Positions 1 through 64,000 of a stretch of DNA of 64,000 nt are shown piece after piece. Under the pieces are notes generated by a model, which saw nothing but the letters and a program-made list of their open reading frames with translations, was not told the DNA's origin and did not search any database. A program made the position numbers and the translations under genes. Numbering within the stretch: the first letter of the stretch is position 1; each line of letters starts with the position of its first letter. Source of the DNA: Polynucleobacter duraquae (GTDB taxonomy: Bacteria; Pseudomonadota; Gammaproteobacteria; Burkholderiales; Burkholderiaceae); assembly GCF_000973625.1 (NCBI RefSeq), contig NZ_CP007501.1, forward strand, positions 744,001 to 808,000. Direction: 5' to 3'.

Positions 1-99
1 GCTGCTATGCCAGTTCGTGGCATGTTGAAGCATTACATGGACGAATTTGTGTATCACGTAGAACATAAGCGCTGCTTAGATTCTGTTAAACCTTTATAA
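1..99 (+). CDS. nuoF: NADH-quinone oxidoreductase subunit F, C-terminal end only
   Basis: Only the last 32 codons and the TAA stop lie in the window. The fragment is basic and ends in SVKPL. It is placed as NuoF, the flavin- and NADH-binding subunit of complex I, because nuoG follows directly and nuoF precedes nuoG in the standard nuo operon. The fragment alone carries no diagnostic motif, so the call rests mainly on context and on resemblance to the NuoF tail in this family. Confidence 0.85.
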   Translation, partial: AAMPVRGMLKHYMDEFVYHVEHKRCLDSVKPL

Positions 100-130
100 G
101 ACATTGAGCACGGGACATCTTAAAGTGAGC

Positions 131-2446
131 ATGGTTGAAATCGAATTAGATGGTAAGTTAGTAGAGGTTCCGCAAGGTTCGATGGTGATGCACGCCGCGA
201 ATAAGCTTGATACGTATATTCCGCACTTTTGTTATCACAAGAAATTATCTATTGCTGCTAACTGCCGTATGTGCTTGGTAGAAGTAGAGAAGGCACCAAA
301 AGCGTTGCCAGCTTGCGCAACACCAGTGACGCAAGGCATGAAGGTATTCACGCATTCTGCTAAAGCAGTTGAAGCGCAGCGCTCAGTGATGGAGTTCCTT
401 CTCATTAACCATCCATTGGATTGCCCAATTTGCGACCAAGGTGGTGAGTGTCAGTTACAAGATTTAGCAGTGGGTTACGGTAAATCGAATTCACGTTACG
501 AAGAAGAGAAGCGTGTTGTATTTCATAAGAATGTAGGTCCACTCATTTCCATGCAAGAGATGACCCGTTGTATTCACTGTACCCGCTGCGTTCGCTTCGG
601 CCAAGAAGTGGCTGGCGTCATGGAATTGGGTATGGTCAATCGCGGTGAGCATTCTGAAATCACTACCTTCACAGGTCAAACCATTGATTCAGAGTTATCT
701 GGAAATATGATTGATATTTGCCCAGTCGGTGCTTTAACAAGTAAGCCATTCCGCTATGCAGCGCGTACTTGGGAATTAGGTCGTAAGCGTTCAGTAAGTC
801 CACATGACAGCCTTGGCACTAACACTACTATTCAAACAAAATCTAACAAGGTTATGCGTGTTGTTGCTCTAGAGAACGAGGCAATTAACGAATGCTGGAT
901 TAGCGATCGTGATCGCTTTGCTTATGAAGGCTTAAATAGTACAGATCGTGTAACAACGCCCATGGTGAAGCAGGGTGGCCAGTGGCTTGAGACTGATTGG
1001 CAATCTGCAATGGATTACGTCGCTCACTCTCTCAAGACCATTTCCTCTGAGAGTGGTCCACAAGCAGTTGCTGCTTTAGCGCATCCAATCTCTAGTATTG
1101 AAGAGTTGTACCTTCTCCAGAAGATGATTCGTGGTTTAGGTTCCAATCAAGTCGAGACTCGCTTACGTCAAACTGACGTTAAGGGTTCTGCCTCTGCCCC
1201 ATGGTTGGGTATGCCGATTAGCAAATTATCTGAATTAGATCGTGTTTTAGTGATCGGTAGCTTCTTGCGTAAGGAGCAGCCTTTGATTGCTGCACGTCTA
1301 CGTACTGCTGCTAAACGTGGATTACATGTTTCACGTATTGATGCCGGTGGTGATGATTGGTTGATTCCTGTCACTAGTATTGCTGCTACTCCAAGCGCAT
1401 GGATCAGTACATTAAGTGAGGTTGCATTGGCTGTAGCCAAAGCTAAATCTGTTACCGCTCCAGCTGGTACACCTAACTTACCAGTGTCTCCTACTGCGCA
1501 AAAGATCGCAGACAGCTTGCTTTCTGGTACATCTACTTCGGTATTGCTAGGCTCTGCCGCAATCGCACATCCACAGGCATCTGATTTACATCTGTTGGCG
1601 CAATTTATTGCCGAGCAAACTGCTGCAACTTTAGGTTTCTTGCCGGTAGGCGGCAATGCTGTTGGTGCTAGCTTGATCAATGCCAATGGTGTCGGTGTTG
1701 AATCAATCCTCTCTGGTGATCGTCGTGCTGTGATCTTGATGAATATCGAGCCCGATGCGGATTTACCAAATCCTACGCAAGCTCGCGCTGCATTGTCTAA
1801 AGCTAATACGGTGATTGCCCTCAGTGCCTACAAGAGTGCTGATCTTTTAGAGGTGGCCGATGTCATTCTGCCGATCTCCACATTTACAGAAACAGTGTCT
1901 ACTTTTGTTAATGCAGAGGCTCGCACGCAAACGATTCAGCCGGCTGTTAAACCATTGGGCGATTCCCGTCCAGCATGGAAGGTCCTCCGTGTTCTTGGCG
2001 GATTATTGAATTTAGATGGCTTCCTCTACAACATGCCTGAAGAGATATTGGGTGAAGCGCTTGGTGAAAACTACTGCACTAAGCTCAGTAATCAATCTAC
2101 AGCCACTAGCTTGTCTAATGGCAATGTAACTCCATCAGCAGGATTAGAGCGTTTATCTGATGTCGGTATTTACGCTGGTGATCAAATCGTACGTCGTTCA
2201 TCCGCATTACAGTTAACGCGTGATGCTAAGCATGGCAATCAAGTTGGTTTGGGTCAAGTGCTCTTTAATGAGTTGGGCTTGAAAGAGGGTGATGCTGTAC
2301 GAGTGACTCAAGGTAGCCAATCCGTAGATTTGCCTGCCACATTGGAAACGAACCTAGCCAAGGGCGCCGTCAGAATTTCTGCAGGCACGATGGCTAGTTC
2401 TCAATTGGGATCGATGTTTGGTCCTGTTACTGTTGGCAAGGCATAA
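131..2446 (+). CDS. nuoG: NADH-quinone oxidoreductase subunit G
   Basis: Peripheral-arm iron-sulfur subunit of complex I, carrying electrons from NuoF towards the quinone site. From ATG 131 the protein is 771 residues. Cys34, 45, 48 and 62 form the N-terminal 2Fe-2S site. His94 with Cys98, 101 and 107 is the unusual His/3-Cys 4Fe-4S site, and Cys147, 150 and 153 plus a Cys near 197 form the next cluster. The rest is the degenerate molybdopterin-oxidoreductase domain. An in-frame TTG at 104 would add nine residues. I prefer ATG 131 because homologues begin MVEIELDGK, although neither start has a strong ribosome site. It lies between nuoF and nuoH in one operon. Confidence 0.96.
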
Positions 2447-2454
2447 GGGGCGAG

Positions 2455-3528
2455 ATGGATAATTTCTTGAACCTCGTTACCACCCAAGGTGAGGCAATCT
2501 TTGGCTCTCTTTGGCCGCTCGTTTGGGCTTTGGTACGTATTGTGATCATTGTGTTGCCGATGTTTGCTGCCGTTGCTTACATGACTCTGTGGGAGCGTAA
2601 GTTAATTGGCTGGATGCATATCCGCCTTGGACCAAACCGCGTTGGTCCTTTGGGATTACTGCAGCCGATTGCCGATGCCTTGAAGCTCTTGATGAAGGAG
2701 ATTATTTCTCCAACACAAGCAAGTAAAGTCCTATATTTCATTGCACCAGTGATGGTGATCATGCCGGCTTTTGCTGCTTGGGCTGTAATCCCTTTCCAAG
2801 CCAAAATGGTCTTAGCTGACGTGAATGCTGGATTGCTGTATGTGCTGGCCATTTCATCTATTGGTGTTTATGGAGTGATCTTGGCGGGCTGGTCATCCAA
2901 CTCCAAATATCCATTCCTTGGCGCCATGCGCGCTTCTGCCCAAATGATTTCTTATGAAATTGCCATGGGCTTTGCTTTGGTTACGGTGTTGTTGACCTCC
3001 GGCTCTTTAAATCTGAGCGCAATTGTTACTTCACAAGAGCAGGGCTACTTCGCTAGCATGGGCTTGAACTTCCTTTCTTGGAACTGGTTGCCATTGCTGC
3101 CAATGTTTGTGATTTATTTCATCTCTGGTGTTGCCGAAACTAACCGTCATCCATTTGACGTGGTTGAAGGTGAGTCTGAGATTGTTGCCGGTCACATGGT
3201 TGAGTACTCGGGTATGGCGTTTGCGATGTTCTTCTTGGCTGAATACGCCAATATGATTTTGATCGCTGCTCTAGCATCTACCATGTTCTTGGGTGGCTGG
3301 TTGCCGATTGTGGATTTGCCAATTTTGCGCGATATCCCTGGTTTCTTCTGGCTGTTTGCCAAAACCTTCTTCCTCTTGTCCTGTGTCATCTGGTTGCGCG
3401 CCACATTGCCACGCTATCGCTATGACCAGATTATGCGTTTGGGTTGGAAGATCTTTATTCCCATCTCCGTATTCTGGGTAGTTGTCGTTGGCGCATGGGT
3501 TGTATCTCCATTGAATATTTGGAAATAA
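2455..3528 (+). CDS. nuoH: NADH-quinone oxidoreductase subunit H
   Basis: Membrane subunit of complex I that helps form the quinone chamber at the junction with the peripheral arm. The 357-residue protein has about eight or nine hydrophobic segments. It carries the family motifs LGPNRVGP near residue 58 and [16 protein letters not shown] near 225, whose acidic loop is characteristic. Length is normal for the family. It begins eight bases after nuoG ends, consistent with one operon. Confidence 0.97.
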
Positions 3529-3539
3529 GTTGATCAATC

Positions 3540-4031
3540 ATGTTTAAGAAAATTTCCCAATTCCTCGATAGTTTGATGCTGAGAGATATTTTGGTCGGTA
3601 TGTTGATTACCGGCCGCTATCTTTTCAAACCTAAAATTACGATTCAATACCCTGAAGAGAAGACGCCCCAGTCTCCTCGTTTCCGTGGTTTGCATGCTTT
3701 ACGCCGTTATGAGAATGGTGAAGAACGTTGTATTGGTTGCAAACTGTGTGAAGCGGTTTGTCCTGCTTACGCAATCACGATCGAAACAGCTGAGCGAGAT
3801 GATGGTACGCGTCGTACTAGTCGTTACGACATTGATTTAACTAAGTGTATTTTCTGCGGTTTCTGCGAGGAAGCTTGTCCGGTTGACGCTATTGTTGAAA
3901 CGAATATTTTTGAGTATTTCGGTGAGAAACGCGGCGACTTGTATTTCACCAAAGACATGCTCTTGGCAGTAGGCGATAGGTATGAAAAAGATATTGCCGC
4001 TAACCGCGCAGCTGATGCGCCTTATCGTTAA
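3540..4031 (+). CDS. nuoI: NADH-quinone oxidoreductase subunit I
   Basis: Ferredoxin-like subunit carrying two 4Fe-4S clusters (N6a and N6b) in the complex I electron chain. The 163-residue protein shows two CxxCxxCxxxCP motifs, Cys64/67/70/74 and Cys103/106/109/113. An amphipathic, membrane-associated N-terminal stretch precedes them. The length is typical of proteobacterial NuoI. It follows nuoH after an 11-base gap. Confidence 0.97.
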
Positions 4032-4052
4032 TCGAATCAAGCACAAGAACAT

Positions 4053-4700
4053 ATGACATTCGATACTTCTACATTATTTGCAGCATTCTTCTACGCATTT
4101 GCTGGCCTTTTAGTGCTCTCAGCATTGCGCGTGATCACTGCGCGCAATCCAGTACATGCCGCACTCTTTTTGGTGCTCGCTTTCTTCTGCGCTTCTGGCC
4201 TGTGGATGCTTCTAAAAGCAGAGTTCCTGAGCTTAGCTTTAATTCTGGTTTATGTTGGCGCTGTGATGGTGCTCTTCTTGTTCGTGGTCATGATGCTTGA
4301 TCTGGATCTTGAGCATTTACGTCGTGATTTTAAGAAATTCCTTCCGGTGGCTTTTTTAATGGGTGCGGTCATCGTATTGGAGCTGTCTATCGTCTTGATT
4401 CGTAGCTTTATCGGTACAAGTGCTCCAGTGCAGCCCATGCTTGAAGAAATGGCTACTAGTAATACGCAGGCTCTAGGCATGCTGATCTTCGTTGACTATG
4501 TTTATGCCTTTGAGGTTGCCGGTGTCATTCTATTAGTGGCCATTATTGCTGCCGTTGCCTTGACCTTGCGTAATCGCAAGGATTCGAAAGCCCAAAATAT
4601 TCATGAGCAGGTGAACGTGAACTCTGCTGATCGCATGCGTATCGTCAAGATGGATTCTGATATAGCTGCAAAGCAAGATACCCGCGGGGAGAAGAAATGA
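4053..4700 (+). CDS. nuoJ: NADH-quinone oxidoreductase subunit J
   Basis: Small membrane subunit of the complex I proton-pumping arm. The 215-residue protein has five hydrophobic helices, including the conserved stretch [19 protein letters not shown] near residues 67-85. A hydrophilic C-terminal tail follows. Its stop overlaps the nuoK start by four bases, suggesting translational coupling. Confidence 0.96.
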
Positions 4701-5005
4701 CTATTACCCTGGCTCACTACTTAGTGCTTGGCGCGATCTTATTTGCGGCTAGCGTGATTGGTATTTTCTTAAACCGCAAGAACATCATCGTGCTGTTAAT
4801 GGCAATTGAATTGATGCTCCTCTCGGTGAACATGAACTTTATAGCCTTCTCTCATTATTTGGGTGATATGGCTGGTCAAGTTTTCGTGTTCTTTATTTTG
4901 ACTGTGGCTGCTGCTGAGGCGGCAATCGGTTTGGCAATTTTGGTTGTTCTCTTCCGCAAGGTAGACACCATCAATGCTGAAGACCTTGACCACCTAAAAG
5001 GCTAG
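4697..5005 (+). CDS. nuoK: NADH-quinone oxidoreductase subunit K
   Basis: Three-helix membrane subunit of complex I, 102 residues, an MrpC-type antiporter relative. The conserved intramembrane glutamates are visible in [11 protein letters not shown] (near residue 37) and [13 protein letters not shown] (near residue 73). The start overlaps the end of nuoJ by four bases, and nuoL follows two bases after its stop. Confidence 0.97.
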
Positions 5006-5007
5006 TC

Positions 5008-7068
5008 ATGCAATTGACCTTAACTCTTCCTGTTCTCTGTGCAATTCCGCTGGCGCCATTATTTGGCTCAGTTATTGCCGGGTTCTTTGGCACCAAATTA
5101 GGTGGTAACCGCATCGGTAATGGTGCTTGCCAGTTCGTCACCATTCTGGGTGTGATGGTTGCTTTTATTCTGTCTTGCTTTGTACTTGTACAAGTCATGG
5201 ATGGCTTCTATTTCAATGGCACCGTGTATCGCTGGATGCAATTGGGAGAACTCAATTTAGACATTGGCTTCTTGATTGATCCGCTGACAGCCACCATGAT
5301 GTGCGTTGTGACTTTTGTCTCCTTAATGGTTCACATCTACACCATTGGTTATATGAAAGGTGAGGAGGGTTACAACCGTTTCTTCTCTTACATCTCACTC
5401 TTTACCTTTGCTATGTTGATGCTGGTAATGAGTAATAACCTCTTGCAGCTCTTTTTCGGTTGGGAAGCGGTTGGTGTTGTTTCTTATTTGTTGATTGGCT
5501 TTTACTATGAGCGCCAATCAGCTGTATTTGCCAATATGAAAGCCTTCTTGGTAAACCGTGTTGGTGACTTTGGTTTCATTCTCGGTATTGGCTTACTACT
5601 AGCCAGCACTGGTTCCATGAACTACGATGTGATCTTTGCCCAGAACACGGCTTTGGCTGCACAAACATTGCCAGGTACTGGCTGGAATTTGGTTACCGTA
5701 GCCTGTATCTGCCTCTTCATTGGCGCGATGGGTAAATCAGCTCAATTCCCATTGCACGTTTGGTTGCCAGACTCCATGGAAGGCCCAACCCCAATTTCTG
5801 CATTGATTCACGCTGCAACCATGGTGACTGCCGGCATCTTCATGGTGTCACGTATGTCTCCTTTATTTGAGTTGTCCGATGCGGCATTGAGCTTCATCTT
5901 GGTGATTGGTTCGATTACAGCGCTCTTTATGGGTTTCTTGGGCATAGTCCAAACCGATATCAAGCGGGTAGTAGCTTACTCAACGCTATCTCAGCTGGGT
6001 TACATGACTGTCGCTTTGGGCGTTTCTGCTTATCCGATCGCCATCTTCCATCTGATGACCCATGCATTCTTCAAGGCACTGCTATTCCTTGCTGCGGGTA
6101 GCGTGATTCTCGGTATGCATCACGAGCAAGATATGCGGAAGATGGGTGGTCTTTGGAAGTACATGCCAATCACTTGTCTCATGATGTTGTTGGGCAACTT
6201 AGCATTGATTGGTACGCCATTCTTCTCGGGTTTCTACTCAAAAGACTCCATCATTGAAGCGGTAGCAGCTAGCCACTTACCTGGATCTGGTTTTGCCTAC
6301 TTCGCTGTCATGGCTAGCGTCTTTGTCACTGCGCTATATTCATTCCGTTTGTATTTTTATGTGTTCCACGGTAAAGCCCGTTGGGAACATGATGATACTC
6401 ACTCACACGATCACCATCATGATCACGCAGAGCAGGGCGATGATCATGCACACCATGGTTTGGCTCCCGGTCAAAAACCACATGAGTCACCCTTTGTTGT
6501 GACCTTACCTTTGATCTTGTTGGCAATTCCTTCAGTCATCATCGGTTTCTACACAATTACGCCTTTGTTATTTGGTACCTATTTCGGCGATTCTATTTTT
6601 ATTGACCTAGCTCGCCATCCAGTCATGAAAGAGCTTGCCGAAGAGTTCCATGGTCCGATTGCTATGGCAATGCACTCATTTACTTCACCAGTATTACTAT
6701 TGGTTGTTCTCGGCGTGTTGACTGCGGCGATTGGCTACCTCTGGGCTCCAAAGTTGCCTGGTGTAGTGGCTCAAGCATTTGCGCCAATCAAGAAGTTGAT
6801 GGACAACAAATATTATCTCGACGATTTAAATCAAGCAGTATTTGCCAAAGGGTTGTTATGGATCGGCGGTGTCTTGTGGCATCGCGGTGATCAGCAGGCC
6901 ATTGACGGTTTCTTGGTTAATGGTAGTGCGCATGCAGTAGGGCGCTTCTCCACAGTGATTCGCCATTTGCAATCCGGCTATCTCTATCACTATGCCTTCG
7001 CAATGATTGCGGGCTTGGCGGTATTGTTGGCTTGGGTTTTATACGCTTACCTGCCTTTTGTTCGCTAG
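5008..7068 (+). CDS. nuoL: NADH-quinone oxidoreductase subunit L
   Basis: Antiporter-like proton-pumping subunit of complex I, 686 residues, with 14 or more transmembrane helices and the long C-terminal lateral helix expected of the family. Characteristic motifs include FFGWEAVGVVSYLLIGFYY (near residue 150) and the LPDSMEGPTPISALIHAATM segment (near 253). A hydrophilic loop at about residues 455-492 is strikingly rich in His and Asp (for example HSHDHHHDHAE). Related His-rich loops occur in other betaproteobacterial NuoL, so it may be ordinary for the group, but it could bind metal. Confidence 0.97.
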   Translation: MQLTLTLPVLCAIPLAPLFGSVIAGFFGTKLGGNRIGNGACQFVTILGVMVAFILSCFVLVQVMDGFYFNGTVYRWMQLGELNLDIGFLIDPLTATMMCVVTFVSLMVHIYTIGYMKGEEGYNRFFSYISLFTFAMLMLVMSNNLLQLFFGWEAVGVVSYLLIGFYYERQSAVFANMKAFLVNRVGDFGFILGIGLLLASTGSMNYDVIFAQNTALAAQTLPGTGWNLVTVACICLFIGAMGKSAQFPLHVWLPDSMEGPTPISALIHAATMVTAGIFMVSRMSPLFELSDAALSFILVIGSITALFMGFLGIVQTDIKRVVAYSTLSQLGYMTVALGVSAYPIAIFHLMTHAFFKALLFLAAGSVILGMHHEQDMRKMGGLWKYMPITCLMMLLGNLALIGTPFFSGFYSKDSIIEAVAASHLPGSGFAYFAVMASVFVTALYSFRLYFYVFHGKARWEHDDTHSHDHHHDHAEQGDDHAHHGLAPGQKPHESPFVVTLPLILLAIPSVIIGFYTITPLLFGTYFGDSIFIDLARHPVMKELAEEFHGPIAMAMHSFTSPVLLLVVLGVLTAAIGYLWAPKLPGVVAQAFAPIKKLMDNKYYLDDLNQAVFAKGLLWIGGVLWHRGDQQAIDGFLVNGSAHAVGRFSTVIRHLQSGYLYHYAFAMIAGLAVLLAWVLYAYLPFVR

Positions 7069-7092
7069 GCCTTTGTTACTTAAGTAGCCATC

Positions 7093-8559
7093 ATGATTCT
7101 TTCTTTCGCCATCTGGATCCCGATTTTCTTCGGCATCATTATTTTGTTCTACGGTTCAGAGAGGCCTACAGCTGGTGTTCGCTGGTTAGCCCTCTTTGGT
7201 TCTGTGCTGGGCTTTATTGCAACGCTGCCATTAATTATTCATTTTGATATTGCCAATCCTGGCATGCAATTTGTTGAAAAGATGAGCTGGATTCCGCGTT
7301 ACGACATTAACTACTACTTGGGTATCGACGGAATATCAGTTTGGTTTATTGTTTTGACAGCTTTTATCAATATCCTCGTAGTGATTGCTGCTTGGGAAGT
7401 AATTGATAAGAAGGTTTCTCAATACATGGCTTCCTTCCTAATCCTGTCTGGATTAATGATTGGAGTGTTCGCAGCTCTAGATGCTTTGTTGTTCTATGTA
7501 TTCTTCGAGGCAACCCTAATCCCGATGTACATCATCATCGGTGTATGGGGTGGCCATAACCGCATCTATGCGGCATTCAAGTTCTTCTTGTACACCTTGC
7601 TTGGCTCACTGCTGACTTTGATTGCCATGCTGTACTTGTATAACGCAACAAATACTTTTGATATCTTGGCTTGGCATAACGCTCGTCTAGATATCGTTGA
7701 GCAAATCCTCCTATTCTTTGCCTTCTTCATGGCTTTTGCTGTAAAGGTGCCAATGTGGCCGTTGCATACTTGGTTGCCAGACGTTCACGTTGAGGCTCCA
7801 ACTGGTGGATCTGTTGTGTTGGCTGCGATCATGTTGAAGCTAGGTGCCTATGGCTTCTTGCGATTCTCTTTGCCAATTGCTCCAGATGCCAGTCAGTACC
7901 TTGGACCATTCATCATCTTCTTATCTTTGGTAGCTGTAATCTACGTTGGTGCAGTAGCGCTAGTTCAAAAAGATATGAAAAAGCTGGTGGCCTATTCATC
8001 AGTAGCGCATATGGGTTTTGTAACGCTCGGTTTCTTCCTCTTTAGCCCTTTGGGTATTGAGGGCGGTATTGTGCAGATGATTTCTCATGGCTTTGTTGCT
8101 GGAGCGATGTTCCTTTCCATTGGCGTGCTGTATGACCGCATGCATACTCGTCAAATTGCAGATTACGGCGGCGTTGTGCATCGTATGCCTGCCTTCACAG
8201 CCTTTGCAGTGTTGATGGCAATGGCGAACTGCGGCTTACCTGCTACCTCTGGATTTGTTGGTGAGTTCATGGTGATTTTGGCTGCTGTGGATTATGACTT
8301 CGTCATTGGTATCTTGGCGGCGACTGCGTTGATTCTGAGCGCTGCTTATTCCTTATGGATGGTCAAGCGTGTATTCTTTGGCGCGATTACCAATCAGCAT
8401 GTTGAGGAATTAAAAGACCTCAATGCGCGCGAGTATTTCATGATGGCAGTGCTATCTATCTGCGTGATCGGTATGGGTGTTTATCCAAAGCCTTTTACCG
8501 ACATCATTCATCCAGCTGTGATTAATCTGCTGCAGCATGTTGCTGTTAGCAAACTCTGA
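7093..8559 (+). CDS. nuoM: NADH-quinone oxidoreductase subunit M
   Basis: Antiporter-like proton-pumping subunit of complex I, 488 residues with about 14 transmembrane helices. The family stretch with the essential Glu is FYVFFEATLIPMYIIIGVWG (near residues 136-155). The Lys-containing channel region WPLHTWLPDVHVEAPTGGS (near 223) is also present. It lies 24 bases after nuoL and 10 bases before nuoN. Confidence 0.97.
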   Translation: MILSFAIWIPIFFGIIILFYGSERPTAGVRWLALFGSVLGFIATLPLIIHFDIANPGMQFVEKMSWIPRYDINYYLGIDGISVWFIVLTAFINILVVIAAWEVIDKKVSQYMASFLILSGLMIGVFAALDALLFYVFFEATLIPMYIIIGVWGGHNRIYAAFKFFLYTLLGSLLTLIAMLYLYNATNTFDILAWHNARLDIVEQILLFFAFFMAFAVKVPMWPLHTWLPDVHVEAPTGGSVVLAAIMLKLGAYGFLRFSLPIAPDASQYLGPFIIFLSLVAVIYVGAVALVQKDMKKLVAYSSVAHMGFVTLGFFLFSPLGIEGGIVQMISHGFVAGAMFLSIGVLYDRMHTRQIADYGGVVHRMPAFTAFAVLMAMANCGLPATSGFVGEFMVILAAVDYDFVIGILAATALILSAAYSLWMVKRVFFGAITNQHVEELKDLNAREYFMMAVLSICVIGMGVYPKPFTDIIHPAVINLLQHVAVSKL

Positions 8560-8569
8560 GTAAAAGCTA

Positions 8570-10075
8570 ATGCAAGCATTTGACCTATACGCCGTCCTGC
8601 CGGAACTCGTTTTACTGGTAGTCGCCTGCCTGTTGTTGGTAGCGAGTGTTTATGTACCTGAGCGTCAGCCAGCAAGCCCTGGAGTGGAGCAGGATATATT
8701 CCATACGCCACGTGGTGTTGGTTTTGTTTACTTTTTCACCATCATCTTGTTGGTGTATTTGATTTTTGCATTCATGGCTCGCATAGGGGATGTATCTATC
8801 GTAGCTATGAACGGCTTATTTCAGTCGGATCCTATCTCAAACCTCCTGAAAGCATGTTCATGTGCTGCAGTATTGGTGAGCTTAGTGTATTCAAAGCAAT
8901 ATCTGACTGATCGCGCATTATTCCGTCCTGACTTTATTGTTTTGGTTTTGCTAGCCCTATTAGGTCAATTTGTATTAATTTCCGGTGCAAACCTACTCAC
9001 ACTCTATCTAGGTCTTGAGCTGATGGCTTTACCAACTTATGCTTTGGTTGCGATGCGTCACAGCAACGAGAAGAGTGTTGAGGCGGGCATTAAGTACTTC
9101 ATCCTTGGAGCCCTGGCATCTGGTTTCTTGCTCTACGGCATGTCTATGTTGTATGGCGTAACTGGTTCGCTCGATTTAATTGAGATCTTTAGAACTGTCG
9201 CGGATCCTCGTGTAAATCATTTGGTTATGGCCTTTGGCTTGGTATTTATTGTTTCTGGCTTGGCCTTTAAGTTAGGGGTTGTGCCGTTTCATATGTGGGT
9301 TCCTGATGTATACCAAGGCGCTCCGACAGCGGTGACTTTAATGATTGCCGCTGCACCTAAGCTAGCTGCTTTTGCCCTGCTATTTAGACTCTTAGTAAAT
9401 ACACTGTTACCGCTAATGGGTGATTGGCAGCCAATGCTAGTGATCCTTGCTGTTCTATCCCTGGTGGTCGGAAACGTCACTGCTATTGCGCAAACCAATA
9501 TCAAGCGGATGCTGGCTTACTCTGCGATTGCGCAAATGGGCTTTGTGTTGCTGGGTATGTTATCCGTGTTTGATGATCATGCATTTAGCGCGTCAATGTT
9601 CTATGTGATTACCTATGTATTAACTACCTTAGGTAGTTTCGGCCTCATCATGATGTTGTCACGCAAGGGCCATGATTGCGAAACTATTGACGACCTCAAG
9701 GGGCTAAATAAGCGCCATCCTTGGTTTGCCTTTATTGGCTTGGTCATGATGTTCTCTTTAGCTGGTATTCCGCCAACAGTGGGCTTTGCTGCCAAACTTG
9801 GCGTACTTGAAGCTTTGGTTGATGGTGAGCATACCTTCTTGGCAGTGATTGCGGTGATCGCATCCTTGATTGGTGCGTTCTATTACTTGCGAGTTGTTAA
9901 GGTGATGTACTTTGATGAGCCAAAAGAAGAGCATGCTGGTGAGATTTCTGGATCTGGCTTTGCTCGTGGATTATTGAGCTTGAATGCAATATTGGTTCTA
10001 GCTTTAGGAATTTTGCCAGCTAGCCTAATGGCGATTTGCTTAGACACCATGCGCCGCACTTTATTAGGTGCTTAG
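8570..10075 (+). CDS. nuoN: NADH-quinone oxidoreductase subunit N
   Basis: Third antiporter-like proton-pumping subunit of complex I, 501 residues and highly hydrophobic. Recognisable stretches include [17 protein letters not shown] (near residue 145), the [17 protein letters not shown] region (near 240) and [15 protein letters not shown] (near 310). It is the last nuo gene, with a strong hairpin terminator 25 bases past its stop. Confidence 0.97.
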
Positions 10076-10100
10076 TTAAAATCATCATTTAGCTAGTAAT

Positions 10101-10123
10101 AAAGGCTCCTGATAGGAGCCTTT
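10101..10123 (+). terminator. Intrinsic terminator of the nuo operon
   Basis: A perfect 9-bp inverted repeat, AAAGGCTCC and GGAGCCTTT, flanks a 5-nt loop. The 3' arm ends in TTT and is followed by a T-rich ATCTTTG. It lies just after nuoN and before a new gene with its own ribosome site. Confidence 0.85.
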
Positions 10124-10180
10124 ATCTTTGCTGTCACCTAGATTTTGTATGATGGACGTTCAATTAATGAAAGACGCACC

Positions 10181-10783
10181 ATGACTGAAAAATCATTTAA
10201 AGACCTGCCAATTGGTGAAGCCCATTTGAGGGAAGAGCGCTTATCTGGTGAGGATATTTATGGCGGCATCTTTTTGAACATGAAACGCGATCAAGTTAGC
10301 TTGCCAGATGGAAATCAGGCTGTACGTGAATATCTTACACACCCTGGCGCAGTCGCTATTCTGGCAATCTTGGATGATGGTAGGGTGCTGATGGAGCGCC
10401 AATATCGCTATCCCATTGCAAAGGCCTGTATTGAGATTCCTGCGGGTAAGCTGGAAGTTGGTGAGGATCGATTGCTTTGCGCCCAACGCGAGCTTGAAGA
10501 GGAGACGGGCTACTCTGCAAGTAAGTGGAGTTTTATTCGCCGTATCCATCCCGTGATTTCCTATTCGACAGAATTTATTGACATCTATCTCGCTGAGGGT
10601 TTGGTGTCCGGCAAAAGCCACTTAGATGATGAAGAGTTTTTAGACGTATTTGCTGCCCCTCTAGAGCAATTATTAGAGTGGGTAGAGCAGGGAGAGATTA
10701 CCGACGTGAAGACAACCATTGCGACTTATTGGTTGGATCGCTATCGTCGTGGTTTAGTAAGTCCTAAGGCAATCTTGGGGTAA
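10181..10783 (+). CDS. Nudix hydrolase, ADP-ribose pyrophosphatase type
   Basis: Likely hydrolyses ADP-ribose or a related nucleoside diphosphate derivative. The 200-residue protein (from ATG 10181) has a complete Nudix box starting GKLEVGED and continuing RELEEETGY, with all catalytic Glu residues. The preceding AxxEIPAGK segment is typical of the ADPRase subgroup. An upstream in-frame TTG at 10145 is less likely because ATG 10181 has a purine-rich GAAAGA upstream. Exact substrate cannot be read from sequence. Confidence 0.88.
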   Translation: MTEKSFKDLPIGEAHLREERLSGEDIYGGIFLNMKRDQVSLPDGNQAVREYLTHPGAVAILAILDDGRVLMERQYRYPIAKACIEIPAGKLEVGEDRLLCAQRELEEETGYSASKWSFIRRIHPVISYSTEFIDIYLAEGLVSGKSHLDDEEFLDVFAAPLEQLLEWVEQGEITDVKTTIATYWLDRYRRGLVSPKAILG

Positions 10784-10843
10784 TTCAACTATCCCTTAAA
10801 ATAGGGCTATTGAATTTGGTATTTTTGCCCCTATATAGGTCTT

Positions 10844-11371
10844 ATGAAAGTTTATAACCTCGCTTGTCCTCTGTCTCATCGCTTTGAGGGATGGTTTGCC
10901 TCTGAGGAGGATTGTCTTGCTCAGCAAGACAAGGGGATGCTGGCGTGCCCTATTTGCGATAGTACGGAAATTTCCCGGATGCCATCGGCACCACATATTG
11001 CTAAATCAGGATCTAGTAAAGAGGTCCCGACTTCAACTGAGCTAACCGTCGCAAGCTCAGCCGAAACTGTTCATGCCGGTGTCAGCGGCACATTGAGTGG
11101 TGATGTCCTTGCTTTGACTGGTAGCGGTCATGCTCAGTTAGAGGCACAGGTACAGGCAGCTTTTTTAAAAGGCATGCGTGAATTAATGGGTAAATCTGAA
11201 GATGTTGGAAGCTCTTTCGCAGAAGAGGCTAGAAAGATTCATTACAAAGAGTCACCCGAGCGCAGCATTCGTGGTCAAACCACTCTTGATGAAGCTGAGG
11301 CTTTGCGAGATGAGGGGATTGAGGTATTGGCAATGCCTATCATGCCCGCCTTCAAAAACACCTTGCAATAG
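10844..11371 (+). CDS. DUF1178 family protein
   Basis: Conserved 175-residue protein of unknown function, common in proteobacteria. The N-terminus is a probable zinc-binding module with Cys8, Cys24, Cys35 and Cys38 (CPIC). The middle is low-complexity, rich in Ser, Thr and Ala. The C-terminus carries the family's conserved EEARKIHYKE and RSIRGQTTLDEAEALRDEGI segments. It follows the Nudix gene by 60 bases and may be co-transcribed. No function should be inferred beyond the family name. Confidence 0.85.
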   Translation: MKVYNLACPLSHRFEGWFASEEDCLAQQDKGMLACPICDSTEISRMPSAPHIAKSGSSKEVPTSTELTVASSAETVHAGVSGTLSGDVLALTGSGHAQLEAQVQAAFLKGMRELMGKSEDVGSSFAEEARKIHYKESPERSIRGQTTLDEAEALRDEGIEVLAMPIMPAFKNTLQ

Positions 11372-11392
11372 CCAGTAGCCTCCTAATTCCCC

Positions 11393-11417
11393 AAAAAAAA
11401 TAGCGACCCGAAGGTCG
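11393..11417 (-). terminator. Intrinsic terminator for mmsA
   Basis: Read on the minus strand, CGACC, a TTCG tetraloop and GGTCG are followed by CTA and then eight Ts. The UUCG loop and the long U-tract make a convincing terminator for mmsA, which ends at 11462. On the plus strand there is no U-tract, so it should not stop DUF1178 transcription efficiently. Confidence 0.85.
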
Positions 11418-11461
11418 ATATTGTTATCTGCAGGTACTCTCTGCGGATTAATGATTAATGC

Positions 11462-12982
11462 TTACTTCGAAGTCGGCATCACAAACTCTGCGCCCTTAGC
11501 AATGCTCTCAGGCCAGCGCTGCATCACACTCTTTTGCTTGGTATAGAAACGAACGCCTTCTTTGCCGTAGGCATGCATATCGCCAAAGAGGGATTTCTTC
11601 CAACCACCAAAACCATGCCAAGCCATTGGAACTGGAATAGGTACGTTAATACCAACCATGCCCACCTGAACGCGGCGCGCAAATTCACGAGCAATATTGC
11701 CATCGCTCGTAAAGCAGGCTACGCCATTACCAAACTCGCAAGAGTTCACTAAATTGAGGGCTTCGGTGAAGTTCGCTACGCGCATACAGGAGAGTACTGG
11801 CCCGAAAATTTCTTCTAGGTAGATCTTCATGTCTGAGGTAACGTTATCGAAAAGGCTGCCACCAATAAAGAAGCCATTCTCATGGCCCGCTACCTTCAAA
11901 CCACGACCGTCTACTAGTAGCTTTGCGCCAGAAGCAACACCGCTATCAATGTAGCCAGTGATGCGCTCTAAAGCAGTTTTAGTAACGATAGGACCCATTT
12001 CGGCATCGAGTTCCATACCATTCTTTACCTTCAGGGTCTTGGTACGCTCGATGAGTTTTGGCATGATTTTCTCGGCAACATCACCAACCAAAACCGCTAC
12101 TGAGATTGCCATGCAACGCTCACCAGCAGAGCCATAGGCTGCACCAATCAAAGCATCAATCGTTTTATCGATATCAGCATCAGGCATCACCACCATGTGA
12201 TTCTTAGCGCCACCTAATGCTTGGGAGCGCTTACCAAAGTGCGCGCAACGCTCATAGATGTAGTTGGCAATGGGGGTAGAGCCTACAAAACTCACTGCCT
12301 TGACATCGGGATTCTCAATCAAAGCATCCACAGCTTCTTTATCGCCTTGCACCACGTTAAATACGCCATCAGGCAAGCCAGCTTCTTTTAATAGCTTGGC
12401 CATGAACAAGGATGCAGATGGATCGGTAGGGCTAGGCTTCAGAATGAAGGAGTTGCCACAGGCAATCGCGACTGGGAACATCCACATTGGCACCATCACC
12501 GGGAAGTTAAAAGGCGTTACACCAGCAACCACGCCTAAAGGTTGGCGCATCACCCAGTTATCAATATCTGTAGACACTTGCTCGGTGTAATCGCCCTTGA
12601 GTAGTTCTGGAATGCCGGTAGCGAACTCCACAATTTCAATACCGCGGGTAACTTCACCCTGGGCATCAGTAAATACTTTGCCGTGTTCAGCAGTAATGAT
12701 GGCGGCCAACTCATCACGGTTCGCGTTGAGTAGCTCAAGATACTTAAACATAATGCGGGCACGGCGCAATGGTGAGGTCTGACTCCAAGTTTGGAATGCT
12801 GCCTGAGCATTTGCTACAACATCATCAACCTCTTTACGGCTAGCTAAAGCTACGCGTCTTGCGACAGCGCCTGTGGAGGGATTAAATACATCGGCGAAAC
12901 GACCATCTTTCGGGTTGACGACTTTACCGCCAACGAAATGGCCAATATCTTCTTTTGATGTGAATGCTTGGGGTGCGCTCAT
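11462..12982 (-). CDS. mmsA: Methylmalonate-semialdehyde dehydrogenase (CoA-acylating)
   Basis: Oxidises methylmalonate semialdehyde (and malonate semialdehyde) with CoA and NAD to propionyl-CoA or acetyl-CoA, in valine, thymine or inositol breakdown. The 506-residue ALDH-fold protein has the catalytic Cys at residue 290 in SAGERCM and Asn159 in VTPFNFPVM. The usual ALDH general-base Glu motif (ELGGK) is replaced by ALGGAKNH, a hallmark of the CoA-acylating subfamily. It stands alone on the minus strand between a divergent oxidoreductase gene and its own terminator. Propionyl-CoA formation links it loosely with prpE elsewhere in the window. Confidence 0.92.
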
Positions 12983-13134
12983 AGTGTTTACTTAATATTC
13001 TATTGTCTGGTTTTAGGTTCAATAAAGGTGCTTGGACTAGATTCCGCACAACTTTGTGGTCTCGTTTATTCTACTGAGTCTATTTTATCGCTTTAGCTAG
13101 TTTTACGCTTTTTTCCAGCCCTAAAGGTAATCAA

Positions 13135-14256
13135 ATGAGTCTTTTATTTTCCAGTTATGTTCTTGGGTCCCCCAAGGGGTCTTTGACCCTTTCAAACCGG
13201 GTGGTTGTGGCACCAATGTGCCAATACTCTGCAGTCAATGGAGAGGCTCAGGATTGGCATCTAATGCACTGGGGCAATCTCCTGAATAGCGGCGCAGGAC
13301 TTTTCATTATCGAAGCCACTGGTGTGACCCCTGAAGGGCGGATTACGCCTGTATGTCTAGGTCTATGGGATGACCGCACAGAAGCAGCCCTGAAAGACAA
13401 GCTGACGAGAGCCCGGAGTTTAGCTCCAGTTACCCCGGTATTTATTCAGCTGGCGCATGCTGGTCGCAAGGCCTCAAGTGCAAGCCCTTGGGCTGGTGGT
13501 CAACTACTCTCTAAAGAGCAGGGTGGCTGGGATATGGTTGCCCCTTCAGCCATCCCACAGCTCAAGGATGAACGCTTGCCGCATGAGCTCTCAAAAACAG
13601 AGTTAGCCGAGCTCATTACTGCATTTGTTATTGCTGCGCAGCGCGCTGAGCGGATTGGGATTGATGGCATTGAGTTGCATGGTGCCCATGGCTATCTGTT
13701 GCATCAGTTTTTGTCGCCGATCGCCAATCAACGGACGGATGAATATGGCGGCTCTTATGAAAACCGCATCCGCTTCCCATTGGAATTATTTGCGGCGGTA
13801 CGAAAAGCCTATCAAGGTGTTTTAGGTATCCGCATCTCTGCAAGCGATTGGATTGAGGGTGGTTGGACGCCTGAAGAAACAGCTGATTTTGCTACTCGAC
13901 TGAAGCCCTTGGGATGTGATTTTGTTCATATTTCGTCAGGGGGGATTTCTCAATTGCAAAAGATTGCGATTGGGCCAAATTACCAAGTGCCATTCGCCAA
14001 GATTGTGAAAGACAAGTCTGGTATTCCAACGATGACAGTTGGCTTAATTACCGACCCTCAGCAAGCTGAAGATATCTTGCAAAAAGGGGATGCAGATTTA
14101 ATCGCTCTAGCACGTGCATTTTTGTATAAACCCCGTTGGGCCTGGGAAGCTGCTGCTGCCTTGGGTGGCATCGTGCCTTCAAATGAGCGTTACTGGCGCT
14201 GTTTACCGCGTGAAGCTCAAGCCATTTTTGGCGATGTCAAAGTAGGGCAGCGATAA
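13135..14256 (+). CDS. NADH:flavin oxidoreductase, old yellow enzyme (YqjM/NamA type)
   Basis: FMN-dependent ene-reductase, reducing alpha,beta-unsaturated carbonyl compounds with NAD(P)H. The 373-residue TIM-barrel protein shows VVAPMCQYSA near residue 25 (the Cys typical of the thermophilic-like YqjM class). It also has the HGAHGYLLHQFLSP substrate/FMN segment near 181 and the TDEYGGSYENR motif directly after it. Start ATG 13135 is preceded by AAAGGT. It diverges from mmsA across about 150 bases. Physiological substrate is unknown. Confidence 0.88.
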   Translation: MSLLFSSYVLGSPKGSLTLSNRVVVAPMCQYSAVNGEAQDWHLMHWGNLLNSGAGLFIIEATGVTPEGRITPVCLGLWDDRTEAALKDKLTRARSLAPVTPVFIQLAHAGRKASSASPWAGGQLLSKEQGGWDMVAPSAIPQLKDERLPHELSKTELAELITAFVIAAQRAERIGIDGIELHGAHGYLLHQFLSPIANQRTDEYGGSYENRIRFPLELFAAVRKAYQGVLGIRISASDWIEGGWTPEETADFATRLKPLGCDFVHISSGGISQLQKIAIGPNYQVPFAKIVKDKSGIPTMTVGLITDPQQAEDILQKGDADLIALARAFLYKPRWAWEAAAALGGIVPSNERYWRCLPREAQAIFGDVKVGQR

Positions 14257-14300
14257 TTCCTGTCAAACAACATAACCGTATTGAATGAAGTGATCTATAA

Positions 14301-14960
14301 ATGAAACAACACTCCCTAAGAGAATCTTGGTTAGAAGATGCTGTGAGACATTTGGAGCCTGTATTCTCAAAGGCGGGATATGCCATACCCCCAGTGAGAG
14401 TGTCTTGTGGCTTCCCGGCCTCTAGTAGTCCGAGAACAACGCTGGGACAATGTTGGCCACGCGAGCGCTCTGGTGGTGGAGTTAACGAGATCTTTATTTC
14501 ACCTAAGTTAGACGATCCCGTTCAGTTATTAGACACCTTGGTGCATGAGCTGTGCCATGCCGTGGACGATTGCTTCAGCGGCCATGGTGAGGACTTCAAG
14601 GGTATTGCTCAGACTGTTGGTTTGGAAGGCCCCGCCAGAATGGCACATGCAACCGAAGAGTTGGTGGTGCGTCTCATGATGATCAGTCAAGAGCTTGGGC
14701 CATATCCACATCAGGCAATTGTTTTTCCGCCTCCAAGGCCGAGTAATGCGAGTCGCAATAAAGCCAAATGTAGCCAGTGTGGATATGAGGTGACACTACT
14801 GAAGAAGTGGGCAACTTATGGCGCACCTATTTGCCCAAAAGACAATATTCGAATGCAAGAAGCGCTGATCGAGACGATCGAAAATACAACTGAGCACGAT
14901 ACAGAGTCTGTTACTGGCTCTAAACGTATGGTGGATGAGATTCGTCGAGCGATTAGCTGA
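14301..14960 (+). CDS. SprT-like zinc metalloprotein
   Basis: The 219-residue protein has the zincin motif HELCH at residues 82-86 (HExxH type) within VHELCHAVDD. Further on there is a Cys-rich ribbon CSQCGYEV and GAPICPKDN, as in the SprT/SprT-like family. The related eukaryotic SPRTN degrades DNA-protein crosslinks, while the bacterial role is not settled. The gene's TGA stop overlaps the ATG of the next gene by one base, so the two may be translationally coupled. Confidence 0.82.
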   Translation: MKQHSLRESWLEDAVRHLEPVFSKAGYAIPPVRVSCGFPASSSPRTTLGQCWPRERSGGGVNEIFISPKLDDPVQLLDTLVHELCHAVDDCFSGHGEDFKGIAQTVGLEGPARMAHATEELVVRLMMISQELGPYPHQAIVFPPPRPSNASRNKAKCSQCGYEVTLLKKWATYGAPICPKDNIRMQEALIETIENTTEHDTESVTGSKRMVDEIRRAIS

Positions 14961-17032
14961 TGACTATGAATCAGGCTCACTCATCAATGACCCAGCAAAT
15001 GCTTCAAGCATTTCAAGGGCAGCATTTAGATACGGCCGAGAGGTTGGCAAAGATGATCTTGAAGGCAAAACCGAGGGATTTGGTGGCACTTCAAGTTTAT
15101 GGGCTTTCCTTGGCTATGCAGGGGCGTATAGCTGACTCAGTGCCACCTTTATATGCGGCATCTCAGCAGGATCAAAAAAATCCTGAGCTTCTGTCGAATC
15201 TTGCAAAAGCTCAGCATGGGGCAGGGCTGTATGCTGATGCAATTCAGACTTATAAAAAGTTAGATCGCTTGATTCCTAATAATGCGCAAATTTTGACAGA
15301 TATGGGAACAGCATTGGCTAAGTCTAAGTTTTATGATGAGGCAGGGGCATTGTTTGACAGGGCCATAGAAATTCAACCAGATTATTTTTTAGCTTGGTCC
15401 AATCGCGGAAATCTGCTCTCTGATTTACGTTTTTCTAAAGATGCTGTTGTGAGCTATCAAAAAGCTCTTGAGCTTAATCCTGGGTATGCTGAAGCTTGGA
15501 CCAATTATGGAAATGCCCTATTTGCGCTAAATAAATACGAAGATGCTAAATCCGCTCATGAGGAGGCTCTTAAGATTGATGCCCGCTTCGGTGAAGCTTG
15601 GTTTAATTATGGAAATACTCTGCTAGAGTTAAAGAAAGTCGATGAGTCTCTAGATGCATATGACAAAGCCTTTAGCATCAAACCAGACGTCCCATACTTA
15701 ATGGGTCAGCTATTCGTCGCCAAGACAACTCTTTGTGCTTGGGATGGCAGTCCTTCTGAGCAGATGCTTTTGGATTTAGTTGCGAAGGGCGAACTTCCAA
15801 CAATCCCCTTTAATTTATTACAAACTACGGCTAATTTAGTTTTGCAAAAAATTTGTGCCAAGAATTTTTCTGAGGATAGATTTCCAAAGTTTGACATTTC
15901 TAGAATTGGGAATCAACAAAAAAGATCAGACAATAAAATTCGAATTGGATATTTTTCATCAGACTTTAGAGATCACCCTGTTGGCATCCTGATAGAAAAT
16001 CTGCTCAAGTTGCATGATCGCGAGAAATTTGAAATTTTCGGATTCTTTTTAAATCCTGCATGCGGGGATGCGCTTGAACAGCGTTTAATTGCTAGTTTTG
16101 ATGGTGTAATTGATTTGCACAATACTAGCGATCAAGCAGCAGTTGATTTAATTCTTTCAAATTGCCTGGATATTGCCATTGATCTCAATGGGCATACTAG
16201 TGGTGCAAGAACGGCTTTATTTGCAAGAAAACTTGCGCCAATTCAGATCAATTATTTGGGTTACGCTGGCACATCAGGGACTAATTTCTATGATGCATTA
16301 GTTGCTGATAAGGTTGTAGTGCCTGAAGAGCATCAGAGTTATTACTCTGAGCCCATCGCTTACCTGCCAAATTCTTTTTTCCCAGTCGATACAAGTATCT
16401 CAGTCGGATCTTTTGGCCCTTTGCCAACAAGGGCTAGCCAAGGTCTTCCAGAGCTTGGATTTATATTTGCTTGTTTTAATAATGCCTATAAAATCAGGCC
16501 ACTTATTTTTGACGTATGGATGGGATTACTCAGGGATTTACCAGGTAGTGTTTTGTGGCTTTCAAAGCCTTCAATCACGGCGCAATTCAACCTACAGCAA
16601 GAAGCTGAGAGAAGGGGGATTGATTCTTCTAGATTGATATTTGCCACTAGGACACCGGGGCGATTGGAGCATTTGAGTAGATTACGACTAGCAGATTTAT
16701 TTTTAGATACCCCAAATTACAATGCCCACGCTACAACTGCAGATGCTTTGTGGGCTGGATTACCGGTACTGACGCAGATTGGAAATACATTTGCGGGACG
16801 GGTTGCTGCAAGTCAAATTACTGCACTAGGTTTAAGCGAGTTGATAGCCAACTCTGAAGATGAATACATTACAAAGGCTTTAGAGTTTGCAACAAACCCC
16901 TCGACCCTTAAAGCTGTTCGACAGCGCTTAGAGGATAACCGTGCTCAATCTCCGCTATTTGATACAAGGCGTTACGTCAATGATTTAGAGGCTATCTATA
17001 TTGACCTGTTAAACAAGGCTAACTTGCTTTAA
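14960..17032 (+). CDS. TPR protein with O-GlcNAc-transferase (SPINDLY/GT41) catalytic domain
   Basis: The 690-residue protein starts with about seven tetratricopeptide repeats (residues about 8-245, e.g. AEAWTNYGNALFALNKYEDA). A GT41-type catalytic region covers about residues 310-690. Family hallmarks are IRIGYFSSDFRDHPVG, AIDLNGHTSGAR (with the conserved His) and FLDTPNYNAHATTADALWAG. Bacterial relatives glycosylate proteins with GlcNAc or hexose, but the donor and acceptor here are unknown. The gene is visibly AT-richer than its neighbours and uses many AGA/AGG arginine codons, suggesting transfer or relaxed selection. Its 3' end overlaps convergent dnaQ by 14 bases. Confidence 0.85.
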   Translation: MTMNQAHSSMTQQMLQAFQGQHLDTAERLAKMILKAKPRDLVALQVYGLSLAMQGRIADSVPPLYAASQQDQKNPELLSNLAKAQHGAGLYADAIQTYKKLDRLIPNNAQILTDMGTALAKSKFYDEAGALFDRAIEIQPDYFLAWSNRGNLLSDLRFSKDAVVSYQKALELNPGYAEAWTNYGNALFALNKYEDAKSAHEEALKIDARFGEAWFNYGNTLLELKKVDESLDAYDKAFSIKPDVPYLMGQLFVAKTTLCAWDGSPSEQMLLDLVAKGELPTIPFNLLQTTANLVLQKICAKNFSEDRFPKFDISRIGNQQKRSDNKIRIGYFSSDFRDHPVGILIENLLKLHDREKFEIFGFFLNPACGDALEQRLIASFDGVIDLHNTSDQAAVDLILSNCLDIAIDLNGHTSGARTALFARKLAPIQINYLGYAGTSGTNFYDALVADKVVVPEEHQSYYSEPIAYLPNSFFPVDTSISVGSFGPLPTRASQGLPELGFIFACFNNAYKIRPLIFDVWMGLLRDLPGSVLWLSKPSITAQFNLQQEAERRGIDSSRLIFATRTPGRLEHLSRLRLADLFLDTPNYNAHATTADALWAGLPVLTQIGNTFAGRVAASQITALGLSELIANSEDEYITKALEFATNPSTLKAVRQRLEDNRAQSPLFDTRRYVNDLEAIYIDLLNKANLL

Positions 17033-17732
17033 TTTCATCTAGACTCCAGCTGAGATCCTTTTTACTTGCCTTGGCAATTTCAGCCAATATCTTTTCATGT
17101 AGTTGACAATCTTCCTCGCTCGCAGCTACGATTTTTAGCTTTGTTGGCAAAGCTTTGGTTTGTCCTGAAGCATCAGTACCAACGGTGTAATCAATCAGGT
17201 CAATCGATAGATCTTCTTGACCACGCGTCATCGCTACGTAGACTTCAGCCAATAATTGGGCGTCCAATAAAGCGCCGTGCAAGGTTCGATGTTGATTGCT
17301 AATCGCAAAGCGTTCACAGAGAGCATCAAGCGAGTTGCGCTTACCCGGAAACATTTGGCGGGCTTCAAGTAGGGTGTCAGTAATTTTTGAGGCAAGACCC
17401 CTAAAGGCCGGGCGCTTGAGCAGTGCAAATTCGTTATCGAGAAAGCCTAAGTCAAACGCCGCATTATGAATAACTACTTCAGCCCCATCAACAAATTCAA
17501 TTAACTCTTCCACAATATTTGAAAATACCGGCTTGTCAGATAGAAATTCACGAGAGAGTCCATGTACCGCAAAGGCTCCGGCATCGATATCACGCTCAGG
17601 ATTAATGTAGTAATGAAAGGTGCGATCAGTTAGGCGACGACCTACCATCTCAACGCAGCCAATTTCAATAATACGATCGCCTGTAGCGGGATTCAGGCCG
17701 GTTGTTTCGGTATCGAGAATAACTTGACGCAT
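17019..17732 (-). CDS. dnaQ: DNA polymerase III subunit epsilon (3'-5' exonuclease)
   Basis: Proofreading exonuclease of the replicative polymerase. The 237-residue protein carries the DEDDh exonuclease motifs: DTETTGL at the N-terminus, HNAAFDLGFLDNEF (near residue 97) and the terminal HGALLDAQLLAEVY block with the catalytic His and Asp. The C-terminal part resembles the segment that contacts the alpha subunit. Its start overlaps the stop of the upstream RND gene by one base, so it is probably translated from the same message. Its end overlaps the convergent GT41 gene. Confidence 0.93.
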   Translation of the reverse strand: MRQVILDTETTGLNPATGDRIIEIGCVEMVGRRLTDRTFHYYINPERDIDAGAFAVHGLSREFLSDKPVFSNIVEELIEFVDGAEVVIHNAAFDLGFLDNEFALLKRPAFRGLASKITDTLLEARQMFPGKRNSLDALCERFAISNQHRTLHGALLDAQLLAEVYVAMTRGQEDLSIDLIDYTVGTDASGQTKALPTKLKIVAASEEDCQLHEKILAEIAKASKKDLSWSLDEIKAS

Positions 17733-20700
17733 TAGGTACCTTCTAAGACGGATGGGGGTATTTCAAGGGGGCCGTTACCCGCATATTTATCTAGATACAG
17801 ATAGATTACGGGAGTAATGATGAGCGTTACAAACTGGGAGAAGATTAAACCGCCGGCTACGCTGATGCCCAAGGGTTGACGCAATTCGGCACCTGCACCT
17901 AAACCTAATGCAATGGGAAGGGCACCCATCAGGGCAGCAATCGTTGTCATCATGATTGGTCTGAAGCGCAATATACAAGCCTCACGGATAGCCTTTTCTG
18001 GTGACATACCTTGGTTGCGCTGGGCATCCAAAGCAAAGTCAATCATTAAGATCGCATTCTTTTTGACGATACCAATCAGGAGCAGGATGCCAATCGATGC
18101 AACAACAGTTAACTCAAAGCCAAAAATACGTAGAGCCAAAATCGCACCAATCGCAGCTGAGGGGAGCCCGGCCAAAATGGTCAGGGGATGAATGTAGCTC
18201 TCGTAGAGTACGCCGAGCAGTATGTAAATAACGCCTAAGGCAGCCAAGATTAAGATGACTTGGCCAGACTGATTATCTTTGAACACCGCGGCATCACCGC
18301 CATAGCTGGTAATGATTGAAGGCGGGAGCCCGATCTCTTTTTCATACCCATCAATTGCCTTGGTTGCATCACCTAGGAACACATCTGGCGCCAGGTTAAA
18401 GGAAATAGTCACCGCCGGAATTTGACCCTGATGATTCACGGCTGTTGGACCAACGGTGCGAACAAAACTGGCCAGACTGGAGAGAGGAATCAGCTTATCA
18501 GTTGCGCGACCTCTGACATAGACCTTATTTAAGTCAGTTTCAAACTGACGGTCACCCTCAGCAGTTTCTAGGATGACGTAATAGGTGTTGACTGGTGTAT
18601 AGATAGTTGACACTTGGCGTTCACCAAATGAGTTGTAAAGCGCACCACGAATATCAGCGATTGTTACGCCAGCACTAGCAGCTTTTTCACGATCGATCTC
18701 AATCTTGACATTAAGACCTTTCATTTTGGAATCGCTCGTGACATCCCTAAAGATCGGATTGCTGCGGATCTTATCTGTCATCTTGTCAGCCCACTCATTC
18801 ACACCTTCAAAGCCTACACTTTGAAGCGTAAATTGGTAGCGGCTCTTACTGCTTCTACCGCCGAGTTGTAGGTTTTGAACCGGGCGCATATAAACCTGCA
18901 GGCCTGGAATATCTTTGAATTTATTTCTAAGGCCTTCGATGACCTTACTCATCTTTTCTCGATCGCCCTTAGGTTTCAGGATGATGAAGAAACGACCGGT
19001 ATTTCTACCTGCGCTTTGACCGCCCCCTAAGATGGAGATCGAGTTGGCCACATTGGGATCGTTATTGACGATCTCTGCTGCACGATCTTGAAGCTCCAAC
19101 ATGGTTTTGAAAGAGGTATCTTCTGAAGCTTCCGTTGTGGCAGTGATTTGTCCAATATCTTCTTCAGGAAAGAAGCCCTTAGGACTATTTGCAAATAAGT
19201 AAATGGTGATGAAGAAGCTAGCAACTGCCCCCCACAATACTTTTTTACGATGAAGTAATGCTAGATCCAAATAGTGAACATAGGTCTTTAGAGACCAGTC
19301 AAAAATCCGATCAAACTGTTTGGTGATGGCGTACTCTTTTGGATGATCACCAGGCTTGGGTAAAAAACGGCTACAGAGCAGTGGCACTATGGTGAGAGAA
19401 ACCACCGCGGATACCAAGATAGAGAGCGAAACTACCACAGCAAATTCTCTAAAGAGTAGGCCTATTGGACCGGCCATAAAGAAGAGAGGGATAAATACTG
19501 CCACTAAAGATATGGAGATAGAGACGATTGTGAATCCCACTTCCTTGCTGCCTTTGAGTGAGGCCTTGAGGGGATCCATGCCTCGTTCAATGTGGCGCAT
19601 GATGTTCTCAAGAACAACAATCGCATCGTCTACCACCAAACCAACTGCCAAGGTAATTCCTAGCAGCGAAATATTGTCTAAGCTGTAGCCCAATATGTAG
19701 AGCAAAAAGAATGCACCGATCAGGGAAATTGGCAGGCTAATCGAGGGGATGAGGGTTGCAGAGATGCGTTTTAAGAATAAAAATATCACCAATACAACGA
19801 GCAAAATAGTTAAGGCTAGTGTGATGTTGACATCATGAATTGCTTCAATGATGGATAGGGACCTATCGTTGATGAGCGTCAACTTAATAGATGCTGGCAT
19901 TTGCTCTTGAAGTCTAGGCAATAATTTTTTGATTGCTTTAACTAGATCTACTGTATTAGCATTTGGTTGCCGCAAAATGCCAATGGCAATCGAGCGCTCC
20001 CCACCCGATGTCGCAAAAGTTCTCACATCTTCAAAGCTTTCTTGTACATCTGCAACATCTCGAAGATACACCGGTAAGCCATTGCGCTGGGCGACGACTA
20101 GGTTGCCAAATTCTTCTGCCTTCACTAATTGAGGATTAGCGTAAATGGTAATCAGTTGACGTGGCCCATCTAAGGTGCCTACTGGACTATTGGTATTGGC
20201 TTTGTTAATCGCAGTGGCCAACTCTTCCATGGTGATATTGCGGTTGCCCAAAGCATCAGGACGAACGCTGACACGAACAGCATAGCGCTTGGCACCGTAC
20301 ACCTGCACTTGAGAAACTCCGCTAATAGTCGAGATATTTGGAGCTAGAAGATTCTCTGCGTAATCATTGATTTCAGCAAGGCTGATCGATGGAGAGCTCA
20401 CTCGAATAACAAGGACCGCGGTATCGGCAGGATTGATTTTTCGATAAGAAGGGGGAACCGTCATTTCAATAGGCAGTCTACGCTGTGCACGAAGTAAGGC
20501 TGCTTGCACGTCTACTGCAGCTTTATCAATATCTCGCTCACTCGTAAACTCCAAGGTGATACTAGTAGACCCTAAGGTGTTAGTTGAGCTGATGACCTTG
20601 ATGCCATCAATTGTTGAGAACTCTTTCTCAAGTGGCAATGCCACAGAGGATGCCATGTTTTCTGGCGCTGCTCCCGGAAGGCTGGCGCTAACTGAAATAA

Positions 20701-20830
20701 CGGGTGTATTAAAACTGGGAAGTGCTGCGACTGGAATGTTGAAATAGGCAACGGTGCCTGCTATCACTGTGGAAATAGATAGCAGCACCGTCATTACGGG
20801 GCGTCTAATACATAATTCAGAGAGCGTCAT
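17732..20830 (-). CDS. RND efflux inner-membrane transporter
   Basis: Proton-driven HAE1-type multidrug efflux pump of 1032 residues, the usual length. It begins MTLSELCIRRPVMTVLL with the first membrane helix. Two large periplasmic domains and 12 membrane helices follow. The TM4 proton-relay stretch ITLAVGLVVDDAIVVLENI (near residue 395) holds the two essential Asp residues. The closest named relatives by feel are MdtB/MdtC-type pumps, but substrate cannot be assigned. It follows the membrane-fusion gene with a four-base overlap. No outer-membrane channel gene is adjacent. Confidence 0.93.
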   Translation of the reverse strand: MTLSELCIRRPVMTVLLSISTVIAGTVAYFNIPVAALPSFNTPVISVSASLPGAAPENMASSVALPLEKEFSTIDGIKVISSTNTLGSTSITLEFTSERDIDKAAVDVQAALLRAQRRLPIEMTVPPSYRKINPADTAVLVIRVSSPSISLAEINDYAENLLAPNISTISGVSQVQVYGAKRYAVRVSVRPDALGNRNITMEELATAINKANTNSPVGTLDGPRQLITIYANPQLVKAEEFGNLVVAQRNGLPVYLRDVADVQESFEDVRTFATSGGERSIAIGILRQPNANTVDLVKAIKKLLPRLQEQMPASIKLTLINDRSLSIIEAIHDVNITLALTILLVVLVIFLFLKRISATLIPSISLPISLIGAFFLLYILGYSLDNISLLGITLAVGLVVDDAIVVLENIMRHIERGMDPLKASLKGSKEVGFTIVSISISLVAVFIPLFFMAGPIGLLFREFAVVVSLSILVSAVVSLTIVPLLCSRFLPKPGDHPKEYAITKQFDRIFDWSLKTYVHYLDLALLHRKKVLWGAVASFFITIYLFANSPKGFFPEEDIGQITATTEASEDTSFKTMLELQDRAAEIVNNDPNVANSISILGGGQSAGRNTGRFFIILKPKGDREKMSKVIEGLRNKFKDIPGLQVYMRPVQNLQLGGRSSKSRYQFTLQSVGFEGVNEWADKMTDKIRSNPIFRDVTSDSKMKGLNVKIEIDREKAASAGVTIADIRGALYNSFGERQVSTIYTPVNTYYVILETAEGDRQFETDLNKVYVRGRATDKLIPLSSLASFVRTVGPTAVNHQGQIPAVTISFNLAPDVFLGDATKAIDGYEKEIGLPPSIITSYGGDAAVFKDNQSGQVILILAALGVIYILLGVLYESYIHPLTILAGLPSAAIGAILALRIFGFELTVVASIGILLLIGIVKKNAILMIDFALDAQRNQGMSPEKAIREACILRFRPIMMTTIAALMGALPIALGLGAGAELRQPLGISVAGGLIFSQFVTLIITPVIYLYLDKYAGNGPLEIPPSVLEGT

Positions 20831-22146
20831 TTTTTCTCGGGTGCGGGAGAGGGTGCCGCTGTTTTAGCTGGAGGAGCGGTAGCAGCTGCCTTTTTTGCTT
20901 CTCGGATCTTGCTACCAGGACGCAGGTTTTGCTTGCCTTCAATAACTACTCGGGAGCCTGCATCAACACCACTAATGACAGAGGTGCCTTGGTATTCATA
21001 AACCACTTTGATGGGCTTAGGTTGAACCTTGTCATCCTTGTCCACAAGATAAATCAGGCGACCTTTTGGGCTAATGACAATGGCCTCTGATGGGACTGCA
21101 ATCGCATCTTTAATGGTATTGGCACTCAATGAGACTCGGGCAAATTGACCAGGCAAAAGAGTCATCTTCTCATTAGGTATCTGAGCACGTACCCTCACTG
21201 CCGCAATACTGGGGTCCACTTGGTTATCAATCACCAGTACTTCACCTTCATAAACAAATGCCGCATTGTTACCAACGCTTACTTTCACCTTCAGCGGGGT
21301 ATCGGCCTGCTTGCCTTCCATCAATAGGGGAATATCTTTCTCAGGCACCACAAACTGAACATTGATGGGATTAAGTTGAGTAATAGTCACCATGGACCCA
21401 ACGCTCGAAGTTGCAGTAGAGCTAGTTGCAGTTGTTACTACGTTACTGGCTTGTACCAGTGATCCTGGGAATACGTTGATGATGCCGGCTCGTCCCGCGA
21501 TCGGTGAACGAATGGAGTCATAGGAGAGTTGAACTTCAGCAGACCGAGCGGCTGCCTGAGCAGACTTTGCATTGGCAAGAGAGGTTTCTAAACCCGCCTT
21601 GGAAATAAAGTTTTTAGTAACCAACTCTTGAGCGCGCAAGTATTGCTTTTGAGCATCATCCGCTAGCGCTTTTAATTTATCGTAATTCGCGCGATCGTTA
21701 CGATCATCGAGAGTGAAGAGCAGCTGACCTTCTTTAACTTCTTGCCCATCTTTAATGTGAATTGTTTTGACCGTATTTGTAGTCATTGGCCGAATATCGA
21801 CGATGCTGTTGGAAATAATCGTGCCAGTGGCTTCAATAATGAGTGGGATATTTTTCTTCTCAACTATGACGCTAGTGATAGTTTGAGTGCCGCCACCAGT
21901 TTTGGTACTGACTGGAAAATAATAGTCATAGGTTTTAGATCCAGCGTACAAAATCAGCAGCACAATCAAAATGCGCCACTTATATTTCAGGGTGAATGCT
22001 TTGACTGTGGCGTAGTTTATTTTTCTTAACTGGCTTAGATACGGAGAAATTTTTTTCCAAAGAGTACAGAGGCGACTCATGACCCAGTTTTTGAGTATTG
22101 GAAGCTTAGCGACTACCTTGTCGAGTGCAGATTCAATTTTTGACAC
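20827..22146 (-). CDS. RND efflux periplasmic adaptor (membrane fusion protein)
   Basis: Links the RND pump to an outer-membrane channel. The 439-residue protein has an uncommon N-terminal cytoplasmic stretch of about 55 residues before its single membrane helix (WRILIVLLILYAGSKTYDYY). The biotinyl-lipoyl-like half-motifs, a coiled-coil hairpin (LADDAQKQYLRAQELVTKN) and the beta-barrel domain follow. The C-terminus is Ala/Pro/Lys-rich. The start is GTG 22146 with a weak ribosome site, so the extended N-terminus is less certain than the rest. It forms an operon with the pump gene. Confidence 0.9.
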   Translation of the reverse strand: MSKIESALDKVVAKLPILKNWVMSRLCTLWKKISPYLSQLRKINYATVKAFTLKYKWRILIVLLILYAGSKTYDYYFPVSTKTGGGTQTITSVIVEKKNIPLIIEATGTIISNSIVDIRPMTTNTVKTIHIKDGQEVKEGQLLFTLDDRNDRANYDKLKALADDAQKQYLRAQELVTKNFISKAGLETSLANAKSAQAAARSAEVQLSYDSIRSPIAGRAGIINVFPGSLVQASNVVTTATSSTATSSVGSMVTITQLNPINVQFVVPEKDIPLLMEGKQADTPLKVKVSVGNNAAFVYEGEVLVIDNQVDPSIAAVRVRAQIPNEKMTLLPGQFARVSLSANTIKDAIAVPSEAIVISPKGRLIYLVDKDDKVQPKPIKVVYEYQGTSVISGVDAGSRVVIEGKQNLRPGSKIREAKKAAATAPPAKTAAPSPAPEKK

Positions 22147-22260
22147 GGTCTCGTTTTTTCTTGGTTTTACATGGGTTTAGCGGTCAACTTTTCATCGACC
22201 TTGAATGGATTCATTCTCTCATAAGACCGCAAAAATGGGGTCAGTGAGCGACCGCCTAGC

Positions 22261-22716
22261 TTAGGGCAGAAATTCTTCCACACCTTTATTTGCCAATAGG
22301 TCTGCGAGCTCATTACCAGGGTGGCCGTTATGCCCACGAACCCAGTGCCAACTAATTTGATGATCGGGTATCAGGGCATCTAATTCTTGCCATAAATCGG
22401 CATTTTTGACGGGATCTTTGCTAGCAGTCTTCCACCCCCTTTTTTTCCAGCCCTCCAGCCACTCCGTCACCCCCTTTTGCACATACTGGGAGTCGGTCCA
22501 GAGTTCTACCGAACTAGTTTGTTTAAGTGCTCGCAGCGCATGAATGACGGCGCTAATTTCCATCCGATTGTTGGTGGTATGTTCGGCGCCACCATGAAGA
22601 TGCTTTTCATGGCCGCCTGATCGCAAGACAGCGCCCCAGCCGCCAGGACCGGGATTGCCTTTGCAGGCGCCATCGGTATAAATGACAATGTGAGGAAGTG
22701 GTTTGGTATCAGACAT
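22261..22716 (-). CDS. rnhA: Ribonuclease HI
   Basis: Cleaves RNA in RNA-DNA hybrids during replication and repair. The 151-residue protein has the catalytic carboxylates in [16 protein letters not shown] (Asp15), [24 protein letters not shown] and the C-terminal [13 protein letters not shown]. Length and motif order match the family. It begins four bases after the methyltransferase stop and is probably its operon partner. Pairing of rnhA, this methyltransferase and dnaQ in one neighbourhood is common in betaproteobacteria. Confidence 0.96.
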
Positions 22717-22720
22717 GCTG

Positions 22721-23536
22721 TTAATTTACTCGGTCTTGCTTGTTTGCTAACTGCTGCCGACTTTCAGCTACCGGGTTCAATTGAGTAATGGCTGGGATGC
22801 GCAGACCTTGGACCCGTCCGATGAGGCGAATACCTTGCTGGCGCTTAATGGCGGAAACTAAGAATACAGCTCCAAAAATAGGCCACCAGCGGTTGCCAGC
22901 AGGCTCCATAAAGTCCATTCTAGCCATGCCTGACTCACCACTCAAGGGCAGTTTGTAGCAGCCAAAATGGCCTCTATCGAGTGAGAAATTCAATAGTTGC
23001 AACCAATCTTTAATTCTCAGTAAGCCTATAAATTGACCATCTCTTGGTAAATAGGGGCTACCGATCAATCTGCTGAGATATTGACGCATGCCCCAAAGAC
23101 TGGCCGGATTGAATCCAGAAATAATCAAGCGGCCCTCAGGGCGAAGGACGCGTTCAGCTTCTCTGAGAATTTGATGAGGATCGGCGGCAAATTCCAAGAC
23201 ATGTGGCATTACTAATAAATCGATGGATTCAGAAGCAAAAGGCAGTTCATTAGCGTTGCCTTCAATCTGATGCCATTTGAACTGGCCAACCTGTTTTTGG
23301 CGATCATGAGTATTAATGAGGAGGGCGTGCAAGGGCATGCGGTTTTCTGCTAAGGTGTTCATTTGCGGCAAACCAATTTGCACGGCATAAAAACCAAATA
23401 CATCAGCCACGATCTGATTGAAGCATTTCTGCTCCCAGGCCAGTACATAGCGCCCTGGAGGTGATTGAAGCCACTTTTCCCAGGAACTCCAGGGTGGTGC
23501 AGGCATCTGAGAAGGTGTGGGTGGGGTTGGTATCAT
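22721..23536 (-). CDS. Class I SAM-dependent methyltransferase
   Basis: The 271-residue protein has a methyltransferase core (methyltransferase type 11): the acidic segment [27 protein letters not shown] is followed by [20 protein letters not shown]. The classical glycine-rich motif I is degenerate. The substrate is unknown. The start is taken at ATG 23536. A second Met at codon 11 is possible. It diverges from gloB with only six bases between the two start codons, so each promoter must lie inside the other gene. Confidence 0.82.
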
Positions 23537-23542
23537 GGGTCT

Positions 23543-24352
23543 ATGGTGAAGAATACTTTATTGCAAGTTTGGCCGATACCGGCTTTTGATGACAATTATC
23601 TTTGGTGTATCCACGATGGCCAGTCCGCCTTGATTGTTGATCCAGGTGATGCTGCCCCCGTGCTGCAATATCTCGAGCAAAACAAGCTGACTCTGACTGG
23701 TATTTTAATTACCCATCACCATGCAGACCATACCGGGGGCATTCTGACTTTATTGAATACCCTTGGCTTGTCTATCCCGGTTTACGGCCCTGCGGCAATT
23801 GATATTCCAGGTCGTACGCATGCCGTGATGGAGGGTGACAAGATCGAAGTTGCTGCACCACGTATTAGCCTTGAGGTTTACGAAGTGCCTGGTCATACTT
23901 TGAGTCACATTGCTTACTTTGCGAACATGCAGGCCAATGTAGTTGAGCCTATGCTGTTCTGTGGCGACACCTTATTTGCGTCTGGTTGCGGTCGTTTGTT
24001 TGAGGGCACTCCAACCCAGATGAGCCAGTCTCTCGCGAAGTTCATCGCCTTACCCAAAAACACTCTGGTGTATTGCACACATGAATACACCTTATCCAAT
24101 ATTCGCTTTGCGCTGGCGGTTGAGCCTAACAATTCCAACCTGATTACTTGGGCGGAAACGGCTAAAGCTCTGCGCGATCAACGGCTACCAACATTACCAA
24201 CGACCATTGGGCAAGAATTGCAAGTCAATCCATTCATGCGCTGTGATCAACAGGCGGTCATCGATGCGGCCCTTGAGGTCTCGGGTGAAAAATCTCTACC
24301 CACGCCTGCTCATGTATTGGCGGTAATTCGGGCATGGAAGGATCGGTTCTGA
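23543..24352 (+). CDS. gloB: Hydroxyacylglutathione hydrolase (glyoxalase II)
   Basis: Hydrolyses S-lactoylglutathione in methylglyoxal detoxification. From ATG 23543 the protein is 269 residues. The binuclear metal site is visible in THHHADHTGG, PGHTLSHI, CGDTLFASGCGRLFEG and CTHEYTLSN, all in family order. An upstream in-frame start at 23465 would add an unlikely Trp/Arg-rich tail that overlaps the divergent gene, so it was rejected. The TGA stop overlaps the ATG of mltD. Confidence 0.94.
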   Translation: MVKNTLLQVWPIPAFDDNYLWCIHDGQSALIVDPGDAAPVLQYLEQNKLTLTGILITHHHADHTGGILTLLNTLGLSIPVYGPAAIDIPGRTHAVMEGDKIEVAAPRISLEVYEVPGHTLSHIAYFANMQANVVEPMLFCGDTLFASGCGRLFEGTPTQMSQSLAKFIALPKNTLVYCTHEYTLSNIRFALAVEPNNSNLITWAETAKALRDQRLPTLPTTIGQELQVNPFMRCDQQAVIDAALEVSGEKSLPTPAHVLAVIRAWKDRF

Positions 24353-25761
24353 TGTTGTGGCGCTATGCGGCGATATTGCTGATCTCGGTACTAACAGGTT
24401 GCGCTAGTACTGGAGATTGGTCCTCGGATGTGCCGACACGTCAGGATCCGCGCGCCTCTAACGCGAAGCGGGTAAACCTAAAAGATCAATCTGTCAGCGA
24501 TCTGTACGCACCATCGAGCAACCTCTGGATTCGGATTCGAGATGGTTTCGAGATGGAGCCCATGAACACGCCGCTGGAGATCGAGCAAGTACGTTGGCTT
24601 AGCGCACGCCCAGACTATGTTCAACGCTCAATGGCTCGCTCATCACGTTATCTGTTTTATATCGTGCAAGAGGTCAATGCACGCAAGATGCCAACCGAGA
24701 TCGCTTTGCTTCCGTTTGTCGAAAGCGCATTTGTGACGCACGCCAAATCCAGCGCAAAGGCCATGGGCTTGTGGCAATTTATGCCTGCAACCGGTAAAGA
24801 TTTTCGGCTAACGCAAAACGTCTTTAGGGATGAACGTAGAGATGTCTTGCAATCTACTGATGCTGCTTTGGATTACTTGCAACGTTTACATAAGCAGTTT
24901 GGCAGTTGGGATCTCGCCTTAGCTGCGTATAACTGGGGTGCAGGTAATGTCTCAAAAGCGCAAAAACGCAATCTTGCTGCTGGACTCCCTACCGATTACC
25001 TAAGTCTCAAGATGCCCAATGAGACTCGCAACTATGTTCCAAAGTTAATGGCCTACCGGCAGATTGTTTTGGATCCCAAAGCCTATGGCATTGTTCTGCC
25101 AGATTTAGAAAACCATCCTTATTTCGTTGCCGTGGATGTCGGGTCTGATATTGATGTGGCTCTAGTAATTCAGTTAAGCGAAATACCAGAGAGCGAGTTT
25201 CATAGTTTGAATCCTTCTTTTAATAAGCCGGTCATCTTGAGTAATGCTAATCAGCAAATCTTGCTACCGTTTGGGCATGCCGAGGTGTTTCAAGAAAATC
25301 TCAAGAAGTACACTAAGCCACTATCTTCTTGGACTGCAGTACAGGTAAGTAAGACAGAATCAGTCGACCAGGCTGCAAAAACACTGGGTGTTGATGCCGA
25401 AACCTTAAGAGCGGTCAATGGCATACCTAAAGGTATGAGAATTCGGGCAGGTTCAACGGTTTTAGTACCCAAAACTAACCATCGCCCTGGGGATATCTCG
25501 GTAGCATTGGCAGAAAATGGCAGTCTGAATTTGCTTAAGTCAGCACCGTCAACGCCTAAAAATTGTGCAAAAGGGGCTAAGTGCCCGGTGGTAAAGACTG
25601 GAAAAGCTGCCACTAAGGGTAATTCTTCTGCAAATAATGCTGCAAATCAGCATAAATCCGCATCGACAGGGCTTGCAAAATCTGCGAAAAATGGATCTTC
25701 GAATACAACTAGCTCGACTCCCAAGGCTTCAACTAGTAAGGGAGCTAGCAAGATTCAGTAA
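24352..25761 (+). CDS. mltD: Membrane-bound lytic murein transglycosylase D
   Basis: Outer-membrane lipoprotein that cleaves peptidoglycan glycan strands. From ATG 24352 the precursor has a short signal sequence ending in a lipobox VLTGC with Cys17. The SLT domain shows LPFVESAF with the catalytic Glu, followed by SAKAMGLWQFMPATGKDF and LALAAYNWGAGNV. A LysM-like region (AKTLGVDAETLRAVNGI) lies near residue 345. The last roughly 80 residues are low-complexity Ser/Ala/Lys/Thr. It overlaps the gloB stop and is probably co-transcribed with it. Confidence 0.92.
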   Translation: MLWRYAAILLISVLTGCASTGDWSSDVPTRQDPRASNAKRVNLKDQSVSDLYAPSSNLWIRIRDGFEMEPMNTPLEIEQVRWLSARPDYVQRSMARSSRYLFYIVQEVNARKMPTEIALLPFVESAFVTHAKSSAKAMGLWQFMPATGKDFRLTQNVFRDERRDVLQSTDAALDYLQRLHKQFGSWDLALAAYNWGAGNVSKAQKRNLAAGLPTDYLSLKMPNETRNYVPKLMAYRQIVLDPKAYGIVLPDLENHPYFVAVDVGSDIDVALVIQLSEIPESEFHSLNPSFNKPVILSNANQQILLPFGHAEVFQENLKKYTKPLSSWTAVQVSKTESVDQAAKTLGVDAETLRAVNGIPKGMRIRAGSTVLVPKTNHRPGDISVALAENGSLNLLKSAPSTPKNCAKGAKCPVVKTGKAATKGNSSANNAANQHKSASTGLAKSAKNGSSNTTSSTPKASTSKGASKIQ

Positions 25762-25796
25762 ACCCAGACACATTAATTTACTTATTTAGGTTGACC

Positions 25797-27680
25797 ATGT
25801 CTTATAAATCAGAACACGAACGTTCCATTAAAGACCCAGATGGATTCTGGGGAGAGCAGGCAAAACTCATTCATTGGGAAAAACCGTTTAATAAGGTTCT
25901 GGATTATGCAAACCCCCCGTTTGCAAAATGGTTTGAGGGTGGATTAACTAATCTCTGCTACAACGCAGTTGATCGTCACCTCAAAGATCGTGCTGATCAG
26001 ATTGCTCTAGTCGCTGTTTCAACAGAAACGAATCTAGAAAAAGCATACACATTCAAAGAGCTTTACGAAGAAGTTAATCGTATTGCAGCCATCTACAAAG
26101 CGAACGGTGTTCAAAAGGGCGATCGCGTCCTGATGTATATGCCGATGATTGCTGAGGCCTGTTTCGCTATGCTCGCTTGTGCACGCATTGGTGCCATTCA
26201 CTCTGTAGTGTTTGGTGGCTTTGCATCGCATAGCCTGGCATCACGTATCGATGATGCAAAACCGAAAATGATTGTGACTGCAGAGGCGGGCGCGCGAGGT
26301 GGTAAAGCGGTTCCTTACAAGCCTTTACTCGATGAAGCAATCAAGCTCGCAAGCTACAAGCCCGAGAAAGTCCTGATTATGAATCGTGGCCTCACTGAGT
26401 TCACCACAGTGGCTGGTCGCGATTTGGATTACGTAACTGAGCGCCAAAAGCACCTCAATGATTTAGTACCGATTGAGTGGGTGGATGCAACCCATACTTC
26501 CTATATTTTGTATACCTCTGGTACTACTGGTAAACCTAAAGGCGTGCAACGTGACACCGGTGGTTATGCAGTCGCCTTGGCCTCCACCATGAAGCACATC
26601 TTCTGTGGTAACCCGGGTGAGACCATGTTCTGTACATCAGATATTGGTTGGGTAGTGGGTCATAGCTACATCATTTACGCACCATTGATCAACGGCATGG
26701 CAACCATTCTTTACGAAGGCACGCCCTTGCGTCCTGATGCAGGTATTTGGTGGGAACTGGTTGAGAAGTACAAAGTATCAGTCATGTTCTCTGCACCAAC
26801 TGCAGTTCGTGTTCTCAAGAAACAAGATCCTGCCTTCTTAACTAAATACGATCTCTCGAGCTTGCGTGCTTTGTTCTTGGCAGGCGAGCCTTTGGATGAG
26901 CCAACGGCAACCTGGATTCATGATGCGATTAAGAAGCCGATCGTGGATAACTATTGGCAGACGGAAACTGGTTGGCCGATGTTGGCAATTCAGCGTGGGG
27001 TAGAAGTGATGCCACACAAGTTTGGCTCACCTGGTGTCCCATCATTTGGTTACAACATGAAGTTATTAGATGATGCGACTTCGGAAGAGTTAGGCCCAGA
27101 TCGAAAGGGCGTTATTGCGATTGAAGGTCCTTTGCCTCCAGGCTGCATGCAAACTGTCTGGGGTGATGACAAACGTTTTGTGAGTACTTATTGGGAAACT
27201 ATCCCCGGTAAGATGATTTACTCTACTTTTGACTGGGGTATCAAAGATGCGGATGGCTACTTTTTTATCTTAGGCCGAACTGATGACGTGATAAACGTTG
27301 CCGGTCATCGCTTAGGCACCCGTGAAATTGAAGAGAGCATCTCTAGCCACCCAAATATCTCAGAAGTGGCAGTAGTGGGTATTGAGGACAAGTTAAAGGG
27401 TCAGGCTGCGATTGCCTTTGTGATTCCAAAGGATGCCTCTAATACAGCCACTCTTGAAGCGGAGTGCATGAAGACTGTAGACACCACTCTAGGGGCGATT
27501 GCTCGTCCTGGTCGGGTTTATGTAGTCACAGCCTTGCCCAAGACCCGCTCAGGCAAGATCGTCCGCCGTGCTCTCCAAGCTGTAGCTGAAGGGCGCGATC
27601 CTGGTGACATCAGCACGATGGAAGATCAAACTGTTTTGGCCCAAATTAAGACCATCATCGAGCAAAGCGCCAAGTCTTAA
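25797..27680 (+). CDS. prpE: Propionyl-CoA synthetase
   Basis: AMP-forming ligase activating propionate to propionyl-CoA. The 627-residue protein has the ANL-family P-loop YTSGTTGKPKGVQRD and the DNYWQTETGWP segment. The hinge and C-terminal motifs ILGRTDDVINVAGHRLGT and KTRSGKIVRR, including the acylatable Lys, are present. The GVQRDTGG and DIGWVVGHSYI wording is closer to PrpE than to acetyl-CoA synthetase. ATG 25797 is preferred over the TTG six bases earlier. No prpBCD genes are adjacent, so a role in propionate or valine catabolism is inferred. Confidence 0.9.
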   Translation: MSYKSEHERSIKDPDGFWGEQAKLIHWEKPFNKVLDYANPPFAKWFEGGLTNLCYNAVDRHLKDRADQIALVAVSTETNLEKAYTFKELYEEVNRIAAIYKANGVQKGDRVLMYMPMIAEACFAMLACARIGAIHSVVFGGFASHSLASRIDDAKPKMIVTAEAGARGGKAVPYKPLLDEAIKLASYKPEKVLIMNRGLTEFTTVAGRDLDYVTERQKHLNDLVPIEWVDATHTSYILYTSGTTGKPKGVQRDTGGYAVALASTMKHIFCGNPGETMFCTSDIGWVVGHSYIIYAPLINGMATILYEGTPLRPDAGIWWELVEKYKVSVMFSAPTAVRVLKKQDPAFLTKYDLSSLRALFLAGEPLDEPTATWIHDAIKKPIVDNYWQTETGWPMLAIQRGVEVMPHKFGSPGVPSFGYNMKLLDDATSEELGPDRKGVIAIEGPLPPGCMQTVWGDDKRFVSTYWETIPGKMIYSTFDWGIKDADGYFFILGRTDDVINVAGHRLGTREIEESISSHPNISEVAVVGIEDKLKGQAAIAFVIPKDASNTATLEAECMKTVDTTLGAIARPGRVYVVTALPKTRSGKIVRRALQAVAEGRDPGDISTMEDQTVLAQIKTIIEQSAKS

Positions 27681-27700
27681 ACCTAGCTTGGCAGCATCAA

Positions 27701-27736
27701 AATAAGCCCCTTTGTTATGTGACTCAGGGGCTTATT
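27701..27736 (+). terminator. Intrinsic terminator after prpE
   Basis: A perfect 10-bp inverted repeat AATAAGCCCC and GGGGCTTATT is separated by a 16-nt loop, 20 bases after the prpE stop. The symmetric A/T ends could act in either direction. The remaining 180 bases before carA hold no recognisable gene. Confidence 0.75.
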
Positions 27737-27915
27737 AGCTTGCAAGCCCAATTGGCTGGGAATCCAAGGGTTTATAAGCAAAACTGGTATGATTGACCGG
27801 TTCAAAACTTAATAAATTACCCTAGCGCTTAAAGACACTCACCTCCCGCACAAACAGTCCTGGGTTGGTCTTTTTGGGGTGTTGAGCGTCGGATGGAGCA
27901 GGGACTGGAGATGGT

Positions 27916-29118
27916 TTGTCACCCTTGCTTCCTTCTTTTCCTCCCGCCGTGTTGGCCTTAGCCGACGGCACTCTATTTCCCGGCCTTAGTATTGGTTGCC
28001 CTGGCGAAACTACCGGCGAAGTTGTTTTCAATACTGCACTTACTGGTTATCAAGAGATCATTACTGATCCTAGTTACTCGCGCCAAATTGTTACCTTGAC
28101 TTACCCACATATCGGAAACGTTGGGGTAAACGGTCAAGATGCTGAGTCAGATCAGATTCATGCGGCTGGCTTAGTTGTCAAAGACCTTTCTAAGCGTGTC
28201 TCGAATTTCCGCTCTGAAGAAACTCTGGATAGCTACCTCATCAAGGCGGGGGTAGTTGGTATTTCCGGTATTGATACCCGTAAGCTCACTCGCATCCTAC
28301 GCGATAAGGGCGCTCAGTCTGGCGCCATTGTTGCTGGCAAGATGGGTGATGACGCAGAGGTTCTTGGTAAGAAAGCCTTGGAGCTAGCTAAAGCTTTTCC
28401 AGGCATGGCTGGTCTAGATCTAGCCAAAGTCGTGACAACAAAATCCCTATATCAATGGCGCGAAGCTGAGTGGGATCTGCATGGTCCTGACGGCAAACCT
28501 GCATATCGATCTTTAGATACTCGTAAGCCAATCAAAAAAGTAGTTGCCTATGATTTTGGTGTGAAGCGCAATATTTTGCGCATGCTTACTGAGCGTGGCT
28601 GCGAGCTAACCATCGTTCCTGCCCAAACTAGCGCCGCCGAAGTCTTGGCAATGAACCCAGATGGTGTGTTCTTCTCAAATGGCCCTGGAGACCCCGGCCC
28701 TTGTGATTATGCGATTGCTGCTGCAAAAGAAATTATTGAAAAGGGTGTTCCAACATTCGGTATTTGCTTGGGCCACCAAATTATGGGCTTGGCTGCTGGC
28801 GCTAAAACCTTGAAGATGAAATTTGGCCACCATGGTGCGAATCACCCTGTAAAGGATTTGGATACTGGGCGCGTAGCAATTACTTCTCAGAATCATGGTT
28901 TTGCAGTTGATGCAAATACTTTGCCTGACAACATTCGTGTGACGCATGTGTCTTTATTTGATGGTTCACTGCAAGGTCTAGCTTGGAAAGACAAGCCTGC
29001 TTTGTGTTTTCAAGGCCATCCTGAGGCCTCACCGGGTCCTCACGATATTGCTTATTTATTTGATCGTTTTGTGGAGCTCATGAATGCTGCCGCTGTTAGT
29101 AATAAGGGGGGCAAATAA
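27916..29118 (+). CDS. carA: Carbamoyl-phosphate synthase small subunit
   Basis: Glutaminase subunit that supplies ammonia to CarB for arginine and pyrimidine synthesis. The 400-residue protein has the class I amidotransferase triad: Cys in [13 protein letters not shown], and His and Glu in [12 protein letters not shown]. No ATG start is available. TTG 27916 lies five bases after GGAG and is the best choice, with TTG 27925 as the alternative that gives the MLPSFPPAV start I associate with relatives. The stop overlaps the carB ATG. Confidence 0.95.
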
Positions 29119-32100
29119 TGCCTAAGCGTAGCGACATTAAGAGCATCCTGATTATTGGCGCTGGTCCAATAGTGATTGGACAGGCTTGTGAGTTTGACTA
29201 TTCTGGTGCACAAGCTTGTAAAGCTTTGCGTGATGAAGGTTACAAAGTCATTCTGGTAAACAGTAATCCTGCCACCATCATGACTGACCCAGAGATGGCC
29301 GATGTGACTTATATCGAGCCGATTACTTGGGAAGTGGTCGAGCGCATTATTGCGACTGAGAAACCTGATGCTATTTTGCCAACGATGGGTGGTCAAACTG
29401 CCTTGAACTGTGCACTCGATTTACATCGCCATGGCGTCCTTGAGAAATACGGTTGCGAATTGATTGGCGCTTCACCAGAAGCAATTGACAAAGCAGAAGA
29501 CCGTCAAAAGTTTAAAGATGCAATGACCAAGATTGGTCTGGGCTCTGCGAAGTCTGGCATTGCACACTCTATGGATGAAGCGCATGAAGTGCAGCAACGC
29601 ATTCAGAAAGAGACTGACAGTTTAGGCTTTCCGGTAGTCATCCGTCCCTCATTTACGATGGGTGGATCAGGCGGTGGTATTGCTTACAACCGTGAAGAGT
29701 TTGAAGAGATTTGTAAACGCGGTTTAGATTTATCGCCAACCCGAGAACTCCTCATTGAAGAGTCTCTCTTGGGTTGGAAAGAGTTCGAGATGGAAGTAGT
29801 GCGTGACCGCGCTGATAACTGCATCATCGTTTGCTCAATCGAAAACTTAGACCCGATGGGTGTGCATACCGGCGACTCGATCACCGTTGCCCCTGCGCAA
29901 ACCTTGACAGATAAAGAGTATCAAATTTTGCGCAATGCTTCGATTGCGGTCTTGCGTGAGATTGGTGTGGATACTGGTGGTTCAAACGTGCAGTTCTCGA
30001 TTAATCCAGTTGATGGTCGCATGATCGTCATTGAGATGAACCCACGTGTGTCACGTTCATCTGCCTTGGCGTCTAAAGCAACCGGTTTCCCGATTGCCAA
30101 GATAGCTGCGAAGCTGGCAGTGGGTTACACCTTAGATGAGTTGAAGAATGACATCACCGGTGGCGCTACGCCAGCATCCTTTGAGCCATCAATCGATTAC
30201 GTAGTTACGAAGATTCCCCGTTTTGCGTTTGAGAAATTTCCACAAGCAGATTCTCGTTTAACCACGCAGATGAAGTCCGTAGGTGAAGTGATGGCCATTG
30301 GTCGTACATTCCAAGAATCTTTCCAAAAAGCATTGCGCGGTTTAGAGGTTGGTGTTGATGGTCTCGATGAAGTTTCTACAGACTTAGATGACATCATTCA
30401 AGAAATCGGTGAGCCAGGACCAGACCGGATTTGGTATCTGGCGGACGCGTTCCGTATGGGCATGGGCTTGGATGAGGTTTACAACGAGACTAAGGTGGAC
30501 CCTTGGTTCTTGGAACAAATCGAAGAACTCATCACTATGGAGACTGAGCTAAAGCAGCGTAAGCTCGATAGCTTATCAGCACCAGAGTTGCGTTTTATTA
30601 AGCAAAAAGGTTTCTCAGATCGTCGCTTAGCAAAATTATTAAATGTAGACGCCTCTTCTGTTCGTGCTGCACGTCATCGTCTCAAAGTGGTGCCGGTCTA
30701 TAAACGAGTAGATACCTGTGCCGCGGAGTTCTCTACGAATACGGCTTATCTGTATTCCACTTACGAAGCTGAGCATGGTGAGTGCGAATCTCAGCCAAGT
30801 ATTAAAGACAAGATCATGGTTTTGGGCGGCGGTCCTAACCGTATCGGTCAAGGTATTGAGTTTGACTATTGCTGCGTTCATGCAGCCTTGGCAATGCGCG
30901 AAGATGGTTATGAAACCATCATGGTGAACTGCAACCCAGAAACAGTTTCTACTGACTACGATACTTCTGATCGCTTGTACTTCGAGCCTTTGACTCTAGA
31001 AGATGTTCTAGAGATCGTGGCAATTGAAAAGCCAAAAGGCGTCATCGTTCAGTATGGCGGCCAGACTCCCTTGAAGTTGGCTTTGGATCTCGAGGCTAAT
31101 GGGGTGCCAATTATTGGTACATCACCAGACATGATTGATGCAGCAGAAGATCGCGAGCGTTTCCAGAAGCTATTGCATGAGTTGAATTTGCGTCAGCCGC
31201 CTAACCGTACTGCTCGTGCTGAAGATGAAGCTCTCAAACTGGCTGAAGAAATTGGTTACCCATTGGTGGTGCGTCCTTCTTACGTCTTAGGTGGCCGTGC
31301 AATGGAAATCGTTCATGACGGCCGTGATCTTGAGCGCTATATGCGTGAAGCGGTCAAAGTGTCTCATGACTCACCAGTATTGCTGGATCGCTTTTTGAAT
31401 GATGCGATCGAGTGTGATGTGGACTGCATTAGTGACGGTGAGCAGGTATTTATCGGTGGCGTGATGGAGCACATTGAGCAAGCTGGTGTGCACTCAGGTG
31501 ACTCTGCCTGTTCTTTGCCACCATATTCCTTATCTGACGAAACGATTACAGAAATCAAACGTCAAACTGCAGCAATGGCTAAAGGTTTGAACGTCGTTGG
31601 TTTGATGAACGTGCAGTTTGCGATTCAGCACGTCGATGGTAAGGATGTCATCTACGTACTTGAGGTGAACCCGCGTGCCTCTCGTACCGTTCCGTTTGTA
31701 TCAAAAGCGACTGGTTTGCAGTTAGCGAAGATTGCAGCGCGCTGTATGGTGGGTCAAACTCTAAAACAGCAGGGTATTTTGAATGAAGTGAAGCCAGCTT
31801 ACTTCTCAGTAAAAGAAGCTGTATTTCCATTCAATAAGTTCCCAGGCATTGATCCGATCCTAGGTCCAGAGATGCGCTCTACCGGCGAGGTGATGGGTGT
31901 TGGTAAGACTTTTGGTGAAGCGCTTTTCAAATCCCAATTAGGCGCAGGAATTAAGTTGCCTAAGAGTGGTACCGTGCTCTTGACGGTAAAAGATAGCGAT
32001 AAGCCAAAGGCAGTTGAAGTTGCTAAACTGTTGCATCAATTGGGATTCCCTATGGTTGCCACTAAAGGTACTGCCGCAGCAATTGAGGCAGTTGGCTTAC

Positions 32101-32381
32101 CGGTACGTGTAGTAAACAAGGTTAAGGATGGTCGCCCACATATTGTTGACTTGATTAAGAATGGTGAGATATCTCTAGTATTTACTACAGTGGATGAGAC
32201 CCGCACTGCAATTGCAGATTCACGCTCCATTCGTACTAGCGCTCAAGCTAATAATGTGACTTACTACACCACGATTAGTGCAGCACGTGCGGTAATGGAT
32301 GGCTTGATGACATCGCAAAATGGCAACAAAGGGTCTCTAGAGGTATATTCATTGCAAAATCTACACAAGACTCTCAATTAA
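29118..32381 (+). CDS. carB: Carbamoyl-phosphate synthase large subunit
   Basis: Makes carbamoyl phosphate from bicarbonate, ammonia and two ATP. The 1087-residue protein contains the two homologous halves, each with a pre-ATP-grasp segment ([18 protein letters not shown] and [18 protein letters not shown]) and an ATP-grasp domain. An MGS-type allosteric domain at the C-terminus (about 950-1087) includes [19 protein letters not shown]. Length matches the family. The start overlaps the carA stop. Confidence 0.97.
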
Positions 32382-32400
32382 ATTCAGTGAGGTAAGCAGC

Positions 32401-32877
32401 ATGAACACAATCCCTATTACCAAGCGTGGCGCAGAGCTTCTCAAAGAAGAATTGTATCGCTTAAAGCATGTAGAGCGTCCATCTGTAATTAATGCAATCT
32501 CTGAAGCACGTGCACAAGGCGACCTTTCTGAGAATGCAGAGTACGACGCTGCTAAAGAAAAGCAAGGCTTTATTGAAGGTCGTATTCAGGAGCTTGAAGG
32601 AAAGCTATCGGCTGCACAGATCATTGATCCGGCTAGTCTGGACGTAAACGGTCGCATCGTATTCGGTGCCACTGTTGATCTTGAAGACTTAGAAGATGGC
32701 ACGAAGCTCACTTATCAAATCGTCGGTGACGATGAGGCTGATATCGCAGTAAATAAGATCTCCATTAGCTCGCCCATTGCTCGTGCTTTGATTAGCAAGG
32801 AAGAGGGCGATGTGGTTGCGGTTCAGGCTCCTGGTGGCAATCGCGAGGTAGAAATTCTTGCGGTCCGTTACATCTAA
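32401..32877 (+). CDS. greA: Transcription elongation factor GreA
   Basis: Stimulates transcript cleavage to rescue backtracked RNA polymerase. The 158-residue protein has the N-terminal coiled coil with the tip motif [15 protein letters not shown] carrying the acidic residues. The C-terminal FKBP-like domain ends [14 protein letters not shown] and following residues. The ribosome site GAGGTAAGCAGC precedes ATG. It follows carB by 19 bases, a linkage seen in many betaproteobacteria. Confidence 0.96.
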
Positions 32878-32894
32878 TACAAGCCAGAATCTAG

Positions 32895-33380
32895 ATGCAG
32901 ACTTTAGAGGCTCCAGATCACCCTGTAGCTCAAAGACTATTTATTTTGATTGCAGGTTTGTGGGTTGGTAGCATACTCGCGGTAGGTTATTTAGTTGCTC
33001 CAGCCATTTTCAGTACGATGACCGATCGCCAAGCTGCTGGAATGGTTGCTGGTAGCGTCTTTAAATTAGAAGCTTATCTTAGCTTGATTGTGTGCATCGG
33101 CCTGATGGTCTTAGCTAATCTCCTAGTGAATCGTGGCCTTAGTCAATTTAAGTTTATTCGTTGGCTCTTGTTGGCAATGTTGCTGTGTGCAATCGCAGCT
33201 AGCTTTATCTTGATTCCCTGGATGAACACTTTGAGAGATGATGCCCTAATGCAAGGCATGCCAGTAATGCTTTCTCCTTCAGCTACTTTGTTTGGGAGAC
33301 TGCATGGCGTCTCTAGCATTCTTTTTATGCTCCAGAGCATTTTGGGAATCTTTTTAGTTTGGCGACTGACTAAGAGATAG
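32895..33380 (+). CDS. DUF4149 family membrane protein
   Basis: The 161-residue protein has four predicted membrane helices: LFILIAGLWVGSILAVGYLV, LSLIVCIGLMVLANLLV, LLLAMLLCAIAASFILI and SILFMLQSILGIFLVW. The pattern VGYLVAPAIFSTMTDRQAAG and the loop PSATLFGRLHGVSS are typical of DUF4149. Function is unknown. It follows greA by 17 bases and ends just before a bidirectional terminator. Confidence 0.82.
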   Translation: MQTLEAPDHPVAQRLFILIAGLWVGSILAVGYLVAPAIFSTMTDRQAAGMVAGSVFKLEAYLSLIVCIGLMVLANLLVNRGLSQFKFIRWLLLAMLLCAIAASFILIPWMNTLRDDALMQGMPVMLSPSATLFGRLHGVSSILFMLQSILGIFLVWRLTKR

Positions 33381-33402
33381 AGTAAGCCAAAAGAAAGGCA
33401 AT

Positions 33403-33431
33403 AAAAAACGCCGACTAGCGACGTTTTTTTT
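33403..33431. terminator. Bidirectional intrinsic terminator
   Basis: AAAAAACG at 33403-33410 pairs with CGTTTTTT at 33422-33429, with a mismatch and two more G-C pairs inside. The A-run on one side and T-run on the other allow use from both strands. It lies between the convergent DUF4149 and yhbY genes. Confidence 0.8.
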
Positions 33432-33459
33432 AACTCAGTACTTTTTAATAGTCTAGAGA

Positions 33460-34086
33460 TCAAGATCCCAATGATTTCTTCTTATTACTACTCATGCGTA
33501 CCTTGCGTTTCTTAATGGGCGCAGGCGCTGCAACCGCTTTGCGGTAACCCGGTGATGACCAACCAATTTTAGATTCAGCAGCATCTGCACGTAGAACCCG
33601 TTTTTTAGGGGCAGCATTTTTGACCGCAGCCACTCTTTCAAAAGGAGATTTACTAGCTGCTGAGCGTCGATCTGATCTCTCTGAAGTGCTAGTACGAACA
33701 CCAGCTTTCGCCACCACGCGATTTGGTTGGCGCTTAGTGCGGGGCGCTTGTAATGTTTTTTTAGTTTGCTTACTAGAACGACTCAAATTGATGAGTGCTG
33801 CATCGACAACATCAATCGGCTTCCAAACCACTAGTAATTTACCAATGTGCTGAACGGGTGCAGCACCCAGCTTGTCGCAGAGCTCTTCATAGATGGCGAT
33901 TCGTGCTTCACGATCATCACCAAAAACACGAACTTTGATCAAGCCGTGATGAGAGATAGCTGATTTAGCCTCTTTAATGACCGCAGGGGTAAGGCCATCG
34001 CCACCAATCATGACGACTGGGCTGAGACCATGAGCGTCGGCTTTAAGGGATTTACGTTGTGCGGGGGTAATAGTAAGTACTGTCAT
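33460..34086 (-). CDS. YhbY-like CRM-domain RNA-binding protein with basic extension
   Basis: The first about 95 residues are a CRM (YhbY) RNA-binding domain, with the family motif near the start (LKADAHGLSPVVMIGGDGLT) and HHGLIKVRVFGDDREAR. YhbY associates with pre-50S ribosomes in E. coli. The remaining 110 residues are a Lys/Arg/Ala/Ser-rich, probably disordered tail that is not part of the core family, where E. coli YhbY is about 97 residues. It is divergent from rlmE, another ribosome gene. Confidence 0.85.
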   Translation of the reverse strand: MTVLTITPAQRKSLKADAHGLSPVVMIGGDGLTPAVIKEAKSAISHHGLIKVRVFGDDREARIAIYEELCDKLGAAPVQHIGKLLVVWKPIDVVDAALINLSRSSKQTKKTLQAPRTKRQPNRVVAKAGVRTSTSERSDRRSAASKSPFERVAAVKNAAPKKRVLRADAAESKIGWSSPGYRKAVAAPAPIKKRKVRMSSNKKKSLGS

Positions 34087-34223
34087 GGGCTCGATGATAG
34101 AGCATTAGGGCTATAAAACAGGGTTTTCGGCCTTATTTGAGTCGTTATTAAGATGTTTCGAGTCGATTCCTTTTGCCTTGTAGAGCATAAACAAGGAAAA
34201 TGATCGACGAAAGTGGGTAAGTT

Positions 34224-34898
34224 GTGGCAAAGAATAAATTTAATAAAAGTTGGTTGCAGGATCATCTCAATGATCCGTACGTGAAGATGGCCCAAAAAGA
34301 GGGTTATCGCGCACGAGCTGTCTATAAGTTGAGCGAAATAGATGAGCAGGATCGACTGATTAAAGCGGGTATGACGATTGTGGATCTGGGGAGCGCTCCT
34401 GGGAGCTGGTCTCAGTACGCTCGTAATCGCCTGACTGAGCTCGGTAAAAATAATCCCAATATTGAGTCTGGTAAGCCAGACGGAATCATTATTGCGATTG
34501 ATATTCTGCCGATGGAGGATATTGCCGATGTGTCCTTTATTCAGGGGGATTTCCGGGAAGATGAGGGTTTAAAGGCCTTAGAGGCACTTTTACCGGCGAA
34601 TGCAGATGGAAAAGTCGATTTTGTGATGTCCGATATGGCCCCCAATTTATCGGGTGTGGGGGTGGCAGATGCGGCCCGAATGGCTTTTTTGGCTGAGATT
34701 GCCTTGGATTTTTCAGTCCAGCACCTGAGGTCTGACGGGGCTCTATTGATTAAGTGCTTTAACGGCAGCGGCTATAGTCAGATTGTGGAATCCTTTAAAA
34801 AGGTCTTTAAAACAGTGGCTTCCAGAAAGCCAAAAGCCTCTAGAGCTAAGTCCTCGGAAATCTTTTTATTAGGCCGAGACCTTAAGGCACCCAAATAA
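34224..34898 (+). CDS. rlmE: 23S rRNA 2'-O-methyltransferase (FtsJ)
   Basis: Methylates the ribose of U2552 in 23S rRNA. The 224-residue protein has the SAM site [15 protein letters not shown] (near residue 52) and the catalytic region [12 protein letters not shown] with Asp. The [12 protein letters not shown] stretch follows, with its catalytic Lys. The start is GTG 34224. It sits before ftsH, as in E. coli and most proteobacteria. Confidence 0.95.
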
Positions 34899-34918
34899 CC
34901 CCCCAAAATGAGGGGTTT
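34897..34918 (+). terminator. Possible weak terminator after rlmE
   Basis: AACCCC and GGGGTT form a 6-bp stem overlapping the rlmE stop codon, followed by TATAAAAT. The stem is short and the U-tract poor, so partial read-through into ftsH is likely. Confidence 0.4.
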
Positions 34919-35025
34919 ATAAAATAAACTAGCTCTTCGCTATTGAAAAAGCCTAGTAGTAGAATCAAATACTTAGGTATAGCAATCCGCTTTAACTCCC
35001 GGATTAATCCGGCAAAGGTCTCCTT

Positions 35026-36903
35026 TTGAATAGCAATATGTTGCAAAAAATCGGCGTGTGGCTCATTGTGGGTTTGGTCTTGTTTACTGTTTTTAAACAG
35101 TTCGACAAGCCTAAAGATCAGAATCAGGTCACGTATTCTCAATTCATGGACGATGCCAAAGCAGGCAAAGTTAAGAGAGTGGATGTGCAAGGTCGCACAT
35201 TGCAGGTGACTCCAAATGACGGCATTAAATACTCCATCATCTCCCCAGGGGATATTTGGATGGTTGGCGACTTGATGAAGTTTGGTGTCCAGGTTACTGG
35301 TAAAGCAGATGACGAACCGAATATGTTGGTCTCGGCTTTGTATTACCTCGGACCTACTTTATTGATCATTGGTTTCTGGTTCTTCATGATGCGTCAGATG
35401 CAAGGTGGCGGTAAGGGTGGAGCATTCTCTTTCGGAAAATCGAAAGCACGTCTCGTTGATGAGAACAGTAATACTGTGACCTTTGCTGATGTTGCAGGTT
35501 GCGATGAAGCAAAAGAAGAAGTCTTTGAGATTGTCGATTTCTTAAAAGACCCACAAAAGTTTCAAAAGCTGGGTGGCCATATTCCGCATGGCGTATTGCT
35601 AGTAGGCCCTCCGGGTACTGGTAAGACTTTGCTGGCTCGTGCGATTGCAGGTGAAGCGAAGGTGCCATTTTTTGCGATCTCTGGTTCAGACTTTGTCGAA
35701 ATGTTTGTTGGTGTCGGTGCATCACGTGTGCGCGATATGTTTGAAAACGCCAAGAAGAATTCGCCTTGCATCATCTTTATTGATGAGATTGATGCTGTTG
35801 GTCGTCATCGTGGCTCTGGTATGGGCGGCGGTAATGATGAGCGTGAGCAAACTCTCAACCAGATGCTGGTCGAGATGGATGGTTTTGAAAGTAATAGCGG
35901 TGTGATCGTGGTTGCTGCGACTAACCGTTCCGATGTTTTGGACAAAGCCTTATTACGTCCAGGTCGTTTCGATCGTCAAGTACACGTAGGCTTGCCAGAT
36001 ATTCGTGGCCGCGAGCAAATTCTGCAAGTGCATATGCGTAAGGTTCCAATTGATCCAGACGTCAATGCAGCAGTATTGGCACGTGGTACCCCTGGTTTCT
36101 CAGGTGCCGATCTAGCAAACCTAGTAAACGAGTCAGCATTGTTTGCAGCCCGTCGTAATAAGCGCGCTGTGGATATGAAAGACTTTGAGGATGCAAAAGA
36201 CAAGATCTACATGGGTCCTGAGCGTAAATCAGCTGTAATGCGCGAAGAAGAGCGTCGTAATACGGCGTATCACGAGTCTGGTCATGCGGTGGTCGCCAAG
36301 GTATTGCCTAAGGCTGATCCAGTGCATAAGGTCACCATCATGCCGCGCGGCATGGCTTTGGGTGTTACTTGGCAGTTGCCTGAGTTTGATCGTGTGAACT
36401 TATATAAAGATCGCATGATGGAGGAGTTGGCGATTTTGTTTGGTGGCCGTGCTGCTGAAGAGGTGTTCTTGAACTCCTCAAGTACAGGCGCTTCAAATGA
36501 CTTTGAGCGTGCTACCAAAATGGCGCGTGATATGGTGACTCGTTATGGCATGAGCGATAGCTTAGGGACGATGGTCTACGTTGATACAGAGTCTGAAAGT
36601 ATTTTTGGGCGCAATAGTACGAAGACAGTTTCTGAGTTAACTCAGCAAAAGGTAGATGCAGAGATTCGTGCATTGGTGGATAGCCAGTACGCATTGGCAA
36701 GATCGATCCTTGAGCAAAACCGTGACAAGGTTGAGGCTATGGTGACTGCATTGCTTGAATGGGAAACCATTGATGCTGAGCAGATTACCGACATCATGGA
36801 AGGTCGCCCACCACGCGCTCCAAAGCCACCACCAGCAACCCAGTTTGGTAACTCTGCTGGTACGCCGGGTCCTGCTGCCGGGGCTGCCCCAGCCACTGCG
36901 TAG
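35026..36903 (+). CDS. ftsH: ATP-dependent zinc metalloprotease FtsH
   Basis: Membrane-anchored AAA+ protease degrading membrane and regulatory proteins. The 625-residue protein has two N-terminal membrane helices around a periplasmic domain. It then shows Walker [14 protein letters not shown] (near residue 194), Walker [13 protein letters not shown], the second region of homology, and the zinc site HESGH near residue 415. The tail is Pro/Ala-rich. TTG 35026 follows AAAGG at good spacing. ATG 35038 is the alternative. A strong terminator follows but lies inside the folP reading frame. Confidence 0.96.
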
Positions 36904-36907
36904 TAAA

Positions 36908-37780
36908 GTGAGCAAGCAAACTCTGCCCGCAACATGGTGTTGCGGGCGTTTTCTTTATGACTTTAGCAAACGTCAGCGCCCACTAGTGATGGGCATTCTG
37001 AATGCCACGCCAGATTCCTTTTCTGATGGTGGTAAGTTCAGAACTCCAAGTGATGCTATTGCCCAAGCGGAGCGCATGATCGCCAACGGTGCAGACATGA
37101 TTGATATTGGCGGTGAGTCCACTCGCCCTGGTGCTGAACCCGTCTCTTTGCAAGAAGAATTGGATCGCGTCTTGCCAGTGGTTGAGGCATTAAAAGATTG
37201 TGGCGTCGCCTTATCAATTGATACCTATAAAGCCGAGACTATGCGTCAAGCTCTCCAGGCTGGAGTTGATTGTGTTAATGACATTTGGGCATTGCGACAA
37301 GAGGGTGCAGTAGAGGTCATCATCGAGAGCGATCAGCGAAATCCAAATAAGCAATGTGGCATTATCTTCATGCACATGCAGCGCGATCCACAGACCATGC
37401 AATTTGATCCCGAATATCAGGATGTCATTGCTGAAGTGAAAGCATTTTTGCAAGAGCGTGCAGCATTACTAGAGAGCCAAGGTGTTGCCAAAAATAGAAT
37501 TGCTATCGATCCCGGTTTTGGCTTTGGCAAGAGCCTGAAGCACAACCTCAAGATGCTGACAGAATTTGATCAATTCTCGCAATTGGGTTATTCGGTGCTG
37601 GCGGGGATGTCTCGTAAATCCATGTTGGGTAAATTAACGGGTCGTGACACTAACGATCGTGTAGCGCCTAGTGTGGCAGCCGCCATTTTGGCTGCCGATC
37701 GGGGGGCTCAAATTATCCGTGTCCATGACGTTCAAGAGACGGTCGACTCCTTGAAGCTCTGGGAAGCTATTCAGGAATAA
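36908..37780 (+). CDS. folP: Dihydropteroate synthase
   Basis: Joins p-aminobenzoate to the pterin pyrophosphate in folate synthesis. The 290-residue TIM-barrel protein contains [18 protein letters not shown] (near residue 25), [15 protein letters not shown] and [13 protein letters not shown] in family order. GTG 36908 is chosen because the stretch [10 protein letters not shown] before the first ATG (36989) matches the conserved CGRF segment of relatives. A terminator-like hairpin occupies this N-terminal coding region. It lies four bases after ftsH and before glmM. Confidence 0.9.
36925..36956 (+). terminator. Strong terminator-like hairpin inside the 5' end of folP
   Basis: GCCCGCAACA and TGTTGCGGGC pair perfectly over 10 bp around a TGG loop, followed by GTTTTCTTT. 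It would end ftsH transcripts. It overlaps codons 6-16 of folP if GTG 36908 is the start, so ribosomes entering folP could melt it. Confidence 0.75.
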
Positions 37781-37820
37781 GCTAGCTAGTCAAATACCCA
37801 CAAGTTTTATAATCAAGCCC

Positions 37821-39164
37821 ATGAAAAAACAATACTTTGGTACTGATGGTATCCGCGGTGAAGTAGGACAATTTCCGATTGTTCCGGAGTTCATCACGCG
37901 CCTTGGTTATGCTGCGGGCAAAGTACTGGGTAGCCAAGCAAAGCCTGGTGAGCGCTGCAAGGTTCTGATTGGTAAAGATACGCGTGTCTCAGGTTATTTA
38001 TTAGAAGCTGCCTTAGAGGCTGGCTTTGCTGCTGCTGGTGTTGATGTGATGTTGTGCGGTCCAATGCCAACTCCTGGGGTTGCTTACCTTACTAAAGCAT
38101 TGCGCTTATCTGCAGGCGTAGTCATTTCTGCTTCACACAATCCTTATCAAGATAACGGTATTAAATTCTTCTCCGCACAAGGCGGTAAGTTAAGCGATGA
38201 GTTTGAATTGGCTATTGAAGCTGAGCTCGCCAAACCGATGGGTTGTGTCAGCTCAAAAGAATTAGGCAAAGCATTTCGTATTGATGATGCTGCTGGTCGC
38301 TATATCGAATTTTGTAAATCGACTTTCCCTGGCGAGCTCAATCTCAAAGGTATGAAGTTGGTTGTCGATTGTGCTCACGGAGCCGCATACCATACTGCCC
38401 CTCATGTCTTTCATGAGCTGGGTGCTGAAGTAATCTCGATTGGTGTTCAGCCCGACGGCCGCAATATTAATGACGGCTTTGGTGCTACAGCCCCTGCAGC
38501 ATTAATTGCTAAGGTTAAAGAAAGCAAAGCAGATCTCGGTATTGCTTTAGATGGTGATGCTGATCGTTTGCAAATGGTCGATGCCTCTGGCCGATTGTTT
38601 AATGGCGATGAACTGCTTTACGTTCTTGCCAAAGACCGGATTGATCGTGGCCAAATAATTGGTGGGGTCGTTGGTACCTTAATGACAAACCTTGCCGTGG
38701 AAAATGCTATTAAGGATTTAGGCATTGGCTTTGAGCGCGCGAATGTAGGCGATCGTTATGTCTTAGAGTTGCTTAAACAAAAAGGCTGGATTATTGGTGG
38801 TGAAGGTTCAGGTCATTTACTTTGCCTTGATCAACATTCAACGGGTGATGGCATCATTGCTGCATTACAGGTGCTGGCAGCGATGAGTCAGACTAAGAAG
38901 AGCTTGGCTCAACTCCTGGATTCCGTAACAATCTTCCCCCAAGTGCTTTTAAATATCAAATTCAAGCCTGACTATGATTGGAAGTCCGATGAGGTCCTCA
39001 AATCCCAGATAAGCCAGGTCGAAAGCGAACTCAAGGGCACGGGTAGGGTACTTATCCGCGCCTCGGGTACAGAGCCAGTCCTGCGGGTCATGGTAGAGGC
39101 TCAGGACGGCGATATAGCCATGAATTTAGCTAAGGGTATTGCCGATCTCATACCAAAATCATAA
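37821..39164 (+). CDS. glmM: Phosphoglucosamine mutase
   Basis: Converts glucosamine-6-phosphate to glucosamine-1-phosphate for cell-wall precursors. The 447-residue protein begins [15 protein letters not shown] and has the phospho-Ser site [18 protein letters not shown] (near residue 102). The metal loop [12 protein letters not shown] and the C-terminal phosphate-binding [14 protein letters not shown] follow. It follows folP as in many proteobacteria and precedes the pst cluster. Confidence 0.96.
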
Positions 39165-39202
39165 GTCATTGAATTAATTGGATTAATTTCAATTAAAGTT
39201 CT

Positions 39203-39235
39203 TGTCATAAAAGAGACATACACACATCGTATTGT
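39203..39235 (+). promoter_or_regulatory. Pho box and -10 upstream of pstS
   Basis: TGTCATA (39203-39209), a 4-nt spacer and AGACATA (39214-39220) give the 11-nt repeat spacing of a PhoB site. TATTGT at 39230-39235, nine bases further on, can serve as the -10 element. Located 44 bases before the pstS ATG. Confidence 0.75.
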
Positions 39236-39278
39236 TCAAGCATCGCAATGTTGCGTATTTCTCTGAGGACCTACCTAC

Positions 39279-40301
39279 ATGAACTCATTTTTGAAAAAAG
39301 CGTTAGTTGTTAGCGCAATTTCATTTGCCCCAGTTGCATTTGCCGCGGACATGACCGGCGCAGGCGCAACATTCCCATACCCAATCTACGCTAAATGGGC
39401 CGAAGCCTATAAAGCAAAAACGGGTTCTAACTTGAACTACCAATCTATTGGTTCTTCAGGTGGTATCAAGCAAATTAAAGCCAAGACTGTTGATTTCGGT
39501 GCAACCGACAATCCAGTGAAATTTGAAGATTTAGAAAAAGATGGCATGGTTCAGTTTCCAGCCATTATTGGTGGTGTAGTGCCAGTGATGAACGTGGATG
39601 GTGTTAAGCCAGGCGAACTCAAATTAGATGGCCCAACATTAGCTGATATTTTCCAAGGCGTTATTTCTGACTGGGGTGACAAGCGTATTGCTTTGATGAA
39701 CCCTGGTGTAAAGATTCCTTCTGGCCCAATCACTGTTGTTCACCGTGCTGACGGTTCTGGTACAACAGCGATTTTTACTGACTACTTAGCGAAAACTAGC
39801 ACCCTCTGGAAAGATGCAGTTGGTGCAGGTGCTTCTGTTAAATGGCCAGCTGCTTCATCTGTTGGTGGCAAAGGTAACGAAGGTGTTGCTGCAAACGTTT
39901 CTCGCGTAAAGAATTCTGTAGGTTACGTTGAGTATGCATACGCCAAGAAAAACAAAATGACTCACATTTCTTTGAAAAACAAAGATGGCAATTATGTGCA
40001 GCCTGATGATGCAACCTTTGCTGCTGCTGCTGCTGGAACTGATTGGTCTAAGATCCCAGGTATGGGCACATTTATCACCAATGCTTCTGGTGCTAAGTCA
40101 TGGCCAATCACTGGTGCATCTTTCATCCTCTTGTACAAGAACCCAGATAACAAGGCAAATGCTGCCGAAGTAATGAAGTTCTTTGACTTCGGATTTAAAG
40201 AAGGCAAGAATATGGCTTTAGAGTTGGATTACGTGCCAATGCCTGATGTAACAACTGACTTCATTCGTAAGAATGTATTTTCTAAGGTTGTTACTAAGTA
40301 A
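39279..40301 (+). CDS. pstS: Phosphate ABC transporter substrate-binding protein
   Basis: Periplasmic phosphate receptor feeding PstCAB. The 340-residue precursor has a Sec signal peptide ending near VAFA-A22 or -A23. The mature start ADMTGAGATFPYPIYAKWAE is typical of PstS. Phosphate-contact segments SIGSSGGIKQIKAK and VHRADGSGTTAIFTDYLAK are present. A Pho box precedes it and two hairpins follow, so it should be induced by phosphate shortage and expressed above the permease genes. Confidence 0.97.
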   Translation: MNSFLKKALVVSAISFAPVAFAADMTGAGATFPYPIYAKWAEAYKAKTGSNLNYQSIGSSGGIKQIKAKTVDFGATDNPVKFEDLEKDGMVQFPAIIGGVVPVMNVDGVKPGELKLDGPTLADIFQGVISDWGDKRIALMNPGVKIPSGPITVVHRADGSGTTAIFTDYLAKTSTLWKDAVGAGASVKWPAASSVGGKGNEGVAANVSRVKNSVGYVEYAYAKKNKMTHISLKNKDGNYVQPDDATFAAAAAGTDWSKIPGMGTFITNASGAKSWPITGASFILLYKNPDNKANAAEVMKFFDFGFKEGKNMALELDYVPMPDVTTDFIRKNVFSKVVTK

Positions 40302-40307
40302 GCTTGG

Positions 40308-40329
40308 ATGATTAAGATTTCTTAATCAT
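40308..40329 (+). other. Stem-loop just after pstS
   Basis: ATGATTAAG and CTTAATCAT form a perfect 9-bp inverted repeat around ATTT, six bases past the pstS stop. There is no U-tract, so it more likely protects the pstS transcript 3' end than terminates. Confidence 0.55.
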
Positions 40330-40337
40330 TACTGAAT

Positions 40338-40370
40338 AACAGCCCCATCAAAAGTGGGGCTGTTTCAATA
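40338..40370 (+). terminator. Attenuating terminator between pstS and pstC
   Basis: AACAGCCCCA and TGGGGCTGTT form a perfect 10-bp stem with a 7-nt loop, followed by TTCAATATTT. As pstC has no obvious promoter of its own, partial read-through would give high PstS and lower PstCAB. Confidence 0.75.
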
Positions 40371-40387
40371 TTTAAATAAGCATAATC

Positions 40388-41377
40388 ATGATTGAATCGA
40401 CCCAGTCTCACTCAGCTCCGACGCCACAGGCGCTTAGCATTGCCAAGGTACAGCGTATTCAGGATTTCCTTTTTCATGGAATTACTCAATTCTTTGCTTT
40501 GACTGTCTTAATCACCTTGCTCGGCATTATTATTTCGCTAATCACGAACGCTTGGCCCGCTTTGAGTACCTTCGGCATCGGTTTTTTCTTTAGCGAAGAA
40601 TGGGATGTTGTTCAGGGTCAGTTTGGCGGTCTAATTGCGATCTATGGCACCTTAGCCACGTCTATCATTGCTTTATTGATTGCCGTTCCTCTGAGCTTTG
40701 GTATTGCGGTTTTCCTCACCGAATTATGTCCAAGCTCTCTTCGTCGACCTTTAGGAACTGCGGTGGAGTTGCTAGCAGCTGTACCTTCCATTATTTACGG
40801 TATGTTTGGTTTGTTTATTTTTGCACCCTTATTCGCCGAATATATCCAGCCAGCCCTGGGTGGAACACTCGGTCAGATTCCTGGTTTGGGCATTCTATTC
40901 TCAGGTGCATTTAACGGCATTGGCATCCTGAGTGCCGGCTTGATTTTGGCAATGATGATTTTGCCTTTTATTGCTTCTGTGATGCGCGATGTATTTGAGA
41001 TTGTTCCACCTGTACTCAAAGAGTCTGCCTATGGTATCGGCTGTACTACTTGGGAAGTGGTTAAAAATGTAGTCCTGCCTTACACCAAGGCTGGTGTGAT
41101 CGGCGGTGTGATGTTGGGTCTAGGCAGGGCGCTTGGTGAAACCATGGCGGTCACCTTTGTTATTGGCAATGCACACCGCTTATCTCCATCCTTATTCTCG
41201 CCAGGTACTTCAATCGCTTCCACACTCGCTAATGAGTTTGGCGAGGCTGAAGCGGGCAATCATTTATCTTCCTTATTCGCCTTAGGTTTGGCGCTTTTCA
41301 TCATCACATTTATTGTGTTGGCATTGGCTAAATTGATGCTCAACAATATGGAGAAGAAGCAGGGCTTAAAAACATGA
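40388..41377 (+). CDS. pstC: Phosphate ABC transporter permease PstC
   Basis: One of two inner-membrane permeases of the high-affinity phosphate transporter. The 329-residue protein has six membrane helices. PstC-typical stretches are [20 protein letters not shown] and the cytoplasmic coupling loop [38 protein letters not shown] follows. Its stop overlaps pstA by four bases. Confidence 0.96.
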
Positions 41378-42240
41378 GTAATTTTTCCAATATTGATTCC
41401 TCCCTTTTTGCGAAACGTAAGCGTGCCAATAAGATTGGACTAACCCTGTCTATGGGCGCCATGGTCATTGGCATGATCTTTTTATTATGGATTTTGAGTG
41501 TGTTGTTATTTAAGGGCTTTGCTGCCCTCGATATCTCGTTATTTACTCAAAGCACACCAGCGCCAGGTTCTGAAGGTGGTGGCTTGGCCAATGCGATTCT
41601 CGGAAGTCTCATGATTGTTGCCAGTTGTACATTAATCAGTACGCCAATAGGTGTGCTGGCTGGTTTATATCTTTCTGAATATGGGGATAGGAGTAGGGTA
41701 GCTGCGATAACCCGTTTTGTTACTGACATCATGTTATCCGCTCCATCCATTGTGATTGGTTTATTTGTGTATGCGCTCGTAGTTGCCCAAGTACGTCACT
41801 TCTCAGGCTGGGCCGGTACGCTTGCTTTAACTTTGATTGCGGTTCCAGTAGTTGTTCGCACTACCGAGAACATGTTGCGCCTAGTCCCTGGCAGCTTGCG
41901 TGAGGCTGCTTATGCCTTGGGTACGCCGAAGTGGAAAGTGGCTTTTAAGATTTCCTTAAGAGCGGCGCAAAGCGGTGTGATGACTGGTATTTTATTGGCC
42001 TTAGCTCGGGTGAGTGGTGAAACAGCACCTTTATTATTCACTGCGCTAAATAATCAGTTCTTCTCCACCAATATGAATGCGCCAATGGCCAATTTGCCAG
42101 TAGTCATCTTCCAGTTTGCAATGAGCCCATACGACAACTGGGTAGAGCTTGCTTGGGGTGGTGCACTATTAATTACTTTTGCTGTATTGGGCTTTAATAT
42201 TTTGGCTCGAGTGTTATTTCGCGAGAAGGTCCAAGGGTAA
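41374..42240 (+). CDS. pstA: Phosphate ABC transporter permease PstA
   Basis: Second permease of the Pst system, 288 residues and six membrane helices. Diagnostic stretches are [21 protein letters not shown], the coupling loop [20 protein letters not shown] and [16 protein letters not shown]. It overlaps both pstC and pstB, so the permease and ATPase genes are coupled. Confidence 0.96.
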
Positions 42241-43088
42241 TGAGTAATATGAAAACAATGTTTGACTTAAACAAGATCGATGGTCAAGGAACAGTAATGA
42301 ACGAAACGACAAGCCAAAACGCACAAACTCCGGTTAAGAATGCAATCGAAGTGCGTAATCTAAACTTTTTCTACGGATCCTTTCAGGGTTTGCAAAATAT
42401 AAACTTGGATATTGAAGAGGGCAAAGTAACCGCCTTTATTGGCCCTTCTGGTTGCGGCAAATCTACATTGCTCAGAACCTTGAACCGTATGTATAGCCTG
42501 TATCCAGGTCAACGTGCCGAGGGTGAGATTAATTTCTATGGCCAGAATATTTTGACCCCAGATCAAGATGTGAACCTACTACGCTCAAGAATTGGTATGG
42601 TTTTCCAAAAGCCAACTCCATTCCCAATGTCGATTTATGAGAATATTGCTTTTGGTGTACGTCTTTACGAAAAGCTTTCCCGCTCTGAAATGGATGAGCG
42701 TGTGGAGTGGGCCTTAAATAAGGCTGCTTTGTGGAACGAAGCAAAAGACAAGCTGAACCAAAGTGGTTTATCTCTTTCCGGTGGCCAGCAGCAGCGTTTA
42801 TGTATTGCCCGTGGTGTGGCTGTTAAGCCTTCCGTAATGTTGCTAGATGAGCCAACCTCTGCCTTGGATCCAATCTCTACAGGTAAGATTGAAGAGTTAA
42901 TTAATGAACTGAAGCATGAGTATACGATTGCGATTGTTACTCATAATATGCAGCAAGCTGCGCGTGTATCGGATTACACTGCCTATATGTACCTAGGAAG
43001 CTTAATTGAGTTCGGCAAGACTGATGAAATCTTCATCAAGCCTAAGCGTAAAGAAACAGAAGATTACATTACCGGCCGTTTCGGTTAA
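42240..43088 (+). CDS. pstB: Phosphate ABC transporter ATP-binding protein
   Basis: ATPase of the Pst importer, also part of PhoR signalling. The 282-residue protein has Walker [10 protein letters not shown] (near residue 75), the Q-loop [21 protein letters not shown], the ABC signature [14 protein letters not shown] and Walker [14 protein letters not shown]. The first about 30 residues are variable. An internal ATG at 42297 could be the true start. Confidence 0.96.
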
Positions 43089-43100
43089 TTGGAGAAATAA

Positions 43101-43808
43101 ATGCAAGATAAGCACCTTTCGTCACAATTCGATGCCGATTTAAATGGGCTTTCAAGCCGTTTGCTAGAAATGGGCGGTCTCGTTGAATCCCAAATTTCCA
43201 CAGCGATGCGTGCATTTACGCAAATGGATATTGAGACGTGCAATGTTGTCATCCAGAACGAAAAGCTGGTTAATGATTTAGAAATTCAGATTGATTTAGC
43301 CTGTACTGAACTCATTGCTCGTCGTCAGCCTACCGCTCGAGATCTCCGTCTCGTCATGGCTGTTTCAAAAGCGATTACCAATTTAGAGCGTGCCGGTGAT
43401 GAGGCTGAGCGCGTTGCTAAGAGAACTAAGCGCTTAATCGAAGCTGGAGCCACTCACAACATTAATGTTGCCGAAATTCGTTTATCTGGACAGATGGCAA
43501 TCTCTCTCTTGCGTCGCAGCTTAGATGCTTTTGCAAGGTTAGATACAGTTGCTGCTGCAGAAGTAGTTCAGGAAGATCGCCAAATTGATGAAGAGTTTAG
43601 AGGCTTTGTTCGTAAGCTGATCTCATACATGATGGAAGATCCTCATACGATTTCAACCGGTCTGGATATGCTGACTATTGCAAAGGCGATTGAGCGTATT
43701 GGCGATCATGCAAAGAACATTGCTGAATTCGTTATTTATATTGCCAAAGGCTCTGATGTGCGTCATATCCCTCATGAGGATTTGGTCCGCGAGGCAAATA
43801 AACCGTAA
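43101..43808 (+). CDS. phoU: Phosphate signalling protein PhoU
   Basis: Negative regulator connecting Pst transport state to PhoR. The 235-residue all-helical protein has two repeats of the PhoU three-helix bundle. Metal-binding E/DxxxD motifs are visible as TNLERAGDEAERVAKRTKR and AKAIERIGDHAKNIAEFV. GGAG precedes the ATG. It follows pstB by 12 bases. Confidence 0.96.
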   Translation: MQDKHLSSQFDADLNGLSSRLLEMGGLVESQISTAMRAFTQMDIETCNVVIQNEKLVNDLEIQIDLACTELIARRQPTARDLRLVMAVSKAITNLERAGDEAERVAKRTKRLIEAGATHNINVAEIRLSGQMAISLLRRSLDAFARLDTVAAAEVVQEDRQIDEEFRGFVRKLISYMMEDPHTISTGLDMLTIAKAIERIGDHAKNIAEFVIYIAKGSDVRHIPHEDLVREANKP

Positions 43809-43829
43809 CTCATCAAAGCGGAATTTCAG

Positions 43830-44543
43830 ATGACTCACCGAATATTGATTGTTGAGGATGAGCCTTCGATTGCGGAGCTGATTGCAATCAACCTGACTCA
43901 CGCTGGCTATGAAGTTGAAAGGGCGCTTCAGACTGATCTTGCTCTGAATATGATGCGAGATCAGCTGCCCTCTCTTTTGATCTTAGACTGGATGCTTCCT
44001 GGTAAATCAGGTGTTCAGTTTGCCAAAGAGCTGCGTGCAAATGAGCGTACCCGCTCTTTACCTATTCTGATGCTGACGGCCAAGAGCGATGAGTCCGATA
44101 AGGTTTTGGGCTTGGATTCTGGTGCAGATGACTATGTAACCAAGCCTTTCTCACCTAAAGAGTTGGTTGCGCGGGTCAAAGCGATTCTACGTCGCCAAAC
44201 CCCATTAGAAGACTCTGGACCTTTGGCTGTGGGTCCTCTGAGAATGGATCCACTTTCGCATCGTGTGACTGCTGTTTGGCCTAATATGGAGCCTCAATCT
44301 ATTCCCTTGGGGCCTACCGAATACCGCTTGTTGCAGTTTTTGATGTCCAATCCTGAAAGGGTGCATTCCCGGACAAATTTACTCGACAAAGTCTGGGGCA
44401 ATGAGGTCTATATCGAGGAGCGAACGGTTGATGTTCATATCAAGAGATTAAGGGCGGCCTTGTCACCTACGGACTGCGATCGCTATATAGAGACAGTGCG
44501 TGGCAGTGGTTACCGAATTACCAAGATGCCGACCCAGACCTAA
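43830..44543 (+). CDS. phoB: Phosphate regulon response regulator PhoB
   Basis: DNA-binding regulator that binds Pho boxes when phosphorylated. The 237-residue protein has a receiver domain with the acidic pair at residues 9-10, the phospho-acceptor Asp in LLILDWMLPGKSG (near 53) and the conserved Lys in YVTKPFSPKEL. An OmpR-type winged helix follows, with VWGNEVYIEERTVDVHIKRL. It lies between phoU and phoR, and its probable targets are in this window. Confidence 0.96.
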   Translation: MTHRILIVEDEPSIAELIAINLTHAGYEVERALQTDLALNMMRDQLPSLLILDWMLPGKSGVQFAKELRANERTRSLPILMLTAKSDESDKVLGLDSGADDYVTKPFSPKELVARVKAILRRQTPLEDSGPLAVGPLRMDPLSHRVTAVWPNMEPQSIPLGPTEYRLLQFLMSNPERVHSRTNLLDKVWGNEVYIEERTVDVHIKRLRAALSPTDCDRYIETVRGSGYRITKMPTQT

Positions 44544-44605
44544 TTAGAATCGAGCTTTACGCTAGAGTTTTGGGTCTGATGGAGCAGATGCTCTAAGATT
44601 GTCGT

Positions 44606-45904
44606 ATGTTATCTGTTATTTCTCGTTTTATTGTGCTGATTTGCCTGGCTTTTCTTGCGGCATACATAGCATCCTCCAATTTAGGCTCCTTCTCGGGTGT
44701 TGCGGCTGCAATATCTGTTCTATCAATTCCCCTGATTTATTCCTACATCAATTTAGCTCGTCTAAGAAAATTTACCTTATCGGACTCAGTCGAATCCATG
44801 CCTTTGCCAAGTGGCTATTGGGAGGAAATCTTTTTTCGCCTGCAGCGTTTAGTCCGCAATCTCAAGCAGCAAATACTCTCTATCGAAAAACAGCACCATC
44901 GTTTCATTGAGGCTTTTCAGGCCTCTCCCAATGGCATTGTGATGCTCGATAGCGAAGATCATATTGAGTGGTGTAATGCCATTGCTGAGCGCTTCTTTGG
45001 CTTGAGTTTTAAGCGTGATGCGCTCCAAAGGATTAATTTTCTGATACGACGCCCAGAATTTATCCAGTATTTATATAAGAGGGAATTTGAGGATCCATTG
45101 TTGATGGAGAGAATGGGGCCAAACGCTAATCTGAGTTTGATGTTGCAAATTTTCCCATTCGGTGATCAACGACATCTCTTGCTTGTACAGGACGTCACTG
45201 ATCTTCAGAAGGCTGATGCAATGCGGCGTGATTTCGTGGCTAACGTTTCACATGAAATGAGAACGCCAATTACTGTTTTGATGGGTTTTTTAGAGACTAT
45301 GCAGTCGCTTGACCTAGATAGATCCCAGCAAAGCCAATATTTTGACATGATGATGTCTCAGGCTCAGCGAATGAAGAGTTTGGTGGAAGACTTACTAACT
45401 CTGGCCAACCTAGAGGCCAACACCTCACCCGCCCCATTACAAGAAATGAGTATTACTACTCTGATGGCTCTTGTAAAGAATGATGCAGAGGCTCTCTCAC
45501 GGGGCCACCATATTCTTAGCTTTGAGATCTCAAATTCAAATAACTTAATGGGAGAGGAGCGGGAGATTCTTTCTGCATTTGGTAATCTGGTTTCCAATGC
45601 TATTCGATATACACCAGAAACTGCTTCAGTTAAGGTGAGATGGAGCGTGAATGAACGTGGGGAAGGCGAGTTTTCAGTTGCCGACACGGGGCCGGGCATT
45701 GCATCCGAGCATCTTTCAAGGCTGACTGAGCGCTTTTATCGCGTGGATAGAAGCCGATCTAGAGATACTGGAGGCACTGGTTTGGGATTGGCGATTGTGA
45801 AGCACATTGCCAACCGCCATCAAGCCCAACTCATTATTACTAGCGCCCCCGGACAGGGCAGTACCTTTACTCTTCGATTTCCTAAGGAGCGTATTTCAGA
45901 ATAA
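44606..45904 (+). CDS. phoR: Phosphate regulon sensor kinase PhoR
   Basis: Membrane histidine kinase partner of PhoB. The 432-residue protein has two N-terminal membrane helices and a PAS domain (about residues 100-200, e.g. ASPNGIVMLDSEDHIEWCN). The HisKA motif is FVANVSHEMRTPITVLMGF, with its phospho-His. The ATPase N, G1 and G2 boxes are NLVSNAIRYTPE, DTGPGIASEH and GGTGLGLAIVKHIANR. It is the last plus-strand gene of the pst-pho block. Confidence 0.96.
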   Translation: MLSVISRFIVLICLAFLAAYIASSNLGSFSGVAAAISVLSIPLIYSYINLARLRKFTLSDSVESMPLPSGYWEEIFFRLQRLVRNLKQQILSIEKQHHRFIEAFQASPNGIVMLDSEDHIEWCNAIAERFFGLSFKRDALQRINFLIRRPEFIQYLYKREFEDPLLMERMGPNANLSLMLQIFPFGDQRHLLLVQDVTDLQKADAMRRDFVANVSHEMRTPITVLMGFLETMQSLDLDRSQQSQYFDMMMSQAQRMKSLVEDLLTLANLEANTSPAPLQEMSITTLMALVKNDAEALSRGHHILSFEISNSNNLMGEEREILSAFGNLVSNAIRYTPETASVKVRWSVNERGEGEFSVADTGPGIASEHLSRLTERFYRVDRSRSRDTGGTGLGLAIVKHIANRHQAQLIITSAPGQGSTFTLRFPKERISE

Positions 45905-45919
45905 AGGCACGTATATTAC

Positions 45920-46144
45920 TTAGTCCTTCTTGTCTTTCTTATCCTTCTTGTCTTTCTTATCCTTTTTCTTCTTAGACTCTTTAGGAAGCTTGTCTAACTT
46001 ACCATTGGCATACAGGCACCAAACCTTGATTTCCTCAAATAGCTCATTTAAGTCTTCATAAGATAGATTTTTAAAGTCTTGTAGGCCAATAGCACCAGAT
46101 TCTTGTAGCTGTTTTACAGCATCTTCATATTTATATTCGCTCAT
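45920..46144 (-). CDS. Small Lys-rich protein of unknown function
   Basis: From ATG 46144 the protein is 74 residues. The first about 50 are ordinary and probably helical (EDAVKQLQESGAIGLQDFKN and EDLNELFEEIKVWCLYANG). The end is a repetitive KKDKKDKKD tail encoded by 18-bp tandem repeats. A longer frame starting at 46201 is possible but begins with a hydrophobic stretch lacking a ribosome site. I recognise no family. It converges with phoR, with only 15 bases between the stops. Confidence 0.6.
   Translation of the reverse strand: MSEYKYEDAVKQLQESGAIGLQDFKNLSYEDLNELFEEIKVWCLYANGKLDKLPKESKKKKDKKDKKDKKDKKD
45924..45959. repeat. 18-bp tandem repeat in the Lys-rich gene
   Basis: TCCTTCTTGTCTTTCTTA occurs twice back to back (45924-45941 and 45942-45959) with a degenerate third copy after it. 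It encodes the KKDKKD tail and may vary in copy number between strains. Confidence 0.85.
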
Positions 46145-46241
46145 GGGTATCCGGGTAAAAAGTAAAAAGAACTGATTCATGCTATCAAAGTAATATGACA
46201 AAAGTGCTTTTTTCGCATCTGGAAGCGCTTTTATTCGGGAT

Positions 46242-46308
46242 CGGGGGGAGATTTGGGCAGGGAATACCCCCCGTCCAATACTAGGGCGCTGGCCTCCAGC
46301 CCCCTAGT
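46242..46308. other. Two consecutive strong inverted repeats
   Basis: CGGGGGG (46242-46248) pairs with CCCCCCG (46267-46273). Then ACTAGGG-C-GCTGG (46280-46292) pairs with CCAGC-C-CCCTAGT (46296-46308) around a 3-nt loop. They lie between two minus-strand genes without a clear U-tract on either strand. They may form an RNA structure, a terminator of the CorA-type gene, or a small REP-like element. Confidence 0.6.
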
Positions 46309-46330
46309 TGAGTAATCTAGTAGGTCGGCA

Positions 46331-47341
46331 TTAAATAATTTTTCTGACCCTAAGGACGGTGTATACAGTAGCACCGGCAATTGCCATGAGAACCATGACG
46401 AAATAAAAAGATTCTTTAAGACCTGGCAGGTCCTCCATATTCATGCCCATAATGCCGGTTAGCAGTGTCATCGGCAAGAAAATGACGGTCATCACAGATA
46501 AAACTTGCAGATTTCTTGCATTGAATTCTGCAACGTGAGCAGCTTGCTCATCCTGCAATACTTTGGCGCGATCATATAGATTGGAAATCTCTTGCACTAA
46601 GAACGAGAGTAAGTCTAAATCGTCATTTAGGCGGAGCTTATCGTCCTCAGAGAACCAGTAAGGAAGGCGTTTTTGTAGGCGATGTAAGGCAATCAGTTCG
46701 GGAGAGAATTGACGCCTCAGGCGGCTACATTGGATTCGAATCCTACCCAAAAACTCATGCTCAGGAAGCTCTTTTCCTTTGAGTAGAAGTTCTTCCAAGT
46801 CATCCATCGTTTCAGATAAATTATTGAGGAGGGTGCGCAAGTATTCTGCGCGTAAATCAATCAGCTCATGAAAAAGTTCGATTGCGGAGCTCGGATTGAG
46901 TAGGCCGGACCGTAAATCTGATCGTAAGCGATCTGTCGTTCTCAGCGGGATATTTCTCAAGGAGATCATGAGTCGTGGGGTAAGGATGGCCCAAAGGGTG
47001 CCTAAGTCACCATTACTCAGGTCATCCCCAAACTCTTGTTCAAAATCATTCATCACCATCAATAGGCAGTCGTCTAGCTTTTCAATTCTCTCTAAGCGAC
47101 TACGAGTTACGCCCTCATCGATCATCTCCACAACCCGATCCGGGATGAGGGGAGTGTTTTTAAGCCAGCGCTGTACTTGAGAGTTGGATAGATTGAGATG
47201 CAACCAAACTGATAAATCTGAATTATTTAAGGCATCTGCAATATCAAATAAGGGAATTTCATAATTCTTGCCATCCGTTGTCATTGCCCAAGCAAAAACA
47301 ACTCCATTAATGGGGAAGGGAAGAGTAGGAATTAAAGTCAA
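46331..47341 (-). CDS. CorA/ZntB-family divalent cation transporter
   Basis: The 336-residue protein has a long cytoplasmic alpha/beta domain rich in coiled coil. Two C-terminal helices follow (VLSVMTVIFLPMTLLTGIMG and FVMVLMAIAGATVYTVL), separated by the family GMN motif in GMNMEDLPG. The arrangement and length suit the CorA superfamily, and the ZntB-like sub-branch is plausible. Ion specificity cannot be read. The start is TTG 47341 after AGGAAA. It sits in the accessory segment between phoR and phoA. Confidence 0.85.
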   Translation of the reverse strand: MTLIPTLPFPINGVVFAWAMTTDGKNYEIPLFDIADALNNSDLSVWLHLNLSNSQVQRWLKNTPLIPDRVVEMIDEGVTRSRLERIEKLDDCLLMVMNDFEQEFGDDLSNGDLGTLWAILTPRLMISLRNIPLRTTDRLRSDLRSGLLNPSSAIELFHELIDLRAEYLRTLLNNLSETMDDLEELLLKGKELPEHEFLGRIRIQCSRLRRQFSPELIALHRLQKRLPYWFSEDDKLRLNDDLDLLSFLVQEISNLYDRAKVLQDEQAAHVAEFNARNLQVLSVMTVIFLPMTLLTGIMGMNMEDLPGLKESFYFVMVLMAIAGATVYTVLRVRKII

Positions 47342-47388
47342 GATGAATTTCCTAGGATAGTAAAAAATATCTACTCATTGTAAGTGTT

Positions 47389-47421
47389 TGACATCAGTCT
47401 GAAATACTCAGGCGATAAGAT
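47389..47421 (+). promoter_or_regulatory. Promoter-like sequence before a 30-codon ORF
   Basis: A consensus -35 TTGACA (47389-47394) is followed at 18-21 bases by CGATAAGAT, a fair -10 region. The same -35 lies in a weak Pho-like pair, TGACATC, AGTC, TGAAATA, with 11-nt spacing. The position fits the small ORF at 47459. Confidence 0.45.
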
Positions 47422-47458
47422 AAAACAGTTAAAATTAATTAACTCTGTGGAGGTTTGT

Positions 47459-47551
47459 ATGAAGCGATTTTTTGTTAAAGCACTGATTATTTGGCACGAA
47501 ATTAGAGTGGCCTATCGCAATCGGAATACTCAACATCGTCTAGGTAGTTAA
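47459..47551 (+). CDS. Small basic protein, 30 residues
   Basis: ATG 47459 follows GGAGG at five bases, the best ribosome site in this segment, and a promoter-like sequence lies upstream. The product starts MKRFFVKALIIWHEIRVAYR, a short amphipathic helix, followed by a polar tail. Its last four bases overlap the end of the convergent outer-membrane protein gene. I do not recognise a family. The strong initiation signals are the main evidence for its being real. Confidence 0.55.
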   Translation: MKRFFVKALIIWHEIRVAYRNRNTQHRLGS

Positions 47552-48378
47552 AAGCGCCAAGTGAACCCGATCTCTGAGCGAGAGGCATTGATGCCTGTAT
47601 TGCTTGCGATGATCCCCATATTTGCGGCGCTTCTCATATATGAGATGCCAACATCCACACTATCGCTTGCCGAGATGATGGCCGCAACTAAGGCGTAGTT
47701 GCTCAGATATTGTTCGGTGCTGGGTGGATTAGTCGTCAAACCCAAATCCACTGCCAGCCTGACCTTGTCTGCTACCCTCCAGACGGGTGCCATAGAGAAG
47801 AACCAGATATTGGTCCTATTTTCTGTAATACCAGCACCAATGCTGTAATTGGTGTTGTATAGGGACTTGCTATACATTGCATTGAAGTGAACTTCTACTA
47901 CATCCCAATATCGTGAAGCAATCAGATTGACCCCATAGTTTGGTAGTGCGAGGTCCAGTCCAGCAACCTGCTGCTGCGGGGATCCAGGTAGCGTAATGCT
48001 AGGTTTAACTGCCAAGCCCCACTGATCATTTTCAGCAAAACGCCATTTCATGGCGATTACCTTATTAGATAAAGGTGAGAAGCTGCCCCTTGGGGCTGCA
48101 AAGTAGGTGCTACCCAAGGATAGCTCTACATTGTCTGTAAGCCCTCGGGTATAGGTAAATGGGAAGGCCTTAGCCCCTTGCCCGCCAAAATATTCTTCTC
48201 CGGGAGTAATAATATCTGCGGTATTCGCAGATCCGCCACCATGTGAGGCCGTAGTAAAAAAATACTGCTCAATCTGATTTAAACCCTGAGGTACTGTACC
48301 GGCATCATCTGTATTGAGTGGTTCAAACGCCTGGCATACAAGCGGAATCAGCAGTAGGAGGACGGCAATCGATCGCAT
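47548..48378 (-). CDS. Putative outer-membrane beta-barrel protein
   Basis: The 276-residue precursor has a signal peptide (MRSIAVLLLLIPLVCQAFE). Many alternating strands typical of a barrel follow, and it ends in Trp-Arg-Phe, the terminal aromatic used for outer-membrane assembly. The early segment PLNTDDAGTVPQGLNQIEQYF resembles the MetA-pathway phenol degradation/transporter-like family. Function is unknown. It lies in the accessory segment between phoR and phoA, so a role in uptake under phosphate limitation is only a guess. Confidence 0.7.
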   Translation of the reverse strand: MRSIAVLLLLIPLVCQAFEPLNTDDAGTVPQGLNQIEQYFFTTASHGGGSANTADIITPGEEYFGGQGAKAFPFTYTRGLTDNVELSLGSTYFAAPRGSFSPLSNKVIAMKWRFAENDQWGLAVKPSITLPGSPQQQVAGLDLALPNYGVNLIASRYWDVVEVHFNAMYSKSLYNTNYSIGAGITENRTNIWFFSMAPVWRVADKVRLAVDLGLTTNPPSTEQYLSNYALVAAIISASDSVDVGISYMRSAANMGIIASNTGINASRSEIGFTWRF

Positions 48379-48535
48379 TTAACTAGAATGCCCAAAAGCG
48401 ATTGATTTTAATTGCAAAGCATTACAAATCGATGTCAAAAAAGAGCTGATTCCTTGGTGAATTGACTCTAGGATTGCAATCAATCTGAAATATTTCCCTC
48501 TTAATATCTAATCCTACTGCTTAAGAGGGGGCGTC

Positions 48536-48718
48536 ATGAATACGAACAGCGATATGAATCTATCTACTATATTTCGGCGCAATCTTGATACGCATGTACC
48601 AGATGGCATTAATATCAAGCAGGAATTTCTCAATGAAAAGTATGAAAAAATTGAATGCCGCGCCAGTATATTTCTGGTTGATCAAAAGTACGCCTTAAAT
48701 CTGGATGAACTTATTTAG
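48536..48718 (+). CDS. Small protein of unknown function upstream of arsC
   Basis: A 60-residue ORF with a strong purine-rich ribosome site (AGAGGGGG) five bases before the ATG. The sequence is polar (HVPDGINIKQEFLNEKYEKI) with a short hydrophobic stretch. No family is recognised. It ends 10 bases before the arsenate-reductase-like gene, so the two are probably co-transcribed. Confidence 0.6.
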   Translation: MNTNSDMNLSTIFRRNLDTHVPDGINIKQEFLNEKYEKIECRASIFLVDQKYALNLDELI

Positions 48719-48728
48719 CGATTGAGCC

Positions 48729-49226
48729 ATGGAAAAAAAATACAACGTTCTCTTTCTTTGCAATGAAAACTCTGCGCGATCGATTATTGCGGAGGCGCTG
48801 ACCACTACACTAAGTCATGGTCGCTTTACGGGATATTCTGCAGGCGCCAAGCCTAGTGGCACAGTTCACGAAATTGCTTTAGAGATGGCTAAGTCCATGG
48901 GATTTCCCATTCAGCTTCTGAGAAGCAAAAGTTGGGATGAGTTTAGTCGCGAAGGCGCTCCCAAGATGGATTTCATTATTACCTTGTGTGACACTGCTAT
49001 CGCTGAGGAGTGCCCGATTTGGCCAGGGCATCCCTCAACAGCCCACTGGGGATTTCCTAATCCAGCTGATTCTAAAATTGGGGATGATGAAAAAATATCT
49101 CAGGCATTTAAGCGGGTAGAGATGGGATTGCGGAACCGAATTGAGTTGCTGATTGACTTGCCGATTGAAACTTTGAATAGACTGCAAATCCAAGACCAAC
49201 TTCATAGCATTCATTACAGTAGTTAA
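48729..49226 (+). CDS. arsC: Arsenate reductase, low-molecular-weight phosphatase family
   Basis: Reduces arsenate to arsenite so it can be exported. The 165-residue protein has the PTP loop CNENSARS with Cys11 and Arg17 (CX5R), and later Cys87 and Cys95 in TLCDTAIAEECPIWPG that can act as redox relay. The HWGFPNPAD stretch is typical of this ArsC class. No arsB or arsR is adjacent. Arsenate enters through phosphate transporters, so presence beside phoA makes sense physiologically. A plain protein-tyrosine phosphatase role is less likely. Confidence 0.85.
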   Translation: MEKKYNVLFLCNENSARSIIAEALTTTLSHGRFTGYSAGAKPSGTVHEIALEMAKSMGFPIQLLRSKSWDEFSREGAPKMDFIITLCDTAIAEECPIWPGHPSTAHWGFPNPADSKIGDDEKISQAFKRVEMGLRNRIELLIDLPIETLNRLQIQDQLHSIHYSS

Positions 49227-49277
49227 CTCAAGCGACTCTCAGCATTATTTGTATTGTAGGAATTTGAATTGCCGATA

Positions 49278-49317
49278 TTTTAATGTCACGACAATGACAT
49301 TAAAAGTGGCGAACATA
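49278..49317 (+). promoter_or_regulatory. Pho box within a perfect palindrome upstream of phoA
   Basis: TGTCACG (49284-49290) and TGACATT (49295-49301) are spaced by 11 nt as in a Pho box. They sit in a perfect 11-bp inverted repeat, TTTTAATGTCA and TGACATTAAAA (49278-49305), with a 6-nt centre. AACATA at 49312-49317 may act as the -10. It is 42 bases before the phoA start. Confidence 0.65.
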
Positions 49318-49346
49318 AAACTCACTCACACTATAAGAAATTACGT

Positions 49347-51098
49347 ATGCCTTTAACCAAAATTGCCTATCCAATTTTATTTATTACTCTTCTTCTGCAG
49401 GCAATTTGGGTTGAGGCTGCGGCTATATATCCCATTAATAAGGCTTCGATTCTTGTAGGCTCATCATTTGATATCAAGATTGAATTTGATCAAGAGCACA
49501 AATTTGAAGATTTAGATATTCAGCTTAATAATGCACCCATCAAAGCGCAGATCAAATCACAGCCAGTATTTATTTCAAATGAATCAGGAAAAGGAAGTTC
49601 TCTGATTTATCGAGATGTTCAACTTACTAAGCCTGGTCAATACTCTCTCATTGCTAAGAGTGGTCAGGAGAGTATTCAGGTGAGCTGGGATGTCTATGCA
49701 AGTGGTCCTCGAAAAGTAAAGAATGTCATCTTCTTTGTTGGTGATGGGATGACGATTGCGAATCGTACTTCAGCTCGTGTTTTATCTAAAGGTATTGATG
49801 AGGGTAAATATCAAGGTAAGCTGTCATTTGATGACATGCCTAATATGGCGCTCATTGGAACGTCCGGATCTGATTCCCTCATTACCGATTCTGCAAACTC
49901 GATGAGCGCTTACACAACCGGTCACAAGACTGCGGTGAATGCCATGGGGGTGTATGTTTCACGAGCCACAGATAACTTATCTCACCCTAAAGTAGAAACT
50001 ATTTCTGAATTAATTAAGCGCAAAACGAAAATGTCGGTTGGCATTGTCTCGGATGCGGAATTACAAGATGCGACTCCAGGTGCTATGGTGGCTCACACCA
50101 GAAGACGCGCAGACAAGCCCTATATTGCTGATCAACTATTTGCTAGTGGGGCTGAGGTCATTTTAGGTGGAGGCTCTGCTTACTTTTACCCGCAGTCTAC
50201 TAAAGGGTCTAAGCGCAAGGATGATAAAAATCTTGTAGCCCAATTTGAAACTTCGGGATACTCCATTGCCTTAAACAAACAAGAGTTATTGGCAGCAGGC
50301 AATGCTAAGGAAACTAAAAAGCTATTTGGTGTATTTCATCCAGATAATATGGATGGATCTTTAGACCGTTTTTTCTTAAAGAAAAATACAGTAGCGCAAT
50401 ATCCTGATCAGCCTGATTTAACAGAGATGACGCAAGCAGCTATCAACGTCTTATCCAAAAATCCTAACGGCTTTTTCTTGATGGTTGAAGCTGCTTTGAT
50501 TGATAAGTTTAATCATCCGCTAGACTGGGAGAGAGCTGCTTTTGACACCATTATGTTGAGTAATGCCGTACAAATTGCAAAAGATTTTGCAAAGAAAAAC
50601 CCAGATACTCTGATCATTGTTACCCCTGACCACACTCATAGTGGCTCAATCAGTGGTGTTGTGAACGACGCCAAGCCAGGACCCCTAAGAGACAAGGTTG
50701 GCGTATATGCAGAGGCTGGCTATCCAAACTATCCTAAAGCCAATGTGGCAGGATATCCAAGTCAGATTGATGTGAGTAAGCGTTTGGCCTTCTTTTATGG
50801 AAACTATCCCGATCACTATGAGACGCTTCATCCAAAACTCGATGGCACATTTAAGCCAGCAGTCAAAGATGCGTCTGGCAAGTATGTTGCCAATCCCAAA
50901 TATATCCAGCTACACGAAGACGCTATTCATATGACTGGCAATCTTCCTTTACACCAAGAGATGGGTGTTCACACGGCTGATGATGCAGTGCTAAATGCTA
51001 TGGGCCCTGGATCGGAAAAGTTCCGCGGATTTATGGACAACACTGAGGTATTCAAGGTCATGGTTGAAACTCTTGGCTTGGGTTATACCAAGCGTTAG
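49347..51098 (+). CDS. phoA: Alkaline phosphatase
   Basis: Periplasmic phosphomonoesterase that frees phosphate from organic esters. The 583-residue precursor has a signal peptide ending near VEAAA. The PhoA core shows IFFVGDGM with metal-binding Asp133, the nucleophile Ser182 in TDSANSMSAYTTG and the metal ligands in VTPDHTHSG. A beta-rich N-terminal stretch of about 95 residues precedes the core, which E. coli PhoA (471 residues) lacks. A Pho box lies upstream, so PhoB control is likely. Confidence 0.93.
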   Translation: MPLTKIAYPILFITLLLQAIWVEAAAIYPINKASILVGSSFDIKIEFDQEHKFEDLDIQLNNAPIKAQIKSQPVFISNESGKGSSLIYRDVQLTKPGQYSLIAKSGQESIQVSWDVYASGPRKVKNVIFFVGDGMTIANRTSARVLSKGIDEGKYQGKLSFDDMPNMALIGTSGSDSLITDSANSMSAYTTGHKTAVNAMGVYVSRATDNLSHPKVETISELIKRKTKMSVGIVSDAELQDATPGAMVAHTRRRADKPYIADQLFASGAEVILGGGSAYFYPQSTKGSKRKDDKNLVAQFETSGYSIALNKQELLAAGNAKETKKLFGVFHPDNMDGSLDRFFLKKNTVAQYPDQPDLTEMTQAAINVLSKNPNGFFLMVEAALIDKFNHPLDWERAAFDTIMLSNAVQIAKDFAKKNPDTLIIVTPDHTHSGSISGVVNDAKPGPLRDKVGVYAEAGYPNYPKANVAGYPSQIDVSKRLAFFYGNYPDHYETLHPKLDGTFKPAVKDASGKYVANPKYIQLHEDAIHMTGNLPLHQEMGVHTADDAVLNAMGPGSEKFRGFMDNTEVFKVMVETLGLGYTKR

Positions 51099-51115
51099 TT
51101 AATAAATTGAGCAAT

Positions 51116-51144
51116 GCCATCTAAGACCGCTCACTTCAGATGGC
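51116..51144 (+). terminator. Possible hairpin terminator after phoA
   Basis: GCCATCT and AGATGGC form a 7-bp stem about 17 bases after the phoA stop. The following sequence has no immediate U-tract, so termination is uncertain. Confidence 0.35.
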
Positions 51145-51241
51145 TCCCCATTTAACCGTGTTTTTACTTTATTAATTCATTGCTGTCATTCGATGGCTTT
51201 GTAGTTCACAATGATTGCTGACAAGAAATCTCTTGTTATGA

Positions 51242-52273
51242 ATGGACTTGGTCTTAATGAAAAGAAAGTTATACGATTCACTGGTGGATTTAAGGCTGAC
51301 AGTTTCTAAAGTCCTGGGGTTCGCTCAAGAGATCAAGCAGATCACCCCAATCACCACCATGGATGGGTTTGGGTTCGCGCAGGATATCTCTCATACACCT
51401 TCAGATGTCATTGAGTTACCGCCTAAAGAGGAGCTCATAAGGCCTAATGTACCTTTAAAGTCAAAAATAGACCTGACTTCGCTTGAGACGCGGTACTTTG
51501 ATATTGCGGATGAGGGTGGCAACAGAAAGCTTGCGTATAGCATTTCTGGGAATATAAATGCAGAGAAAATATTACTTTGCTTGCCTGGCCTATTGGAGAC
51601 CAAAGACTCCTTCACCGTTTTGCATACCTATTTTTTAAGATTTGAAGATTGCAAAGTAGTCAGCGTTGATTTTCCTGGAAGGGGAGATTCTGAGTCCATT
51701 GCATTGTCTCAAAACTACACCATGTCTCTCTACCTGTCAGATATCAAAAGCCTCATCAAGATACTTTTGATTAATCATTCATCGAATACCCAATTTACTC
51801 TTTTGGGTACAAGTATGGGTGGTGTGTTGGCCATGTACTTAACGCAATCACTAGGAAAAAGAATTTCCGAAATCATTCTGAATGACATTGCCTTAACTGT
51901 GAATTGGACTGCCCTCTATTCTTTATATAAATCCATGAAAAATGAAGTTGGTTTTAAAGAGGTTAAACAATTGGCAAAAGATTTGAGGGTGGATGAGAGG
52001 GCATTCGCAGATGTTCAATTGCCTGGTCACTTTGATTTAAGTTACAAAGCTGATGTATGGGGGATGAACTTTCATGAGGCTATGGAAGGCTACAAAGGTA
52101 AGGTAGCGCTTATTTATGGCGCCGACTCAAAGATATGTACTCGCCAACGTGTACGCTCAGCGAAGGCTGCAATACCTGGGTTAATTACTTTGGAGATCGA
52201 GGATGCAGGGCATCCAGTTCCATTTACACCCCAGGTGTGCGAGTTCATCCAACTGCAGATGAAGCTTAAATAA
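51242..52273 (+). CDS. Alpha/beta hydrolase
   Basis: The 343-residue protein has an alpha/beta-hydrolase fold in residues about 90-343. The oxyanion region is LLCLPGLLETKDSF, the acid-turn segment VDFPGRGDSES, the nucleophile elbow LLGTSMGGVLAMYL and the catalytic His lies in DAGHPVPFTP. The first 85 residues are unrelated and polar. The substrate is unknown, though an esterase or lipase role is plausible. Start ATG 51242 has a poor ribosome site, and ATG 51257 is an alternative. It follows phoA by 143 bases. Confidence 0.8.
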   Translation: MDLVLMKRKLYDSLVDLRLTVSKVLGFAQEIKQITPITTMDGFGFAQDISHTPSDVIELPPKEELIRPNVPLKSKIDLTSLETRYFDIADEGGNRKLAYSISGNINAEKILLCLPGLLETKDSFTVLHTYFLRFEDCKVVSVDFPGRGDSESIALSQNYTMSLYLSDIKSLIKILLINHSSNTQFTLLGTSMGGVLAMYLTQSLGKRISEIILNDIALTVNWTALYSLYKSMKNEVGFKEVKQLAKDLRVDERAFADVQLPGHFDLSYKADVWGMNFHEAMEGYKGKVALIYGADSKICTRQRVRSAKAAIPGLITLEIEDAGHPVPFTPQVCEFIQLQMKLK

Positions 52274-52280
52274 ACTGCCA

Positions 52281-53249
52281 CTAATTATTTTCTTTGAGAA
52301 TAATTGGTCTAAAGCTAAAGGGCTGCTCTTGGGCAGGATTTACCTGAACTTCAACCGCCTGAACTTGATCGGCTCCCATTACTTGCAGTCGTAATACATT
52401 TTCCAGCACCTTTTTTTGATTCTTGCGATGCAGGGGCTGGTCAATTTTGAGTCGATGAGTATCGCCATGAATCAATAGCACTGGCTTATTAAAGATCTCC
52501 GACTTCGATATGAGGCTCTCTAATGTATCGCGATAGCCGCTGTCGCTACTCGTCAATTGGCTAGGCTTATAAAACATATCGGCTTGATAGGCAAAGATGA
52601 TGCCATTCAAATTTCTTTGGGTAGCTAAGTTAAATGCTTGATCGATCCATGCTAGATTGGCTTGATTTCTATCTTGATATTCCTTGATGGCTGACTCTGT
52701 ACCCTCATTATTGTTATTGGAACCAGGTATATGGATGCTGACAAACAGAAAATTATTCTTAATCCAGTAGGCGTTCTCTACATATTTGGAGTACCTTGGA
52801 TCCAGATCTGCCTGCCTTTGAAGACGTATTGGATTTTTACCTAAGCTTTGATTAGTGCTAAAAAATACTGTCCTCAGCGCTTCCAATCTTTCTAGGGGAT
52901 CGTAAGCGCCAGCTAAAATTCGGTGGCAGTCAGTCCATTCATTATCCCCAGGGCTGTACACCAAGGGTGTCTTGAAGCTTGAAAAATAGGATTTAATGAT
53001 TTGATTGTGCTCATCACTACAAGGCGATGAGCCTGACTTAGTATCCCCAATAAAAATGCTGAAGCTAGGTTTGAGTCGGTTTATTTCTGTAATTAAGTTT
53101 TCAAAGCGTCGCAAATCCTGAGGTAGTGAGTAGGGCATATCACCTAGAGCAACGAACTTAAATGTCTGGCCAATCGCAGCTGTTGAAAAGCCGACTATGG
53201 TGACAGTAAGAAAAAATAGACCGAGGCGTATTGCTTTGAAAGATTTCAT
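52281..53249 (-). CDS. Exported calcineurin-like metallophosphoesterase
   Basis: The 322-residue precursor has a signal peptide (about residues 1-28, ending AAIGQ). Metallophosphoesterase signatures follow: FVALGDMPYS, FIGDTKSG, SPGDNEWTDC (a GDNE variant of GNHE) and LLIHGDTHRLKID near the C-terminus. It probably hydrolyses a phosphate ester in the periplasm, but the substrate is unknown. It follows the 53250-53669 gene directly, with stop and start adjacent. It converges with the alpha/beta hydrolase. Confidence 0.82.
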   Translation of the reverse strand: MKSFKAIRLGLFFLTVTIVGFSTAAIGQTFKFVALGDMPYSLPQDLRRFENLITEINRLKPSFSIFIGDTKSGSSPCSDEHNQIIKSYFSSFKTPLVYSPGDNEWTDCHRILAGAYDPLERLEALRTVFFSTNQSLGKNPIRLQRQADLDPRYSKYVENAYWIKNNFLFVSIHIPGSNNNNEGTESAIKEYQDRNQANLAWIDQAFNLATQRNLNGIIFAYQADMFYKPSQLTSSDSGYRDTLESLISKSEIFNKPVLLIHGDTHRLKIDQPLHRKNQKKVLENVLRLQVMGADQVQAVEVQVNPAQEQPFSFRPIILKENN

Positions 53250-53669
53250 TTACTTATATTGTTCAGGTTCATCATTGATTTCTTTAATCTCTAGCTCACC
53301 GAAGATATACGTATTTTCTCCCATTTCTTTCCATCCCAGATCTTGAAAGGCATGCGTATATTCCCCTGAATACTTTTTCGATTTGCCGTAGAAAATATCT
53401 GTAAGCTCATCTTGCTCGTCTTCATCTACAGTTTCAGAAAAGTAGATAACCTTTTCCCCATCATAGGTCTTGCTAATTTCTGCTCCAGGTATATCACCTA
53501 TACAAATACCCACTTGGGCTTGATACCGGCTAATGAACTTAGGTTTTATAGTAGTGGTGATGGATCCAAGCTTCCAAACTGTCCCACATTTAATTTCTTT
53601 ATTCTGTTTTTTAAAGATATATCTTTGGACTAATGAGCCCATTTCAAGAGGGATAATTTGATACAGCAT
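53250..53669 (-). CDS. Protein of unknown function
   Basis: A 139-residue soluble protein with no signal peptide and an acidic second half (ETVDEDEQDELTDIFYG). I recognise no family. AGGAG eight bases before the ATG supports the start. Its stop abuts the start of the exported phosphoesterase, so they likely form an operon. Confidence 0.7.
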   Translation of the reverse strand: MLYQIIPLEMGSLVQRYIFKKQNKEIKCGTVWKLGSITTTIKPKFISRYQAQVGICIGDIPGAEISKTYDGEKVIYFSETVDEDEQDELTDIFYGKSKKYSGEYTHAFQDLGWKEMGENTYIFGELEIKEINDEPEQYK

Positions 53670-53779
53670 CTCATATCTCCTATAGTGAATTTAAGTTCTG
53701 ATCATGCTCTTCAAGTATGACGATTCGGTGAAGATCGCTCGATCTGGATAATGTCTTTATTCTGTAATAGTTCCAGTTC

Positions 53780-53992
53780 ATGATCACGCCTGTGAATTCA
53801 CTACATACAACTATTACCTGCCCCCACTGCCGCGGACAAGAAACCCTAGAGATCCCCTTAGGCTACTCCCAGCATTTATATCGCTGCCCAAGTTGCAGCA
53901 CCATTTTGAGGTCTAGATCAGGAGATTGCTGTATTTTCTGCAGTTTCGGAAGCCAAGATTGTTCTAGTGCGGAGCAAAATTTAGCTGCTTGA
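53780..53992 (+). CDS. GDCCVxC-type small Cys-rich protein
   Basis: A 70-residue protein with a zinc-ribbon-like pair CPHC and CPSC, then the characteristic GDCCIFCSFGSQDC end. This matches the small 'GDCCVxC domain' protein family, whose role is unknown and whose members sometimes carry selenocysteine. All positions here are Cys. It lies between the minus-strand unknown gene and ppx. Confidence 0.7.
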   Translation: MITPVNSLHTTITCPHCRGQETLEIPLGYSQHLYRCPSCSTILRSRSGDCCIFCSFGSQDCSSAEQNLAA

Positions 53993-54030
53993 GCTCCTTC
54001 CCAGTAGACTAAGGTCTCGTTTCATGAATG

Positions 54031-54061
54031 TGTCATCAGAGTTTCATAAAATAGACATATT
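54031..54061 (+). promoter_or_regulatory. Three-unit Pho box upstream of ppx
   Basis: TGTCATC (54031), TTTCATA (54042) and AGACATA (54053) repeat every 11 nt. The last two units with their spacer closely resemble the pstS box. CATATT at 54056-54061 can serve as -10 for the first pair. Ends 30 bases before the ppx start. Confidence 0.7.
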
Positions 54062-54090
54062 CAAGTAAACCTGCTTCTATTGGAAATGCT

Positions 54091-55629
54091 GTGGCCTTAC
54101 AACAAAATAAATCCCTCATGAATGCAACTGAGCTTGTCGCTGCTGTCGACCTTGGGTCTAACAGCTTTCGTATGTTGGTTGCCCAAGTCGTCAAGACGCC
54201 CTCGGGTACTCAGCTTCGCCCGATTGATACGCTACGTGAGTCTGTACGCCTTGCTGCTGGATTAACGGATAACAAGTTATTGGGTAATGATGCCTATCAG
54301 CGCGGGATTGCAGCAATTCGGCGCTTTGGTGAGCGTATTCGGGGGTTTGATCCTGCCAATGTGCGCGCTGTAGCCACCAATACCCTGCGGGTAGCTAAGA
54401 ATGCACCTCACTTTATCCGAGAGGCTGAGGAGGCCTTAGGTTTCCCCATTGAAGTTATTGCAGGCGTAGAAGAGGCGCGCTTGATTTATATTGGCGCTGC
54501 CCATGAAGTGCCAGCAGTTCAGGGCAATCGCTTGGTGGTGGATATTGGTGGCGGTTCTACCGAGCTGATCATTGGTAAAGGTTACGAGCCTAGGCTGATG
54601 GAAAGCCTCTATATCGGCTGTGTTTCTCATAGCCTGAGATTCTTCCCTAAGGGCAATATCGATTCCCATGCTTTTAAAGAGGCAGAGCTAGCTGCCAGAA
54701 GAGAAATTCAGGTTATTTCTGAGGCATATCTAAAGGCTGGCTGGAAGCAGGTGATCGGCTCTTCGGGAACTGCACGTGCTTTAGCCGAACTGATTGCCGA
54801 AAACAACTTCAATGGCCAGATAGATAATGCTGATGGCTTGATTACCCGAGATGGCTTAAGAGCCATGAAAAAGCATCTGTTGAAATATGATCACATCAAT
54901 CAGGTAGAGCTTCAAGGTCTTAAAGATGATCGTCGCTCAGTATGGCCTGGTGGTCTTGCCATCATGATTGCTGTATTTGATGAGCTCGGTATTGAATCCA
55001 TGGAGGTCACGGATGCTGCCTTGAGAATCGGTGTGCTTTATGACTTGCTAGGCCGCTCGCAGCATGAAGATATGCGCTTTGTGACGGTTGAGCAATTTAT
55101 GCAGCGCTATGCTGTAGATCGGGAGCAGGCTAAGCGTGTTGGTAATCTCGCTGCCGAGTTCTTGGCGCAATTACCTAAGCCAGATGAAGAAAGTCGAGCG
55201 GACAATATTGCATTATTGCAGTGGGCCGCTAATCTTCATGAAATCGGTTTATCGATATCGCATAACGGATACCACAAGCATTCTGCATACATTGCTGGCA
55301 ATGCCGATATGCCGGGTTTCTCAAAAAATGATCAAGCTAGATTAGCCGCCTTACTGATTGGTCACACCGGTAAGTTGGGGAAATTGGCGAATAACGCCTC
55401 CTTCTCTGATTGGCGTATGTTGTTTTGCATGCGACTTGCTCAAGTTCTTTGCCGTGGGCGTAGCGACATCAATTTACCCAAAGTAAAAGTCTCCGAGCAC
55501 AATGGAGACTATTTAGTCAGTCTTTCCAAGGACTGGGCTAGAGAACATCCATTAACAGAATTTAGCCTGCAAAAAGAAGCGGCCGAATGGGAGCGCATCG
55601 GCCGACCTTACAACATTAGCTTGAAGTAA
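54091..55629 (+). CDS. ppx: Exopolyphosphatase / guanosine pentaphosphate phosphohydrolase
   Basis: Removes terminal phosphate from polyphosphate or pppGpp. The 512-residue protein has the ASKHA ATPase-like motifs VAAVDLGSNSFRMLVAQV and VVDIGGGSTELIIG. It also has IGSSGTARALAELI and a C-terminal HD-like helical domain (AANLHEIGLSISHNGYHKHSAY). GTG 54091 is used. ATG 54118 would remove nine residues. The usual partner ppk1 is not next to it. Confidence 0.93.
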   Translation: MALQQNKSLMNATELVAAVDLGSNSFRMLVAQVVKTPSGTQLRPIDTLRESVRLAAGLTDNKLLGNDAYQRGIAAIRRFGERIRGFDPANVRAVATNTLRVAKNAPHFIREAEEALGFPIEVIAGVEEARLIYIGAAHEVPAVQGNRLVVDIGGGSTELIIGKGYEPRLMESLYIGCVSHSLRFFPKGNIDSHAFKEAELAARREIQVISEAYLKAGWKQVIGSSGTARALAELIAENNFNGQIDNADGLITRDGLRAMKKHLLKYDHINQVELQGLKDDRRSVWPGGLAIMIAVFDELGIESMEVTDAALRIGVLYDLLGRSQHEDMRFVTVEQFMQRYAVDREQAKRVGNLAAEFLAQLPKPDEESRADNIALLQWAANLHEIGLSISHNGYHKHSAYIAGNADMPGFSKNDQARLAALLIGHTGKLGKLANNASFSDWRMLFCMRLAQVLCRGRSDINLPKVKVSEHNGDYLVSLSKDWAREHPLTEFSLQKEAAEWERIGRPYNISLK

Positions 55630-55632
55630 TTC

Positions 55633-56568
55633 TTACTGCCCAAAGAAGTGTTTAGCGTACCGAGGATTGATATCTGATAGACGCAACATAGTCAAGACAT
55701 CTGCTGTATTGAAGTCTGGATCCCAGGCAGGTGCGCTACAAATCTTGGCGCCTAACTTTAAGTAACCTTTGATCAACGGTGGAGGTTCTACTGCTAGGCC
55801 ACCATTGAGTCGCTCGAGAGGTAAGGGTAGGCGTGGGAAGGCGTGGTTTTCAACTGGCGCCATCTGATCATTACTTAGTGAGTTATACAGACTGGCTGCA
55901 AAGTGACCGCCATCACCCATGGGGATGCTGGCACAGCCGAGCATGATTTCATAATCGTGCTTTAGCATGTATTGCGCTAAGCCGCTCCACAAAGCCATGA
56001 TGACCGCGCCTGAACGAAAGTCTTCGTGCACACAAGATCTACCAAGTTCAACTAATTTAGGGCGTAAGTGATCCAAGCGGCTTAAATCAAACTCTGAGTC
56101 TGAGTAGAGACGTCCAATCTCTAGCGCTTTGTGCGGAGGGAGTACGCGATAGGTGCCGACTACTCTTAATGACTCCTGATCGCGTATCAGTAAATGATCG
56201 CAATAGGCATCAAATTCGTCAATATCCAGGTTTTCTGGATTGCTTGGAAGCTTGGCCCCCATCTCTTCTGCAAATACCTTGTAGCGCAGGCGTTGTGCTT
56301 CTTTAATCTCACTGGCGCTACTAGCCCAAGTAATTTGAAATGCAGGGCGCTTTGGCTTAGCGATTGCCTTCTCAACAACTGGCTCTATGGCTCTGAGCTC
56401 TGCTCTAGCTTTAGTGGCAAATTTTTTACCAAATAGCTTCTTCGCAATTTTTTTAGAAAAAAGCTTTTTTATCGCCTCAGTTTTACTCTTTTTAATCTTC
56501 TTTGGCTTTGCTTCAAAGCGCGAATTAAAGAGATCAAATGCAGCAAGCGGATTTGGAATATCAGACAT
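55633..56568 (-). CDS. olsB: OlsB-like GNAT N-acyltransferase (ornithine lipid synthesis)
   Basis: Probably transfers a 3-hydroxyacyl chain from acyl carrier protein to the alpha-amino group of ornithine, giving lyso-ornithine lipid. The 311-residue protein carries the OlsB-type GNAT region EAQRLRYKVFAEEMGAKL, SLRVVGTYRVLPP and LVELGRSCVHEDFRSGAVIM with the later YMLKHDYEIMLGCASIPM. An N-terminal Lys/Ala-rich stretch of about 75 residues is unusual. It is last in the minus-strand operon with dgkA, agt and plcP. Some annotations call this family hemolysin-like, without functional support. Confidence 0.8.
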   Translation of the reverse strand: MSDIPNPLAAFDLFNSRFEAKPKKIKKSKTEAIKKLFSKKIAKKLFGKKFATKARAELRAIEPVVEKAIAKPKRPAFQITWASSASEIKEAQRLRYKVFAEEMGAKLPSNPENLDIDEFDAYCDHLLIRDQESLRVVGTYRVLPPHKALEIGRLYSDSEFDLSRLDHLRPKLVELGRSCVHEDFRSGAVIMALWSGLAQYMLKHDYEIMLGCASIPMGDGGHFAASLYNSLSNDQMAPVENHAFPRLPLPLERLNGGLAVEPPPLIKGYLKLGAKICSAPAWDPDFNTADVLTMLRLSDINPRYAKHFFGQ

Positions 56569-56610
56569 GGTGTTCCTTAATTATTAATAATCAATAGTAA
56601 AAAATGGGTA

Positions 56611-57021
56611 TTACCAATTGATGACAAGGGGTATGCAAATCGTTGCCCACAATAAGGCGGCAATGAGCAGGGCGAGCATGACTGCAGCCGAGCCAAAGTC
56701 TTTTGCTCTTTTCGATAGATCATGATGATCAAATGAAATACGATCGATAGCAGCCTCAACACTGGAATTCAGTAGCTCGACAACTAAAACCATGATGAGC
56801 GATGCAATGAGGGCGCATTTCTCAAGAGGGCTAATCGGCAAGAAAAGGGCAATGGGGCTCAGCACAACAAATAAGAAAAGCTCTTGTCTAAAAGCACTCT
56901 CCTCTTGAAATGCGTAGACTATGCCGCACCAAGAGTTCTTGGCAGCATGCCATGCTCTCGTGAGCCCCCGGTTCCCTTTATGGGGGTTTTGTTTGATGTC
57001 GTAAGGTGCTGACAAAATCAA
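56611..57021 (-). CDS. dgkA: Diacylglycerol kinase
   Basis: Phosphorylates diacylglycerol to phosphatidic acid in the inner membrane. The 136-residue protein has three membrane helices. The family signature ELLNSSVEAAIDRIS and LSKRAKDFGSAAVMLALL is present. Start is TTG 57021 (TTG 57015 also possible), three bases after the agt stop, with no strong ribosome site. Length is close to the usual 120-125 plus an N-terminal extension. Its co-operon position suggests it handles diacylglycerol released by PlcP. Confidence 0.88.
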   Translation of the reverse strand: MILSAPYDIKQNPHKGNRGLTRAWHAAKNSWCGIVYAFQEESAFRQELFLFVVLSPIALFLPISPLEKCALIASLIMVLVVELLNSSVEAAIDRISFDHHDLSKRAKDFGSAAVMLALLIAALLWATICIPLVINW

Positions 57022-57024
57022 TGC

Positions 57025-58053
57025 TTAAGCAAGGGCGGTGGTATGAACTGCTGTCGAGGGCACGGGCTTTAGATGCTTGGCAAACTGTTCTGAAGCTGCT
57101 CTCCAAGAAAACTTCTCAGCATGTGCTCTGGCTAGTTCACGAGGAATCTTCAGAGCTTGCATACAAGCTATTTGAAGATCTTCATGCATTGCGCCGGCAG
57201 TAGAGTTGCCTAAAACATCAATTGGACCGGTCACTGGATAGGCTGCTACTGGCGTGCCACAAGCCATAGCCTCTAATATCACCAGCCCAAAAGTATCGGT
57301 TTTACTTGGGAAGACAAAAACATCGGCAGCAGCATATACCTTGGCTAACTCCTGTTGCTGTAGAACCCCAAGATAATTGATATTAGGATATTTTTCTTTA
57401 ATACTGGCCATTGCAGGTCCATCACCAACAACCCACTTAGAACCTGGTAGATCTATCTCTAAAAAGGCATTGATATTTTTCTCTACCGCTACTCGACCAA
57501 CATATAAAAAGATGGGGTGAGCGCTATTGAGGACTTTAGAGTCTTGCATTTTGAAAATATCTAAATCTACACCGCGAGACCACAGTACGACATTTTTAAG
57601 GCCGTACTTCTCGAGATCGTCTTTAACAACAATAGTTGGTGCCATCACAGCCATCGAAGGGCCATGAAACCAGCGAATAAAAGCATAGGTAATGGCCAAA
57701 GGAATTCCGGTGCGGGCTTTGACGTACTCAGGAAAACGGGTGTGATAGGCAGTAGAGAATGGCAAATTATTCTTTACAGCATAAGAGCGAGCTGAAAGGC
57801 CTAAAGGACCCTCTGTAGCAATATGCATTGCATCCGGCGCAAATTCTTTAATGCGGCGAGCAACTTCTTTTCCGGGGAATAAGGACAAGGCAATATCTGG
57901 GTAGGTAGGGCAGGGGATCGACTTAAAACCCGTTGGGGTAATCATTTCGACTTCATGACCCATGCCGATCAGTTCAGCTATCGTTTGTTTGAGCGTTCTC
58001 ACAACACCATTCACTTGTGGATCCCATGCATCAGTAATGATCATAATTTTCAT
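57025..58053 (-). CDS. agt: GT4 glycosyltransferase, Agt-type
   Basis: Probable diacylglycerol glycosyltransferase making glycolipid to replace phospholipid when phosphate is short. The 342-residue GT-B protein starts MKIMIITDAWDPQVNGVVRT, with the acceptor-side Gly-rich loop. It carries the GT4 E-x7-E region SKTDTFGLVILEAMACGTPV. The gene directly follows plcP with a four-base overlap, the order known for plcP-agt pairs in marine heterotrophs. The sugar donor cannot be told from sequence. Confidence 0.8.
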   Translation of the reverse strand: MKIMIITDAWDPQVNGVVRTLKQTIAELIGMGHEVEMITPTGFKSIPCPTYPDIALSLFPGKEVARRIKEFAPDAMHIATEGPLGLSARSYAVKNNLPFSTAYHTRFPEYVKARTGIPLAITYAFIRWFHGPSMAVMAPTIVVKDDLEKYGLKNVVLWSRGVDLDIFKMQDSKVLNSAHPIFLYVGRVAVEKNINAFLEIDLPGSKWVVGDGPAMASIKEKYPNINYLGVLQQQELAKVYAAADVFVFPSKTDTFGLVILEAMACGTPVAAYPVTGPIDVLGNSTAGAMHEDLQIACMQALKIPRELARAHAEKFSWRAASEQFAKHLKPVPSTAVHTTALA

Positions 58054-58859
58054 ACGGAAACCTCTTTAATTAGTGCTGCAATCTCGGGTTGGAGAGTAAT
58101 TTCAGGTACTTCCACTGGATCACCATGAATCTGAGTCCAGTAAATAATTTTGAGTTCGCCAGTTGTAGTTTCTACAAGCGCTGATAGGCTTTCGACCCAA
58201 TCACCATCGTTGCAATACAACAGGCCATCGATTTCACGAATTTCTGCTTTATGAATATGGCCGCATACAACGCCATCACAATTTCTTAAGCGGGCTTCTC
58301 TAGCCATGATGTGCTCGAAGTCAGCGATATAGCTGACCGCATTTTTTACTTGATGCTTAAGATATTGGGAGAGGGACCAATATTGCAACCCCATCTTGAC
58401 CCGAATCATATTGAAGTAGCGATTGATATATAAAATAAAGGAATACAGTGAGTCGCCGACATAGGCAAGCCATTTAGCGTATTGCATTACGCCATCAAAT
58501 AAATCACCATGAGTTACCCAAAGCTTACGGCCATCTAAGGTCGTATGGATGACCTCTTCTTGCACCTTGATATCACCAAAGGACATGCCAAAGTACTGAC
58601 GAGCTGCTTCGTCATGATTGCCGGGAATGTAAATCACTTCGGCACCCTTACGGGCTTTACGTAATAATTTTTGCACCACATCATTGTGGGTCTGTGGCCA
58701 GTAAAAGGACTGCTTTAAGCGCCAACCATCGATAATGTCGCCTACTAAGTAAAACTGGTCAGCTTCATTATGTTTTAAGAAATCGAGGAGGTAGTTTGCC
58801 TGACACCCTGATGTTCCTAGGTGTACATCTGAAATCCAAATCGCTCTGTAATGCGTCAT
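58050..58859 (-). CDS. plcP: PlcP-type metallophosphoesterase (phospholipase C)
   Basis: Expected to remove the phosphorylated head group from phospholipids, releasing diacylglycerol. The 269-residue protein has all metallophosphoesterase motifs: Asp11 and His13 in WISDVHLGTSGCQ, Asp41 in LVGDIIDGW, IPGNHDE, THGDLFDG and GHIHKAEI. This family is often annotated UDP-2,3-diacylglucosamine diphosphatase. The agt partner and Pho box favour PlcP, but biochemical confirmation would be needed. First gene of the minus-strand operon. Confidence 0.8.
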   Translation of the reverse strand: MTHYRAIWISDVHLGTSGCQANYLLDFLKHNEADQFYLVGDIIDGWRLKQSFYWPQTHNDVVQKLLRKARKGAEVIYIPGNHDEAARQYFGMSFGDIKVQEEVIHTTLDGRKLWVTHGDLFDGVMQYAKWLAYVGDSLYSFILYINRYFNMIRVKMGLQYWSLSQYLKHQVKNAVSYIADFEHIMAREARLRNCDGVVCGHIHKAEIREIDGLLYCNDGDWVESLSALVETTTGELKIIYWTQIHGDPVEVPEITLQPEIAALIKEVSV

Positions 58860-58880
58860 GAGTAACTATTAAGCCGATTC

Positions 58881-58922
58881 ATTATGAAGACCTCATGACA
58901 CTTTTACGACAGTTTGATGACT
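58881..58922 (-). promoter_or_regulatory. Three-unit Pho box and -10 upstream of plcP
   Basis: On the minus strand AGTCATC, TGTCGTA and TGTCATG repeat every 11 nt (58922 down to 58894). CATAAT (58886-58881) follows seven bases later as the -10. The last two units match the Pho-box consensus best. The orientation points to plcP. The divergent plsC-like gene shares the intergenic region. Confidence 0.75.
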
Positions 58923-58943
58923 TGATTTATATTACTGCTAGTT

Positions 58944-59729
58944 ATGAAGCGCTCCCAATCAAACCCCGACTCAATTTCCACCTCAGCCCTAAGTAGTTGG
59001 CTTCGCCATTGGAAATGGATGCAGATCTTGGTGCATGTAATTAGTGGGGTCTGCTTGCTAGCTTTTTTGTTTCCCTTTATAAGTCGCGGTCAGAAGGACC
59101 GCCGCATACAAAAATGGTCTCAGAAGTTATTAAAAATCTTTCATATTCAGTTGCGTGTGATTGGTGCTGAAAAATTGCCCTCCAGCCACTATTTGCTGGC
59201 ATCAAATCATATTTCCTGGTTAGACATTCATGTGATTAATGCATTTAAACCGGTCCGTTTTGTTGCAAAATTAGAGGTACGGGGATGGCCTGTATTTGGA
59301 TGGATGGCAGAGCAGTTGGGTACCGTTTTTATCCGCAGAGATAGTGCGCGCCATGCAAGGCAGGTGGTAGACCAGATGGCTGAGGTTCTGAGGGTAGAGT
59401 CGGTCTGTATTTTCCCCGAGGGTACTTCTACTTCCGGAGAGTCAGTACTGCCCTTTAAGCCTAACTTATTTGAAGCTGCCATCATAGCTCCTGCACCAGT
59501 CTTAGCAATAGCAATTGCCTACCGCTCTAAATCAACAGGCCTTAGGAGCGATGCCCCTGCATTTATTGGAGATATGGGGTTGCTGGAATCGATGTCCAAT
59601 GTCATTGCCAACCGAGATATAGAGGTGCATTTAAGCCTAATGGAGCCTTATTTAATAGGCAATCCAAATAATCCCGATCGCAAGGAACTCGCTCTCCATT
59701 GCCAAGAGGCTATTTCTAAAACCTTATAA
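58944..59729 (+). CDS. 1-acylglycerol-3-phosphate acyltransferase family (OlsA-like)
   Basis: The 261-residue protein has a membrane helix near the N-terminus (LVHVISGVCLLAFLFPF). PlsC-family motifs follow: NHISWLD (HX4D), GTVFIRRDSARHA and FPEGTSTSGESVLPFK. In ornithine-lipid pathways a PlsC-like enzyme (OlsA) adds the second acyl chain. Adjacency to an olsB-like gene makes OlsA plausible, but a second PlsC for glycerolipids fits equally. Divergent from plcP over an 84-base region with the Pho box. Confidence 0.75.
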   Translation: MKRSQSNPDSISTSALSSWLRHWKWMQILVHVISGVCLLAFLFPFISRGQKDRRIQKWSQKLLKIFHIQLRVIGAEKLPSSHYLLASNHISWLDIHVINAFKPVRFVAKLEVRGWPVFGWMAEQLGTVFIRRDSARHARQVVDQMAEVLRVESVCIFPEGTSTSGESVLPFKPNLFEAAIIAPAPVLAIAIAYRSKSTGLRSDAPAFIGDMGLLESMSNVIANRDIEVHLSLMEPYLIGNPNNPDRKELALHCQEAISKTL

Positions 59730-59737
59730 AGAGCATA

Positions 59738-59770
59738 TGTAATAAAAATGTCATATCCTAGAGGTACAAA
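59738..59770 (+). promoter_or_regulatory. Pho box upstream of ppk2
   Basis: TGTAATA (59738-59744), an AAAA spacer and TGTCATA (59749-59755) form an 11-nt-spaced pair. TACAAA at 59765-59770 is a possible -10. It lies 40 bases before the ppk2 start. Confidence 0.65.
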
Positions 59771-59794
59771 GAAATATCTGTATCGGAAAGTGAC

Positions 59795-60700
59795 ATGACA
59801 TCAAAGCATAAAGAAATAGATGAGTGGTACAAGAGCGCTCGTGAAGACATTCTAGACAGCATGGATGAAGAGCTCGAAATGGAGCTCGATGATGATCGCC
59901 TGTCACCGGATGGCGGAAGTGCCTCTGTCATACCTCGAAATGTCTACTTTAAGGAATTGTTTCGCCTGCAAGGTGAATTGGTCAAACTCCAAGATTGGGT
60001 AGTGGAAAACAAACTCAAGGTGGCTGTTTTATTTGAAGGTCGCGATTCTGCTGGTAAGGGCGGCGCGATCAAACGGATTACCCAACGTCTTAATCCCCGC
60101 GTTTGTAAAGTCGTTGCATTGACTGCACCTAGCGAGCGTGAAAAAACCCAGTGGTACTTTCAGCGCTACGTATCTAATTTGCCTGCTGGTGGCGAGATCG
60201 TATTGTTTGACCGTAGCTGGTACAACCGTGCTGGTGTTGAAAAGGTCATGGGATTTTGTAACGATGCCGAGTATGAGGAGTTCTTGCGAACAGTTCCTGA
60301 GTTTGAGCGCATGATTATTCGCTCCGGAATCATTCTGATCAAATACTGGTTTTCTATCTCAGACGATGAGCAATATAGTCGTTTTATGGTGCGTATTCAT
60401 GATCCATTGAAGCAATGGAAACTGAGTCCAATGGACTTAGATGCTCGCCGTCGTTGGGAGGACTATACCAAAGCAAAAGAGATCATGCTGGACCGTACAA
60501 ATATTCCTGAGGCGCCTTGGTGGGTTGTGGCTGCAAACGACAAGAAAAAAGCCCGTCTTAATTGTATTTCGCACCTGCTAACTCAAATTCCCTATAAGGA
60601 AATTGATCATCCTGAAATCACCTTGCCTGAACGAGTGCATAATCCGGACTATCTTCGTGGGCCGGTGCCGAAAAATATGTACGTTCCCGAGGTCTATTGA
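59795..60700 (+). CDS. ppk2: Polyphosphate kinase 2
   Basis: Transfers phosphate between polyphosphate and nucleotides, usually making ATP or GTP from polyphosphate. The 301-residue single-domain protein has Walker A EGRDSAGKGG (residues 81-90), Walker B EIVLFDRSWYNRAGVEKVMG and the lid stretch ARRRWEDYTKAKEIML. The acidic N-terminus (DSMDEELEMELDDDR) is notable. A Pho box precedes it, and the next gene is a CYTH-like protein. Class I PPK2 is likely. Substrate class needs testing. Confidence 0.9.
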   Translation: MTSKHKEIDEWYKSAREDILDSMDEELEMELDDDRLSPDGGSASVIPRNVYFKELFRLQGELVKLQDWVVENKLKVAVLFEGRDSAGKGGAIKRITQRLNPRVCKVVALTAPSEREKTQWYFQRYVSNLPAGGEIVLFDRSWYNRAGVEKVMGFCNDAEYEEFLRTVPEFERMIIRSGIILIKYWFSISDDEQYSRFMVRIHDPLKQWKLSPMDLDARRRWEDYTKAKEIMLDRTNIPEAPWWVVAANDKKKARLNCISHLLTQIPYKEIDHPEITLPERVHNPDYLRGPVPKNMYVPEVY

Positions 60701-60755
60701 TTTTCTAATATAGGCCCTGAAGTGTTAATCTCTCAGTATTTACCGAGGGGGGCAC

Positions 60756-61583
60756 TTGAAACCAAAGCAAGGCATTACTAATAGAGAATTTAAGCTCCTG
60801 ATCAAGCCTCAGGGCTTGGATAGGCGTAGCCGCATTACTACTTTGAGCGATCAAATTCTTCAGTTCTGCAAAAAAAGTAAGGTGGAATTTTTTCACTTAG
60901 ATAACGCTACAACAGGCTTACGGAATATCTATTTTTACGATACGCCTGGTGAAGATTTCAGACGTAATAATATTATTTTGCGCGTACGTGAGTCTCGTCA
61001 AAACATCTGGGTTGATGACTGGTGCGAGGTTACCCTAAAGTGCCGTACAGGTGATTTACAGAAGTCCCATGAATTTGATCCATCACCTAAAAAAACAATC
61101 AAATCACGTTTACGCCTGAAAGAAGAAATTCTACGAGGCGATACGATTGGCACAAGTAGAGCGATTTACTCTAATAACGCCATCTTGGATGCGGTACCTA
61201 TTGACAGCCTTTTTGAAAAATCTTTAGCTAGTGTTGCCAAGTATTTCCCGGGTCTGATGACTTTACCGATCGATAAAAAATCACCCATTCGGATTGTTGG
61301 TGGTCGTACCAATAAGATTCTTGAGGCCTGTTTACCGATTGGCAACTTAGTATTTGGCGATGGTGTACAAGCGCATTGCGAAATTGCTATCTGGATGAAG
61401 AGCGTGGGCGATCCAATTGTTGGAGAATTAGCTTTTTCTTATCGAGTCAACGATGCAAACCGAGGCCAAGAAAAAGCGCATCGACGTGCCGATAAATTTT
61501 TCAAGAAACTTCAAGTAGAGTTAGAAGATTGGTTGGAGATTGGTAGCACCAAAACTGCCTTGGTATACGGAAAACCTGAGTGA
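60756..61583 (+). CDS. Divergent CYTH / triphosphate-tunnel metalloenzyme-like protein
   Basis: A 275-residue protein I do not recognise by name. Its layout suggests a CYTH/VTC-type triphosphate tunnel: NREFK at 9-13 (a variant ExExK lacking the first Glu), YFYDTPGEDFRRNNIILRVR ending at 78, EVTLK at 91-95 and LKEE at 121-124. Later acidic strands are CEIAIW and GELAFSYR. Family members hydrolyse or synthesise triphosphates or polyphosphate. Immediate linkage to ppk2 supports a polyphosphate role, but this is inference. Start TTG 60756 follows GAGGGGGG. Confidence 0.65.
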   Translation: MKPKQGITNREFKLLIKPQGLDRRSRITTLSDQILQFCKKSKVEFFHLDNATTGLRNIYFYDTPGEDFRRNNIILRVRESRQNIWVDDWCEVTLKCRTGDLQKSHEFDPSPKKTIKSRLRLKEEILRGDTIGTSRAIYSNNAILDAVPIDSLFEKSLASVAKYFPGLMTLPIDKKSPIRIVGGRTNKILEACLPIGNLVFGDGVQAHCEIAIWMKSVGDPIVGELAFSYRVNDANRGQEKAHRRADKFFKKLQVELEDWLEIGSTKTALVYGKPE

Positions 61584-62152
61584 GCTCACAGCTTCCAGTG
61601 AATACACAGTTAGCTAAGTCTCCCAACTTGGGTGATCTGTTTATTCAGTTTTTAACTATTGGCGCTATCAGTTTTGGTGGGGGTATCATTGCCTACGAAC
61701 GAATCCTCTTGGTAGAAAAGCGCAAGTGGCTCAGTGCTGATGAGTTTATGGCGTACTTAGCGATTAGTCAGACGATGCCGGGCTTAAATTCTGTCAATAT
61801 GGCTGTGTTAGCTGGAGATCATCTTCGTGGTGTTCTTGGTGCTGTCATTGCAACCCTTGGCTTAATCCTGCCGGGCTCACTCTTTGTGCTGGGTATTGGC
61901 CTCATTTACGCCAACGCTGGAGACCATCCCTCGATTAATTGGATTCTTGGAGGTATTGCAGCGGCAGCTACCGGTTTGCTGGCAGCCATTACTTACAAGA
62001 TCGGCGATACCCACTGGCGTCATGTGAAGTCTCTAGCGATCATTATTTGCACATTTGTATTGATGAGCATCTTCAAGCTTTCACTGCCATATGTAATTCT
62101 GATTATGGCGCCGATCTCGATCTATCTGTTCCGACCAGGTCAATCTCAATGA
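61580..62152 (+). CDS. Chromate transporter, N-terminal-half subunit
   Basis: A 190-residue membrane protein matching one half of the CHR family. SFGGGIIAYERILLVEKRKW and the SQTMPGLNSVNMAVLAG stretch (variant of the usual PGP motif) are visible, with about five to six helices. Start GTG 61580 overlaps the CYTH gene's stop by four bases. With the next gene it forms a split (short-chain pair) chromate or oxyanion transporter. Confidence 0.85.
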   Translation: MSSQLPVNTQLAKSPNLGDLFIQFLTIGAISFGGGIIAYERILLVEKRKWLSADEFMAYLAISQTMPGLNSVNMAVLAGDHLRGVLGAVIATLGLILPGSLFVLGIGLIYANAGDHPSINWILGGIAAAATGLLAAITYKIGDTHWRHVKSLAIIICTFVLMSIFKLSLPYVILIMAPISIYLFRPGQSQ

Positions 62153-62676
62153 GTCTTTTGATTCACTTGGCCTGGACTTTTGCTTTGCTCTCCATTTTGG
62201 CGGTTGGCGGTGGCACTGCCGTGCTGCCAGAGATGCAAACCATACTCGCACATCAGTTCGGCATAGACCATACTCAATTTGTCCATATTTATAGTATTGG
62301 ACAGTTGGCACCCGGTCCCAATATGTTGATGGTCTTAGTGATTGGCTATCAAATTGCCGGGCTCCTCGGTGCCGGCGTAGTCTTGCTATCCTTCTTTTTG
62401 CCTTCAAGCTTGATGTGCTTTTATATGGGAAGGCTTTGGAATCGTTTTGGAGAGAGTCCTTGGAGACGATCCATTCAAAATGCACTTGAGCCCATTTCTA
62501 TTGGACTAATGTCATCCGGTGTTTATGCTGTTGCTAAGGCATCTGTAGTGAGCAGTATTACCTTGGTACTTGCCCTCGTCACTCTGTACCTTATCCTCAG
62601 AACCAAGATTAATCCAGTTTTGGTTATTCTTGGCTCAGGAGGGTTTGGTGCTTTGCTAATGGCTTATTTAAATTAA
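62149..62676 (+). CDS. Chromate transporter, C-terminal-half subunit
   Basis: A 175-residue membrane protein, the other half of the CHR pair. It has ILAVGGGTAVLPEMQ near the start and the family motif IGQLAPGPNMLMVLVIGYQ. ATG 62149 overlaps the previous stop (ATGA). Further upstream in-frame starts were rejected because they read through the previous gene. Substrate may be chromate or another oxyanion. Confidence 0.85.
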   Translation: MSLLIHLAWTFALLSILAVGGGTAVLPEMQTILAHQFGIDHTQFVHIYSIGQLAPGPNMLMVLVIGYQIAGLLGAGVVLLSFFLPSSLMCFYMGRLWNRFGESPWRRSIQNALEPISIGLMSSGVYAVAKASVVSSITLVLALVTLYLILRTKINPVLVILGSGGFGALLMAYLN

Positions 62677-62684
62677 GCAAAAAC

Positions 62685-64000
62685 TTAGAAGGTTCCACGC
62701 AATCCAAGCATGAGGCTTCTGCCGGGTTGCGGCGCAAAGAGTCTGACAGCCATTGGTGTAGTGGCATACCGAATTTGCTCATTGAGTAAGTTCTTCAGAT
62801 TCAGATACACAGTCCAATTAACATCTTGAATTTTCTCTGTATAGGAGATGCCAGCATTCAATAAGTTGTAACTCGGTGCTGGGCCAATTTCCCAGTTAGC
62901 CAGTTTGTTCTGTTGATAGCTATAGATGTAAGTAGCATTAGTCAGCCAGCCATTACGCTGATGCGCAATCTCAGCGCCTAAACGCGGAGCAGGTTGGAGG
63001 GGCAGATTACCGCCTGCATCAAAGGTTCCTTGAGAGGCATCACCAAATACCCGACCACCAACACCATGCTCACGCCAGTTATAAGTAAGCTCGCCCTCAA
63101 CGCCCTTAATGGTTGCTGCAGCTTGCTGTGCTGTAACTACAGAGAAGTTTTCTTGGGTAGGGATATATTGGCCAGTGTAGTAACCATAAATATAGTTATT
63201 AAAACGATTAGCGTACACACTAGCTTTAGCGCGCATCAATCCACTAGTTTTTTGAAGATTGAATTCTAGATTATGCGAAGTTTCTTTATTGAGATTAGGA
63301 TTGCCAATATCAAAGGTAGCAGTAGATTCATGTGCACCATATGAGTACAGTTCTTGGGCGCTCGGAGCCCGTTGTGAAACTGTATACGCTACACCAGCAC
63401 CATGACCTTGCATAAAGTTCCATAAACCCCCGGCTGAGTAAGAGAGTAAATTAAAGCTACGATTTTGTAATGTTATCGCTGGTGTATTTCCACCGGTATT
63501 GACTGTTTGTCGCTCTAACGCAGTTCCAAGATTTGGCTTTTGTGCCATATTGTTATACCGCAGGCCAAGATTGCCTTGTAGAGAATTCCACCTGCCTTCC
63601 TCAATCCAAAACACAGCATTGGAATTAGTTTTAGTCGGCGGCACGATTGCATAGCTTCCCGTGCCAACTTCCGTAGCATTGAGTGAGGCTGCAGATACCT
63701 GCGCCCCAAAAGTGCCTTTCCAGCCAGCTATTGGGTTATGGGCTAATTCAAAACGCGCTTCGTTAGCAATATTCTTCCAAAGTGATGCTACTACACCCGT
63801 GTTATTAAATTCAGTGTGGTTGTAATTCGAATTGGCTGCACTAAATTTGAATGAAGAAAAGCCTGCAAATGGATCGCGTGTTTGATGTTGTAGGTCATAT
63901 CGATTTTGCGACTGATTGATTGATCCACCTTCAGGTGTTGGTATGCCGTAGTTATTATTTAAGCGCTCGACTGAAACGCCGGTATATCCATTTTGACCAA
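62685..64000 (-). CDS. TonB-dependent receptor, ZnuD-like, N-terminus beyond window
   Basis: The minus-strand frame stays open from 64000 down to the stop at 62685, giving about 438 residues of an outer-membrane barrel. It is cut at its 5' end by the window edge. Segments such as SVERLNNNYGIPTPEGG, NRYDLQHQTRDPFAGF, NYNHTEFNNTG and ARFELAHNPIAGWKGTFG match the zinc/heme receptor ZnuD group. The end GRSLMLGLRGTF has the terminal Phe of outer-membrane barrels. Metal uptake is inferred from family only. Confidence 0.85.
   Translation of the reverse strand, partial: GQNGYTGVSVERLNNNYGIPTPEGGSINQSQNRYDLQHQTRDPFAGFSSFKFSAANSNYNHTEFNNTGVVASLWKNIANEARFELAHNPIAGWKGTFGAQVSAASLNATEVGTGSYAIVPPTKTNSNAVFWIEEGRWNSLQGNLGLRYNNMAQKPNLGTALERQTVNTGGNTPAITLQNRSFNLLSYSAGGLWNFMQGHGAGVAYTVSQRAPSAQELYSYGAHESTATFDIGNPNLNKETSHNLEFNLQKTSGLMRAKASVYANRFNNYIYGYYTGQYIPTQENFSVVTAQQAAATIKGVEGELTYNWREHGVGGRVFGDASQGTFDAGGNLPLQPAPRLGAEIAHQRNGWLTNATYIYSYQQNKLANWEIGPAPSYNLLNAGISYTEKIQDVNWTVYLNLKNLLNEQIRYATTPMAVRLFAPQPGRSLMLGLRGTF

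Follow-up and report, generated by a model that had tools for sequence, protein, structure and literature searches.

Two routes by which a bacterium can make membrane lipids without phosphorus appear to be encoded side by side in the genome of Polynucleobacter duraquae, raising the question of whether they answer to one phosphate switch and how they came together. The host genome is a single contig of 2.03 Mb, from which the window (the whole stretch of DNA analysed, 64,000 nucleotides) was taken. All five open reading frames of the cassette were found in the window (Table 1). The genes plcP-agt-dgkA-olsB lie on the minus strand, with a 4 bp overlap of plcP and agt and spacings of 3 bp (agt-dgkA) and 42 bp (dgkA-olsB), and olsA is divergent. 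Their products match the Pfam families Metallophos, GT4/GT1, DAGK_prokar, Acetyltransf_5 and Acyltransferase, respectively. Reading frames, spacings and families thus all agree with the tightly packed arrangement drawn in the sequence-only reading, which had also placed the cassette within 20 kb of pst-pho genes: it is 9.7 kb from the end of phoR and 16 kb from the start of pstS. A comparison with plasmids gave no near match. The preferred interpretation, with a probability of roughly 0.8, is a PhoB-activated operon that would spare membrane phosphorus through PlcP/Agt glycolipids and OlsB/OlsA ornithine lipid. What the DNA itself shows is the set of genes, their order and conservation, and a Pho box with fixed geometry; the enzyme activities are putative, assigned by analogy with characterised relatives.

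Table 1. Features of the cassette and of neighbouring phosphate genes (positions in the window)
Feature	Position	Strand	Description
Pho box	58879..58922	-	four half-sites, 11-bp period: 58912-58922, 58901-58911, 58890-58900, 58879-58889
-10-like element GGCTTAAT	58868..58875	-	shortly past the fourth half-site, 8 nt ahead of the plcP ATG
plcP	58050..58859	-	metallophosphoesterase, PlcP type (predicted phospholipid headgroup-phosphate hydrolase, releases diacylglycerol); Metallophos domains
agt	57025..58053	-	GT4-type glycosyltransferase, likely diacylglycerol glucosyl/glucuronosyl-transferase; Pfam GT4/GT1
dgkA	56611..57021	-	prokaryotic diacylglycerol kinase, TTG start as listed; PF01219 113 bits (gathering score 22.3)
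olsB	55633..56568	-	ornithine N-acyltransferase (predicted), lysine-rich N-terminal extension of about 75 residues; PF13444 131 bits
olsA	58944..59729	+	divergent lyso-ornithine-lipid O-acyltransferase (predicted); OlsA equivalogs 126 and 121 bits
ppk2	59795..60700	+	polyphosphate kinase 2, downstream of olsA; TIGR03707 370 bits, above cut-off
ppx/gppA	54091..55629	+	exopolyphosphatase, convergent with olsB; Pfam match
Pho-box-like element ahead of ppx	54020..54063	+	four units; 3-unit score 18.2, window rank 2 (simulated maximum 8.8)
pstS-pstC-pstA-pstB-phoU-phoB-phoR	39279..45904	+	each above at least one curated NCBIfam cut-off
Pho-box-like site ahead of pstS	39203..39224	+	2-unit score 17.6 (simulated maxima: 13.3 on average, 18.3 at most)
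Pho-box-like site ahead of alkaline phosphatase-like gene (49347-51098)	49284..49305	+	2-unit score 16.6 (simulated maximum 18.3)

A three-unit Pho box with a -10 had been proposed between plcP and olsA. The box is indeed there, but it has four half-sites, and the hexamer CATAAT was set aside as the -10 because it forms part of half-site four and its conservation is below that of GGCTTAAT, the conserved -10-like element. Column conservation was taken over 74 genomes, i.e., 80 rows minus the own locus (L064), two decayed (L105, L119), two diverged (L109, L117) and one with a changed start codon (L118). To train a Pho-box matrix, 73 of the 80 genus loci fetched were used; the own and the nearest locus, together with five that had decayed or diverged, were excluded. 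With this matrix the plcP box ranks first in the 64 kb. Its three-unit score is 34.2, whereas the highest value across 20 simulated sequences of 64 kb is 8.8, so that the box is far beyond chance. The matrix also picks out a clear site ahead of ppx. The sites ahead of pstS and the phoA-like gene take the top two-unit ranks after plcP and are in expected places, but their scores are within the simulated range. A simple genome scan with STGTCATNNNNSTGTCAT and three mismatches was uninformative (330 matches vs 299 for the reversed control).

The spacing of box, -10-like element and ATG is fixed. Gapless geometry was scored at 16 positions in 79 of the 80 loci, plus 22 of 24 named Polynucleobacter loci, and is present in 72 of the 79 genus loci (16/16 positions in 69, 15/16 in three). 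L110, L117, L122 and L141 keep 14/16, and the geometry is lost in L109 and L191 (P. rarus). Of the 22,128 ATGs scored as a control in 40 loci, a total of 40 reach 16/16, and the highest score below that is 13. Since the -10-like element is so close to the ATG, transcription would start at or within a few nucleotides of it, and the recurrent geometry suggests, by inference only, a nearly leaderless plcP mRNA. A Shine-Dalgarno check discriminated poorly: plcP has no clear match (best 3/6) and agt and olsB have 5/6, but olsA, ppk2 and ppx also have only 3/6. With its fixed promoter, plcP would be a clean example of a PhoB-driven gene that may lack a leader.

Other Burkholderiaceae have the same genes and share the plcP promoter core. 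The core, half-site-N8-GGCNNAAT, a pattern framed after some of these family loci were seen, precedes plcP in 13/20 of them, with 14 matches in total in 585 kb (both strands). In its strict form it occurs in 38/79 genus loci, 0/2 loci of 'Ca. Methylopumilus' and 1/32 order loci. When the matrix was compared with locus shuffles, the upstream site beat all 40 shuffles in 13/20 family plcP, 14/33 order plcP and 21/29 olsB loci. More reliance is placed on a stricter comparison with windows of the same locus, where the site is the best window in 9/20 family plcP loci. Among 29 olsB loci of other Burkholderiaceae, drawn from the 49 ppx/olsB loci outside Polynucleobacter, it is the best window in six, 0.65 being expected, a signal that is only suggestive. 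The ppx gene provides no valid control for this test because it has Pho-box-like sites too (best window in 11/29 loci).

We infer the following order of events. At low phosphate, PhoB would bind the four half-sites and drive plcP-agt-dgkA-olsB. PlcP would remove headgroup phosphates from phospholipids to yield diacylglycerol (DAG), and Agt would add glucose and/or glucuronate to DAG, forming phosphorus-free glycolipids; an NDP-sugar dehydrogenase and GalU, both encoded in the genome, could supply the substrates. Ornithine lipid would be made by OlsB together with OlsA, the product of the divergent gene. A counter-argument is that a DAG kinase inside a phosphate-saving operon opposes net DAG formation; DgkA might serve as an overflow valve converting surplus DAG to phosphatidic acid.

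The operon may instead be Pho-controlled with olsB and dgkA expressed also, or mainly, constitutively from internal promoters, ornithine lipid and DAG recycling then being housekeeping and plcP-agt alone the starvation response. Consistent with this, DgkA and OlsB are each single in the genome (sole PF01219 and sole PF13444 match), no gap in the operon is wider across the genus loci than that between dgkA and olsB (median 49, range 15 to 173 bp), and P. aeruginosa is described with ornithine lipid in normal growth conditions in the available text of PMC9804370. However, olsB appears to have joined the Pho operon and is retained there genus-wide, and control from internal promoters is considered unlikely.

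The PhoB-activated operon resembles known systems in its parts. In P. putida BIRD-1, PlcP, DagK, OlsA and OlsB are described as Pho-dependent (PMC5082522), and in P. aeruginosa plcP-agt and olsBA as phosphate-responsive (PMC8528852, PMC9804370). In the parts of these three papers available, phosphate response of both lipid routes in one cell is thus already published for Pseudomonas. The PlcP-Agt remodelling systems of Sinorhizobium, Phaeobacter MED193, SAR11, P. aeruginosa and Methylosinus OB3b are described with a PhoB-type box and plcP beside a glycosyltransferase gene, as here (PMC4796936, type 2; PMC8528852; PMC9239053), whereas the Polynucleobacter operon continues with dgkA and olsB and has olsA divergent. 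The section text of PMC4796936 gives six plcP neighbourhood types and names olsB in none. The OlsB plus OlsA pathway is likewise shared with P. aeruginosa and P. putida, where it is reported to respond to phosphate (PMC9804370, PMC5082522), but olsBA of P. aeruginosa is described as an operon of its own (PMC9804370), whereas in Polynucleobacter olsB is the last gene of the plcP operon and olsA is transcribed in the opposite direction. The titles and abstract beginnings examined in an open-licence library contained nothing on a plcP-agt-dgkA-olsB operon, Polynucleobacter lipid remodelling or leaderless plcP. The enzymes are of known kinds; the new parts are the fusion of the operon and its apparent transfer.

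All four genes are in order in 69 of the 80 fetched genus loci; in seven more, the intervening dgkA alone is missing, the cassette is broken in three, and one locus ends at a contig edge. A strong plcP match is present in 111/121 genus genomes (fragments in five of these), and any match in 114, three of which are weak and LpxH-like. Both routes in one operon had been thought uncommon. The exact operon does mark the genus, but it is genus-wide rather than peculiar to this genome, and plcP and olsB are within 10 kb of each other in 13/59 non-Polynucleobacter order genomes with strong matches to both. Elsewhere in the Burkholderiaceae the blocks are apart, whereas in Polynucleobacter they are fused: agt follows plcP in 18/20 family loci and plcP-agt-dgkA is kept in 16/20, with olsB or olsA at 0/20 plcP loci, and the ppx/olsB pair occurs in 49/80 named loci with no plcP in the examined stretch. 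This separation points to a fusion in the Polynucleobacter lineage, in which an ancestral plcP-agt-dgkA unit would have come to lie upstream of olsB at the former ppx/olsB site, ppx/gppA apparently being the ancestral neighbour of olsB.

The fused module may also have moved. 'Ca. Methylopumilus' has plcP-olsB/olsA in the divergent layout with the same 16-position promoter geometry (2/2), and it groups with Polynucleobacter in the trees of all three genes: with the Polynucleobacter clade whose operon is without dgkA for OlsB (95/91) and OlsA (91/97), and in one clade with Polynucleobacter for PlcP (99/94). Shared geometry and grouping in three trees suggest transfer, the plcP-olsB/olsA version with its promoter probably having passed from Polynucleobacter to 'Ca. 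Methylopumilus'. The full proposal, that a complete phosphorus-free membrane module with a four-unit PhoB switch and a leaderless plcP message was fused in Polynucleobacter and moved as a unit to this unrelated streamlined freshwater methylotroph, is tentative, its chances somewhat short of even, because the PlcP tree, in which Methylopumilus is on a long branch (1.41), fixes no place for it among the Polynucleobacter branches. The likeness of the two clusters might instead reflect convergence or long-branch attraction, reverse transfer, or a source in a third lineage. The AU rejection, too, is moderate (p 0.0165) and concerns a grouping named after tree inspection, and a single clade uniting all Polynucleobacter OlsB passes the test (p 0.0855). 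Outside rows are scarce in the OlsA tree, and plcP-olsB linkage arose elsewhere as well. Such explanations are improbable nonetheless, given that the OlsB, OlsA and PlcP trees agree, that both layout and geometry are shared, and that three other genomes of the Methylopumilus family have a different OlsB and a weak PlcP match or none. Phosphorus-limitation lipid remodelling is described in the accessible parts of the open literature for marine bacteria, methanotrophs and pseudomonads; here the groups that encode the trait, and between which it seems to have been transferred, are two from fresh water. If the full proposal holds, a single phosphorus-sparing trait that can be transferred would be common to two lake lineages.

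The phosphoesterase had been read as PlcP type, with placement beside LpxH as its refutation, and it withstood that test. The true LpxH of the genome, at C1:939008, scores 230 bits (cut-off 190), while PlcP has 38 bits with the same model and 45 with a second one (cut-off 134), so that no curated score is reached. LpxH identity was ruled out because the genome has this separate, full-score LpxH, with which PlcP shares 23% identity over 120 residues. The protein is a metallophosphoesterase distinct from LpxH and a putative PlcP. That it is an LpxH-like lipid A enzyme, in an operon serving the envelope in general, is very improbable: the weak LpxH similarity and the PDB matches, all LpxH (E about 2e-5), speak for it, but the full-score LpxH elsewhere, the Pho control of plcP as read from sequence and its travelling with agt and dgkA speak against it.

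Nor was the reading refuted by the GNAT protein: its best matches are two OlsB equivalogs (about 176 bits each, below the cut-offs of 350 and 320), whose model codes we take to stand for Rhodobacter and Brucella, and the next family, OlsF, scores 59. The NCBIfam scan of the cassette returned no PlcP- or Agt-named model, so the acceptor and sugar of Agt are putative. Agt has a GT4-type domain and adjoins plcP; its best NCBIfam models are GlcN-PG synthase (89 bits) and MGlcDAG synthase (63 bits), both far below cut-offs. The divergent acyltransferase scores higher with the OlsA models than with the AGP acyltransferase model (95 bits), though below the OlsA cut-off of 300. In the other PF01553 protein of the genome the order is reversed (AGP 80, OlsA 48), no cut-off being reached in either protein. 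PlsC identity was ruled out for the divergent gene because of this more PlsC-like protein elsewhere. For both OlsB and OlsA, the scores come to at most about half of the curated equivalog cut-offs. A CYTH-like protein is also encoded in the cassette neighbourhood.

The window spans positions 744001-808000 of a genome that consists of a single contig of 2,026,292 bases (completeness 99.99%), and close kin of the window's OlsB and of one neighbouring protein are records carrying the name Polynucleobacter. The window holds pstSCAB-phoU-phoB-phoR, an alkaline phosphatase-like gene, ppx, ppk2 and the lipid cassette, whose genes were located as ORFs exactly where the sequence-only reading had placed them. 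The minus-strand genes plcP, agt, dgkA and olsB are packed at operon density (a 4-bp overlap, a 3-bp gap and a 42-bp gap), and in 69 Polynucleobacter loci the median distances from one matched stretch to the next are 0, 11 and 49 bp.

PlcP has a metallophosphoesterase domain and LpxH models score far under cut-off; a true LpxH is encoded elsewhere in the genome (230 bits). Agt is a GT4-type glycosyltransferase for which all specific models fall below cut-off; both proteins were assigned by domains, model scores and gene position. We infer the sugar and acceptor of Agt from its position beside plcP and from characterised systems; the genome also encodes GalU and an NDP-sugar dehydrogenase. DgkA matches PF01219 with 113 bits, the genome's single match. 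For OlsB, two OlsB equivalogs rank top at 176 bits, under their strict cut-offs of 320-350, and OlsF reaches 59 bits. OlsA scores 126 and 121 bits with OlsA models (cut-off 300) versus 95 with AGP acyltransferase, and the sole other PF01553 match in the genome shows the opposite (AGP 80, OlsA 48). Residues 1-75 of OlsB form a Lys/Ala-rich extension that exceeds the N-termini of OlsB in loci L166 and L167, and it might serve as a membrane anchor.

The most likely scheme takes its activities from characterised relatives and its regulation from conserved sites. Under phosphate shortage PhoB would activate PlcP, which would produce DAG and set headgroup phosphate free; Agt and OlsB/OlsA would make phosphorus-free lipids, and DgkA would convert surplus DAG to phosphatidic acid. 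Published work describes PlcP-Agt glycolipid remodelling and phosphate-responsive OlsBA within one Pseudomonas cell (PMC8528852, PMC5082522, PMC9804370), and another report describes neighbouring plcP-agt with Pho boxes in several marine bacteria (PMC4796936). As far as the open-licence literature searched goes, the single operon, the genus-fixed promoter and the proposed fusion and probable transfer of the cassette are new.

A gapless alignment of 74 Polynucleobacter promoters from the plcP ATG shows four half-sites with an 11-bp period and GGCTTAAT at -19 to -12, the ATG being at -3 in that numbering. When 16 fixed positions are compared, this geometry reaches 16/16 in 69 of 79 genus loci and 15/16 in three; the seven lower-scoring loci are L105, L109, L110, L117, L118, L122 and L141. 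Named Polynucleobacter loci give 16/16 in 17 of the 22 scored and 15/16 in three. Outside the genus it occurs in 2/2 'Ca. Methylopumilus', 0/20 other Burkholderiaceae and 1/32 loci from the rest of the order. As a control, every ATG in the first 40 of these loci was scored (22,128 in total); 40 have the full 16, and scores of 14 or 15 do not occur. Locus L291 (genome G263), from another family of the order, has 16/16 before a plcP that seems N-terminally extended, which hints that the distance between last half-site and ATG is old. A strict core, a half-site followed by 8 nt and GGCNNAAT, was framed after some of the tested sequences had been seen; it precedes plcP in 13 of 20 other-Burkholderiaceae loci (14 matches in total in 585 kb), 38/79 genus, 0/2 Methylopumilus and 1/32 order loci. 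The 13 family loci suggest that the promoter core may predate the genus. If GGCTTAAT is the -10 element, the plcP transcript would start on the ATG or only a few bases from it. Clear Shine-Dalgarno matches precede agt and olsB and are missing before plcP, olsA, ppk2 and ppx; since the latter three also lack one, this check lends weak support to a leaderless plcP.

A Pho-box matrix built from relatives was applied to the 64-kb window, with 20 simulated windows as baseline. In the three-unit form the plcP site ranks first (34.2) and ppx next (18.2), against a simulated maximum of 8.8; the two-unit form gives plcP 24.6, pstS 17.6, the phoA-like gene 16.6 and ppx 16.0 (simulated maximum 18.3, mean 13.3). 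Compared with the simulated windows, plcP and ppx thus have clear sites, while those of pstS and the phoA-like gene, inside the simulated range, gain weight solely from their location before expected genes. As ppx has its own Pho-box-like element, low phosphate may induce the exopolyphosphatase, whose gene shares the locus with ppk2.

Coordinates of features in the window
Feature	Position	Strand	Remark
plcP-agt-dgkA-olsB	55633-58859	-	
olsB	55633-56568	-	
olsA	58944-59729	+	
Four half-sites of plcP Pho box	58879-58922	-	
-10-like element of plcP	58868-58875		8 nt before ATG
Four-unit Pho-box-like element of ppx	54020-54063		score 18.2
ppx	54091-55629		
275-aa protein after ppk2	60756-61583	+	CYTH match below threshold, 18.5 bits (cut-off 23.2)
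ORFs of 322, 139 and 276 aa	52281-53669 and 47548-48378	-	no Pfam match over cut-off

The relatives suggest a fusion. Family loci outside Polynucleobacter carry plcP-agt-dgkA without olsB/olsA in 16 of 20 cases (one with a broken plcP), plcP-agt in two and plcP alone in two. Among the best 80 of 574 named-genome OlsB relatives, taken as loci, 49 have a convergent ppx/olsB pair without plcP in the stretch examined and 26 have plcP beside olsB, these being 25 that are Polynucleobacter-like by similarity, whatever the record name, plus 'Ca. Methylopumilus'; the others are three short contigs without plcP (L187-L189) and two loci with olsB-olsA. The simplest history would be that a plcP block joined olsB at a former ppx/olsB site. 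dgkA is absent from the operon in 7 of 80 genus loci. In other Burkholderiaceae, the highest-scoring Pho-box window of the locus lies upstream of olsB in 6 of 29 cases, against 0.65 expected, which only suggests that olsB already carried a Pho box of its own when the fusion took place. In a set of 150 order genomes, strong matches were found to olsB in 104, to plcP in 76 and to both in 62. The two lie within 10 kb in at least 16, of which three are Polynucleobacter and 13 belong to seven further families; this count is a lower bound, as weak matches are excluded and contig ends break loci. In locus L167 (G363), from another family, plcP-agt-olsB stand in identical order and a dgkA match is divergent; this is apparently an independent assembly.

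In 'Ca. Methylopumilus universalis' (L179) and in its close relative L166 (G403), plcP and olsB share a strand and olsA is divergent; no agt separates plcP from olsB, and other glycosyltransferase genes occur in the vicinity. Their OlsB clusters with a clade of Polynucleobacter whose operons have no dgkA (support 95/91), and their OlsA lies inside the same clade (91/97, in a 26-row tree with few outsiders). Their PlcP forms one clade with Polynucleobacter (99/94), the branch within it being unsettled in the tree. With a grouping chosen once the tree had been seen, a constraint uniting the OlsB proteins of Methylopumilus and of three further genomes in its family was rejected (p 0.0165), and one placing all Polynucleobacter OlsB in one clade was not (p 0.0855). 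A cassette transfer involving Polynucleobacter and 'Ca. Methylopumilus' is probable, with the long Methylopumilus PlcP branch as a caveat.

The plcP cassette is broken or truncated in genomes G017 (L105), G103 (L119) and G023 (L106); G017 and G103 each consist of one contig of ~1.6 Mb, smaller than most in the genus list. That these are host-bound strains is a guess from genome size, and the breakage is possibly a loss where phosphate is supplied.

The 275-aa protein has 444 matches, the best 120 of which are mostly 'hypothetical protein' or unnamed, several from Polynucleobacter; it is possibly a CYTH relative that would bind polyphosphate or triphosphate. The 322-aa and 139-aa ORFs are both present in just 7 of the 80 genus loci fetched.
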